Assembly (NCBI GenBank): GCA_034190875.2
Contig: CM067354.1
Location: 71,197,730 to 71,261,729 of the forward strand
DNA length: 64,000 bases
Direction of reading: 5' to 3'
Origin: Urechis unicinctus
Lineage: Eukaryota; Annelida; Polychaeta; Xenopneusta; Urechidae
Shown: one piece after another, positions 1 through 64,000 of the stretch
Layout of the letters: each line of letters starts with the position of its first letter
How positions within the stretch are numbered: position 1 is the stretch's first letter
Position numbers and translations under genes: made by a program
The notes under the pieces: generated by a model
Database searches by the model: none
Told to the model about the DNA's origin: nothing
What the model saw: the letters and a program-made list of their open reading frames with translations, nothing else

Positions 1-655
1 TTCATTTAAGAAGCGTGGTACTGTCTGCAGCACTGAGCTTAACTTAAGAAGCGTGGTACTGTCTGCAGCACTGAGCTTAACTTAAGAAGCGTGGTACTGT
101 CTGCAGCACTGAGCTTCATTTAAGAAGCGTGGTGATGTCCGCAGTATTGAGCTTCACACATGAAGCATGGTGCTGCTCGCAGAATTGAACTTTACGCATG
201 AAGCGTGGTACTGTCTGCAGCACTGAGCTTCATTTAAGAAGCGTGGTACTGTCTGCAGTATTGAACTTCACACATGAAGCATGGTGCTGCTCGCAGAATT
301 GAGCTTCACGCATGAAGCGTGGTACTGTCTGCAGCACTGAGCTTCATTTAAGAAGCATGGTACAGTCCGCAGAACTGAGCTTCATTTGGTACTGTCCGCA
401 GTATTGAACTTCACGCATTAAGCGTGGTACTGTCCGCAGCACTGAGCTTCATTTAAGAAGCGTGGTACTGTCCGCAGTATTGAGCTTCACGCATGAAGCG
501 CGGTACTGTCCCCAGCACTGAGCTTCACGCATGAAGCATGCTGCTGTCCGTGGTTCTGAGCTTCACGCATGATGCGTGGTGCTGTCCGTGGTACTGAGCT
601 TCATGCATGAAGCGTGGTGCTGTCCGTGGTAGTGATCAATGTACTGTCCGTGGTA
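1..655. repeat. Minisatellite array, ~38-bp unit
   Basis: About 17 imperfect copies of a 38-bp unit containing AAGCGTGGTACTGTCTGCAG followed by a CACTGAGCTT segment. The first two copies of AAGCGTGGTA start at 11 and 49, which gives the period. Units near the right end (after about 540) are more degenerate (GTGCTGTCCGTGGT variants) and fade out near 655. The array is cut by the window's left edge, so its full length is unknown. No coding frame is maintained. Confidence 0.93.
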
Positions 656-1730
656 TACATCAAGGAACGTGTACTGTTATTTCATTGATGATCTGTTCAT
701 TTACGCGTTCAAGAAAGCATTTGGAAGCATATCCGTTCCACGGTGGAACCTGAGCCTTATAGACACGACGAGTGGTCAGGTGTCAACTGACGGATAATAA
801 ATGGATAACCCAATTGGCTAAGCTATCAGAAACGTCACGGGATATATTGCCCATCTCGTGCTCGATGTACGATATGCTGTTTTTAATAGACCCTCATTCA
901 TACGATCCCAGAGTTCACCTGGCATCCGGTCTAGTTTTCTGTAGCAGTGGAATCGGCAAAGTATCAGAAAAGTTCTTGTAATTGAGTTATTCCACTGGCA
1001 AAGTACTTCTTGATGGTCTTCACAAATAGTTATCACCCACAATGCGATAGGAAATGTTTCGTTTTGCTCGCAGTTAATGAGTAAAAGAATTATTCATGAT
1101 ACCAGTTGTGTGGACAGTCACATGACACAAGCATTAATGAATCATTCAGCGACTTGAAATCCTTGCAGGCATTACATGTGATTGGCCCAGGTATTTAAGT
1201 GGGCGGGGCAGTTTGTAGCTGTTACATTCAATGGACGACGACTTTATTTGCAATGAGCCAAGGAATTCACCGAACGCGGATATAATAGACGCACTGCTGT
1301 AGAGTGTATATTTAATGCAGGGCGCATTTCATGTGAGACGCACAGGATCCTATTGGCCGTTAACCGACCCCTGAATTAATTCCGCAAATGTCCTCCTCGT
1401 CGACCTATACATTTCTGCATACCGCGTGATCAGAATGTGTATTCTCACTCACCCACTCTATGGGGTCCATACGGGGTGAAAAACGTCAAAAAATCACACA
1501 AGCCCTGCATCGGGCAGCGTGAAATGCTGTGATGGCTCGCACAGGCTCTCAGGGTTTTGGCCGGAACGGAGCATGTACACAGCCCGTAAAAAGTCCGTAA
1601 ATCTTATGTGACCAAGACATAAGGTAAAGCAAGCGAAAATTGTGCTTTACACATCTGTTTCTTCTCCAGTATTTGCTGATGATGACAGTGGGTTAGTCCT
1701 GTTTGTACAGAGAGAGAGAACGAGTCTGGT
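656..1730. other. Spacer without recognisable gene
   Basis: About 1.1 kb of apparently single-copy sequence. A short ORF on each strand is present (70-75 codons), neither with recognisable content. The only regulatory-looking element is the CCAAT/TATA-like/GC-box cluster near 1,180-1,209, listed separately. Confidence 0.6.
1181..1209 (+). promoter_or_regulatory. Possible core-promoter-like cluster
   Basis: ATTGG (inverted CCAAT) at 1,181, TATTTAAG at 1,192-1,199 and GGGCGGGGC (Sp1-type GC box) at 1,201-1,209 lie within 30 bp. The order is unusual, because a GC box normally lies upstream of a TATA element, and no ORF or exon that I recognise follows. This may be chance. Confidence 0.15.
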
Positions 1731-1739
1731 ATAGCAGCT

Positions 1740-1955
1740 GGGCACATACACAGCCCATCCAGCACTAGCCACACTCCCAATGAACCGAACACAGCCTACC
1801 CATGCAGCAGTAACTATAAGGGCAGCCCCATCATGCAGCATTAGCCACACACAGCCTGACCATACAGCAGTGGTCATACACAGCCTGACCATAAAATCGC
1901 TGTCATACACAGCCTGACCATACAGCAGTTGCCAAACACAGCCTAACCATGCAAT
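1740..1955. repeat. Short minisatellite, ~29-bp unit
   Basis: Six to seven imperfect copies of a unit containing ACAGCCTGACCATACAGCAG. The last four copies of ACAGCCTGAC-type cores start at 1,851, 1,880, 1,909 and 1,938, which gives an exact 29-bp period. The left part of the array is irregular. Confidence 0.8.
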
Positions 1956-2049
1956 AACGTTGATAGGGTTTAACGGCACACCAACACGTATGTTTTATAT
2001 GGCGCCTAGAAAGGTTAATAGATAAGTTTGACCTGATTAAGCAGCCGCC

Positions 2050-2360
2050 TTCTAAGATAAATGGAAAAAAGAGGGACATACAAGTGGATGATGTTGAAAA
2101 AGATAAAAATGTAAATAGTATCCTAGGGCAAGTCACCACATGCCGGTTGACTAGACCAGGCCATTCCAGCCTCTCGTCTAGGCGAAATCCGGGCCAGAGT
2201 AGTGTGTTGCAGATACGGCCCTCAAAAGGACCACTCCAGAGGTTGCCCCCTATTAGTCGCCTCTTACGACATGCAGGAGGATACAGTGGGCCTATTCTAC
2301 CCCCGGACCTACAGGGGGGGATGGATCCCATAGAGCCCGTGGCCAAAAGTTGAACATGCA
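2050..2360 (-). mobile_element. SINE-like element with conserved central core
   Basis: On the minus strand this segment reads ...GGGGGTAGAATAGGCCCACT, then GTCGTAAGAGGCGACTAATA (plus strand about 2,251-2,275), then a body ending in a T/A-rich stretch near 2,060-2,110. The GTCGTAAGAGGCGACTAA core preceded by a GTAGAATAGGCC motif is, from memory, a widely conserved central domain of metazoan SINEs (Nin-DC-like) that is very common in mollusc sequences. I could not delimit a tRNA-like head or target-site duplications, so the ends are approximate. An open frame runs through it on the minus strand but looks accidental. Confidence 0.55.
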
Positions 2361-2473
2361 CTATTTTGAGATATGAGCTCCTTAGAGGTTTAAGCATGTA
2401 TATAGCCTGAATGAGCCCTCGCGGTTTGGTTACGGGTCGTTTGGGTCCCCTTTGAGCTCTTGTGGGCTCCCAT

Positions 2474-2795
2474 GGGCCCCGCATGGTTCCCGCACATGCC
2501 CCGCATGGTTCCCGCACAGGCTCCACAGGGTTCCCGCACAGGCTCCAGAGGATTCCCGCACAGGCCTCACATGGTTCCCGCACAGGCTTCACATGGTTCC
2601 CACACAGGCCTCGCATGGTTCCCGCACAGGCCTCGCATGGTTCCCGCACAGGCCTCGCATTGTTCCCACACAGGCTCCACAGGGTTCCCGCACAGGCCTC
2701 GCATGGTTCCCGCACAGGCTTCACAAGGTTCCCGCACAGGCTCCACAGGGTTCCCGCACAGGCTCCACAGGGTTCCCGCATAGGCCCCGCATGAC
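2474..2795. repeat. GC-rich minisatellite, 22-bp unit
   Basis: About 14 copies of a 22-bp unit GGTTCCCGCACAGGC plus CTCGCAT, TTCACAT or CTCCACAG. Because 22 is not a multiple of 3 and the unit lacks stops, all three plus-strand frames and the minus strand stay open across the array (WFPHRP, GSRTGS, EPCEACAGT-type translations). These frames are artefacts of the repeat. It lies about 110 bp to the right of the SINE-like element. Confidence 0.93.
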
Positions 2796-3044
2796 TCAAT
2801 ACGGCCATTTTGGTGCATCCCGAGGTTCCGGCCGAGCACAAAACACCATTATCGTGTGATCATATGGAACTATATGGGACTGTTTAGTTAGAGGTCCGGA
2901 CTTGTGTGTAATTGTGTGTACATCGTAATTGACCACATGATACGTATGTCTATTTACATGATTCCGAATGCTGTCGGCAACGGAGCAGAGAAAAGAAAAG
3001 GTTGTTCTGAAGCAAAGACGATGGCGGACAATAACGAAGCCTCG

Positions 3045-4265
3045 TCGTTATTGTTTGTAGCGTCCACCAAATATCGCCGTCATTAATTGAAGCGTCCACC
3101 AAGTATCCCAGTCATTGTTTGTAGCGTCCACCAAATATCGCCGTCATTGATAGAAGTGTCCACCAAGTATCCCAGTCATTGTTTGTAGCGTCCACCAAGT
3201 ATCGCCGTCATTGATAGAAGTGTCCACCAAGTATCCCAGTCATTGTTTGTAGCGTCCACCAAGTATCGCCGTCATTGATAGAAGCGTCCACGAAGTATCC
3301 CAGTCATTGTTTGTAGCGTCCACCAAGTATCGTCGTCATTAATTGAAGCGTCCACCAAGTATCCCAGTCATTGTTTGTAGCGTCCACCAAGTACCACCAT
3401 CATTGAGAGAAGCGTCCACTAAGTATCCCAGTCATTGTTTGTAGCGTCCACCAAGTATCGCCGTCATTAATTGAAGCGTCCACCAAGTATCCCAGTCATT
3501 GTTTGTAGCGTCCACCAAGTATCGCCGTCATTGATAGAAGCGTCCACCAAGTATCGCCGTCATTGATAGAAGCGTCCACCAAGTATCCCAGTCATTGTTT
3601 GTAGCGTCCACCAAGTATCGCCGTCATTGATAGAAGTGTCCACCAAGTATCCCAGTCATTGTTTGTAGCGTCCACCAAGTATCGCCGTCATTGATAGAAG
3701 CGTCCACCAAGTATCGCCGTCATTGATAGAAGCGTCCACCAAGTATCGCCGTCATTGATAGAAGCGTCCACCAAGTATCCCAGTCATTGTTTGTAGCGTC
3801 CACCAAGTATCGCCGTCATTGATTGAACCGTCAGCAAAGTATCCCAGTCATTGTTTGTAGCGTCCACCTAGTATCGCCGTCATTGTTTGTAGCGTCCACC
3901 AAGTATCGCCGTCATTAATTGAAGCGTCCACGAAGTATCCCAGTCATTGTTTGTAGCGTCCACCAAGTATCGCCGTCATTGATAGAAGCGTCCACCAAGT
4001 ATCGCCGTCATTGATAGAAGTGTCCACCAAGTATCCCAGTCATTGTTTGAATCGTCCACCACGTACCACCATCATTGATAGAAGCGTCTACCAAGTATCC
4101 CAGTCATTGTTTGTAGCGTCCACCAAGTATCGCCGTCGTTGATTGTAGCGTCCACCAAGTATCCCAATCATTGTTTGTACCATCCACCAATTATCCCAGT
4201 CATTGATTGTGGCGTCCATCAAGTATCCCAGTCATTGATTGTAGCGTCCACCAAGTATCACCGTC
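3045..4265. repeat. Minisatellite with dimeric higher-order structure, 32-bp monomer
   Basis: About 38 monomers of 32 bp built on GCGTCCACCAAGTATC. Two monomer types alternate: type A (GTAGCGTCC...CGCCGTCATTGATA) and type B (GAAGCGTCC...CCCAGTCATTGTTT), giving a 64-bp dimer (monomer starts 3,121, 3,153 and 3,185). Runs of consecutive CGCCGTC monomers occur around 3,540-3,600 and 3,690-3,760. Monomers after about 4,180 are degenerate. Confidence 0.95.
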
Positions 4266-4960
4266 ATAAATTATCAAAATCATTAATTATCATTTCTATC
4301 ATTTCTCAGGCAATCAGAGCTCGAGAAAAAACTCGGTCTTTTTCCCTTATCAACTCAAACGCACAGTTTGCCATGCGATAACTGCAACGTGTCGATATAT
4401 CACCGAGAAACAACTTCACCTGAGATGGTCCCTCACAGAGCACCGCTGCTCTAGCATGGCAACACTACGGAAGTTCTTAATATCACGCACCCTTTACAAG
4501 TCTAAAAACGAAGATTTTCTCAAGAGTCATTTGCTTGCCAGCCGCTAATCTGGTTGCGTAGCACTCATCGGGAAGTCACGGTATTATCCCATATCCCCGG
4601 AATCATGCTGAGGCGCGAAATTGTAACACCTGCCGAGCTGTGTCTACTGCGCTACAGTGTTGCTAACATCAAACAACGGCGAAGTCGGCGGAGCTCTGAT
4701 TACTGGAGTTAGGAAATTTCTGCAAGTCTCACACTACAAATTATCGAAGCATAGCGTCGAAAAAAATAAATCTCCGAGATCTCCTACAGTTAAAACCATC
4801 ATGACAGGCAGCTGAAGCCGAATGGGGGATTAAAGGACAACCTCTCATATTTACAGGTCCCAGGCAGATACTTTACATAACATAGGCTCACGCTAATTAT
4901 CATTATTAGGAGACAGCGTCGTGCTTGATTATCGCGTGTAGGTGCCATCGCGATAAGTAT
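4266..4960. other. Spacer without recognisable gene
   Basis: About 700 bp with no ORF of interest and no repeat I recognise. It separates the 32-bp array from the hairpin at 4,961. Confidence 0.55.
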
Positions 4961-5031
4961 GTTATCGCATGGTCACGTGGGTGATATGGTGAAAGACTTT
5001 TCCCATATCACCCACGTGACCATGCGATAAC
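4961..5031. repeat. Perfect inverted repeat, 29-bp arms, 13-bp loop
   Basis: The left arm 4,961-4,989 begins GTTATCGCATGGTCACGTGG and its exact reverse complement occupies 5,003-5,031. The loop is 4,990-5,002. Each arm contains the E-box palindrome CACGTG. The perfection of the arms implies recent origin, gene conversion or selection. It could be a foldback or MITE remnant or a cruciform-forming site. I see no flanking target duplication. Confidence 0.95.
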
Positions 5032-5710
<679 letters not shown>

Positions 5711-6245
5711 ACCTTTACTGCAGCGGTATTTTCGTTGTTTCTTCAGATATTACCACAAAGCAGAAATAATTTGCCTAACGCGCGGCCTTATTGCTGTTGA
5801 TGGTTGAAGTGTTGCAGCTGACAGCCGCTCCACCTGCAGTCATTTGTTAACAAGGGTTATGGCCGCAAGCTATCACAATCTGTCAAACATACTGAATGGT
5901 GAATATATCTGATGAACTAAGCCGACGTCCATTGGCAAAAAGAGGCCATGGACGAGGTTAACGGTCCGACATTCTTTTAAGCTACGTTTTCTGTGTCGAA
6001 GACGTTTAAAGGCAGGTCACCAGTGTTCTTTTGCTGGTGTTAATTGTTGCTACTGTACAAGGTATCAGTTATATGGAGATGATCCTTACCCCATATTTAT
6101 GTGCCGTTCGTTGAGCTCATTTTTGTAGCCTGTGGCAACAAAGTATTAAAGAAACCAGGTTTCAAACATTTTACTGCCACGATTGTATGTGTTGTTCATG
6201 CTACCAACTGCGTCAATGGTACGGGTCCTCAGCTCAAATGTTATC
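5711..6245. other. Spacer without recognisable gene
   Basis: About 530 bp. An ORF starting at 6,101 reads about 45 unremarkable residues and then runs into the 26-bp array. I see no family resemblance. Confidence 0.5.
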
Positions 6246-6249
6246 TGAC

Positions 6250-7870
6250 ATTACCAGCCAAGCTCTCCACCATACAATCCCAGCTAAGCTCTCCTTATAC
6301 AATCCCAGCCAAGCTCTCCACTATACAATCCCAGCCAAGCTCTCCACTATACAATCCCAGCCAAGCTCTCCACTATACAATCCCAGCCAAGCTCTCCACT
6401 ATACAATCCCAGCCAAGCTCTCCACTATACAATCCCAGCCAAGCTCTCCACTATACAATCCCAGCCAAGCTCTCCACTATACAATCCCAGCCAAGCTCTC
6501 CACCATACAATCCCAGCCAAGCTCTCCACCATACAATCCCAGCTAAGCTCTCCACCATACAATCCCAGCTAAGCTCTCCACTATACAATCCCAGCTAAGC
6601 TCTCCACTATACAATCCCAGCTAAGCTGTCCTTTATACAATCCCATCCAAGCTCTCCACTGTACAATCCCAGTTAAGCTCTCCTTTATACAATCCCATCC
6701 AAGCTCTCCACTACACAATCCCAGCTAAGCTCTCCACTATACAATCCCAGCCAAGCTCTCCACTATACAATCTCAGCCAAGCTCTCCTTTATACAATTCC
6801 AGCCAAGCTCTCTACTATACAATCCCAACAAAGCTCTCGACTTTACAATGCCAGCCAATCTCTCGACCATACAAAACCAGTCAAGCTCTCCACTATACAT
6901 ACCCAGCCAAGCTCTCCACTACACAATCCCAGCCAAGTTCTCCTTTATACAATCCCAGCCAAGTTCTCCTTTATACAATCCCAGCCAAGTTCTCCTTTAT
7001 ACAATTCCAGCCAAGCTCTCCATTATACAATCCCAGCCAAGCACTCCACTACACAATCCCAGCTAAGCTCTCCACTATACAATCACAGCCAAGCTCCCAC
7101 CATACAATCCCAGCCAAGCTCTCCACTATGTAATCCCAGCTAAGCTCTCCACTACACAATCCCAGCTAAGCTCTCCACTATGCAATCCCAGCTAAGCTCT
7201 CCACTATACAAACCCAGCCAAGCTTTCCACTATACAATCACAGCCAAGCTCCCACCATACAATCCCAGCCAAGCTCTCCACTATGTAATCCCAGCTAAGC
7301 TCTCCACTACACAATCCCAGCTAAGCTCTCCACTATGCAATCCCAGCTAAGCTCTCCACTATACAAACCCAGCCAGCCAAGCTCTCCACTATACAATCAC
7401 AGCCAAGCTCCCACCATACAATCCCAGCCAAGCTCTCCACTATGTAATCCCAGCTAAGCTCTCCACTACACAATCCCAGCTAAGCTCTCCACTATGCAAT
7501 CCCAGCTAAGCTCTCCACTATACAAATCCAGCCAAGCTCTCCACTATACAATCACAGCCAAGCTCCCACCATACAATCCCAGCCAAGCTCTCCACTATAC
7601 AATACCGGCCAAGCTCTCCACCATACAATCCCAGCCAAGCTCTCCACTATGTAATCCCAGCTAAGCTCTCCACTATACAATCACAGCCAAGCTCCCACCA
7701 TACAATTCCAGCCAAGCTCTCCACTACACAATCCCAGCCAAGCTCTCCACTACACAATCCCAGCCAAGCTCTCCACTACACAATCCCAGCCAAGTTATAT
7801 TTTATACAATCCCAGCCAAGCTCTCTATTATACAATCCCAGCCAAGCTCTCTTATATAGAATCCCAGTCA
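6250..7870. repeat. Long minisatellite, 26-bp unit, with six-monomer higher-order repeat
   Basis: About 62 copies of a 26-bp unit AATCCCAGCCAAGCTCTCCA plus CTATAC. Between 7,081 and 7,680 the monomer variants recur in the same order: the marker AATCACAGCCAAGCTCCCAC starts at 7,081, 7,236, 7,395, 7,550 and 7,679, a higher-order repeat of about 155 bp (six monomers less 1 bp). The second interval is lengthened by a 4-bp CAGC duplication and the last lacks one monomer. ORFs of about 70-165 codons through the array reflect absence of stops, not genes. Confidence 0.95.
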
Positions 7871-8240
7871 CGCGCTCTGCTTGCAATCTCAGTAATGACG
7901 GTCATTATAGTTATCATAATTGTCATCCTGATTATTATGATGTAATCATACCAAACGATAACGGAAAATTGGTCAGCTTAGGCCTTTCTACGTGGATGCA
8001 CATTCATATTTATTATATCAATATATCCATGGAACGTCATACACCGTTCCGGTTGAAATGCAATGCAAATACATCACAGCAGACGGAGGTTATCAACCAG
8101 TATATTGACATATTTGAGCTCTATGATATAAAGGCACAACAACTTTAAAGAAGTTCAATCGAAAGTTACTTTTTTATTGAAAAAAAAAGACTTACAGAAG
8201 AAAATTAGTAACAATCATCAATCTAGTACCGTCGGCCAGA
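7871..8240. other. Spacer without recognisable gene
   Basis: About 370 bp with no recognisable coding content. A TATAAAGG motif near 8,126 and an A-rich run near 8,180 are present, without further support for a promoter. Confidence 0.5.
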
Positions 8241-8244
8241 GCAA

Positions 8245-8415
8245 ACACAAACATACACCTCACTTGTACACATTGATGGTGCCACGTGAGAGCTAGCAAC
8301 ATTGATTGGTGCCATGTGAGAGCTAGCAACATTGTTTGCTTCCTTGTGAGAGCTAGCAACATTGATTGCTGTCACGCCAGAGCTAGCAATATTGCTAGCT
8401 GCCACGTCAGAGCAA
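8245..8415. repeat. Short minisatellite, 30-bp unit
   Basis: Five to six copies of a 30-bp unit GCCACGTGAGAGCTAGCAAC plus ATTGATTGGT. The copy starts at 8,281 and 8,311 define the period. The AGAGCTAGC core is invariant. Confidence 0.85.
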
Positions 8416-8479
8416 ACCACAAACCTTAAGAACTTTCTTCACAAATCGTCAGCTTTGATTGTAGTAAACCTTGGTGAGG

Positions 8480-8820
8480 CTCTCATCCAATATTTTAACA
8501 CCTGCCCCACACTCTCATTATTTCTTTTAACACCTGCCTCGCACTCTCATCCAATATTTTAACACCTGCCTCGCACTCTCGTCCAATATTTAACACCTGC
8601 CTCGCACTCTCATCCAATATTTAACACCTGCCTCGCACTCTCATCCAATATTTAACACCTACCTCGCACTCTCATCCAATATTTAACACCTGCCTCGCAC
8701 TCTCATCCAATATTTAACACCTACCTCGCACTCTCATCCAATATTTAACACCTGCCTCGCACTCTCATCATTCATTTTAACACCTGCCTCGTACTCTCAT
8801 CATTTATTTTAACATCTGTC
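8480..8820. repeat. Minisatellite, 31-bp unit
   Basis: About 11 copies of TCATCCAATATTTAACACCT plus GCCTCGCACTC (31 bp; 32 where TTTTAAC is present). It ends about 15 bp before the left inverted-repeat arm at 8,836. Confidence 0.93.
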
Positions 8821-8835
8821 ATGCGACCGTCAGTC

Positions 8836-9085
8836 TTTGATCCGATGAGTAACTGTAGAGCTTGGAACGTGACCGAACGAAAACGCATGCCAGAGATCAA
8901 AGGTACAATCTAATTCCCTACATGTCCTGGATCGCTTCCGAAAGCCGGCCGGAAACACCGTACCGAGCCGGCCGCACGCACCACAGACAATACGGCATCC
9001 GGTCCGTGACACACAAGCTAACAATACAAGGAAGTTATAGACCAGCTGTAATGGTGGCCCCTGGATAAGGGTCTCATCTAAACAG
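8836..9085 (+). repeat. Left arm of a ~250-bp inverted repeat
   Basis: The segment starting TTTGATCCGATGAGTA matches the reverse complement of 10,098-10,345 nearly base for base over GAGATCAAAGGTACAATC, GGCCGGAAACA, GAGCCGGCCGCACGCACCAC and CATCCGGTCCGTGACACACA, then continues more loosely through AGACCAGCTGTAATGG to about 9,085. It could be a terminal inverted repeat of a DNA transposon or one of two inverted dispersed repeats. Confidence 0.85.
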
Positions 9086-10097
9086 GGCATGTGACAACTT
9101 AATTTAAGCTGATGGTGGAGTGCCCATGTAGTGCACTTCGCGATTAGGGAACGATTCAGGGAAATGTAAACAAGGGGTGCTGCCTGACAGATCAACACTT
9201 GCGCTACGCAGCACCAGACCACGGCACGGCTCCCATCTCATGGCATCAACTGAAATCCAAAGTTCCTGAGATATTCGTCACCTCGTCCAGTGATGGCCAT
9301 CAATGAGCTGCAATTCAGTTGTCATTAGCACAATAGACCATCCGTTTTTGAATTGATTGAGGCAAATTCATTGTTGATAGAAAATTCATATTGAAAAACC
9401 GGCCAGTTCGTGTTGCCTGTGTGATCCCTTAACTGTACCGCCGAAGTCAAGGCGCGACCTGCCGTGTTATTTAGCTCCCCCGACGGTTTCGTTGGAGGCC
9501 CATACGGAGGCAATTTCTGATTTGAACAAAGACCAAGTTTACCCATCGGTACAGCAACCAAAAGGCTACGAAAGGATTCTGTACAACGGAGCTGAGAGCA
9601 TGTACCTGCATAACTTAGTGCAGGCGAGAGTGACAAATTAAAATTGTTCTTCTTGGCATTTTAGTGTTGGTGTCGAGGACTTGTTCACATAAGTATAATA
9701 TTTAAACTCATTATGTGCACTAGGAATAAACTTCCCTGACCACAAAATGTTCGGCTTTGTAAATGCACTTGAGGCAGTACGCGATAAATACACTCTATAT
9801 AACACGTTGTAGACAGTATTAAATAGTTAAAGTTAACAATTGTCTGAGTGCTTATAAAAGAAAATGCGTACGCATACTTGCTTCTCATTAGCATATATTT
9901 CATCAGAACAAAAAGCAGTTTTCGAGTGGCCTATAGGGATGGATAATCATGGATGGAGTGCTCCTATAGCCAAGAAAGGACAACAAACGGAAACCAGACG
10001 AAGGCGACCAAATTTGCAGACTATCAGCAAACCGCTTTCAAACGTTTGCCACTGTGTTTTCCTTGCAGAATGTTTTTGGCTTTGTAGATCACCAATC
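9086..10097. other. Interior between inverted-repeat arms, no recognisable gene
   Basis: About 1.0 kb. Minus-strand ORFs of 103 codons (9,325-9,636) and 72 codons (9,685-9,903) and a plus ORF from 9,864 are present, but none shows transposase motifs I recognise. If the arms are terminal inverted repeats, this would be a non-autonomous or decayed DNA transposon of about 1.5 kb. Confidence 0.5.
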
Positions 10098-10345
10098 CAT
10101 TCTGCTCAGATAATACCTTTATCTAGGGGAAACTATTACAGCTGGTCAATGACTTACTTTTATTGTTAGCTTGTGTGTCACGGACCGGATGTTGTATTGT
10201 CCGTGGTGCGTGCGGCCGGCTCAGCACGTTGTTTCCGGCCTGCTTTCGGCAGCGATCGAGGCAATTTGATTGTACCTTTGATCTCTAGTTAACGCTTTCT
10301 CTTCGTCACGTTCTAATCTCTACAGGTACTCAACGGATCAAAAGA
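10098..10345 (-). repeat. Right arm of a ~250-bp inverted repeat
   Basis: The reverse complement of this segment aligns with 8,836-9,085. The outer end reads CGGATCAAA at 10,334-10,342, mirroring TTTGATCCG at 8,836. I see no clear target-site duplication outside the arms (left ACCGTCAG, right AGATGATGG). Confidence 0.85.
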
Positions 10346-10430
10346 TGATGGTGGGAGAGAGGTGTTAACAAAAATGAAAGGGAATGCTAAAGTGGATGCT
10401 GTGATGGCTTCAATACACTTGGACCTACAC

Positions 10431-11145
10431 ATGACCTTTATATGAAGCTCTGGTGGTTTACAGTAGGCTTTATGTGAAGCTCTGGTGGTTTACAGTAGGT
10501 AGGCTTTATGTGAGGCTCTGGTGGTTTACAGTAGACTTTTTATGAAGCTCTGGTGGTTTACAGTAGGCTTTATGTGAAGCTCTGATGGTTTACAGTACGC
10601 TTTTTGTGAAGCTCTGGTGGTTTACATTAGGCTTCATGTGAGGCTCTGGTTGTTTACAGTAGGCTTTATGTGAAGCTTTGGTGGTTTACAGTAGGCTTTA
10701 TGTGAAGCTCTGGTGGTTTACAGTAGGCTTTATGTGAAGCTCTGATGGTTTACAGTACGCTTTATGTGAAGCCCTGGTGGTTTACAGTAGGCTTTATGTG
10801 AGGCTCTGGTTGTTTACAGTAGGCTTTATGTGAAGCTTTGGTGGTTTACAGTAGGCTTTATGTGAGGCTCTGGTTGTTTACAGTAGGCTTTATGTGAAGC
10901 TCTGATGGTTTACAGTACGCTTTATGTGAAGCCCTGGTGGTTTACAGTAGGCTTTATGTGAGGCTCTGGTTGTTTACAGTAGGCTCTATGTGAAGCTTTG
11001 GTGGTTTACAGTAGGCTCTATGTGAAGCTTTGGTGGTTTACAGTAGGCTTTATGTGAGGCTCTGGTGGCTTACAGTAGGCTTTATGTGAAGCTTTGGTGG
11101 TTTACAGTAGGCTTTATGTGAAGCTCTGGTGACAGTAGCCTTTAC
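10431..11145. repeat. Minisatellite, 32-bp unit
   Basis: About 22 copies of GGCTTTATGTGAAGCTCTGG plus TGGTTTACAGTA. Variants (GAGGCTCTGGTTGTT, GAAGCTTTGG, GATGGTTTACAGTACGC) recur in the same order around 10,640-10,980, indicating block duplication within the array. Confidence 0.95.
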
Positions 11146-11610
11146 TCTGGCAGTCGTCTGTTAGGACGGCGAAGGTGCATGGGAGGCCAGTGTTTATTGT
11201 CTGTACTGGCTATCGTTCTCACCAATATCATGTATTGTCTCATTATCCTCTGCATGCCTATTTCTGCTTTAGTCTACATCGATAAAACTCTCGTGGGAGG
11301 TCTCCTGCCTTTGTAGAACCGGTTTGAATTAGGACATTTTTCCATAATTGCTTCACGGAGCTGAATGTGCGAGCCGATCAGGTTGGCAGGTAGGCTTGTG
11401 GCTTAGATGAGACCAAACATTAGCCCGTGCACGTGGACATGCTAGGTGTATTACTCCCGGCTATGGTGCTCTGTTAATAACACATTGATATGGGAGCAGC
11501 GTATAACATTCTGCTTACACATGACGTCGAAAGTTACCGCTACGAATCCACATTGAAGCGGATATTTACATACGATCGACACATAGCCCAGTTACCTAAT
11601 GATTGGTCCT
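11146..11610. other. Spacer without recognisable gene
   Basis: About 460 bp. I see nothing interpretable in it. Confidence 0.5.
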
Positions 11611-11800
11611 GCGAACGGCGAGAGGTAACCCGCCACTGACCGACACCTGGATCCCTAACCTCGCTCTGGCCAACACCGGGATTCCTAACCTGCCACGGAC
11701 CTAGATATGGATCATTAACCTGCCACTGACCGACACCTGGATCCCTAACCTGCCACTGACCGAGACTTGTATCCCACCCTGCCACTGACCGAAAAACTAT
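11610..11800. repeat. Short minisatellite, 30-bp unit
   Basis: About six copies of CCTAACCTGCCACTGACCGA plus CACCTGGATC. The TGCCACTGAC cores at 11,721 and 11,751 give the period. The minus-strand frame (QWQVRDPGVG repeats) is open only because of the 30-bp period. Confidence 0.85.
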
Positions 11801-11899
11801 GTAAAAGCATGCCTTGGTTTCCGGATAATACCGATTCGCCGGCCTGTACAAAATATACAAGGAAACACGCACAAAGGAAGATAGGTCTGCGTCATGATT

Positions 11900-12115
11900 G
11901 GTGAGGTTAGGTGGGTGGTATGGTGCGGTTAGGTGGATGGGGTGATGAGGTAAAGTGGATGGGGTGATGAGGTAAAGTGGATGAATAGGTGGGTGGATAG
12001 GTGGGTGGGCTGGTAAGGTTAAGTGGATGGGGTGGTGAGGTTAAGTGGGTGGGATGGTGTAGTTGGTTAGGTGGATGGGGTGGTGAGGTTAGGTGGATGG
12101 ATGGTGTTGGTGGTT
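11900..12115. repeat. Irregular G-rich tandem repeat, ~20-23-bp unit
   Basis: About ten degenerate copies of GGTTAGGTGGATGGGGTGRTGA with variable length. It lies directly left of the retrotransposon remnant. Confidence 0.75.
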
Positions 12116-12199
12116 ACGTGTGTAAGATCATATAACAAATTATATAAAAACAAACCCACAACCATATTACGGCTATGCATGAGGTCAATAATGAAAAAC

Positions 12200-13446
12200 A
12201 AACCAACCATACGCCCTCTATTGGATGGTACCAATGATATTAACCAACCATATGTCCTAGATTGGATGGTGTAAATAATGTAAACTAACCATAGATATTG
12301 TATTGGATGGTGCCAATTATGTAAACCAACTATACGTCCTATATTGGATGGTGTAAATAATGTAAACCAACCATAGGTCCGATATTGGATGGTGCCAATA
12401 ATGTAAACCAACCATAGGTCCGATATTGGATGGTGCCAATAATGTAAACCAACCATAGGTCCTGTATTGGATGGTGCCAATAATGTAAAATAACCATTCT
12501 TAATTTATTTGATGGTGCCAATAATGTAAACCAACCATAGGCCCAATATTGGATGGTACCAATAATGTAAAATTACCATTCGTACTTTATTTGATGGTGC
12601 CAATAATGTTAACCAGCCATTGGTCCTATATTGGATAGTGCCAATAATGTAAAATAACCATTCTTAATTTATTTGATGGTGCCAATAATGTAAACCAACC
12701 ATAAGCCCAATATTGGATGGTACCAATAATGTAAAATTACCATTCGTACTTTATTTGATGGTGCCAATAATGTTAACCAGCCATTGGTCCTATATTGGAT
12801 AGTGCCAATAATGTAAACCAACCATAGGTCCTATATTGGATAGTGCCAATAATGTAAACCAACCAATCGTCCTACATTGGATTGTGCCAATGATGTAAAC
12901 CGATCATACGCCCTACTTCGGATGGTGCCAATAATGTTAACCAACCATGTCCCATATTGGATGGTGCCAATAATGTTAACCAACCATGTCCTAGGTCCTG
13001 TATTGGATGGTGCCAACAATGTAAACCAACCATAAGTCCTATAATGGATAGTGCCAATAATGTAAACCAACCAATCGTCCTACATTGGATTGTGCCAATG
13101 ATGTAAACCGATCATACGCCCTACTTCGGATGGTGCCAATAATGTTAACCAACCATATCCCATATTGGATGGTGTCAATAATGTTAACCATGTCCCATAT
13201 CCAATAATGTTAACCAACCATATCCTATATTGGATGGTGTCAATAATGTTAACCAACCATGTCCCATATTGGATGGTGCCAATAATGTTAACCAACCATG
13301 TCCCATATTGGATGGTGCCAATAATGTTAACCAACCATGTCCCATTTTGGATGGTGTCAATAATGTTAACCAACCATGTCCCATATTGGATGGTGCCAAT
13401 AATGTTAACCAACCATGTCCCACATTCCATGGTGCCAATAATGTAA
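12200..13446. repeat. 41-bp minisatellite seeded by retrotransposon codons
   Basis: About 30 copies of a 41-bp unit (39 bp near the right end), typically AAACCAACCATAGGTCCTAT plus ATTGGATGGTGCCAATAATGT. Read as codons the unit is KPTIGPILDGANNV, which is exactly what the retrotransposon encodes on its left edge (KPTIRPLLDGTNDI at 12,200-12,241) and its right edge (DGANNVISKDKERA). The array has therefore grown from the element's own linker codons. A four-monomer block (164 bp, marked by AAAATAACCATTCTTAATTT at 12,487 and 12,651) is duplicated inside. Confidence 0.93.
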
Positions 13447-14397
13447 TTTCGAAAGACAAGGAAAGAGCAGGTTTACTTGATGGTTAATTTGCAGCAGTAT
13501 ATTTTGACTAGATAGCAGGACGCCCGGAACAAATTAGATTATTCAACGGTGGTGGTGAGGAATAATTAGAGGCAACACCTTATAGTTAGGACGAATTGGT
13601 AACTTCGTTAAACTCAAACAAGGCACCTAGCCAGGACCCACGGGTTCTAAAAGAACTCACAGCAAACATATCGCTACCATTCTTAATCATATTCATCCAG
13701 TCCATGAATGAATGAACTGTTCCGGATGACTGGAAATGGGCTCATGTTACACCAATATCTACAAATGGCAATTACCGATTACATCCGCGGTGAGCAAAAT
13801 AATTGGAACATTTGTTTGAGGCAAACTCACAGAACACTAACTTGAACATAACGTATTGGACAAATCTCTGCATTATTTTCTGGAGTTTCTGGAGGACGTT
13901 ATGGTATACGCTGGGGACCCTGTTGATGTGATTTTATTTAGTTTGATAAAGTTCCCTACCATCGGTTAGCTAGCAAACCCATGACCCGCAGCCTCAAGGG
14001 CAATGTATTAGCATGGATAAATGAATGGCTTCGTAATAGAATGCTGAGAGTGGTGATAAAAGGCATTGAATCCGATTGGACCAGGGTTATCAGTGGTGTC
14101 GCTGAGGGGGCGGTCCTAGGATTCGATTGGACGAGGCTTATCAGTGGTGTCGCTCAGGAGGCGGTCCTAGGATCCGATTGGACGAGGCTTATCAGTGGTG
14201 TCGCTGAGGGGGCGGTCCTAGGACCCGTTCTTTTCTTAATCTACATAATTGATCTAGTCGGCGCTGTTGACGTAATGTTATAAATCAATTGCAGTTGACA
14301 CCGAACTTTACTCCAGCTTAAGGACCATAATCCCGTCATATATGTTAGACTGGGAAAATGACGGGCAAATGAAAAGTTTGGTGATTCCAATCTAAAT
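13447..14397 (+). pseudogene. Reverse transcriptase domain remnant of the CR1-type element
   Basis: In-frame blocks match the LINE RT order: DKERAGLL (13,455), PRVLKEL (13,638), VPDDWKWAHVTPI (13,719), VSKIIG (13,790), LEFLEDV...GDPVDVILF (to 13,939), then after a 1-bp-scale frameshift FDKVPYHRLASK (13,942), GNVLAWINEWLRNR, RVVIKGIESDW, SGVAEGAVLGPVLFLIYIIDL. The catalytic YADD box is degraded: at 14,288-14,311 another frame reads IAVDTELY, so one catalytic aspartate is replaced by valine. Further on MLDWENDGQMKS matches the usual W..WQMKFN region. Stops occur at 13,485, 13,713, 13,817 and 13,838. Confidence 0.9.
14071..14223 (+). repeat. 51-bp in-frame triplication inside RT motif
   Basis: Three copies of a 17-codon unit, 14,071-14,121, 14,122-14,172 and 14,173-14,223, each reading (S/F)DWTR(V/L)ISGVAEGAVLG or a close variant; copy 2 has QE instead of EG. 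LINE reverse transcriptases carry this motif once (SGVPQGSVLGP). Copies 2 and 3 share differences from copy 1 (ACG AGG CTT for ACC AGG GTT). Confidence 0.97.
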
Positions 14398-14830
14398 GAT
14401 GTGTCAGAGGAGAGGTGATGTGAAAGAGGAGAGGTGATGCGTCGGAGAGGTGATGTGTCAGAGGAGAGGTGATGTGTCAGAGGAGAGGTGATGTGTCAGA
14501 GGAGAGGTGATGTGCAAGAGGAGAGGTGATGTGTCAGAGGAGATATGATGTGTCAGAGGAGAGGTGATGTGTCAGATAAGGGGTGATGTGTCAGAGGAGA
14601 GGTGATGTGTCAGAGGAGAGGTGATGTGTCAGATGAGGGGTGATGTGTCAGAGGAGAGGTGAAGTGTCAGAGGAGAGGTGATGTGTCAGAGGAGAGGTGA
14701 TGTGTCAGAGGAGAGGTGATGTGTCAGATGAGAGGTGATGTGTCAGAGGAGAGGTGATGTGTCAGAGGAGAAGTGATGTGTCAGATGATAGGTGATGTGT
14801 CAGAGGAGAGGTGATGTGTCAGATGAGAGT
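14395..14830. repeat. 19-bp minisatellite seeded by retrotransposon codons
   Basis: About 22 copies of GATGTGTCAGAGGAGAGGT. At the left edge the retrotransposon frame reads SNLNDVSEER (14,386-14,415); at the right edge DVSDESDSGVIINQS (14,813-14,857). These are the two sides of the LINE motif normally read as L..VxEEKDLGVIID, so the repeat unit equals the DVSEER codons plus 1 bp. A 19-bp period destroys the reading frame. Confidence 0.93.
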
Positions 14831-15165
14831 GATTCAGGTGTCATAATTAATCAGTCATATAAATCCAGCAAACAATGCAGCGCAACAGCAGTAAAGGCTA
14901 ACGGAGTTCCCGGGATGGTCAGACGGACGGTCCCTGGTCGCTTTAAGGGAGATTTATCCAACTTTACAAGGCGCTTGCTAGGCTGCATGACGTCAACGTG
15001 ACGTAGATATATTGGAAAAGATACAAAGGCTCGCTATTAAGCTCGTAGCCGGTATGTTTGAGTTAGGTTACGAACGAAGATAGCACTTGTTAGGACAAAC
15101 AACTCTCAAATATAGTGTTCGCTGGTTAGAGAGTCGTAATTAATCTGTCTGAGCTAGTGAAAAGT
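14831..15165 (+). pseudogene. C-terminal remnant of the CR1-type ORF2
   Basis: Readable blocks are SGVIINQSYKSSKQCSATAV and KANGVPGMVRR (compare DLGVIIDxSLKFSxQCxxAVKKANRVLGMIRR), then from 15,004 VDILEKIQRLAIKLVAGMFE and LGYERR, stop, HLLGQTTL (compare DIDLLEKVQRRATKLIPG...YEERLxxLGLTTLE). The frame shifts near 15,000 and the sequence is not recognisable beyond about 15,165. Confidence 0.85.
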
Positions 15166-16600
15166 TAATATTAAACGTGATTTATCTATCATACTGACCT
15201 CAAACCGCAATGCTAACATATGTATCCATATAAGAACTGTGTTCTTCAGTTGATTTTCAAGTATAAGAAGTGACTAAAGTTGTACATGCACGAAAATACA
15301 ACACATGGAGATACGCTGCAACCAACAGGACCGAAGGAGCTATAGCTACGTGAACCCTAACATTTATGAATTGCAAAATGAAACTGGCATACAAATTTTA
15401 AAAAAGTTATCCGAACAAACAGAAATGAACTCTGAGTTTGAATACAAGATCAATACATTTAAGATAACGTCAAACGTGAAGCTTGATAATGAAGCGGACG
15501 CGGCGATACCTTGTTTCACCTTTTCGCATCTGACTATGACCTTGGACACACTTAGGGCGACCTGGATCTCGGATCGCTACTTGCGCTGTTCATTGCAATT
15601 CCCCGTTGTAATTGAGGTGGTCCTGAAAGTCGGGTCGATAATTACTCTGGCTTGCCATTCAATTCTGTTATGACTTGTTAGCGTGCCCACACTTCCATAT
15701 GGATTTGATAGTATTTGAACCCCACCAGCTTCCGCTAGTACTGGGTAATGTTATGCAAGATAAATCACTCCTTGCAGGTATTGACCATCTTCCTAGATCT
15801 CATGAGTATGATTTCATTGGGGATAACCAGTCCAGAGCCACAGTCCTATATTTGCCACCCTCTTCTATGAGGCTCGTACGATGTACGGTATGGATGTTTG
15901 GTAGCAGAACCTGCCAAGATGTACGGTAGCAGACTTGGTCTTCGATCATGAAGCTTTTCATGACGTTTAGTGATATCTTGCTCATAACCGACGACATATG
16001 GACCTCTATGGTGGATCCATTTGGGATTACAGATAAAGAAATAACATAGAACAATATTATTGAAAGCACATGCAAACGGTAGCGAATTTTCACAATCACT
16101 AACTTTCGTCTGAAGAGTGTTTTATGTCTACCAGAACCTGCCAAGATTTACATTACAACGCCCACAAAAACAAGTCCACACTCGGAACAAATATAACACA
16201 CGCAAAACATGCATTATTTTCGTGTGGCAGACCCCTGCAGTCATAACACATACCCAGCACCCCTAAAATAACTTTAGTGTTATCGTCTCTACACAACACC
16301 AACCACGCTGAATCATAACGGACGCTGTCGGTTGTTAATGCCCAGTGTATACAGATTTTCTCATCACAGTATTCTCTCAGTATTTGATACCAGTAATGCT
16401 CTTGTTCTAATGAAATGGTTGGTCTACGACACTTACTTTGCCTCAATCAGTTCATGTAAGTTGCCAAGGTCTGACATTATGACATGCGATTCGCATTATG
16501 ATAAGAGAGTCATACCAGCACTAAGCTGCTCATTATGACGATAAAGATGTATCAGTAAATCATGACGCCCACAAGAGTGGTTGCGTTGTCGGTTTTCAAT
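15166..16600. other. Spacer with two unassigned ORFs
   Basis: A plus ORF at 15,305-15,673 (122 codons) and minus ORFs at 15,800-16,144 (114 codons) and 16,153-16,446 (97 codons, ending in a hydrophobic run ACFACVIFVPSVDLFLWAL). None shows a domain I recognise, and I see no splice-site or codon evidence that would make any of them a gene. The phrase AGAACCTGCCAAGAT occurs at about 15,905 and 16,132. Confidence 0.4.
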
Positions 16601-16744
16601 TGATTCTGTGTTTATTCGTGCAGTAATGAAGTTGCTGTTACTTGAGAAGATTTAATGGCCATGGAGACGCACTGTAACACAATGTTGAATGAAGGCTCTA
16701 GTATTATGATGAAGTGAAAGGCGTGAAAAAATAAAGGGGATATT

Positions 16745-17465
16745 GACGTTAAGGCGATGATGAAGTGAAAAAGATGATGAATATAAGTGAAAGGATGATG
16801 ACGTGGACGAAAAGATGAGGTGAAGAACTTGATGACGTGAAGGAGATCATGAAAGGGAGGGGATGATGAACAGAATAAGATGATGACGTGAAGGGGATGA
16901 TGACGTAGTGATGATGATGACGTGAAGGAGATGATGACGTGAAAAGGGATGAAGACGTGATTGGGATGATGACGTGAAGGTGATGATGACGTGTTGGGGG
17001 TGATGACGTGAAGGAGATGATGACGTGAAAAGGGATGATGACGTGAAGGAGATGATGACGTGAAAAGGGATGATGACGTGATTGGGATGAAAACGTGAAG
17101 GTGATGATGACGTGAAGGGGATAATGACATGAAGGGGGTGATGACGTGAAGGGGATGATGACGTGATTGGGATGATGATGTGAAGGGATGATGACGTGAA
17201 GTGATAATGACATGAAGTGGGTGATTACGTGATTGAGATGATGACGTGAAGGGATGATGACGTGAAGAGATGATGACATGAAGGGGATGATGAACAGAAT
17301 GAGATGATGACGTGACGGGGATGATGACGTGAAGGGGATAATGACGTGAAGGGGATAATGACGTGAAGGGATGATGACGTGACGGGGATGGTGACGTGAT
17401 GGAGATGATAACGTGAAGGGGATGATGACGTGAAGGGATGATGACGTGACGGGGATGGTGCTGTA
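16745..17465. repeat. Minisatellite, ~17-18-bp unit
   Basis: About 40 copies of a 17-18 bp unit GATGATGACGTGAAGGG with frequent indels. Every unit carries the TGACGTGA core (CRE/ATF-like). The two minus-strand frames of about 270-300 codons (SSPSRHHPLHVII type) are products of the stop-free repeat. Confidence 0.93.
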
Positions 17466-17544
17466 GACCGAGTGTCGGCGTGCTCTCTTTAGACGACCGT
17501 CTCTTTTGCAAAGATGTGCTGTAGAACGTAGGTCGTTCCCGACG

Positions 17545-17900
17545 GTCTGCACACCTTCACGCTAACAGCGGTCATACCGATGGTCTCCACACCTGCATGT
17601 TAACAGCGGTCATGCCGATGGTCTCCACACCTGCATGCTAACAGCGGTCATGCCGATGGTCTCCACACCTGCATGTTAACAGCGGTCATACCGATGGTCT
17701 CCACATCTGCATGTTAACAGCGGTCATACAGATGATCTCCTCACCCTCCTGTTAACAGCGGTCATACCGATGGTCTCCACACCTGCATGTTAACAGCGAT
17801 CATACAGATGGTCTCCACACCTGCATGTTAACAGCGGTCATACAGATAGTCTCCACACCTGCATGTTAACAGCGGTCATACCGATGGTCTCCACAGTATA
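17545..17900. repeat. Minisatellite, 38-bp unit
   Basis: About nine copies of GATGGTCTCCACACCTGCAT plus GTTAACAGCGGTCATACC. TGGTCT starts at 17,581 and 17,619. It begins only about 80 bp after the 17-bp array ends. Confidence 0.93.
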
Positions 17901-18324
17901 AATGTACAGACAAAATGGTTAAGGGTTAGTAGAAATGAATATAATCTAATCCAGAACAAGATGTGTTAGGGTTAGCGTTAGGATCTGTTACGGTTGGCAT
18001 ATGTTTATATTATTTGGCACATTTAACGCCTGAATATGCAATTTGTTGATAATGCATTTATTTCATCCTACAGTCGATTGTTGGAAAATGCAACTGTATT
18101 CGCATGCAAACGCATGAAAAGTTCGATGCGGTTCATATATAAAGGGGGGCTACTTCCTCACTAACTAATACTGTATATTGTCTTTGAAGCCAGATGACCT
18201 AAGTCATCAATTCACTGATAGGAGGGCTCAGTCAAACAAGCTACAAACAGATAACACGCTCACGAACAATTATATGTGTGAATGAATACTCTTTGCGTTA
18301 TAGATGTCAAAATTGATATTCACA
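17901..18324. other. Spacer with a TATA-like motif
   Basis: About 420 bp without recognisable coding sequence. Short TTAGGGTTAG pieces near 17,920-17,975 are not a telomeric array. Confidence 0.45.
18136..18143 (+). promoter_or_regulatory. TATA-box-like sequence
   Basis: TATATAAAGG followed by a G run and then CTTCCTCACTAACT about 25-30 bp downstream resembles a core promoter. No exon is recognised downstream; the next feature is a tandem array. Weak evidence. Confidence 0.15.
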
Positions 18325-18565
18325 TTGTGTGTAATCGGCATGGTAAAGCTCCACGAGACATGTATCATATGATGTGTAATCGGCATGGTACAGCTCCACG
18401 AGACATACAGCACATGATGTTATCGGCATGGTAAATCTCCACACAGCACGTGATGTGTAATCGGCATGGTAAAGCTCCACGAGACGTACAGCATATGATG
18501 TGTAATCGGCATGGTAAAGCTCCACGAGACATACGGCATATGTGTAATCGGCATGGTAAAGCTCA
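18325..18565. repeat. Short minisatellite, 45-bp unit
   Basis: Six copies of a unit containing GTAATCGGCATGGTAAAGCT followed by CCACGAGACATACAGCATATGATGT. GTAATCGGCA starts at 18,331 and 18,376. Some copies are truncated (near 18,421-18,450). The minus frame ELYHADYTS... is an artefact of the 45-bp period. Confidence 0.9.
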
Positions 18566-19100
18566 TAGCAAAATGCAATGGTGCTACACTAAGCTTACAG
18601 AAGCTTAACGCCTAATGCATGACATTGAATTAAACGTTTGGCCTTGGAGACAGCTTTGATATTAAACGCGAGGACCCTTGAGTCTTTTATGCCAAGCAGC
18701 ATATTCCATGCAAATAGCTTTAAGCGTTGAATAACGTGCAACAGCCTAGGCACAGCCATTACGGAGAATGTCATGCACTGAATGGAGTATTGACCTTCAA
18801 GGCCATTGAAAAGATAAATATGTTTACAAATTTGTAATAAAGTTAGTTTTGGTCTCGAAGGCAATGATCGTGGTTAGTGTAATGAACATCAGCAGATTTT
18901 CAGTACAAAGTTGCTTCTACTAATTAACTTACATTTAACTAGGTACAACCGCTCGGGCGGAGAAGAAAGACACACATCCCATGCAACTTAGGTTGTTCAC
19001 TGCTGCCGTAAACTGTTTCAGGGTAAAGCCCGGTAAGTTTGTGATTGTTGCCACTTGTTAACAGACGCTCACGGTGGGCCCGACCACTTCCCGCCATGAA
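18566..19100. other. Spacer without recognisable gene
   Basis: About 530 bp. A minus ORF of 89 codons at 18,595-18,864 has no recognisable content. Confidence 0.45.
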
Positions 19101-19104
19101 ACGT

Positions 19105-19285
19105 AAATATGAACGTGACTACGTGAGCAGTCTGCATGACGTTTACATTAGTGTATCATATAAACGTGACTAAGTTAGCTCCAGAGCAGTCTGCCAGTAG
19201 TTTACATCAGTGTATCATATAAATGTGACCACGTCATCTTCGGAGCAGTCTGCCAGACTTTTCTATTGGTGTATCGTCATGAATG
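19105..19285. repeat. Degenerate ~63-65-bp triplicate
   Basis: Three diverged copies of a unit containing GTGACTACGT...GAGCAGTCTGCCAG...TTTACATCAGTGTATCATAT. The three GCAGTCTGC cores lie about 63-65 bp apart. Confidence 0.75.
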
Positions 19286-20450
19286 GTGCATAACGGTGGT
19301 CCGGAAGTTTCTGCATTGTGTAATTCCAGCAATGTAGAAATCCAAGTTTTTTAAAGGTAAAAACAGCCTATCGTGCAGCAACGGGACAGCATATTACGGT
19401 ATTCAGTCAGCCTACAAGAGGAATATGGATCACGTCAAACGGATGTCTAAGGCTGAAATGCACCTGAACTATTTAGTTACAGAACAAAGCAGCTATGATG
19501 ATATTGGTATATTTCATCACCATCGTCTACAGCCTTCATGCTAGCATTTGTGCTAATTAACTGCCATTAACTGTCGGTGGTTAATCTAATGTCATAGAAC
19601 AATTCGAAATGGGCTAGCGTTAACATCAGTAAGTTACATACTGCTTAAGCGCACAACGCTTACTTAACTGGGTTGGATATGATAAAGGTATAAATTATCA
19701 TCTAACATTGTCAGCAAATTGGCTGCATTCAGGAAATAGTCTCCATGCTTTGCACGTTAAGCAAAACTAAGTTGCGGTCCTTTGCTGTTGCTTGCTTCTC
19801 TGGTGATACATAATAAATGCATTTCACGACGACGATGTCAAGTAATGGTTCTTGTAATGCCCATAGGGAGGAGCAGTGCGTACAATATTACTCATCTAGC
19901 TCGGAGAAAAACAAAACGCTATATTTATGAATATCAATGTGCAGCAAGTCGGAAATGAGGATCTTGTCGTCAATGATGCTCGTCTAGATTTACACTTTTC
20001 AATAAAGACTTTTCAGTGTTAAACAGCCACAATAAACGGTAGCTGGATAAACACAGGATACATAGATATAATCAAGCAATTTCAACACATATTCACAATT
20101 CAGAAATAGCTTTAGCATCTGAGTATGCTGTGAATTCCTACACGCGCCACATTGCCAGTTCCCGCATAACGTAATACTCAACAGACAAATATGGTGTGGT
20201 GTGTATACATTCCCTGATCGTAGTAATCCTCTTAACTTTATATTCCACTAGATTGCAAAGGGGGCTTCATTTTCTAACCTTATCTTTCTTCCTTCCTGTG
20301 AGGCAACTGAACAAAATGAGGTAATCCGTCTACCGACTCAACCATCGAGATATCTACTGTTGATACAAAAACTAGAGTCATCCAGCGAGCCCGCTTATTC
20401 TCAAATTTGCAGTCTATCTTTGGGAATGTGACAAAAACAGAGAGTAAAGA
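19286..20450. other. Spacer without recognisable gene
   Basis: About 1.16 kb of unique-looking sequence. Short ORFs only (60 codons on the minus strand at 19,999-20,181), none recognised. Confidence 0.5.
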
Positions 20451-20451
20451 T

Positions 20452-21080
<629 letters not shown>

Positions 21081-21172
21081 TTATATATATATCTGTGTTT
21101 GTATGTATGTGTATGAACGTAGTTTGCGTTATTGATCTGCGTGTATTGAAATATGTATGTGAGAGGTGGTTA

Positions 21173-22365
<1,193 letters not shown>

Positions 22366-22369
22366 ACAC

Positions 22370-23535
22370 AGATAACTGTCGGCACTCTTTTCCCCACTCC
22401 CCAAACCAGAACAATCAATCGTATTCCCCACACAGCTAACTGTCAGCTATCTCCTCTACAACCAGACCAATCAATCATCTTCCCCACACAGCTAGCTGTC
22501 AGATATCTTCTTCCCAAAACAGATCAATCGATCATTATCCCAACACTGCTTACTGTCAGCTATCTCCTCATCCAACCAGACCAATCAGTCTTCTTCCTCA
22601 AAAACTAACTGTCAGCACTCTTCTAACCTGCACCCCAGACCAATCAATCGTCTTCCTCACACAGCTAACTGTCAGCACTCTTCTAACCTCTGCTCCAGAC
22701 CAATCAATCGTCTTCCCCACACAGCTAGCTGTCAGATATATTCTTCCCAAAACAGATCAATCGATCATTATCCCAACACTGCTTACTGTCAGCTATCTCC
22801 TCCCCCAACCAGACCAATCAGTCTTCTTCCTCAAAAACTAACTATCAGCACTCTTCTAACCTGCACCCCAGACCAATCAATCGTCTTCCTCACACAGCTA
22901 ACTGTCAGCACTCTTCTAACCTCTGCTATAGACCAATCAATCGTGTTCTTCACAAAGCTAACTGTCAGCACTCTTCTAACCTCCGCTCCAGACCAATCAA
23001 TCGTCTTCCTCACACAGCTAACTGTCAGCACTCTTCTAACCTTCGCCCCAGACCAATCAGTCGTCTTCCTCACAAAGCCAACTGTCAGCACTCTTCTAAC
23101 CTCTGCTCCAGACCAATCAATCGTGTTCCTCACACAGCTAACTGTCAGCACTCTTCTAACCTCTGCTCCAGACCAATCAATCGTCTTTCCCAATAACAAA
23201 CTGTCAGCACTCTTCTAACCTGCAACCTAGACCAATCAATCGTCTCCCCCACACAGCTAACTGTCAGCACTCTTCTAGCCTCTGCTCCAGAGTAGTGAAT
23301 CGTCGTCCCCACACAGCTAACTGTTAGCGCTCTTCTGACCTCTGCCCAAGACCAACAATCGTCTTCCCCACGCAGCTAACTGTCAGCTCTCACTCAACCT
23401 CAGTTCAAGACCAATCAATCGTCTTCCTCAATCAACTAAACTGTCAGCTCTCTCAAAACCACCGCTCCAGACCAATCAATCATCTTCCTCATACAACTGT
23501 CAGCACTTTCCTACCCTCACCAGACCAATCGATCG
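22370..23535. repeat. Minisatellite, 60-bp unit with CCAAT motif
   Basis: About 19 copies of a 60-bp unit containing CAGACCAATCAATCGTCTTC, then CTCACACAGCTAACTGTCAGCACTC... and TTCTAACCTCTGCTC. Almost every unit carries GACCAATCA, which fits the NF-Y consensus RRCCAATSR. A block of several monomers around 22,480-22,620 (with TTCTTCCCAAAACAGATCAA) is repeated at 22,735-22,860. Open frames on both strands reflect the 60-bp period. Confidence 0.95.
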
Positions 23536-23911
23536 TCTTTCTTGGTCACCTGACGTACCCAACATATGGGACATCCCAAGCAAACATAAGCATTTGACAT
23601 CTATGACCCCTGAAAAAAGTTTCGATTGGGGTTTCATGTAACTTTCAACAACCGTTTCACAGACCGGGCTGTGAAACCCACGCCACTTAGACAACCAAGC
23701 AGCCCAACAGTCATTTTGTTACCATCATTGGGATATCAGATGCCGCAGGACGAGGTGTAGCACAAACCATTTCCGGTGCTTATGAGAAGTTATGCGTACC
23801 ATATCAGAAACGTACAAAACCTTACTTATGGTGCGGCTGTCATAAAAGGTCGAAATGAGAGTCATTCTATATATACCCAGGGCCGGGATTTTCTTGGCGG
23901 TCAATAAAGCT

Positions 23912-24100
23912 TCACAATGCCGCCCAAGTCGGTTGCATTACAGTGTATTTCTCACATCCAACAGTAGAGCGACAATTCTTATGCGAAATATGTCTTCCAA
24001 TAGAAACCAAAATCTTGCCATTTAACTCTATCCGAAACTGCACCAATGAGTATTTATTTGACGCAGTCTTCTTTGTAGATTGATATTGAGGTGCAGCCAT
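23912..24100 (-). CDS. Hypothetical 62-codon ORF, possible first exon
   Basis: The ORF begins MAAPQYQSTKKTASNKYSLV in a good Kozak context (AAAATGG, A at -3, G at +4). The pattern KYSLVQF....GKILVSIGRHI vaguely recalls N-termini of metazoan proteins that start with a KYxLVxF/W segment, but I cannot name a family. No splice site or downstream exon could be established. It may equally be chance. Confidence 0.15.
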   Translation of the reverse strand: MAAPQYQSTKKTASNKYSLVQFRIELNGKILVSIGRHISHKNCRSTVGCEKYTVMQPTWAAL

Positions 24101-24299
24101 TTTATTGGGTACCTCTAAGTTATTTTGGTTGATGCTCCGCCGGTTATCTCACATGGAGTTGTCCTAAGCCTCGTCAACGCCGGATATATCTGTCTACCCG
24201 GAGTCATCACTTCAGGAGTGTTTGGACGCCTTGTGTGAGATTAAGGATAATGAGGCCGGGTTGCGCATTCTTTTCCACGTGATTTCGCTCACCAAACAG

Positions 24300-24476
24300 T
24301 AATAACTCGTAAGCATTCATACACGCCCATTATAGGAGTTCCTATCGCTCCATTTGAATACAATCAACAGAACGTTACATCCCCATCTTGTCACGTTTGA
24401 TTGAATAAATGCGGCCAGGTTGCCATATGAATCACACATACGAGAGTCAAGGTTATTGTTAAGGGTAGCAGGGGCT
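24300..24476 (+). repeat. Dispersed repeat copy (CCAGGTTGCC...GTAGCAGGG family)
   Basis: CCAGGTTGCCATATGAATCA, then CACATACGAGAGTCAAGGTTATTGTT-AAGGGTAGCAGGG (24,415-24,476), resembles 40,064-40,134 and, more distantly, 45,430-45,480 and its duplicate at 56,606-56,656. The left extent is uncertain. Confidence 0.55.
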
Positions 24477-24656
24477 TGGTGAGCGTTCCCTCATCTTCGT
24501 CAGCAGCTCATGTCTCTGTGGCAGACATACCAAGACTGCCACCAGGGTAATTAGTCAAATTTCCCTGGGCCATTCACACATATGTGCTGAAGTTGTTGAG
24601 ACTGCCGCAGATGATTCAATGTGCACACTCGGACTGCAGCCAACCTGTGAAGGCTG

Positions 24657-24662
24657 TGTGGG

Positions 24663-24701
<39 letters not shown>

Positions 24702-24703
24702 GA
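24657..24703 (+). repeat. (GGGTGA)n hexanucleotide repeat
   Basis: About seven tandem copies of GGGTGA. Six or more G-triplets spaced by TGA fit the G3N1-7 rule for an intramolecular G-quadruplex on the plus strand. Confidence 0.93.
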
Positions 24704-24784
24704 TTAATGAGGCCAGCAAGGATTGCGATAATGTACTGCGATGTCATTTGTGGATCAATGTTGTTTTCAAACAAAGTAGTATAG

Positions 24785-25430
24785 TTAATAGCATATTGTA
24801 GAGAGCTCTTTGTGCTATCTGTTAGCAGCAGACATCATTAGCATATTGTAGAGAGCTCTTTGTGCTATCTGTTAACAGCAGACATCATTAGTATATTGTA
24901 GAGAGTTCTTTGTGCTATCTGTTAACAGCAGACATCATTAGTATATTGTAGAGAGTTCTTTGTGCTATCTGTTAGCAGCAGACATCATTAGCATATTGTA
25001 GAGAGTTATTTGTGCTATCTGTTAGCAGCAGACATCATTTGCATATTGTAGAGAGCTCTTTGTGCTATCTGTTAGCAGCAGACATCATTAGCATATTGTA
25101 GAGAGCTCTTTGTGCTATCTGTTAGCAGCAGACATCATTAGCATATTGCAGAGAGCTCTTTGTGCTATCTGTTAGCAGCAGACATCATTAGCATATAGTA
25201 GAGAGTTCTTTGTGCTATCTGTTAGCAGCAGACATCATTAGCATATAGTAGAGAGTTCTTTGTGCTATCTGTTAGCAGCAGACATCATTAGCATATAGTA
25301 GAGAGCTCTTTGTGCTATCAGTTAGCAGCAGACATCATTAGCATAATGTCAAATGCTCTTTGTGCTATCAGTTAGCTGCAGACATCATTAGTATATTGTA
25401 GAGTGCTCTTTGTGCTATCTGTTAGCAGCA
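24785..25430. repeat. Minisatellite, 50-bp unit
   Basis: About 13 copies of a 50-bp unit GCATATTGTAGAGAGCTCTT plus TGTGCTATCTGTTAGCAGCAGACATCATTA. Unit starts at 24,841 and 24,891. Its last unit runs without spacer into the 42-bp array. Confidence 0.96.
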
Positions 25431-26770
25431 GATATATTATGATTAACACAATAGAGGGAACCATGACTGTCTGCAGTATTATGATCAACACAATAGATGG
25501 AACCAAGACTGTCTGCATTATTATGATTTACACAATAGAGGGAACCAAGACTGTCTGCAGTATTATGATTAACACAATAGAGGGAACCAAGACTGTCTGC
25601 AGTATTATGATTTACACAGTAGAGGGAACCAATACTGTCTGCAGTATTATGATTTATTACACAATAGAGGGAACCAAGACTGTCTGCAGTATTATGATTA
25701 ACACAATAGAGGGAACCAAGACTGTCTGCAGTATTATGATCAACACAAAAGACGAAACCAAGACTGTCTGCAGTATTATGATCAACACAATAGAGGGAAC
25801 CAAGACTGTCTGCAGTATTATGATTAACACAATAAGGGAACAAGACTGTCTGCAGTATTATGATTAACACAATAGAGGGAACCAAGACTGTCTGCAGTAT
25901 TATGATTAACACAATAGAGGGAACCAAGACTGTCTGCAGTATTATGATTAACACAATAGAGGGAACCAAGACTGTCTGCAGTATTATGATTAACACAATA
26001 GAGGGAACCATGACTGTCTGCAGTACTGTCTGCAGTATTATGATTAACACAATAGAGGGAACCAAGACTGTCTAGAGTATTATGATCAACACAATAGAGG
26101 GAACCAAGACTGTCTGCAGTATTATGATTAACACAATAGAGGGAACCAATACTGTCTGCAGTATTATGATTAACACAATAGAGGGAACCAAGACTGTCTG
26201 CAGTATTATGATTAACACAATAGAGGGAACCAAGACTGTCTGCAGTATTATGATTAACACAATAGAGGGAACCAAGACTGTCTGCAGTATTATGATTAAC
26301 ACAATAGAGGGAACCAAGACTGTCTGCAGTATTATGATTAACACAATAGAGGGAACCAAGACTGTCTGCAGTATTATGATTAACACAATAGAGGGAACCA
26401 AGACTGTCTGCAGTATTATGATTAACACAATAGCCAATACTGTCTGCAGTATTATGATTAACACAATAGAGGGAACCAAGACTGTCTGCAGTATTATGAT
26501 TAACACAATAGAGGGAACCAATACTGTCTGCAGTATTATGATTAACACAATAGAGGGAACCATGACTGTCAGCAGTTATATGATTAACACAATAGAGGGA
26601 ACCAAGACTGTGTGCAGTATTATGATTAACACAATAGAGGGAACCAAGACTGTCAGCAGTATTATGATTAACATAATAGAGGAAACCAAGACTGTCAGCA
26701 GTATTATGATCAACACAATACAGGGAACCAAGACTGTCTGCAGTATTATGATCAACACAATACAGAATAA
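25431..26770. repeat. Minisatellite, 42-bp unit
   Basis: About 32 copies of GTATTATGATTAACACAATA plus GAGGGAACCAAGACTGTCTGCA (42 bp). As 14 codons it reads SIMINTIEGTKTVC, so plus-strand ORFs of 154 and 261 codons, and minus-strand ORFs of 216 and 163 codons, span it. Conservation is equal at all codon positions by eye, so I call it a non-coding array. Confidence 0.96.
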
Positions 26771-27010
26771 AAGGACGGCCAAAAGTGGATTATATAATAC
26801 CATGCTTTACAAGATAGATAACAACTGGACGATCATACGATATCAACCTTCACACGATATGGAATAACAGGACAGTCACATACCGTCGTGTATCGGGACA
26901 CAGACAATCGACCAGTACCAGAATGCTCCACACGCATCTATAACCACAGGGCACACTGCATACAAAATATTATTCACGCTCTCAGGGTTCCCACTGTGCG
27001 TTATATTACG
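26771..27010. other. Spacer without recognisable gene
   Basis: About 240 bp between the 42-bp array and the dispersed repeat beginning near 27,015. Nothing recognised. Confidence 0.45.
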
Positions 27011-27014
27011 GGTT

Positions 27015-29305
27015 GAAAACGCTCTGCACTCCACCGAGTTATTGCATCTAGACATACTATGATATTTGCTTTGCAAAGTTTATTGCCGACATATGATCAT
27101 TTAGCGAATGTATGTGCAATGATGAGCGCTGGTCGCGGAGAGCACGACTTGAAATTAAACTGGTGCCGATGACCAGGGGGAATAATTTTGCGCAGTCAAC
27201 CAGTTTCAACATATTCTGCTGTCCGCATAGATACAATGACAAACAGGGAAATCCAATCGATGAAACGTTACGGGTTATTAGGTGCAGCAAACATAATACC
27301 AACTCACACCCATTAAATTCCAAGATTCATTACAAATAATGTGCAATCAAATTTATAGCCGAGCTTTGCTTACCGATTTCTGGTGCCTTGAAGTGTATAT
27401 TGCAATTGGTAGTACAGCGTTCTGTTGTGCTATATGGCGTTAGATCAATACGGGCCAATGTCGTCACGCACCGATAGAAATCAATCGACGCTGTTTCGTC
27501 GCTTGCTAAAGCAGGGGCCCTTGTAATCAGACCGTTGGTTCGTACGCAAACCCTAGGAGCATGATTAAGAGGGATGTAAGCTGGCTATATCCATCCGACC
27601 CACCTATTGCCACAAAGGAACGTGATTAAGTCTCTATGGGAAATTTACTAGGAGACTTTCAATCCTCTTGTTACACGAATCCCACTGGCTCCCGCTGGTC
27701 AATGAATAACAGATAATTGTAATTTACTGGAGGTTTAGTGTAAATGAAATATTCCCATTACGACCCCAAGCCGGTACGGCCGTCAATAAGGACCGTTTTC
27801 TAGACATTCATCTGATGAATTCGTGTGATGAACTATTCTAATTAGTCATTCTTCCAGGAAACATGAATGAGAGACATGAATAATGCATGTAGCAGCACAT
27901 AAGATGCCTCACAGTGTACTTAATCTCATCATCTGACAGTCCTTGGTGTTCAACCTGAGAGTAACCTTCTTAGCTTCCCATAGCAGATGTGCGTTAGCGT
28001 GGTAAGATGGAGATAATGGAATAATTAATCTTGCTGTTGAATATGTTGACACATAACGCCGCATCAGTCGCTGTATGTCTTCTCTATTGCGCCGCCGTCA
28101 GCCCTTGCCGATTGGCAGCTCATCCAATATAAAAAAAGGATTTGTCTCGATTCATTCGTGTCTGGGTGCAGAAGCCATTTAGAACAGACTAATGTCACAA
28201 CTAGTTTTATGTGTCTTTTGTTCAAAAACCACGCCGCATCATAGGGTGCCAGGTATAAACCACACCGCAGTGGAGGGTATCAGGTGAAAAACACGCCGCA
28301 GTGAAGGGTACCAGGTAAAAATCAACCCGCAGTGGAGGGTACCAGGTGAAAATCACGACGCCGTGAATCACACATAAGCAGTATAAAGTGGTTACCGACA
28401 CAGAGTGGCGGTCGGAGAGTAAATATTGGGTGTTAATCTGACATTGGAAAACCTGACAAACAGCAATGAAGGGTATACATCTGTGGCCTGGTTGATGAAA
28501 GGTACAACTATGACCTACAACAAGCCAGGCATAGTTGATTCCTGCCCCCGTCCCCACTCCAAACGCATCACTGCAACCTGAGGAAGGGTGCCCCTCAAAC
28601 CAGGTCAAGTCGGCCCAAAACAGTTTGTTGTCGCCCTTGAGCAGCTGACAAACTCCAATATGTATATGACGTCACATGTACAGGCTGAGGCACTGGCCAA
28701 AGCACATGCCGCTGTGCGCCGCATCCAAATGCGTATCCAATGATTTTTAGCCGCTGGCACTTCTCCAGGCCAAAGTTCTGGCCGAAGTGCAGGCCAAGGT
28801 GCAAACTGAAGTGCAAACCAAAGTGCAGACTGAAGTGCAGGCCGATGTGCATCGCATACTAGTTATTCCTAGGCGACAATATTCCACAACACAAGTCTGG
28901 GTCCCCACATTCATGCAGTTGACCTTGAGCACTGGACGCCAAAATGACGGGATGCTTCCAATGCGGTCATGCAAACTCAATACCAAAGACGGCTTGTTGG
29001 CAGATGTCATGTTGGACTTTATCAGAAGAAGAAAAGGCCGGCACGATATTGTAATCATCTTTCCGCCACAGCAAATGCTTTGACTGGCACTAACAAGGAC
29101 TTCTGTAGGGACGGCTGCTCCTTAACCACCGTCATGTGTTATATCTGCCATCTGTGTAACCCTAAAGCGCAGAGGGAATCTTACTGATGGCCTCATCAGG
29201 AAATCTTACTGAAGGCCCTAGGGGGGTATCATACTGAAGGCCCTGGTGGGGTTATAAACTGAAGGCCCTGACGGGGTATTATACTGAAGGCCCTAAAAGG
29301 CAACG
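27015..29305 (+). repeat. Dispersed ~2.2-2.3-kb repeat, copy outside the tandem duplication
   Basis: From GAAAACGCTCTGCACTCCAC to the CTGAAGGCCC repeats this segment is closely similar to 52,064-54,390 and to 62,843-64,000. It lacks about 120 bp present at 53,580-53,697 and contains about 330 bp (28,370-28,700) absent at about 53,355. No complete ORF is shared; the copies share short minus-strand frames around 27,057-27,323 only. Unknown repeat type, possibly part of a transposable element. Confidence 0.85.
28772..28855 (+). repeat. 12-bp tandem repeat inside the dispersed repeat
   Basis: About seven copies of a 12-bp unit GAAGTGCARRCC (GCCGAAGTGCAGGCC, AACTGAAGTGCA, ACCAAAGTGCAG). It is present in shorter form at about 53,435-53,505. 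An ORF through it (28,787-29,083, 98 codons, AKVQTEVQTKVQTEVQ then a unique tail) is not preserved as a whole in the other copy. Confidence 0.8.
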
Positions 29306-29560
29306 CTCGGCTCACTAGACGACATCACGCCGGCATCACTCGGCTCACTAGACGACATCATGCTGGCAACGCTCGGCTCACTAGACGACATCACACGGCA
29401 ACGCTTGGCTCATTAGACGACATCACGCCAGCATCGCTCAGCTCACTAGACGACATCATGCTGGCATCGCCCGGCCCACTAGGCGACATCACGCCGACAT
29501 CGCCCGGCCCACTTGGCAACATAATGCCGGCAACGCTCAGCTCACTAGACGACATGTTCA
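29305..29560. repeat. Minisatellite, 33-bp unit
   Basis: About eight copies of CGGCTCACTAGACGACATCA plus YGCYGGCAACGCT. GGCTCACTA starts at 29,342 and 29,375. It directly follows the right end of the dispersed repeat. Confidence 0.92.
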
Positions 29561-30905
29561 GGGGACGAGAACTCACTACTTTGACGGACATGCAATAATA
29601 AATCCCATTTAGGCTCTAATTGCGCAACACCTGGGACTGAATGGACGAATTGATTCCAGAAATTGGGTTGGAAATGTGCCTAACTCGACATGGTGCTAGT
29701 GTGAAAAGCTGCTTGGAGCTTTTGTTCCTTAGCAAACTAATACACAGCGGAGAACAGTGAGAGCATCAGCCTTGAAATTATTGAGCTTGTAGTTTATAGC
29801 TAAACCCAAGCAATAAGCTATAGGATGTTATCCTGTCTAACGTCAGCAGCTTGATACTCAGTTCTATATTTGCATCCTTTTAACAATCAAACATGCCCAC
29901 CATCTCCGGAAATACCCGTTGTATTTATTAGCATCAGGAAAATCGAGCTAATACAAATAATGTAGGAGCTTTTCATTTCGGGACGCTCGGCAACCATTTA
30001 TGTTCTGAATACTTCAGATTTACGGCAACGTACATACAGTATGTTTGGCATACGCAAGAATTGTTAATTAGCCGAACAAAGTCTGTTTGTTTTCTAGAGA
30101 GTAGGAGAGTAGGGTTTTTCGGCAAGTTGTATCTCAGACCTCACACATCAGTATATACAAGAATTGCCAATGAGCTTAACAAGGTCTGTTTGTTTTCTAT
30201 ATGAGTTATGTGATACAGGATCAGAGAGCGTTAGCCTAATATGGTAATTATCTCGGTATAAGAACTGCTGGGCTGAATGTGGTGACGGCGCTAAATGACA
30301 AGGCCAGATTCGTCCCATAACAGTAAGCTGCTAGCGGAGACACTACACAGAAGAACGGAACAGTTCATAAATATCGATTCGAGCACTTGGGATGTATTGA
30401 TGTCATAAACTTACAAATAGCCTGGCTTAGTCTCCTGATGATTGCAGGCCGATGTTACCCATGCCATAGTCTTACACTGAAAGCAAAACGGTTGATTATT
30501 GATCAATAATTATTTCAATGTTTCACGTTCAGCAACTGGATTAGTAGAAATACGCAATGTGACTGTCGTAGTACCCACTATACTCAATAAATCCGTCACA
30601 AATACGGGGTTCCGGTTGCTTAGGAATAGGTAGGCTATATTTGAAAGATTCCCAATGGCCGGATGAATTCAATGTTTCATGTGTAAGAATAACATTAATA
30701 ACGTACAGAACACGCACTTCGCAATACGATTTCTCAAATTAACCATTACACAATTTAATACCACAACGATTACAGTTGCGAAAAGAGGCAGTCTGTGATG
30801 CTCCTTATGACTACGTGTGGTCACCATGATATTGCCTCCCAGACATGACTAGGCTGCTACAGAGGAAGGGTAGTAAAGAGTCAATGAAGACCGTTATCAG
30901 CTACG
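29561..30905. other. Spacer without recognisable gene
   Basis: About 1.3 kb with no ORF of note. A segment CAAGAATTG...AAGTCTGTTTGTTTTCTA occurs twice, at about 30,055-30,098 and 30,158-30,200, a diverged two-copy repeat. Confidence 0.5.
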
Positions 30906-31400
30906 TAAGTCACACTTTGATGCCCTCCTCTACCTGATCTTATCGGTGTAATGTGTTTATGTCCTCCTCTCCCACCCCATCACTCCCCCCTCAACTCCTA
31001 CCCCAATGTACACCCCATCGAGTTATCGCATCTAGACTTTCGCAATATTTTCCACACAATGTGTAATGCTTATATTTGATTATTTGTCGAACATGTACAT
31101 AACCTTGATCACTGAAAACGAAACGAAACTGCCGTACTACTTTATTTCAATTCCGATGACAACACCGATAACTCATACCGTGACAAACAGAGAAATTCAA
31201 TTAATGAAATGTGACGAGTTGTGGACAGAGATACGGCAGATTGGAATCCACGACTTATTAATAATGATTCAAGATCAGATTGACAGCTGCTTTTGGTGCT
31301 TCAGAGTGTGCATGGTAGTTGGTTACGCCGTTATATCAAGACGGGCCAATATATTCAGGTCCGTTAAATATCAAGCAATGTGCTGTTGGAATCAGTCCGT
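30905..31400 (+). repeat. Diverged relative of the 52-kb dispersed repeat
   Basis: Patchy similarity to 51,950-52,500 and 27,030-27,470: CATCGAGTTATCGCATCTAG for CACCGAGTTATTGCATCTAG, TGACAAACAGAGAAATTCAA for TGACAAACAGGGAAATCCAA, and CAAGACGGGCCAAT for CAATACGGGCCAAT. It looks like an older copy. Confidence 0.65.
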
Positions 31401-31476
31401 TGAGACAATCTGGAAACATCTCCTCGTCCAACCTTTTTCCACCAGGGACAGAGATCAAGGTTTTTTGGGTGATTAA
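31066..31476 (+). CDS. Hypothetical 136-codon ORF in the diverged repeat copy
   Basis: The ORF starts MLIFDYLSNMYITLITENET. The related position in the 27-kb copy reads TYDHLANVCAMMSAG and then MTNREIQSMK (compare VTNREIQLMK here), in a frame broken by stops. This copy could preserve an ancestral coding frame or be open by chance. No domain recognised. Confidence 0.2.
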   Translation: MLIFDYLSNMYITLITENETKLPYYFISIPMTTPITHTVTNREIQLMKCDELWTEIRQIGIHDLLIMIQDQIDSCFWCFRVCMVVGYAVISRRANIFRSVKYQAMCCWNQSVETIWKHLLVQPFSTRDRDQGFLGD

Positions 31477-32275
31477 CGTCGAGACGTTTCATGCATGAAG
31501 CTCCTCCCAGAAAATCATCTTGCTCGGGTTTTGTGGGCGTGGTTTATCAAGTAGTAATGCTATCATTGGTGACATTAGGTGTCATGATCATGGTACTGCG
31601 TGCAGTTGCTGGTAATTTGCTTCACCGTAAGGATGTAATCAAATTGGCCGGAACAAACATGTACTGTGAAAGCCGAGACACTCCAGCTTGCTGTACAGTG
31701 GGGCATGCTTCTGACCTCCGGTCTCACAGAAATGAACAAAATGTGAAACCATCTTACGACCAAATAAAGTAGACTCGTGTGAGGTATTACTTTAGTGTCA
31801 TCATCTACTGACTATATATATATAATAGACTCATGTGAGGTATTGCTGTAGTATCATCATGGGTTATTTATGAGCTGACTTTGATAGTAGATGTATGTTA
31901 TGTGTACAGAAGTGCATCAACACATATAAAGAAGCTCAATACTTGCGATGTTTCAAAATATGCTAGCTCTAATATATTATAACAGTCCTGTGTTTTATCT
32001 GATTTGCCCAGCTTCACAGATGTGAGTTAACTTGGTGAGAAAGTGGTAGTAGAATATACGATCCTGTTATTGACTATTTTCAGCAGTAGCCACAAGGTCT
32101 TTTTCATAACAAGTGGTTACTATCGAGCGCTACGTGTCGTTTGTACGACACCACAATAGATATTATTACCCAAATAATACTGTAATAGTTAAGATACGGC
32201 CGTATAGAAAGAATCGCTTAACATGAAACCAGGCCGTTGGTTTGGAGCGCCTCCCGCATATCGGAGAACTCAGTC
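31477..32275. other. Spacer without recognisable gene
   Basis: About 800 bp. A two-copy repeat lies at 31,771-31,862 (AGACTCGTGTGAGGTATTAC and AGACTCATGTGAGGTATTGC, 57 bp apart, separated by a short TATATATA run). No gene recognised. Confidence 0.5.
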
Positions 32276-32289
32276 AATGACCCCTAAGA

Positions 32290-32455
32290 CATAAAGAATC
32301 GGCAAACCAACCGGCACACCAACCGGCACACCAATGGGCACCCAAATCTGCACACCAATGGGCACCCCAATCGGCACACCAACCACACACCAATCGGCAC
32401 ACCAATCGGAACAACAATCGGCACACCAATCGGCACACCAATCTGTGCATCTTGC
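32290..32455. repeat. 12-bp minisatellite
   Basis: About 13 copies of GGCACACCAATC with CCGG, TGGG and CACA variants. The minus strand reads GVPIGVPIGV in one frame. The 12-bp period keeps several frames open. Confidence 0.93.
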
Positions 32456-32865
32456 CAACTTGCCAACATATGCACAAAAGCTATATATTTGCAAGGTTTG
32501 CTCTCCATTTATTTACATAGATGCTCTAATATAAACAAATAGTGCATCAAAATCTAAATGACATAATAGCAATATATAGCAGTTCCCACAACACTTACAG
32601 TCAGTTGGCACAATCCACTTAATGATCCAACTATCAACACAACTCTTATTGTAGTTCAAGCATACAAGAATGCCAGCTAACATATCCCAGCCCGAACTCG
32701 TCAAGACATGAACATCTCGTGGGCGCATGTAGACCATCGAGCATCTGTTCATGCGTTATGAACCACATGACTCTACGGCGTAGGATTCACGATGACTTTA
32801 GCCAGTAACCAGTAAACACGCTTAGGCGCCATTGACAACTGCATTGAGTCCCTTATCAATACCAC
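32456..32865. other. Spacer without recognisable gene
   Basis: About 410 bp. Nothing recognised. Confidence 0.45.
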
Positions 32866-32867
32866 AT

Positions 32868-33110
32868 ACTTCCCACGCTCTACTGATGTGTGGATTCATT
32901 CTTCCACCGCTCTTCTGATGTGTAGATTCATTCTTTCCACACTCTACTGATGTGTGGATTCATCAAAGCTCTACCGACGTGTGGATTCATCAACGCTCTA
33001 CTGATGTGTGGATTCATCCTTCCAACGCTCTACCCATGTGTGGATTAATCAACGCTCTACCGATGTGTGGATTCATCAACGCTCTACTGATGTGTGGATT
33101 CAACGAGCTG
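32868..33110. repeat. Minisatellite, ~27-bp unit
   Basis: About nine copies of GCTCTACTGATGTGTGGATT plus CATCAAC, with longer units containing CATTCTTCCAC. Periods vary between 27 and 33 bp. Confidence 0.9.
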
Positions 33111-33428
33111 CTGCATTACAGGATACGGGATATTTCGGGTTACAATATTATCTTTCTAGCTGCTTAAATCATGAACGGTTTGTTGGGGCGGGGTAAATTT
33201 GATGTAAATTTGTGGAGATGCAATCGAAATGAGCGAATGGCGCTGTCACATTGTTTTACACAGTGTTCGCTCACAACGTTATTGACGGTTGTCGTCACAT
33301 TTAACCTATCGATTGTATTTGGGAGTTTGTCATTTGTACTGAACAATCCATCGTTTTTGGCCTGACTTTATAATGCACTGCAGGAATGTAATCCTTTATG
33401 CAGCAGTTAGAGCTTGCATAGTACATTA
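33111..33428. other. Spacer without recognisable gene
   Basis: About 320 bp. GGGGCGGGG at 33,184-33,192 is an isolated GC box. No gene recognised. Confidence 0.45.
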
Positions 33429-33429
33429 G

Positions 33430-34115
33430 CTTTGCTCCACTATATATTGCATGAATACACGCATGTAGGCTTGCTCCACTATATATTGCATGAATACACG
33501 CATGTAGGCTTGCTCCACTATATATTGCATGAATACACGCATGTAGGCTTGCTCCACTATATATTGCATGAATACACGCATTGCTCCAACTATATATTGC
33601 ATGAATACACGCATGTAGGCTTGCTCCACTATATATTGCATACACGCATGTAGGCTTGCTCCACTATATATTGCATGAATACACGCATGTAGGCTTGCTC
33701 CACTATATATTGCTCCATGAATACACGCATGTAGGCTTGCTCCACTATATTGCATGAATGCATGAATACACACGCATGTAGGCTTGCTCCACTATATATT
33801 GCATGAATACCGCATGTAGGCTATATATTTGCATGAATACACGCATGTAGGCTTGCTCCACTATATATTGCATGAAATACACGCATGTAGGCTTGCTCCA
33901 CTATATATTGCATGAGGCTTGCTCCACTATATATTGCATGAATACACGCATGTAGGCTTGCTCCACTATATATTGCATGAATACACGCATGTAGGCTTGC
34001 TCCACTATATATTGCATGAATACACGCATGTAGGCTTGCTCCACTATATATTGCATGAATACACGCATGTAGGCTTGCTCCACTATATATTGCATGAATA
34101 CATGCATGTAGGCTG
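33430..34115. repeat. Minisatellite, 39-bp unit
   Basis: About 18 copies of GCATGTAGGCTTGCTCCACT plus ATATATTGCATGAATACAC (39 bp). Units are very uniform, with short insertions or deletions around 33,580, 33,640, 33,715-33,770 and 33,810-33,915, suggesting recent expansion. The open frames on both strands (HVGLLHYILHEYT; RVFMQYIVEQAYM) are by-products. Confidence 0.96.
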
Positions 34116-36970
34116 GAATGAATGACCAACACGTCGATTGTTGTATAAGATGTAACATGTGACGTTCTACTATGTAGCAATCACATAACAGATCCATGAA
34201 GTTTTACACGTGTTTATTCTCGAACTTACAGAAACGGAAACGACTATAGCGCCACCCGGCGAATGCTATCACAAGCAGTGAAATGTAGTCATTCATTATG
34301 TCAATAATGCGGGGATATCACATAACAAGCTTTCTATTTCATGATACAACTATTGTGTAACAGTTTCGACAAGAGCGCATCTCTATTAAAGCTGTCACTC
34401 TAAAGCGCTTCCTAGCCGGCTCCCTCATAAACGGTTCTCCTCGTTTACCAAAATGCAGAATGGCCTTATTTCAGCCTTTAAGTGAATCTTCATAACATAT
34501 AAGCAATCTAGCTAGATTAACGTAGGTACCATTTCACCCTAGGGCGTTGACAAGGTCTATCTGTCACCTGTTCGGGGGACGTTTATTGAATGGCATCGGT
34601 ACTGCACATGGTGCTATGCCATAGTTTATAAGCCAGATATATTTCACTATCAGCCAGCTTGATAAACAGACGCCCGTTTTAATATTTACATGCTTGATAT
34701 TAAACCACCAGCTATGATACATCTTATCCCAGCCTGACAAACCCTGGGCGCCGAGTTTATGTTTACGTCACTTGTGAGTATGCTATATGTGACTTTGATG
34801 CAAGCTGACGCACCATTACAAATTTTATAATCATTCTACCCAACCATTCTAATGTAAATAATCACTTTTGAGATGAAGAAAACCATATACAATCAGACGC
34901 ATCTATTTGAAGCCAATACAAGGACATGTCTACTAAAGAAGTATGTGTGCCTTTACCACGAATTCATCTCTCTAACGCCGGAGGGCCGGTTATTAACGGC
35001 CCCATGTCAAGGTGACAAGACCTCGCTCCTTGATCCACATGCCTTCATAAATCCCATCCTTAATTAAACACCTTCTATTCTGCATTATTCTTCACCATTA
35101 CAACTATTAGGCAGTTTTCTTCACCATCAAAATTAGTGTGTATCATTCTTCACCACCACAGCTAGCATTACTTTGATTACGAGCTAGGATCATACTTTCT
35201 TCATCTGTTGCTTATCATATCGATAAAACATTTAGAAAGTTTCAAAAGCCGCCGAAATTCATTATATAGATTGCATTGTCAGTTTTATTTTCATATTCCG
35301 CAAAAATGGTCCAACACTTTTGCTGGTATGTTAATGTGAACTTGTTAAGGTCGTTAGTTTGGAGGCTCAATCAAAGCCCCATAGAGGTACACACAATGTA
35401 CAGCTTCCCCTCGCCGCATCCTCTATATTGCTATCATTACATTAAAGCTATCTGCAGAAGTATTGTTTTCCAAAAGTGTGTGGTGAAAGCAGCAATACTG
35501 AAATGCATCATTGTCACGATAAACTGCTTGTATTTCACGAATGGTGTTTACCTACTCACGCCGTGATGTCGTGTAGCAACACCGTATTCTACTGTCTTCA
35601 CATCTGTGTTGTATACTGCTCAACAGCATGCTTTATGTTTTAAGTTCAATCAGTTCTCTGTCCTGCTGATCAGTAGATTTCATCCAGCAAACTAAGAATC
35701 AAACGTCAGACTTGCAATCAAGTTTCTTTTTGTTTCAGAAGTAAAACCATAAATATTCAATGAAATTATGAACCATTTACGGACATGTTAATATAACGCA
35801 ATGTTCCATAGGTGGAACTCTTTTAACAAAAGCACCACCGTTAAACCACAGTATTTCTAGGGCACATAATAACAGCAATAGTTTATTACAAACCACTGGA
35901 GGTTATATGTGGCTGCAACATCATCATAACCATCACCCTGCCATACTATAAGATGGAAGCCGCTCGCAATTATTTATTACAGTCAATAATCTCTAGTCTA
36001 CCTATACTGTCACAACTGACTAAAACTTACGAAACCGATCATTATCATATGCTAATATTCTACAGTGGTAAGTTCCATAGCATGGACTTGTTGATGGTAA
36101 CCGTCACTGCTACTACCGGTGCCTTACGTGTTATTGATGGCGGGTGAAAGTGTCACCGTCTCTCTTCACTTTCAGGCAGATAAGAATGAATTCTCAGTTC
36201 GCCAACTATGCAATCCGTCTACACACCACGTATATATGTCAAATAGAAATAAGGCCAGAGCCCATTTGAACAGATATCCTGTTAGGCTTGTCGGAAATGG
36301 CAATGTCGACTGACGGAGATAGACACGAATAAGTTAGCGCGCATGTCCAAGTTTAACTGGATTGCAGAATGCATACATCTTGCAGAGGACTGATGGTCAA
36401 TTCATTAGCGAAGCACAAATGTATATCGCGATATTTTTCCATTAATATCAGGTAATAAATATATCAAGAAAAATATATTAAATAGAAAAGCGAGAATATT
36501 TTTTAAATAGCATATTGGAAAATGGTAACTTCCAATGCAACGCATATTCAAGTGAGAGTGTATGATTTCACTTAAATACAAGTATTCATCTGTTCCCACT
36601 TCTTAGCTCCTATAATGTGTCGGTTTCACATCCTTCTCAGAAACGTCTGTATTAATTCAAGGGATTTCCAGTACAATCCTGCTTTAGCTTATTGGAAAAC
36701 AGCTGACGGATTTATATACATCCGAGGGTTTTTCTGTATCCGTGAGCATGCAGCTTTCTAATTGCAAACCTTTGAAAGTTTCATATAGTTCATATTTGCT
36801 ACAATCTTCATATATAACGTTTTAGGCAAATGCTGATTGACATGCAACAAAAAGCGAGACGGATCATAGGCAACTCCAATTCAATTGCATAGCAATGTAC
36901 TGTTTCGTACAATAAAGCATCAGGAGGCTCTATCAATATGATTTCGGACAACGGTTTTAAAATGCGTTGA
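34116..36970. other. Longest apparently unique stretch, no gene recognised
   Basis: About 2.85 kb. ORFs of at most 96 codons (35,276-35,566) with no recognised content. Three loose copies of TTCTTCACCA...AC lie at 35,088-35,155. If a real exon exists in the left half of the window, this is where I would look, but I cannot support one. Confidence 0.45.
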
Positions 36971-36979
36971 ATATATGAA

Positions 36980-38440
36980 GCTTGTACCAAGTGGATCCTG
37001 TATTACAGGTGTCTCTGTCAAGTAACGGGGAAAAATTGAGTAGTCTTACTGTCTGGTTCATATTATACGCGTCTCTGCCCAGTAACGGGGAAACATTGAG
37101 TCGTCTTACTGCCTGGTTCATATTATACGTTCCTCTGTCCAGTAACGGGGAAACATTGAGTTGTCTTACTGCCTGATTCATATTATACGCGCCTCTGTCC
37201 AGTAACGAGGAAACATTGAGTCGTCTTACTGCCTGGTTCATATTATACATGCCTTTCTCCAGTAACGAGGAAACATTGAGTCGTCTTACTGCCTGGTTCA
37301 TATTATACGTGTCTCTGTCCAGTAACGGGGAAACATTGAGTCGTCTTACTGCCTGGTTCATATTATACGTGTCTCTGTCCAGTAACGGGGAAACATTGAG
37401 TCGTCTTACTGCCTGATTCATATTATACGTGTCTCTGCCCCGTTACGGGGAAACATTGAAATGTCTTACTGCCTGGTTCATATTATACATGTCTCTGCCC
37501 AGTAACGGGGAAACATTGAGTCGTCTTACTGCCTGTTTCATATTATACGTGTCTCTGCCCAGTAACGGGGAAACATTGTGTCGTCTTACTGCCTTGTTTA
37601 TATTATACGTGTCTCTGCCCAGTAACGGGGAAACATTGAGTTGTCTTACTGCCTGTTTCATATTATACGTGTCTCTGCCCCGTTACGGGGAAACAATGAG
37701 TTGTCTTACTGCCTGGTTCATATTATACGTGTCTCTGCCCAGTAACGTGGAAACATTGAGTCGTCTTACTGCCCTGTTCATATTATACGTGTCTCGGCCC
37801 AGTTACGGGGAAACATTGAGTTGTCTTACTGCCTGGTTCATATTAAACGTGTTTCTGCCCCGTTACAGGGAAACATTGAGTCGTCTTACTGCCTGGTTCA
37901 TATTATACGTGTCTCTGCCCAGTTACAGGGAAACATTGAGTTGTCTTACTGCTTGGTTCATATTAAACGTGTTTCTGTCCCGTTACAGGGAAACATTGAG
38001 TCGTCTTACTGCCTGGTTCATATTATACGTGTCTCTGCCCAATTACTGGGAAACATTGAGTTGTCATACTGGCTGGTTTATATTATACGTGTCTCTGTCC
38101 AGTTACGGGGAAACATTGAGTTGTCTTACTGCCTGGTTCATATTATACGTGTCTCTGCCCAGTTACGGGAAAACATTGAGTTGTCTTGCTGCCTGGTTCA
38201 TATTATACGTGTATCTGCCCATTTACTGGGAAACATTGAGTTGTCTTACTGCCTGGTTCATATTATACGTGTCTCTGCCCCGTTACGGGGAAACATTAAG
38301 TCATTTTACTGCCTGGTTCATATTATACGTGTCTCTGTCCAGTTACGGGGAAACATTGAGTTGTCTTACTGCCTGGTTCATATTATACGTGTCTCTGTCC
38401 AGTTACGGGGAAACATTGAGTTGTCTTACTGCCTGTTCCA
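36980..38440. repeat. Minisatellite, 60-bp unit
   Basis: About 24 copies of a 60-bp unit GAAACATTGAGTCGTCTTAC plus TGCCTGGTTCATATTATACGTGTCTCTGCCCAGTAACGGG. Left-half units mostly have CCAGTAACGGGG, right-half units mostly AGTTACGGGG or CGTTAC. A 352-codon plus ORF (37,429-38,487), a 214-codon plus ORF in another frame and a 154-codon minus ORF all traverse it, which shows that openness is a property of the repeat and not of selection. Confidence 0.96.
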
Positions 38441-39340
38441 TAACTGTGAACACATTTCTACATAGTAAAAAGAGCAGGGACAACTAGATTATTGATTCAA
38501 TTCATACCTTTGGTTGAAACATCATGCGAAAGTAATATACACGTGTGAATAGTCAGAGACCTAGAATCAGTAATTAATTTAACAAGGTCCGTGTATCTCC
38601 AAATACGAATGTTTGAAATGTTTATAATTGAACACAGGACAACAGGAGGTTTTATTCACATGAAATGCGATTTGTGAAAACGGTGCATAACAAGACAGCA
38701 AATCGAGTCGAGTGCTTAATCATGAATTCACAACATCCTTGTTTCATTGTACGCGTAAAGAAAGCGTTCATAATTAACAAAGGGCTGCTGAGTAAGGGGC
38801 TGATCTCAAACTAGTTGTACAGTTACATCATCTGCGTAGGTGACTATTGTACCCCAAAGCGTTAACGGCCAATATAGATTCTCTTCATCGAGCAGATTTA
38901 AAACTACACTGTGTCCAGTCCGGTTTAGGCAGCATGTCATATAACAACACAGCTACTCGTACGACTGCTAAGAAGCTAAATCGTGAGACTTCAAACCTCA
39001 TACGACAGTATGTGTATAATAAAATAATTTACAACTAAGCATCCGATATAAGTGATATGTTTTCTCATGTATGTGTTAGACATGACAGGCTGTTATTGTG
39101 AGCTAAATGTCTTCTAGAGCGCTTTGATATTCAAGGGTGATATTCATGCCGGTTGCTTTACACATAAGATGCTTGTATGAATTCGTGCGTTGCAGGTTGC
39201 TACAGTTGGCTAATTTTGAGCCTATATACAAAAACGTTTTTGGATTCACATTTGGTCAGGGTTATAGAGTTTCAGCCTCAGCAAGACAATAAACAAGAAT
39301 TCAGTAAAACTTTACAACCGCAAGGCTTGCATTCAACGAC
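38441..39340. other. Spacer without recognisable gene
   Basis: About 900 bp. Nothing recognised. Confidence 0.45.
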
Positions 39341-39344
39341 CAGA

Positions 39345-39675
39345 AACCTAGATTGCAGGGCCATCAGCCACCAGAAACCGAGATTGCCGGGCAATCAACG
39401 ACCAGAAACCGAAATTGCCGGGCCATCAACGACCAGAAACCGATATTGCCGAGCCATCAACGACCAGAAACCGATATTGCCGGGCCATCAGCGACCAGAA
39501 ACCGATATTTCCGAGCCATCAGCGACCAGAAACCGAGATCTTCGGACCATCAGCAACAAAAACTGTGATCGCCGGGCCATCAACGACCAGAAACCTAGAT
39601 TGCCGGGCCATCAGCGACAAGAAACCGATATTGCCGGGCCATCAACGACCAGAAACCATGATTGTCTGCCTAACT
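39345..39675. repeat. Minisatellite, 31-bp unit
   Basis: About 11 copies of GGCCATCAACGACCAGAAAC plus CGATATTGCCG. Unit starts at 39,421 and 39,452. All three frames are partly open because 31 is not a multiple of 3. Confidence 0.94.
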
Positions 39676-41690
39676 GCTGGATGGTCGATGTCATCCAGCA
39701 GCATTAACGAGGCGCAGTACAGCATCACCGGCCTGACTGATACTAGTGCACTCTGTTTACTCATCGCCGTCAGCGAATCATGCGGCTAATCGCTTTGATG
39801 ACGTCGACTATCCAGCAGTCACGCCTTTGATACTATTCTGCGCCTTGTTAATGCTGCTGACGTCTGTTTATTAGCCACATTCACGTTGAGAGCGTTGGAG
39901 AATTATGCGACCGGGATAAATTTCCAACTACTCACGTGCAGAAACATTTGATAAGCTTGCATGGACATCCTTTTGAAGCGTTCGGATCACTCCATCAAGC
40001 TAAATGAACACATTCAGCGCCATGTTGCATCAGCGAATGGTCCCACGTGATTGGTTAAAAGTGACCAGGTTGCCACACGAGTCATATATGTGAGAAACAA
40101 GGATATTGTTGATGGTAGCAGGGCCTTATGTGGTTTAACTCACGCTGCTGCTTAGGTTAAGGGTGCTGTAACGGATCTATAAAGACAACAACGAGGCACC
40201 ATTACACATCAATATTATAATGCGATAACATTTCACATCGCAGGAAGTTGTCTTGTGCTGTAGATATCAGAAAGCTACAGAGGCTGCACGCCATGTGGCA
40301 ACTGAGTTATTATAGCCTCACTGTATGTGCCAGCATCCAAACTGAGACGTTATAAGAAATATCACGCAATAACATCATTTAAGGTGCTACAATGTGTCTT
40401 GATTCCTATCAAACAGAACACGCGTAACACGCTCATATCATTCTCATCGACATTGTTTGCATGTATTATTCAACATCGTATATGCGTTTGTGTTTCTTCG
40501 CTCATGTTCTGTACCTCATCTATATTGGACTGATGCATCGTAGTCATTTTAACACCAACTGATCTTTTTCTTCGACAATGATTTGTTCATTTATCATGGT
40601 CACTTTGATAAGTAATGTTTAGTTTTGTTTACTAAAGAATATGAATTGGTGTCATTCATGGAACTACGCTTCTTTCATCCTTTTATCTTTGTTATTGCTA
40701 CATTATATATATTCATTTCTCTCTGTGGATGGCTCTTGTGTGGGGGGGGGGCGTTGGGGGGCGTGGAAATTAGCACAAAGTTAGGTGGCACAGTTTAAGT
40801 GAATTCATGCGTTTCCATTCAAATAGGCTACCAATATTACCATATCTAGCTCAATAGTAATGGTGTGCATGTTTCTGTAAACCACTTAAGTTACCACATT
40901 ATCTATAAAGCTGATAAATGTGCCATCAATGAAGACAACGTTGTACCTATCCGACCAGTTACCCAACCGACCTGACAGTATTGATGCCCGCTGCACCTTT
41001 TTAACAATATATTTCAGTCATTCATTATTTAATTAGTTTCTTTATCTAGCTACGCGTCTACCGAGCTCTGCCTAGAATCAGACTCCGTTATTGGAACAAA
41101 ATATGGTATTATGTGGTGCATCAAAACTCCCTGCCGTGCTGCGATTGTTGATTTAGCTGCTACGACAATGACGACAGTGTATCGCACATCAACTAAACAC
41201 AACATTCATGACTTAACTGCGCAAAGCATATTTTACATCAGAGCAATTCTCGTTCACTTGGATGTAATTCCATCTCATCAAGAAGACGGACGAAGCATGT
41301 CCGCAATAGGTTTTGAAAACAATAAGAAGTACCTTACATTTCCGGTAATGTCGTGTCTATTCTGTTCATGTGTGTCCTGTACCGTCTAATCAAACAAGTT
41401 TATTATTCACACGCTTCCAGAAAGCAACAACAAAAACAACGTGGATTTGAAAGTTCGCACTCACTATTTGGTTTCCCTCTAGACCTTTGCGCATTTGATA
41501 TAATTCAGAATTGTCTATTTTCACTAATCACCGACAATAATGAGTGGTGAGTGCCACTCTGGGTTGATCTGTATGTTGCATGGTTTTTAAGCCGACCCAA
41601 ACCGAGTCTGTTAGCGACACTCATATGCCCCTTGTAGGAGAATATTCTCTTCGCGCAAGTAACCCGACTGGCAGCAATTAATGCACAACT
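39676..41690. other. Spacer with one dispersed-repeat copy
   Basis: About 2.0 kb. It contains the dispersed repeat at 39,960-40,134, a G-rich run at 40,742-40,760 and short ORFs (92 codons at 41,111-41,389) without recognised content. Confidence 0.45.
39960..40134 (+). repeat. Dispersed repeat copy (CCAGGTTGCC family)
   Basis: ATGGACATCCTTTTGAAGCG...CATCAAGCTAAATGAACA...CCAGGTTGCCACACGAGTCA...GGATATTGTT aligns with 45,312-45,480 (ATGGACGGCCATTTTAAGCA...CATCAAGGTGAATGAATA...ACGGCTGCCACATGAATCAT) and the 3' part of 24,300-24,476. Unknown family. Confidence 0.6.
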
Positions 41691-41694
41691 GAGA

Positions 41695-41965
41695 AGACTC
41701 ATGACGTGATAGCAGGGTTGACTCATGACGTGATAAGAGGGTTGACTCATGACGTGATAGCAGGGTTGACTCATGATGTGATAGCAGGGTTGACTCATGA
41801 CGTGATAGCAGTGTTGACTCATGACGTGATAGAAGGGTCGACTCATGACGTGATAACAGAGTTGACTCATGACGTGATAGCAGGGTTGACTCATGACGTG
41901 ATAGCAGGGTTGACTCATGACGTGATAGCAGGGTTGACTCATGACGTGATAGCAGGGTTGCATCA
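41695..41965. repeat. 24-bp minisatellite with AP-1-like sites
   Basis: About 11 copies of TGACTCATGACGTGATAGCAGGGT (given here as two halves, TGACTCATGACG and TGATAGCAGGGT). Each unit contains TGACTCA, the AP-1/TRE consensus, overlapping ATGACGT, a CRE/ATF half site. The 24-bp period gives open frames on both strands (THDVIAGL; YHVMSQPC). Confidence 0.95.
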
Positions 41966-43117
41966 GCGTGTGATTGAGTGCATACCCTGTCTCGTATGCA
42001 ATGAAACTGCCTCTGCCTCTGGTAAAGAAGCATAATAATATTTCACTGTCCTTGGAAGTAGTATAAGGTCCGATGTGTCTTGGCTTAGTATATGCGACAT
42101 ATTCTTCGGACGCATAGCGGTTGGTTATTAAGTATGCTGTTCAAGTGTTTGAAGTGGCACGAGTTGAACAGCAGCGAGTTGTGCGAGTCAGCACGCTTGC
42201 AAAACATGCTGTGGAATAGTTAGTAAGTGTCATATATATGACATTTGTATTGGAATAGAAACCATGCTAACTATATTTGCACCTTACACTGACAATAAAT
42301 ATAGGATATCATAAAATATATGGCAATAATGTCGCAGAAGCGTTTGCCATGCTCCCTTCCCCCAAATGATACTGTTAGTGATAGCTTCGTGCGTCATAAG
42401 GAAGGTAAAATAGCTCGGAAAGTGAACGATTATGTATTATCATGACACACAATGACTTCCGGCGAGAGAGGAATGTGGCCCATTGCATTGGTGATTAAGA
42501 CGTTTTATACAATTATGCAGCGGTGAACCTCATTAAACCATAATAAAATTCAGTTCCAATGTTTGTCTCACATGTTATACATCAGGGGATGCAAATGACC
42601 GGTTATATTTTTCAACTAATGCATGCATGAGTTATAAGGATCGCTTCATGCGCTTAATCGAATTAATTGAGTTCAATTGACAAATATATTGAGGCCGGAC
42701 CATTTGTTGTTTAATGCCACCTTACTATCTACAACTGGATTACACACCTCCTGAAAAAGATTGCATTTCCTTGAATGATAAAGTTTTCAAGCATGATAAA
42801 ATACACCAGGAGACGTTTTGGTCAACCAAATGTCTATTCAACTCCGCTACCAGGCGTGTATGAAATGATTGGTCAGTATGTCAGCGTTGGTGTTAATCAT
42901 ATGCTAGATATAACCAAAAACTTGATTGTTTCATTAAACGTGTCGCTATAGATATTCACAATAACAGGGATGAAGCTTCACCCATGAGTATCAACCCCTT
43001 CATATAACTATAGATCAGCTTCATGGAATATTTGTTGGCAATGATACCTGAATTCAGTATTTCCACAACATAAGTCCTTTTCTCATCATTGATTCTATAA
43101 TGCATCCCTGAGTAAAC
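41966..43117. other. Spacer left of the tandem duplication
   Basis: About 1.15 kb with no recognisable gene. The duplicated segment begins at its right edge. Confidence 0.45.
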
Positions 43118-43584
43118 ATGATCAGTTATGTGAATGACTAGTTAGCCAATGCCCACTGGTTCCGGGATGTTAAGCCCAGCAAACTGAAATATTTATTTTG
43201 ATGGTACAATATAAATTATTCGAGAACAATGATGTAAGTTCACACAAACGTATTACCTTATTTTATGATCATGCTGGTGAGAGCCAACAGATCATACAGC
43301 GAGGTTATCAGACCACCCGTGACCTGAAGGTTTCGTTCGCTTTATTATGTTTTCTTTGTATTACGCTAACATGCTAACTTGCAGTTCAAAGTTTTTATTC
43401 ATTCCATCATCCACAATGTTTGATGTACTATCTTTCATTGCCGTCGGCTTAGTTAGAAACCACTTTGCAGCTCTCTTATGTTCTTCAACAACTATGTAAT
43501 GGACCGAGAATGATAGGCCTAGTTGAATATGATATGTACAAAATGCTAGGGATAATAGTCGATAGTTAATAAACCTGCGCTAAA

Positions 43585-43850
43585 TACAGGCGAAGATTCC
43601 ACCCCATTCCTGACCCTCAGCAGATCGATAATTCTGCCCTATTCCAGACCTCTAGCAGACCGATGATTCTGCCCTATTCCTAATTTCCAGCAGACCGATT
43701 ATTCTGCCCAATTCCTGACCTCGAGCAGACCAATGATTCTGCCCTATTCCTGACCTCTAGCAGAGAGATGATTCTGCCCTATAAACGACCTCCACAGACC
43801 GATGATTCTGCCCTATTCCCGACCTCCAGCAGACGGATGAATACGGAGTT
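43585..43850. repeat. Minisatellite, 35-bp unit (copy 1)
   Basis: About seven copies of GATTCTGCCCTATTCCTGAC plus CTCYAGCAGACCGAT. Equivalent to 54,865-55,125. Confidence 0.92.
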
Positions 43851-44569
43851 TCAACAGATGTATATTTATTACTGTGAGACATAGCTAGAATACATACACT
43901 CCTCTGTATGGCAATGTCTTAGATATACTTCTGTAAGCTTACATTAGATGATTTAGTCTACATAATCATACCTTAAGAGAAATAAGCGGATAATATGTTT
44001 GGATACATCGGTCATTTCTGATATCAGGTTGTAAGGGATCACTCATTGAAAGTCTTAAATTGTGTTTAACTGGGCGAAAGCTTTTGCAACGATTGTCTAG
44101 GCATCTGTCAACTGACACTGCATTGACCACAACCAAGATTGGACCGTACCAAAGTATGACATTACTCAATGTGTCTTAAATGCTTACCGGGCGTTTAAAG
44201 CGTTAACTCACAATCAGCAGGTTATCAGTTGGTATGCATAATTACTTGACAAGCTACACGACGTCATGGAAGTTTTGAATGTTTACGCAAATCACATTAA
44301 CGCATGTGCTTTTGTATTTGCCTTAGCGTGATATATGGTATTGTGCGAAATGTATCTCCATGTTGTCATCGCCATCTTCACATTGCTCACATTTAATACG
44401 TATCATCGACGATCATAGTGGAATCTCATTTGACTGCCATTCATCTTTGTCTATAAAGGAACATTAAATTGGCCCAGTCTACTTACATAACAGTACGATG
44501 TACGATGAACAATGGATGCTCGTCTCAGTCGGCGAACCATTATGCTGTAGATATCCATGTTGCTGATAG

Positions 44570-45225
44570 ACGTGGGTGACCCACCAGTAAATACGGGTGG
44601 CGTTACCCTATGCCCGGGTAGTGCCATGGAATATCCGGGTGACGTTGCCCTATGCCTGGCTAACGCGTAGGACTATCTGGGTGGCGTTGCCATGTGCCTG
44701 GTAAACGCTGGGGACTATCCGGGTGACATTGCCCTAAGCCAGGTTAATGCCGGGGGCAATACGGGTGACGTTGCCCTATGCCTGGTTAACGCCGGGGACA
44801 ATCCGGGAGACGTTGCCTTATCTCTGTTGAAGGCCGGGGACTATCCGGGTGACGTTGCCCTATACTTGGTTAACGCCGGGGACTATCCAGATGACGTTGC
44901 TCTATGCCTGGTTAGCGCCAGGGACTATCTGGGTGACATTGTCCTATGCCTGGTTAACGCCGGGGACTATCCAGATGACGTTGCCATATGCCTGGCTGAC
45001 GCCGGGGACTATCCAGGTGACGTTGCCCTATGCCTGGTTAACACCGGGGACTATCCGGGTGACGTTGTCCTATGCCTGGTTAACGACGGGGACTATCCAG
45101 ATGACGTTGCCCTATGCCTGGTTAACGCCGGGGACTATCCGGGTGACGTTGTCCTATGCCTGGTTTACGCCGGGGACTATCCGGGAGACGTTGCCCTATG
45201 CCTGGCTGAAGCCAGATACAGATGT
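44570..45225. repeat. Minisatellite, 42-bp unit (copy 1)
   Basis: About 15 copies of GGTGACGTTGCCCTATGCCT plus GGTTAACGCCGGGGACTATCCG. As 14 codons it reads GDVALCLVNAGDYP, giving ORFs of 179 codons (44,692-45,231) and 144 codons in another frame. I regard these as array by-products, although the frame is open in both copies. Confidence 0.94.
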
Positions 45226-45311
45226 CTATGAGCCACCTTGGCGTCGGTATTGTTGGAGGATAGTGAGGCCGGGGTTGATTTAGCCAGTCCAATTTAGAAA
45301 CAGTTCATCAA

Positions 45312-45480
45312 CATCAATGGACGGCCATTTTAAGCAGTTCTTATCCCTACATCAAGGTGAATGAATATAATCAGCACCACTTTTTGCCCCTAACGGTCCT
45401 TTCTGTGCAATCTTCTTGGCAATGGGGTGTACGGCTGCCACATGAATCATATTTGTGAGGGACAATTTGATTGTTTAGGC
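45312..45480 (+). repeat. Dispersed repeat copy (CCAGGTTGCC family) in duplication copy 1
   Basis: Aligns with 39,960-40,134 as described there; its duplicate is at 56,488-56,656. Confidence 0.55.
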
Positions 45481-45621
45481 CAATACGGGTCACGTACTAT
45501 GCGCATTCTCTGGAGCAGAATTGAGACAAAAGTGGCTGACAAACCAAAGACAAAAAGGGTGGCACTTTACATATCTTATACTTAAGTCACATGAGACTAA
45601 CATGTGCCTACTGGCCCCGCA

Positions 45622-45825
45622 TGAATATTTCATGAAATTTATAACATTTTGACCCATTTCCACTGCAGCACATTATGCCATCATGTTGCATCATAAGCTG
45701 TGCTGATAGCTAAAGACATTAAAAGACTATGAATGTTGCACGTTATGTGCCGAGTATTCATAATGCAACTTAATGTGCTGCAGTGGAATTGGGGACAAAA
45801 TGTTATAAATTTCATGAAGTATTCA
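45622..45825. repeat. Foldback (imperfect palindrome) element (copy 1)
   Basis: The left arm reads GAATATTTCATGAAATTTAT AACATTTTG... CCACTGCAGCACATTA; the right arm is its inverse, TAATGTGCTGCAGTGG...CAAAATGTTATAAATTTC ATGAAGTATTC. Arms are about 65-75 bp around a spacer of roughly 60 bp. Structure fits a small foldback element or MITE of about 200 bp. The duplicate lies at 56,798-57,001. Confidence 0.85.
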
Positions 45826-46162
45826 ATAATTTGTAATTTTCCAATTTATGGCTACTGCACATTTCCATCATAACGGGGCTCAGTTTCATAATGAAATAAA
45901 AAAGCGCTTATTTTCATTTTAATTATTATGATGATTATTGATTACATACCCTGACCACACGTGACACATATGTGTCATATTTGGTGTGTGTTTCTAGTAA
46001 GTACAGACCAACACTGCCTGACAATTGTGACAAACAGCAGCACGTCTTCCAACCACTTAATTGTTTAATGTAGATGGCAATGCCAAATGTTTTGTATAAA
46101 TGTGCTGAACATCCGATGCTTCTGCTAGTTTGCAGAGGCCTAGTTAAAAACTGGCGTCCTCT

Positions 46163-46498
46163 GTGTCTCTGTACAATAATGCTGTTGTATTCACGTTCTC
46201 TCCGTTTTATACATCGTCCGCCTTAGCAAGTCGATATACATATTGTTTCTATAGCCAGACTGCTGCGTTTGATATCTCTCCAGGTGAACAACATGGTCGG
46301 TCAACAGTTGAAGAGTACAATGTAGCCCTAAGAACGAAAGAGCCTATTCGCATCATTACAATTGTACACTCCTATAACATGCGAATTGGGCGCTTCATTA
46401 GTAAATACTGTTCTGATCATTTGGAACTCTTTGGCATGTCACTAGTCGACCAGCAACATCATGTGCTGTTTCATGGCACTAGTCGACCAGCAACGTGA
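46163..46498 (+). CDS. Hypothetical 111-codon ORF (copy 1)
   Basis: The first ~90 residues (MSLYNNAVVFTFSPFYTSSA... HLELFGMSL) lie outside the tandem array and the last ~20 inside it. The duplicate at 57,339-57,674 is also open, with about three replacement and three silent differences in the pair by eye, so there is no sign of constraint. No recognised domain. I list it because the frame survives in both copies. Confidence 0.15.
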   Translation: MSLYNNAVVFTFSPFYTSSALASRYTYCFYSQTAAFDISPGEQHGRSTVEEYNVALRTKEPIRIITIVHSYNMRIGRFISKYCSDHLELFGMSLVDQQHHVLFHGTSRPAT

Positions 46499-47285
46499 TA
46501 TGCTGCATGGCAGTAGTCGACTAGCAACGTCATGTGCTGTTTTATGTCACTAGTCGACCAGCAACGTCATATGCTGTTTTATGGCACTAGTCGACCAGCA
46601 ACGTCATGTGCTGTTTTATGTCACTAGTCGACCAGCAACATCATATGCTGTTTCATGGCACTAGTCGACCAGCAACGTCATATGCTGCATGGCATTAGTC
46701 GACTAGCAACGTCATGTGCTGCATGGCATTAGTCGACTAGCAACGTCATGTGCTGCATGGCACTAGTCGACTAGCAACGTCACGTGCTGTTTCATGGCAC
46801 TAGTCGACCAGCAACATCATGTGCTGTTTCATGGCTCTATTAGACCAGCAACATCATATGCTGTTTCATGGCACTAGTCGACCAGCAACATCATATGCTG
46901 CTTCATGTCACTACTCGACCAGCAACGTCATATGCTGCATGGCATTAGTCGACTAGCAACGTCATGTGCTGCATGGCATTAGTCGACTAGCAACGTCATG
47001 TGCTGCATGGCACTAGTCGACTAGCAACGTCACGTGCTGTTTCATGGCACTAGTCGACCAGCAACATCATGTGCTGTTTCATGGCTCTATTAGACCAGCA
47101 ACATCATATGCTGTTTCATGGCACTAGTCGACCAGCAACATCATATGCTGCTTCATGTCACTACTCGACCAGCAACGTCATGTGCTGTATGGCACTAGTC
47201 GACCAGCAACATCATGAGCTGCTTCATGGCACTAGTCGACCAGCAACATCATATGCTGCTTCAGGACATTGGTCAACCAGCAACA
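46430..47285. repeat. Minisatellite, alternating 34- and 37-bp units (copy 1)
   Basis: About 24 copies of units CATGGCACTAGTCGACCAGC plus AACATCATATGCTGTTT (37 bp) or the variant with GACTAGCAACGTCATGTGCTG (34 bp). A 250-bp block is duplicated without visible change (46,681-46,930 and 46,931-47,180). Confidence 0.95.
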
Positions 47286-47800
47286 TGCCTTTCGGAATGC
47301 GTCTACTAAGCATTTCACAATTTAACATGTTCAAGTGGCTGCGTCCGCTAATGTGAACGATTTATTAAATATCGCAAAACATTGCATACCTCAGCAGTAT
47401 GGTATCAATTGGACATGGTTATGCAACATCACGACAGACATAAGCGCAAGATGACTCAGATTATGTTCAACTCATGGTCTGTTGTGAGCTGCAATAATCT
47501 ACTCTCAATGTACCATGATTCTTCTGTCTGATTATTGAAGATCTCGCCAGTTCTCCACCTTCAGCTCATATAATCCTGGAATGAGGGCTTTAAAGAACTG
47601 AATAGCTGAGGTTATGTTGCAGAAGGGAATATGTCCTAAATATAGTGAGTCTTTGAACCAATGCTTTACAGTGTATCATGATAGATTTGATTTGAGGTTA
47701 AAACCAAGCCTTCAGTTAATTATTGGTTTAAGTCCATATATGTTATCTTCACAAGATTTGATTCATACTATTTGTTTAAAATTTAAAATAAATACCCATC
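47286..47800. other. Spacer in duplication copy 1
   Basis: About 500 bp. A 64-codon ORF (47,614-47,808; duplicate 58,349-58,540) is open in both copies but has no recognised content. Confidence 0.4.
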
Positions 47801-47804
47801 CTCA

Positions 47805-47925
47805 ATGAGTTATTGGATCTACTTTATTGACCTTTGATCATCTTTAATGGGTTATTGGATCTACTTTATTGACCTTTGACCATCTTTAATGGGTTATTGG
47901 ATATACATTATTGACCTTTGACGAT
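47805..47925. repeat. Short tandem repeat, ~42-bp unit (copy 1)
   Basis: Three copies of GGGTTATTGGATCTACTTTA plus TTGACCTTTGACCATCTTTAAT. Equivalent to 58,535-58,665 in copy 2. Confidence 0.88.
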
Positions 47926-48149
47926 GTTTAGCCAAAATTAATACCTCTGTTTATTGTCATATCATTGCATGACATGTAGAATAGCACCTGTTAATACGAT
48001 CATCTAATGGCGCCTGTCACGTGGTGTTATTGTTTCCTAGCTTCATTACAAACATAAAGCAATAATCATAAAAGAAATCATCCGAGGAGGCACGTAACTA
48101 ATAGACAACACAAGTTATGCACCAGTTGTGAATGATTGTGCTAGTGATT

Positions 48150-48340
48150 GCTAGAGCACGCAGGAATATTGGTGCTATTGATTGATCCACAGCACGCAGT
48201 TATATCGGAGCTATTGATTGATCCACAGCATGCAGGAATATTGGTGCTATTGATTGATCCACAGCACGCAGGAATATTGGTGATATTGATTGATCCACAG
48301 CACGTAAGAATATTGGTGCTATTGATTGATCCACTTCATC
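48150..48340. repeat. Minisatellite, 36-bp unit (copy 1)
   Basis: Five to six copies of CACGCAGGAATATTGGTGCT plus ATTGATTGATCCACAG. Codon reading GILVLLIDPQHA on the plus strand, VDQSIAPIFLRA on the minus strand. Equivalent to 58,885-59,070. Confidence 0.92.
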
Positions 48341-49245
48341 TACTCGCTTTGCCAATTCGCATACCAAAGAACGAAGGACTGATGTGCGCGTGTCCGTCAG
48401 GCGCTATGGAAAGGTTCTAATAATGATTGTCACTGGACCACTCTATGCAGGTTTTAGCACCTGGTGAGATCTTGATTAAAGCACAAATGCAAGAAAAACA
48501 CGTCACGGGTTTATAGATTCTCGCTGTATTTTAATACAACTTATTTCACAAATATCACCTTGTCTTTATATAAGTGGCCTCACATGGTCGCTGAGTATCC
48601 AGCGGATATCAGCATGGATCCCCCCGGTCTATGATCCCATGCCAATCTGGATACATCTCAAATGTCGGGCACAGTCTGATCAAAAGAAACAACGTTCGCG
48701 AGTTGATATGTAGGAGCGGTGTTCCTGATGTGAGGCTGGAGGTGAAGCGAACTAACAGAAAGCACTCTATTCATGGTTTAACCATGTTATTTGACCACAT
48801 TGTTAATGAGGCAGCTTATTTGAAAGTGACGAACAGCGTGTATTTGGCAATGAAGATTACTAGGTCTAATGTGATTTTGCAGGCCTTTGTTCGATTGGTG
48901 CTCATCATGTTAGAGGGGCAGTGTGTTAACCTGATTGTAAGCTAATCATTGTAGTAGAATTTGCAAAGATGTTTAGTGATGACGTATTACTCCTGCCTGG
49001 TTTATACATTACAGCCCAGTAATATATATTCAGTGGACGACGAGTAGAGGCCTCATTCTACAGGTCAACGAATCATAAGGAGGGAGCGGAGCACATACAT
49101 AATAGAAGTCTCTACACCCGATACTTCCCCAGCATTTTCCTAAGTGATTTGTTGAACACTTTATATGATAGTGGTTATAAATTGTGGAAGGTGACTGACA
49201 CCTTGGATGAAGTAGAATTTGGCAACGCAAATGATGTGAACTTGG
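48341..49245. other. Spacer with a 104-codon ORF in copy 1 only
   Basis: The ORF at 48,631-48,945 (MIPCQSGYISNVGHSLIKRN...) is interrupted in copy 2, where one C is missing near 59,526 (TTTAACATG for TTTAACCATG), leaving 63 codons. This argues against a conserved gene. No domain recognised. Confidence 0.4.
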
Positions 49246-49421
49246 TGGCAGGATTAGAAATTGGTGTACATAATGTTAGCCCCATGATGATCCTACAGCA
49301 AGATTTAATTGGTGTACATCACGTTAGCCCCATGGTGATCCTACAGCAGGATTTAATTGTCATGATGGATGGCTATGATTGGTTGATATTAATGAAACAT
49401 TGGATTGAATTGAATGATTAG
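49149..49421 (+). CDS. Hypothetical 90-codon ORF (copy 1)
   Basis: Reads MLNTLYDSGYKLWKVTDTLD EVEFGNANDV..., followed by two in-frame 16-codon repeats (IGVHNVSPMMILQQDL type, DNA period 48 bp at 49,260-49,355). The copy-2 frame (59,841-60,167) is open and starts 18 codons earlier. Composition is protein-like but no family is recognised. Confidence 0.18.
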   Translation: MLNTLYDSGYKLWKVTDTLDEVEFGNANDVNLVAGLEIGVHNVSPMMILQQDLIGVHHVSPMVILQQDLIVMMDGYDWLILMKHWIELND

Positions 49422-49865
49422 TAGGTAGATGACTGCTTTTGATGTGAAGAAGATCAGCCGAGACGATGTGTCTGATGATGGTCATCGACGAACAGATCCA
49501 ATCGTATGTGACCCAGTTCATGGAGTTACATTAGGATGTGATAAAACTTCGACCATCTTTATTGAAAATGGTTGTGTATGGATGTAAGACGATATTTGTA
49601 AGGTTGTGTAAAATAGGAGCTTGAGTCCTGTATAATGCAATGAATGCAATAGCTGATTAATAATATTCTCTGTATTTCTGCAATAAGCATGTGATTGCTG
49701 ACATCAGCTCTAAGGGTTTCTTATACCTAGTCGCTAGATCGTTACATCACATGACTTTCTTAGCCAATGAATAAACGCACCACGAGTCAGGATAGTCATG
49801 GCTTGTTGGAGTACGGCATGAGAGGACAAGGATGATTGATTGATCTCCGTGCCTGCGGTAAAGTG
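49422..49865. other. Spacer without recognisable gene (copy 1)
   Basis: About 440 bp. Copy 2 has about 35 extra bases here (ACACTAGCATTTCAATGCGT... at about 60,258-60,290). Confidence 0.4.
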
Positions 49866-49869
49866 TATG

Positions 49870-50235
49870 CTCCTGTGTAGTATCATGTATACTTTAAGCT
49901 CATATTCCTCTATTTACTTTGCATTCTTGTATTATTGTAATGTATATTGGTCATGTATATTTATGTGTATGCATGGGTGCGCTTTTAGTTGATATTCCTC
50001 TTTTTACTTTGTATTCATGTATTCTTGTCATGTATGTTTTATGAATGTTGCATTGAGTTATATGTATGCATGTGTGCGATTTTAGTTCATATTCCTCTAT
50101 TTACTTCGTTTTCATGTTTTATTTCACTGGTTTGTTTTGATGTATGTGTAATGAACGTTGGATAAACAGTTGTATCATGTATTTTTGTGTGTGCTTGAAG
50201 TTCGTATTCCTCTATTTATTTCGTAATCTTGTTTT
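49870..50235. repeat. Degenerate ~100-115-bp tandem repeat (copy 1)
   Basis: Four diverged copies marked by CATATTCCTCTATTTACTTYG (49,903; 49,992; 50,089; 50,206 approximately) each followed by CATGTATTYTTG-like sequence. Equivalent to 60,675-61,010. Confidence 0.75.
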
Positions 50236-50349
50236 TGATTGGTTTTTATAAATGATCAATTATTACATTATGTGCTATTGTCATAAATGGAATATACCAC
50301 ACATTCTTCTGGTGCTCGGTTTTTGCATCTTTCTCCTTTTTTTCGAGGA

Positions 50350-50965
50350 GCATATCGTCCGGAGACGACAGCCCGATGAACTTACGGAAGTAAGCAGGTA
50401 ACGCTTCGGTTTGACTTCCCATCAATTTCAGCTATAAGTTGAACATCATTACTAATTTTGATATATTACAAAATTACTGAGACTCGCGGAAACTTGCATA
50501 CATATCTAAAACAAAATATCATGAAAAATACACCGATGGGTTAAACCTCATGGTTTATGTGGATCCGTCGGAGATCAGATGAACTTACGGAAGCAAGCAA
50601 GTAAGGCTTGTATGATATTTCCTACTAATTTCAGCTTTAAGTTGGACATAATAACTCATCTTGATTTATTAGACAATTCATGAAACTCACCGAATCCTGC
50701 AGTTATATCTTGTACAATATATCATAAAATATGTGACCATGGGTTCACCCTCATAGCTTATCTGGATCCCTCGGAAGTCCGTTTAACTTGCAGTCATATT
50801 TTTAACTCATTCCAACCATAGGTTAAACCCATTTGTATATTTCACAAATTCCCACACACTAACGCACACTGGCACGTATATCTTGAACAATATATCCTAA
50901 AAAAAGTTACATCCATGGATTCAATATCATAGTTTTTCTGGATCCCGAGGAACTGTGGGAAAGAG
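50350..50965. repeat. Diverged satellite-like repeat, ~175-205-bp unit (copy 1)
   Basis: Three diverged units marked by GATGAACTTACGGAAGYAAGC (50,374; 50,578; and a weaker GAGGAACTGTGGGAAAGAGC near 50,947), AATTTCAGCTWTAAGTTG, ATATATCATGAAAAAT and GGGTTAAACCTCATGGTTTA. Unit length resembles that of nucleosome-sized satellites, but only three units are present. Duplicate at 61,125-61,735. Confidence 0.8.
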
Positions 50966-50974
50966 CAAGTATAA

Positions 50975-51013
50975 CTGTATATATACATAAATATCTATAT
51001 ATATATATTTATA

Positions 51014-51046
<33 letters not shown>

Positions 51047-51204
51047 TAATATGTACGCATATATGTGTACTATATATATCTAAACTCATACATATATATA
51101 TATATATATATTTTGTAAATATATATGTATATATATTTATGTATGGACATATATATATATATATAATATATATATATATTCATTTATATACATATATATA
51201 TATG

Positions 51205-51235
<31 letters not shown>

Positions 51236-51279
51236 CTATATATGTATGTATATATATATGTATGCATATATATATGTAC

Positions 51280-51322
<43 letters not shown>

Positions 51323-51324
51323 AA

Positions 51325-51423
<99 letters not shown>

Positions 51424-51455
51424 TTTTGTATGTGCATATATATAAACTATATATA
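50975..51455. repeat. Degenerate AT-rich tract with (TA)n (copy 1)
   Basis: Interrupted TATATA/TATATG tract ending in a pure TA run at about 51,365-51,420. The equivalent in copy 2 (61,750-62,230) has longer pure TA runs. Confidence 0.93.
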
Positions 51456-52060
51456 TTTAAGCCGCTTTACCCTACGACCTCCGGCTTGCTTTTACTTACG
51501 ACTCAATCAATATATTGAACAGTCATTTCTCGTGGGCATTTGACACTTTCCATGTCGGTTGCACATTGTGCAACTGCTTAACGCCCTATCTCTGACAGCA
51601 AATTTGTGGGCAATGGACAATAAGCCATTTTTTGTCTACTGCCTCGTCTATCAACAAAACACTATTTTATGATCGATTGTAATCTTGAGTGCTAGTTATG
51701 TATACTGCTTGAATCCGCAGATGTTTGTACAGAGGCCAGGATGCGGCAAGATGAACGTCTTTGGCTATGATTCCCGTCCTCGTTCAAATTGAGATCGTCA
51801 ATCCTATCCATCCTGTTGTCATTGCTTTGAAGACCTCTGGGAGTTCCTGCTATTCATTGCCGGCCGTCAATTGATGATGTATGCCCATTCATAATGTAGC
51901 ATGACGGAGAGGGATATTAGGATAGTTGATAGGTTTTGCTGTCACCGCCCCCTGCCCGTCTCATTTTACCTGTGTCGTATGTGTGCTCCTCCCCACTCTC
52001 AGAGGTATATATTGGGGCCTTCCCCGTCTACAACACTATCCCTATCCATGACGTGCAATA
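51456..52060. other. Spacer without recognisable gene (copy 1)
   Basis: About 600 bp. The part from about 51,950 resembles 30,940-31,010, so it may belong to the dispersed repeat. No gene recognised. Confidence 0.45.
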
Positions 52061-52063
52061 GCA

Positions 52064-54390
52064 GAAAACGCTCTACACTCCACCGAGTTATTGCATCGTG
52101 ACATAATGTGATATTTGCTTGGCAAAGTTTATTGCCGACATATGATCATTTAGCGAATGTATGTGCAATGATGAGCGCTGGTCGCAGAAAACACTACTTG
52201 AAATTAAACTGGAGCCGATGACCAAGGGGAATAATTATGCGCAGTTAACCAGTTTCAAAATATTCTGCCGTCCGCACAGATACAATGCCGATTCAATCGA
52301 AGTTCAATCCATTAAACGTTAGAGTTATTAAATTCAGCAAACATAATACCAACTCACACCGATTACATTTCAAGATTCATTAAAAATGATGTCCAATCAA
52401 ATTTATAGCTGAGCTTTGCTAACCGACTTCTGGTGCCTCGAAGTGGATATTGCATTAAGTACAGAATGTTATAGTGCCATACGGCGTTAGATCAAAACGG
52501 GCCAATGTCGACACGTACCGATAGAAATCAATCGATGCTGTTTCGTCGCTTGCTAAAGCAAGGGCCCTTGTAATCAGACCGTTGGTTTGTACGCAAACCT
52601 TAGGAGCATGATAAAGAGGTATATATCCATCCGACCCACCTATTGACACAAAGGAACGTGATTAAATCTCTATGGGAAACTTACTAGGAGACGTTTGACC
52701 CTCATGTAACACGAATCCAACTGGCTCCCGATGGTCAATAGATAACAGATAATTGTAATTTACTGGAGGTTGAATGTAAATGAAATATTCCCAATGCAAC
52801 CCCAAGCCGTCAAAAAGGACCGTTATCTAGACATTGATCTAATGAACTCGTGTGATGAACAATTCTAGTTAGTCATTCTTCCAGGAAATATTAATGAGAG
52901 ACATGAATAATGCATGTAGCAGAACACAAGATGCCTCACAGTGTACTTAATCTCATCACCTGACAGTCCTTGGTGTTCAACCTGAGAGTAACCTTCTTAG
53001 CTTCCCATAGCAGATGTGCGTTAGCGTGGTAAGATGGAGATAATGGAATAATTGATCTTGTTGCTGTTGAATATGTTGACACATAAAGCCGCATCAGTCG
53101 TTGTATGTCTTCTCTATGGCGCCGCCGTCAGCCCTTGCCGATTGGCAGCTCATCCAATGTGAAAACAGGATTTGTCTCATATGCATTCGTGTCTGAGTGC
53201 AGCAGCCATATAGAACAGACTAATGTCACAACTAGTTTTATGTGTCTTTTGTTCAAAAACCACGGCGCATCATAGGGTACCAGGTGAAAATCACATCGCA
53301 GTGGAAGGTACCAGGTGAATAACACGCCACAGTGGTGGACACCAGGTGAAAAAGTACATGCCGCTATGCGCAGCATCTAAATGCGCATCCAACGATTTTA
53401 AGCCGCTGGCACTTCTCTAGGCCTAAGTTCTGGCCGAAGTGCAGGCCAAGGTGCAAACCGATGTGCAAACTGAAGGGCAAACTGAAGTGCAGGCCGATGT
53501 GCATCGCATAATAGTTATTCCTAAGCGACAAAATTCCACAACACAAACGTTGGTTCCCACATTCATGCAGTTGACCTTGACGCACAAATCCCTTTCCCAG
53601 TGATCCATCCAGACAAACCATGGGCTGAGATCCTGACCAAAGCCAAGACGAGTTCGAGGAAAACGGGGCGTTTGCTTTCTTTTTAGGGGTAGAAAAGAGC
53701 ACTGGACGCCAAAATGACGGGATGCTTCCAATGCGGCCATGCAAACTCAATACCAAAGACAGCTTGGTGGCAGGTGTCACGTTGGACTTTATCAGAAGAA
53801 GAAAAGGCCGGTACGATATTGTAATCATCTTTCCGCCACAGCAAGTGCTTTGACTGGCACTGCAAGTGCTTTGATTGGTACTAACAATGTCTTCTGTAGG
53901 AACGGCTGCTCCTTAACCACCTTCATGTGTGGTATCTATCAACTGTGTAACCCTAAACCGCAGTGGGAAATCATGCTGAAGGCTTCATCGGGGAATCTTA
54001 CAGAAGGCTCAGAAGGGAATTATACTGAAGGCGTAGAGGGGAACTATACTGAAGGCTTAGAGGAGAACTATACTGAAGGCCCTAGTAGGTTATTATACTG
54101 TAGGCCCCAGAGGGGAATCTTGCTGAAGGACCTAGCGGGAAACCATACCGACAGTTTCATAAGGGAATCTTACTGAAGGCCTCATCAAGAAATCTTATTG
54201 CAGGCCACTAGTAGGGTATTATACTGAAGGCCCAATTGTATTATTATTCTGTAGGCCTAGAGGGTATTATACTGAAAGCCCTAGTGGGGTATTATACTGT
54301 AGGCCTAGGGGGTATTATACTGAAGGCCCTAGTGGGGTATTATACTGTAGGCCCTAGTGGGGTATTATACTGAAGGCCCTAGTGGGGTTT
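52064..54390 (+). repeat. Dispersed ~2.3-kb repeat inside duplication copy 1
   Basis: Closely similar to 27,015-29,305 and 62,843-64,000. It includes a 12-bp repeat block (53,435-53,505), about 120 bp not found at 28.9 kb (53,580-53,697), and ends in a 26-bp array. No intact ORF is common to the copies. Confidence 0.88.
53970..54390. repeat. Minisatellite, ~26-bp unit at the duplication junction
   Basis: About 16 units of GTATTATACTGAAGGCCCTA plus GTGGGG, with GGGAATCTT and AACTATACT variants on the left. The junction with copy 2 falls directly at its right end. A shorter version (about five units) closes the 27-kb copy at 29,180-29,300. Confidence 0.9.
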
Positions 54391-54864
54391 ATTATGATCA
54401 GTTATGTGAATGACTAGTTAGCCAATGCCCACTGGTTCCGGGATGTTAAGCCCAGCAAACTGAAATATTTATTTTGATGGTACAATATAAATTATTCGAG
54501 AACAATGACGTAAGTTCACACAAACGTATTACCTTATTTTATGATCATGCTGGTGAGAGCCAACAGATCATACAGCGAGGTTATCAGACCACCCGTGACC
54601 TGAAGGTTTCGTTCGCTTTATTATGTTTTCTTTGTATTACGCTAACATGCTAACTTGCAGTTCAAAGTTTTTATTCATTCCATCATCCACAATGTTTGAT
54701 GTACTATCTTTCATTGCCGTCGGCTTAGTTAGAAACCACTTTGCAGCTCTCTTATGTTCTTCAACAACTATGTAATGGACCGAGAATGATAGGCCTAGTT
54801 GAATATGATATGTACAAAATGCTAGGGATAATAGTCGATAGTTAATAAACCTGCGCTAAATACA

Positions 54865-55125
54865 GGCGAAGATTCCACCCTAATCCTGACCCTCAGCAGA
54901 TCGATAATTCTGCCCTATTCCAGACCTCTAGCAGACCGATGATTCTGCCCTATTCCTAATTTCCAGCAGACCGATTATTCTGCCCAATTCCTGACCTCGA
55001 GCAGACCAATGATTCTGCCCTATTCCTGATCTCTAGCAGAGAGATGATTCTGCCCTATAAACGACCTCCACAGACCGATGATTCTGCCCTATTCCCGACC
55101 TCCAGCAGACGGATGAATACGGAGT
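54865..55125. repeat. Minisatellite, 35-bp unit (copy 2)
   Basis: Same number and order of units as at 43,585-43,850, so this array has been stable since the duplication. Confidence 0.92.
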
Positions 55126-55789
55126 TTCAACAGATGTATATTTATTACTGTGAGACATAGCTAGAATACATACGCTCCTCTGTATGGCAATGTCTTAGAT
55201 ATACTTCTGTAAGCTTACATTAGATGATTTAGTCTACATAATCATACCTTAAGAGAAATAAGCGGATAATATATTTGGATACATCGGTCATTTCTGATAT
55301 CAGGTTGTAAGGGATCACTCATTCAAAGTCTTAAATTGTGTTTAACTGGGCGAAAGCTTTTGCAACGATTGTCTAGGCATCTGTCAACTGACACTGCATT
55401 GACCACAACCAAGGTTGGACCGTACCCAAGTATGACATAACTCAATGTGTCTTAAATGCTTACCGGGCGTTTAAAGCGTTAACTCACAATCAGCAGGTTA
55501 TCAGTTGGTATGCATAATTACTTGACAAGCTACACGACGTCATGGAAGTTTTGAATGTTTACGCAAATCACATTAACGCATGTTCTTTTGTATTTGCCTT
55601 AGCGTGATATATGGTATTGTGCGAAATGTATCTCCATGTTGTCATCGCCATCTTCACATTGCTCACATTTATTACGTATCATCGACGATCATAGTGGAAT
55701 CTCATTTGACTGCCATTCATCTTTGTCTATAAAGGAACATTAAATTGGCCCAGTCTACTTACATGTAGATATCCATGTTGCTGATAGAC

Positions 55790-56400
55790 GTGGGTGACCC
55801 ACCAGTAAATACGGGTGGCGTTACCCTATGCCCGGGTAGTGCCATGGAATATCCGGGTGACGTTGCCCTATGCCTGGCTAACGCGTGGGACTATCTGGGT
55901 GGCGTTGCCATATGCCTGGTAAATGCTGGGGACTATCCGGGTGACATTACCCTATGCCCGGTTAATGCCGGGAGCAATACGGGTTACGTTGCCCTATGCC
56001 TGGTTAACGCCGGGGACAATCCGGGTGACGTTGCCTTATCCCTGTTGAAGGCCGGGGACTATCCGGGTGACGTTGCCCTATACTTGGTTAACGCCGGGGA
56101 CTATCTTGGTGACGTTGCCCTATGCCTGGTTAACGCCGGGGACTATCCAGATGACGTCGCCATATGCCTGGCTGACGCCGGGGACTATCCAGGTGACGTT
56201 GCCCTATGCCTGGTTAACACCGGGGACTGTCCGGGTGACGTTGTCCTATGCCTGGTTAACGACGGGGACTATCCAGATGACGTTGCCCTATGCCTGGTTA
56301 ACGCCGGGGACTATCCGGGTGACGTTGTCCTATGCCTGGTTTACGCCGGGGACTATCCAGGTGACGTTGCCCTATGCCTGGCTGAAGCCAGATACAGATG
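55790..56400. repeat. Minisatellite, 42-bp unit (copy 2)
   Basis: Equivalent to 44,570-45,225. It lacks about one unit around 56,100-56,120. The 210-codon frame starting at 55,775 is longer than in copy 1 because of small changes near its start. Confidence 0.93.
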
Positions 56401-56487
56401 TCTATGAGCCACCTTGGCGTCGGTATTGTTGGAGGATAATGAAGCCGGGGTTGATTTAGCCAGTCCAATTTAGAAACAGTTCATCAA

Positions 56488-56656
56488 CATCAATGGACGG
56501 CCATTGTAAGCAGTTCTTATCCCTACATCAAGGTGAATGAATATAACTAGCACCACTTTTTGCCCCTAACGGTCCTTTCTGTGCAATCTTCTTGGCAATG
56601 GGGTGTACGGTTGCCACATGAATCATATTTGTGAGGGACAATTTGATTGTTTAGGC
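56488..56656 (+). repeat. Dispersed repeat copy (CCAGGTTGCC family) in duplication copy 2
   Basis: Duplicate of 45,312-45,480. It reads ACGGTTGCCACATGAATCAT at about 56,606, slightly closer to the CCAGGTTGCC form of the single copies. Confidence 0.55.
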
Positions 56657-56797
56657 CAATACGGGTCACGTACTATGCGTATTCTCTGGAGCAAAATTGA
56701 GACAAAAGTGGCTGACAAATAAAAGACAAAAAGGGTGGCACTTTACATATCTTATACTTAAGTCACATGAGACTAACATGTGCCTACGGGCCCCGCA

Positions 56798-57001
56798 TGA
56801 ATATTTCATGAAATTTATAACATTTTGACCCATTTCCACTGCAGCACATTATGCCATCATGTTGCATCATAAGCTGTGCTGATAGCTAAAGACATTAAAA
56901 GACTATGAATGTTGCACGTCATGTGCCGAGTATTCATAATGCAACTTAATGTGCTGCAGTGGAATTGGGGACAAAATGTTATAAATTTCATGAAATATTC
57001 A
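56798..57001. repeat. Foldback element (copy 2)
   Basis: Duplicate of 45,622-45,825. Here the right arm ends ATGAAATATTC, pairing better with GAATATTTCAT than copy 1 does (ATGAAGTATTC). Confidence 0.85.
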
Positions 57002-57338
57002 ATAATTTGTAATTTTCCAATTTATGGCTACTGCACATTTCCATCTTAACGGGGCTCAGTTTCATAATGAAATCAAAAAGCGCTTATTTTCATTTTAATT
57101 ATTATGATGATTATTGATTACATACCCTGACCACACGTGACACATATGTGTCATATTTGGTGTGTGTTTCTAGTAAGTACAGACCAACACTGCCTGACAA
57201 TTGTGACAAACAGCAGCACGTCTTCCAACCACTTAATTGTTTAATGTAGATGGCAATGCCAAATGTTTTGTATAAATGTGCTGAACATCCGATGCTTCTG
57301 CTAGTTTGCAGAGGCCTAGTTGAAAACTGGCGTCCTCT

Positions 57339-57674
57339 GTGTCTCTGTACAATAATGCTGTTGTATTCACGTTCTCTCCGTTTTATACATCGTCCGCCTT
57401 AGCAAGTCGATATACATATCGTTTCTATAGCCAGACTGCTGCGTTTGATATCTCTCCAGGCGAACAACATGGTCGGTCAACAGTTGAAGAGTGCAATGTA
57501 GCCCTAAGAACGAAAGAGCCTATTCGCATCATTACAATTGTACACTCCTATAACATGCGAATTGGGCGCTTCATTAGTAAATATTGTTCTGATCATTTGG
57601 AACTCTTTGGCATGTCCCTAGTCGACCAGCAACATCATATGCTGTTTCATGGCACTAGTCGACCAGCAACGTGA
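57339..57674 (+). CDS. Hypothetical 111-codon ORF (copy 2)
   Basis: Duplicate of 46,163-46,498. Replacement differences include C to R and Y to C in the non-repeat part and V to M in the repeat part. No recognised domain. Confidence 0.15.
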   Translation: MSLYNNAVVFTFSPFYTSSALASRYTYRFYSQTAAFDISPGEQHGRSTVEECNVALRTKEPIRIITIVHSYNMRIGRFISKYCSDHLELFGMSLVDQQHHMLFHGTSRPAT

Positions 57675-57995
57675 TATGCTGCATGGCATTAGTCGACTAG
57701 CAACGTCATATGCTGCATGGCATTAGTCGACTAGCAACGTCACGTGCTGTTTCATGATACTAGTCGACCAGCAATATCATGTGCTGTTTCATGGCTCTAT
57801 TAGACCAGCAACATTATATGCTGTTTCATGGCACTAGTCGACCAGCAACATCATATGCTGCTTCATGTCACTACTCGACCAGCAACGTCATGTGCTGTAT
57901 GACACTAGTCGACCAGCAACATCATGAGCTGCTTCATGGCACTAGTCGACCAGCAACATCATATGCTGCTTCAGGACATTGGTCAACCAGCAACA
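57606..57995. repeat. Minisatellite, alternating 34- and 37-bp units (copy 2)
   Basis: About 11 units, less than half of copy 1. The 250-bp block that is doubled in copy 1 is not doubled here. Confidence 0.94.
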
Positions 57996-58534
57996 TGCCT
58001 TTCGGAATGCGTCTACTAAGCATTTCACAATTTAACATGTTCAAGTGGCTGCGTCCGCTAATGTGAACGATTTATTGTAAAATAGTTATTAAATATCGCA
58101 AAACATTGCATACCTCAGGAGTATGGTATCAATTGGACATTGTTATGCAACATCACGACAGACATAAGCGCAAGATGACTCAGATTATGTTCAACTCATG
58201 GTCTGTTGTGAGCTACAATAATCTACTCGGAATATACTCTCAATGTACCATTATTCTTCTGTCTGATTATTGAAGATCTCGCCAGTTCTCCACCTTCAGC
58301 TCATATAATCCTGGAATGAGGGATTTAAAGAACTGAATAGCTGAGGTTATGTTGCAGAAGGGAATATGTCCTAAATATAGTGAGTCTCTGAACCAATGTT
58401 TTACAGTGTATCATGATAGATTTGATTTGAGGTTAAAACCAAGCCTTCAGTTAATTATTGGTTTAAGTCCATATATGTTATCTTCACAAGATTTGATTCA
58501 TACTATTTGTTTAAAATTTAAAATAAATACCCAT
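57996..58534. other. Spacer in duplication copy 2
   Basis: Equivalent to 47,286-47,800. Copy 2 has small insertions near 58,073 (GTAAAATAGTTATT) and 58,228 (CGGAATATA). Confidence 0.4.
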
Positions 58535-58665
58535 CAATGAGTTATTGGATCTACTTTATTGACCTTTGATCATCTTTAATGGGTTATTGGATCTACTTTA
58601 TTGACCTTTGACCATATTCAATGGGTTATTGGATATACATTATTGACCTTTGACGATGTTTAGCC
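58535..58665. repeat. Short tandem repeat, ~42-bp unit (copy 2)
   Basis: Three units as in copy 1. Confidence 0.88.
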
Positions 58666-58884
58666 AAAATTAATACTTCTGTTTATTGTCATATGATTGC
58701 ATGACATGTAGAATAGCACCTGTTAATGCGATCATCTAATTGCGCCTGTCACGTGGTGTTATTTTTTCCTAGCTTCATTACAAACATAAAGCAATAATCA
58801 TAAAAGAAATCATCCGAGGAGGCACGTAACTAATAGACAACACAAGTTATGCACCAGTTGTGAATGATTGTGCTAGTGATTGTT

Positions 58885-59070
58885 AGAGCACGCAGGAATA
58901 TTGGTGCTATTGATTGATCCACAGCACGCAGGAATATCGGAGCTATTGATTGATCCACAGCATGCAGGAATATTGGTGCTATTGATTGATCCACAGCACG
59001 CAGGAATATTGGTGCTATTGATTGATCCACATCACGCAAGAATATTGGTGCTATTGATTGATCCACTTCA
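58885..59070. repeat. Minisatellite, 36-bp unit (copy 2)
   Basis: Same unit number as at 48,150-48,340. Open on the minus strand here (58,830-59,099) because of substitutions. Confidence 0.92.
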
Positions 59071-59377
59071 TCTACTCGCTTTTCCAATTCGCATACCAAA
59101 GAACGAAGGACTGATGTGTGCGTGTCCGTCAGGCGCTATGGAAAGGTTCTAATAATGATTGGCACTGGACCACTCTATGCAGGTTTTAGCACCTGGTGAA
59201 TACTTTGAGATCTTGATTAAAGCACACGTGCAAGAAAAACACGTCACGGGTTTATAGATTCTCGCTGTATTTTAATACAACTTATTCCACAAATATCACA
59301 TTGTCTTTATATAAGTGGCCTCACATGGTCGCTGAGTATCCAGCGGATGACAGCATGGATCCCCCCCCCCCCGGTCT

Positions 59378-59569
59378 ATGATCCCATGCCAATCTGGATA
59401 CATCTCAAACGTCGGGCACAGTCTGATCAAAAGAAACAACGTTCGCGAGTTGATATGTAGGAGCGGTGTTCCTGGTGTGAGGCAGGAAGTGAAGCGAGCT
59501 AACAGAAAGCACTCTATTCATGGTTTAACATGTTATTTGACAACATTGTTAATGAGGCAGCTCATTTGA
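59378..59569 (+). pseudogene. Frameshifted counterpart of the 48.6-kb ORF
   Basis: Follows 48,631-48,945 for about 50 codons and then shifts frame at the missing C near 59,526. Upstream lies an expanded C12 run at 59,361-59,372 (C6 in copy 1). Whether the ancestral frame was ever translated is unknown. Confidence 0.25.
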
Positions 59570-59840
59570 AAGTGACGAACGACGTATATTTGGCAATGAA
59601 GATTACTAGGTCTAATGTGATTTTGCAGGCCTTTGTTCGATTGGTGCTCATCATGTTAGAGGGGCAGTGTGTAAACCTGATGGTAAGCTAATCATTGTAG
59701 TAGAATTTGAAAAGATGTTTAGTGATGACGTATTACTCCTGCCTGGTTTAGGCATTACAGCCCAGTAATACATATTCAGTGGACGACGAATAGAGGCCTC
59801 AATCTACAGGTCAACGAATCATAAGGAGGGAGCGGAGCAC

Positions 59841-60167
59841 ATGCATAATAGAAGTCTCTACACCCGAAACTTCCCCAGCATTTTCCTAAGTGATTTGTTG
59901 AACACTTTATATGATAGTGGTTATAAATTGTGGAAGGTGACTGACACCTTGGATGAAGTAGAATTTGGCAACGCAAATGATGTGAACTTGGTGGCAGGAT
60001 TAGAAATTGGTGTACATAATGTTAGCCCCATGATGATCCTACAGCAAGATTTAATTGGTGTACATCACGTTAGCCCCATGGTGATCCTACAGCAGGATTT
60101 AATTGTCATGATGGATGGCTATGATTGGTTGATATTAATGAAACATTGGATTGAATTGAATGATTAG
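59841..60167 (+). CDS. Hypothetical 108-codon ORF (copy 2)
   Basis: Starts MHNRSLYTRNFPSIFLSDLL and continues as in copy 1, with the same two in-frame 16-codon repeats. In copy 1 the upstream ATG is ATA, so only the shorter frame exists there. No recognised domain. Confidence 0.18.
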   Translation: MHNRSLYTRNFPSIFLSDLLNTLYDSGYKLWKVTDTLDEVEFGNANDVNLVAGLEIGVHNVSPMMILQQDLIGVHHVSPMVILQQDLIVMMDGYDWLILMKHWIELND

Positions 60168-60670
60168 TAGGTAGATGACTGCTTTTGATGTGAAGAAGAT
60201 CAGCCGAGACGATGTGTCTGATGATGGTCATCGACGAACAGATCCAATCGTGTATGACACTAGCATTTCAATGCGTGGACGTACATATGTGACCCAGTTC
60301 TTGGAGTTACATTAGGATGTGATAAAACTTCGACCATCTTTATTAAAAATGGTTGTGTATGGATGTAAGACGATATTTGTAAGGTTGTGTAAAATAGGAG
60401 CTTGAGTCCTGTATAATGCAATGAATGCAATAGCTGATTAATAATATTCTCTGTATTTCTACAATAAGCATGTGATTGCTGACATCAGCTCTAAGGGTTT
60501 CTTATACCTAGTCGCTAGATGGTTACATCACATGACTTTCTTAGCCAATGAATGAACGCACCACGAGTCAGGATAGTCATGGCTTGTTGGAGTACGGCAT
60601 GAGAGGACAAGGCTGATTGATTGATCTCCATGCCTGCGGTACAGTGTATGCTCCTGTGTAGTATCATGTA
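60168..60670. other. Spacer in duplication copy 2
   Basis: Equivalent to 49,422-49,865. No gene recognised. Confidence 0.4.
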
Positions 60671-60674
60671 TACT

Positions 60675-61010
60675 TTAAGCTCATATTCCTCTATTTACTT
60701 TGCATTCTTGTATTATTGTAATGTATATTGGTCATGTATATTTATGTGTATGCATGGGTGCGCTTTTAGTTGATATTCTTCTTTTTACTTTGTATTCATG
60801 TATTCTTGTCATGTATGTTTTATGAATGTTGCATTGAGTTATATGTATGCATGTGTGCGATTTTAGTTCATATTCCTCTATTAACTTCGTTTTCATGTTT
60901 TATTTCACTGGTTTGTTTTGATGTATGTGTAATGAAAGTTGGATAAACAGTTGTATCATGTATTTTTGTGTGCGCTTGAAGTTCGTATTCCTGTATTTAT
61001 TTCGTAATCT
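60675..61010. repeat. Degenerate ~100-115-bp tandem repeat (copy 2)
   Basis: Four diverged units as in copy 1. Confidence 0.75.
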
Positions 61011-61124
61011 TATTTTTGATTGGTTTTTATAAATAATCAATTATTACATTATGTGCTATTGTCATAAATGGAATATACCACACATTCTTCTGGTGCTCGG
61101 TTTTTGCATCTTTCTCCTTTTTTT

Positions 61125-61735
61125 CGAGGAGCATATCGTCCGGAGACGACAGCCCGATGAACTTACGGAAGTAAGCAGGTAACGCTTCGGTTTTACTTCC
61201 CATCAATTTCAGCTATAAGTTGAACATCATTACTAATTTTGATATATTACAGAAACTTGCATACATATCTAAAACAAAATATCATGAAAAATGCACCGAT
61301 GGGTTAAACCTCATGGTTTATGTGGATCCGTCGGAGATCAGATGAACTTACGGAAGCAAGCAAGTAAGGCTTGTATGATATTTCCTACTAATTTCAGCTT
61401 TAAGTTGGACATAATAACTCATCTTGATTTATTAGACAATTCATGAAACTCACCGAATCCTGCAGTTATATCTTGTACAATATATCACAAAATATGTGAC
61501 CATGGGTTCACCCTCATAGCTTATCTGGATACCTCGGAAGTCCGTTTAACTTTTGAAAACAAGCAGGTATGTCTGCAGTCATTCCAACCATAGGTTAAAC
61601 CCATTTGTATATTTCACAAATTCCCACACACTAACGCACACTGGCACGTATATCTTGAACAATATATCCTAAAAAAATTTACATCCATGGATTCAATATC
61701 ATAGTTTTTCTGGATTCCGAGGAACTGTGGGAAAG
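61125..61735. repeat. Diverged satellite-like repeat, ~175-205-bp unit (copy 2)
   Basis: Duplicate of 50,350-50,965. The third unit is more complete here (GTTTAACTTTTGAAAACAAG CAGGTATG), confirming that it belongs to the same repeat family. Confidence 0.8.
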
Positions 61736-61747
61736 AGCAAGTATAAC

Positions 61748-62235
<488 letters not shown>

Positions 62236-62842
62236 TTAGGCCGCTTTACCCTACGACCTCCGGCTTGCTTTTACTTACGACTCAATCAATATATTGAATA
62301 GTCATTTCTCGTGGGCATTTGACACTTTCCATGTCGGTTGCACATTGTGCAACTGCTCAACGCCCTACCTCTGACAGCAAATTTGTGGGCAATGGAGAAT
62401 AGGCCATTTTTTGTCTACTGCCTCGTCTATCAACAAAACACTGTTTTATGATCGATTGTAATCTTGAGTGCTTGTTATGTATACTGCTTGAATCCGCAGA
62501 TGTTTGTACAGAGACCAGGATGCGGCAAGATGAACGTCTTTGGCTATGATTCCCGTCCTCGTTCAAATGGAGATCGTCAATCCTATCCAATCCTGTTGTC
62601 ATTGCTTTGAAGATCTCTGGGAGTTCCTGCTATTCATTGCCGGCCGTCAATTGATGATGCACGGCCATTTATAATGTAGCATGACGGATAGGGATATTAG
62701 GATAGTTGATAGGTTTTGCTGTCACCTCCCCCTGCCCGTCTCATTTTGCCTGTGTCGTATGTGTGCTCCTCCCCACCCATCAGAAGAATATATTGGGGCC
62801 TTCCCCGTCTACAACACTATCCCAATCCATGACGTGCAATAG
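62236..62842. other. Spacer without recognisable gene (copy 2)
   Basis: Equivalent to 51,456-52,060. No gene recognised. Confidence 0.4.
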
Positions 62843-64000
62843 CAGAAAACGCTCTACACTCCACCGAGTTATTGCATCGAGACATAATGTGATATTTGCT
62901 TGGCAAAGTTTATTGCCGACATATGATCATTTAGCGAATGTATGTGCAATGATGAGCGCTGGTCGCGGAGAGCACGACTGGAAATTAAACTGGTGCCGAT
63001 GACCAGGGGGAATAATTTTGCGCAGTTAACCAGTTTCAAAATATTCTGCCGTCCGCACAGATACAATGACGATTCAATCGAAGTTCAATTCATTAAACGT
63101 TAGAGTTATTAAATTCAGCAAACATAATACCAACTCACACCGATTACATTTCAAGATTCATTAAAAATGATGTCCAATCAAATTTATAGCTGAGCTTTGC
63201 TAACCGACTTCTGGTGCCTCGAAGTGGATATTGCATTTGGTAACAAGAACAGAATGTTATAGTGCTATACGGCGTTAGATCAAAACGGGCCAATGTCGAC
63301 ACGTACCGATAGAAATCAATCGACGCTGTTTCGTCGCTTGCTAAAGCAAGGGCCCTTGTAATCAGACCGTTGGTTCGTACGCAAACCTTAGGAGCATGAT
63401 AAGTAGGTATGTGGGTTGGATATATCCATCCGACCCACCTATTGCCACAAAGGAACGTGATTAAATCTCTATGGGAAATTTACTAGTAGACGTTTAACCC
63501 TCATGTAACACGAATCCCACTGGCTCCCGCTGGTCAATAGATAACAGATAATTGTAATTTACTGGAGGTTGAGTGTAAATGAAATATTCCCAATGCAACC
63601 CCAAGCCGTAATATGGAACACGATACGGCCGTCAAAAAGGACCGTTATCTAGACATTGATCTAATGAACTCGTGTGATGAACAATTCTAGTTAGTCATTC
63701 TTCCAGGAAATATTAATGGGAGACATGAATAATGCATGTAGCAGAACACAAGATGTCTCACAGTGAACTTAATCTCATCATCTGACAGTCCTTGGTGTTC
63801 AACCTGAGAGTAACCTTCTTAGCTCTCCATAGCAGATGTGCGTTAGCGTGGTAAGATGGAGATAATGGAATAATTGATCTTGCTGTTGAATATGTTGACA
63901 CATAAAGCCGCATCAGTCGCTGTATGTCTTCTCTATGGCGCCGCCGTCAGCCCTTGCCGATTGGCAACTCATCCAGTGTGAAAACAGGATTTGTCTCGAT
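62843..64000 (+). repeat. Dispersed repeat inside duplication copy 2 (cut by window end)
   Basis: Third close copy of the repeat at 27,015 and 52,064. It retains a segment near 63,605-63,635 (ATATGGAACACGATACGGCC) that copy 1 lacks and that the 27-kb copy has in shorter form. Confidence 0.88.

Follow-up and report, generated by a model that had tools for sequence, protein, structure and literature searches.

How does a minisatellite come to lie inside a retrotransposon, and which of the two was there first? The question is raised by a 64,000-bp stretch of Urechis unicinctus DNA (the window; C13:71197730-71261729 of a 1.19-Gb genome, which was itself searched), in which a 41-bp tandem array interrupts a CR1-like LINE. 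The evidence below makes us highly confident that 41 bp of the LINE's own linker was duplicated in place and then expanded to 31 units, and that this happened after the element had been inserted into the genome.

A 41-bp minisatellite of 31 units

A minisatellite with a 41-bp unit and about 30 copies had been proposed in a sequence-only reading of the locus. TRF, unit decomposition and the collapse test described below place it at 12200..13446 on the plus strand, with a period of 41 over 12200-13190 and a period of 164, equal to four units, over 12200-13446 in TRF. Wraparound alignment resolved 12200-13446 into 31 units and a 2-bp tail. Units 1-18 and 21-23 are 41 bp long, units 19, 24 and 26-31 are 39 bp long, and two units are of odd size (unit 20, 46 bp; unit 25, 26 bp). 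The right end of the array is formed by six consecutive 39-bp units (13211..13444, plus strand; unit decomposition).

Read in its own phase, the 41-bp unit encodes KPTI(G/R)P(I/L)LDGANNV or a near-equal sequence. It does not consist of whole codons (about 14), as the earlier reading had it, since 41 is not a multiple of 3 and every 41-bp unit moves the reading frame. Stops number 36, 25 and 25 in the three forward frames, which together with the frame shift indicates that the array has no coding role. The sequence NKPTIRPLLDGTNDI, which had been taken for unique sequence entering the array, is essentially unit 1, and the unique left arm is at ~12130-12199. The exit sequence, ANNVISKDKERAGLLDG, comprises, as claimed, the final part of the last unit and then LINE.

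The mean pairwise identity among units is 80%. Against this mean, the four-unit block of units 8-11 (12487..12650, plus strand) is repeated as units 12-15 (12651..12814, plus strand) with 163 of 164 positions identical, and units 16-19 (12815..12976, plus strand) are repeated as units 21-24 (13023-13183) with 157 of 162 positions identical. These identities are direct evidence that the array grew by blocks.

A decayed extra unit in the left flank was considered, with 12158-12197 aligned to the unit. An alignment as good was obtained in 4 of 1000 shuffles for 12140-12199 and in 51 of 1000 for 12107-12199, and this candidate was rejected since sister copies align through the flank.

The array lies within a fossil LINE

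The host element is a fossil CR1-like LINE, 5'-truncated, which occupies ~12130-12199 and 13447-15110 and carries stops and frameshifts. We call it 'CR1-like' only, the clade name CR1 being a presumption from motifs. The array had been read as lying between adjacent parts of one LINE ORF; the position between adjacent parts of one LINE is borne out, but the ORF is not intact, being a broken remnant whose detectable sequence starts at ~12130.

The left arm (12130..12199, plus strand) contains the linker upstream of the unit, and its start is the 5' limit of detectable LINE in blastn of sister copies. Sister copies at 10 places (L017, L023, L032, L021, L026, L014/L031, L037, L015, L028 and L043) aligned within 12130-12238 at 72-86% identity by blastn, the best DNA match through the left arm having E=1.8e-20; the matches of L021 and L037 stop before the unit, at 12175 and 12197. 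Blastn of sister copies against the window gave no LINE match between 6000 and 12130.

The right arm begins with the end of the linker (ISKDKERAGLLDG), followed by the first part of the reverse transcriptase (RT) region with stops and frameshifts (13447..14069, plus strand; tblastn and profile). The RT region continues (GPVLFLIYIIDL ...) at 14228..14396 (plus strand; tblastn of L003 and a profile of five ORFs), and the C-terminal part of the ORF at 14834..15110 (plus strand; tblastn and blastn) is the last clearly detectable LINE. In tblastn, the ORF2 of L003 matched the window colinearly between 13419 and 15110 (E=1.1e-21), and the five-ORF profile (L001-L005) matched from 13425 to 15116, other matches in the window having E values of 0.2 or worse. 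The window's own broken RT pieces gave no RT/RVT_1 match in Pfam or PDB searches.

ORF2 of L003 contains RVT_1 (E=1.2e-33) and, at residues 100-303, Exo_endo_phos. Its endonuclease part had no credible tblastn match in the window, and no APE-type endonuclease was found there by profile and blastn, which is expected if the copy is 5' truncated and indicates a fragment rather than a whole element. The endonuclease part of L005 was matched by sister copies L017, L026 and L015 (correspondence judged by eye). L001-L005 are five contigs with long LINE ORFs obtained by scanning genome contigs for the FDKVPH pattern; the linker pattern found nothing in genome contigs, and viral contigs scanned for the linker, RT-motif and FDKVPH patterns and for a relative of L003 yielded no relative. 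The five contigs are filed under bacterial and archaeal genomes, one of them from a mussel symbiont, and long LINE ORFs in such contigs look like eukaryotic contamination.

Genome searches found no intact copy of the window LINE's close family. With a 53-residue RT query, at least one stop was present in the matched stretch in 25 of the 29 best other matches (hand count), and the longest open frame among these 29 was 177 residues. The close family therefore looks extinct. Some RT matches at 34-43% identity sit in frames of several hundred residues, up to 1,212.

Sister copies carry the unit once

A double-unit query of the own genome, with three candidates scored, found 15 matches within the window array and, outside it, two single units. 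Both outside matches are LINE copies that contain the segment once at the corresponding place, with no array there. The single-unit state reads ...ANHIKTNP*AFYDYVRSKLKTKETIGLLLDGANNGILED... in L014 and ...VTIGPLLHSANNVIPEG... in L015; L014 also has a 26-base unit-like stretch ~480 bases upstream. When the right arm served as query, 347 candidates were listed, and the 40 that were scored yielded 46 matches. Sister copies are 65-84% identical to the right arm, and with this divergence the exact sequence of the window copy before duplication is not preserved in them.

For the collapse test, the left arm, one unit and the right arm were joined and compared with 61 loci. The junction was spanned by alignments at 13 distinct other places (L014/L031, L017/L046, L055, L053, L023, L043, L050, L032, L035, L026, L015, L027 and L028), and the best match, to L014/L031, was 79% identical over 230 bp (E=2e-50). 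For 12 of these 13 relatives the length between the breakpoints was listed: exactly 41 bp in eight, 42 bp in L028, 36 bp in L053 and L055 and 33 bp in L027. L053 and L055 may be one duplicated insertion, as flanking sequence is common to both. Wherever both arms aligned, the intervening sequence was unit-like, though deletions have shortened it in L035, L027, L053 and L055, with a gap of ~20 bp at the unit in L035.

With L017:1250-1750 as query, 33 of the 40 scored copies (of 306 candidates; L017 itself counted) crossed the linker in one alignment without an extra unit, their genome span being no more than 8 bp longer than that of the query (hand count). The alignments of the remaining seven begin at query base 203-267, at most 5 bases ahead of the unit or further on; among them, L019 and L029 contain unit-like sequence once, L024 has an array of its own and L020 an unrelated 31-bp array. 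No 41-bp array was found in any other copy examined in the own-genome searches; since 40 candidates per DNA query were scored out of 306-997, and common words may be passed over, a further array-bearing copy might have escaped detection.

LINE sequence on both sides of the array, colinear arms and a single unit in sister copies together indicate that the LINE seeded the repeat. That the ORF seeded the satellite, rather than a foreign satellite inserting into it, had been suggested in the sequence-only reading, and it is supported by the single-unit site aligned at 13 other places and by the 41-bp segment in 8 of 12 relatives. Of the other copies looked for on that account, sister copies have unit-like sequence once, and the intact but distant L003 and L005 have the homologous linker once. 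No intact copy devoid of unit-like sequence was found. The copies without the unit are all damaged: after the left arm, L021 and L037 resume at a point deeper in the element, and the LINE match of L022 ends before the unit is reached.

The unit resembles the linker of intact relatives

L003 and L005 are intact, more distant relatives with a homologous linker present once. In a hand layout, the linker of L003 (NRVRVGPLKDNSGNIVSESGAIADLLNSYF) and the collapsed reading of the window (NKPTIRPLLDGTNDI followed by ISKDKERAGLLDGxF) are of equal length; L005 agrees, L002 is one residue shorter and L001 differs. Shuffle tests of the consensus unit against the linkers of L003, L005, L002 and L001 gave p values of 5e-5, 0.0015, 0.04 and 0.28, and unit 1 gave 0.0009, 0.003, 0.016 and 0.22 in the same order. 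The right flank gave 0.0001, 0.0002, 0.0001 and 0.002. Likeness at the protein level was weak for the last, 39-bp unit (0.008, 0.08, 0.09 and 0.04) and for the left flank (0.006, 0.39, 0.06 and 0.05). The likeness of the unit and of the right flank to the L003 linker exceeds chance (5e-5 and 1e-4).

Other arrays in the LINE family

Two further arrays were detected by TRF within the window LINE. The second (14070..14227, plus strand) consists of 3.1 copies of a 51-bp unit, equal to 17 codons of the RT motif (SDWTRLISGVAEGAVLG), with the copies in frame. After collapse it is spanned by alignments in 29 other loci, and ten of the 12 relatives listed have a segment of 51 bp. The third (14397..14833, plus strand) consists of 23 copies of a 19-bp unit made of LINE codons just before a DLGVI-like stretch; its collapsed form is spanned in 19 other loci, and of the 12 relatives listed, ten have a 19-bp segment and two an 18-bp one.

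We surveyed arrays in the 61 loci. Apart from the window these are 53 distinct places, and 52,153 bp of their sequence is common to at least three other loci. The arrays were collapsed and tested, the 41-bp array separately since TRF gave it a 164-bp period. LINE sequence was present on both sides, in at least two other loci, at nine places: the three window arrays and L021, L024, L047, L054, L065 and L050. Seven of these are duplications of the LINE's own sequence, three in the window and four in other copies (L021, 24 bp x 2; L024, 33 bp x 2.9; L047, 37 bp x 8.9; L054, 37 bp x 5), and at none of the nine was a long array of foreign sequence found between two LINE arms. L065 (14 bp x 2) was rejected as an in-LINE duplication, relatives having about the same total length there with no clear added length, and so was L050 (13 bp x 1.9), where no relative spans the array. 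Single-copy relatives of the L024 array were few (two loci of one place in one test, four alignments in another). The count leaves out arrays whose units are AT-rich or simple and whose spans are spurious (L014 5489-6047, L018/L048 and L039), as well as those of L053/L055, which match mainly each other.

The 33-bp array of L024 (1416-1512 of the reverse-complemented locus) lies in the linker, with breakpoints unlike those in the window; by this difference, duplication of the linker seems to have occurred on two occasions in the LINE family.

Two loci contain arrays of another kind. In L020, a 31-bp x 15 array (1017-1488 of the reverse-complemented locus), with a unit unlike LINE, ends inside the linker. 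In L043, 52-bp arrays with a common unit core (807-1374 and 2463-3296) lie on either side of a LINE fragment, and the LINE may here have inserted into a pre-existing minisatellite, which is the opposite order of events.

Genomic setting

Arrays of period at least 10, with simple units excluded, make up 31.6% of the window, which was chosen for its arrays, compared with 4.8% of eight 5-kb stretches drawn at random from the same genome. In 8-kb bins, array density drops across the window from 49% to 15%, and 2.5-kb samples showed mostly array ~10 kb to the left of the window and none ~13 kb to the right. The array-rich tract is a lead rather than a test, the window having been picked for arrays. 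Outside the window, the idea that array-bearing LINE copies sit in array-rich flanks was unsupported (mean 4.2% for four copies, 5.1% for 49; p=0.46). A subtelomeric setting was rejected, as the contig, 79.6 Mb long, extends 8.3 Mb beyond the window. The window also contains a ~10-kb duplication (43118-53178 and 54394-63997; 93.7-99.1% identity in pieces) whose internal arrays differ between the copies, a 37-bp unit being present 23.6 times in one and 10.7 in the other, a sign of array-length change.

We entertain, with some doubt, the possibility that this tract turns any DNA into minisatellites by frequent near-blunt tandem duplication, irrespective of sequence, and that the dead LINE is a reporter of that activity. 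If this were true, sister copies would record the starting sequence and the LINE family would be a genome-wide panel for minisatellite starts.

Origin and growth of the array

The events that we propose begin with a 5'-cut CR1-like LINE, probably already without function, at ~12130-15110, in which 41 bp of the linker between endonuclease and reverse transcriptase would have been duplicated head to tail, in place. The array would be later than the insertion, given its absence from the sister copies examined, which provides an order of events and not a date. Satellite sequence of other origin inserted into the LINE, with a chance likeness to the linker, would give a similar arrangement, and contact between TE and array without descent does occur, as some arrays adjoin LINE fragments on one side only and have units unlike LINE (L020, 31 bp x 15). 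Against such an insertion, the window unit is the LINE's own sequence at its exact place, 41 bp long in sister copies, and the own-genome search found the 41-bp array nowhere else among the candidates scored; we regard this origin as almost inconceivable. It is very improbable that the array arose earlier, in the source element or its RNA, and was brought in by retrotransposition. Internal tandem repeats are a family trait in LTR12 and L1PA, as reported in PMC3389668, but the 41-bp array is absent from the other copies examined, and the relatives listed hold the 51-bp and 19-bp segments about once. Near-identical four-unit blocks (163/164) are difficult for assemblers, and the array or its copy number might for that reason be an assembly error; yet the units differ from one another (mean pairwise identity 80%), and diverged LINE-derived units could hardly be artefactual, which makes an error of this kind extremely improbable.

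Descent from the LINE is thus the reading that we adopt, and the manner of the first duplication is a separate matter. We infer a small tandem duplication with near-zero homology at the breakpoints (AA, 2 bp). In the collapsed copies, breakpoint homology is 2 bp for the 41-bp array, 1 bp for the 51-bp array, 4 bp for the 19-bp array and 0 bp for L021 (24 bp), L054 (37 bp) and L047 (37 bp; its right edge is uncertain, the segment lengths in relatives being 25-51 bp). These six are all of the in-LINE duplications but L024, where part of the LINE is missing inside the unit. Among the relatives listed, at most 12 per array, the homology is 0-4 bp. Random breakpoints in four family copies had a mean of 0.68 bp, with at least 3 bp in 5% and at least 5 bp in 0.4%. 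Six junctions are too few to tell slight microhomology from none.

The duplication might instead have started by slippage or unequal exchange between flanking repeats of CAATAATG, in the manner of the Haber-Louis model, since this 8-bp sequence is present in the left arm (12186..12193, plus strand) and again at the unit's end. The two are 46 bp apart, not 41, and are thus out of register by 5 bp, so that an identical later loss of 5 bp would be needed in every unit, and several sister copies read CAAAACTG at 12186-12193. Moreover, no listed relative of the six arrays has a junction homology of 5 bp or more, and the direct repeats of 5-10 bp at unit ends that the model invokes were found in none of the six arrays or the relatives listed. 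From the spacing and the different reading in sister copies, the CAATAATG pair is treated as later or due to chance, which is not proven, and a start by this route appears unlikely, though not negligibly so.

A small, near-blunt tandem duplication could arise by end joining after fill-in at a staggered break, a candidate route whose enzymes we can only suggest. Growth to 31 units would have followed by further duplications, including those of whole four-unit blocks, perhaps via unequal exchange or break repair between units.

Relation to known minisatellites and significance

TE-derived minisatellites are already known as a kind. In the human genome, 7,276 of 31,472 minisatellites are TE-derived, and known start mechanisms explain 6% of them (Ahmed and Liang 2012, PMC3389668). 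As described there, the human arrays also consist of the TE's own sequence, are mostly single-locus and grow over time. Compared with the arrays of that account, the present one comes from a LINE ORF linker, has a single-unit state in sister copies and is one of three arrays in one fossil. It has a unit from the TE itself, colinear TE on both sides and, in the searches made, other copies without the array, as is the case for TE-derived minisatellites. Minisatellites from Alu, B1 and LTR elements are likewise on record (PMC6947457). Satellites related to LINE ORF2 include chicken HinfI/SCR1 (from CR1) and PROsat and Pvc20 (from LINE-1), which similarly are tandem repeats holding part of a LINE ORF2, one of them of CR1; as presented in PMC9659126 they are satellite families, whereas here a 41-bp piece forms a minisatellite at one locus.

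The Haber-Louis origin, as set out in PMC6947457, involves a local tandem duplication followed by growth, as proposed here, but requires repeats of 5-10 bp at the unit ends, whereas the arrays of the window family have 0-4 bp. Fill-in by CST and Pol alpha-primase at breaks with 3' overhangs leads to small tandem duplications in human and mouse cells (PMC8355091). By analogy with that work, which concerns human and mouse only, this route would yield short duplications with near-blunt joins like those observed here.

The present case contributes a record of both ancestor and descendant for the coding linker of a LINE, and such records recur within the family. A minisatellite's beginnings are difficult to trace, as the ancestor with a single copy has generally been lost, and, by the figures in PMC3389668, ~94% of TE-derived human arrays are without an explained start. 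In a multi-copy dead LINE, each sister copy serves as an empty-site control. This family contains seven arrays with a readable single-copy state, and homology is slight or absent at the six junctions read. If every copy of the family were extracted, the breakpoint homology, unit length, position and rate of such duplications would be measurable in one genome.
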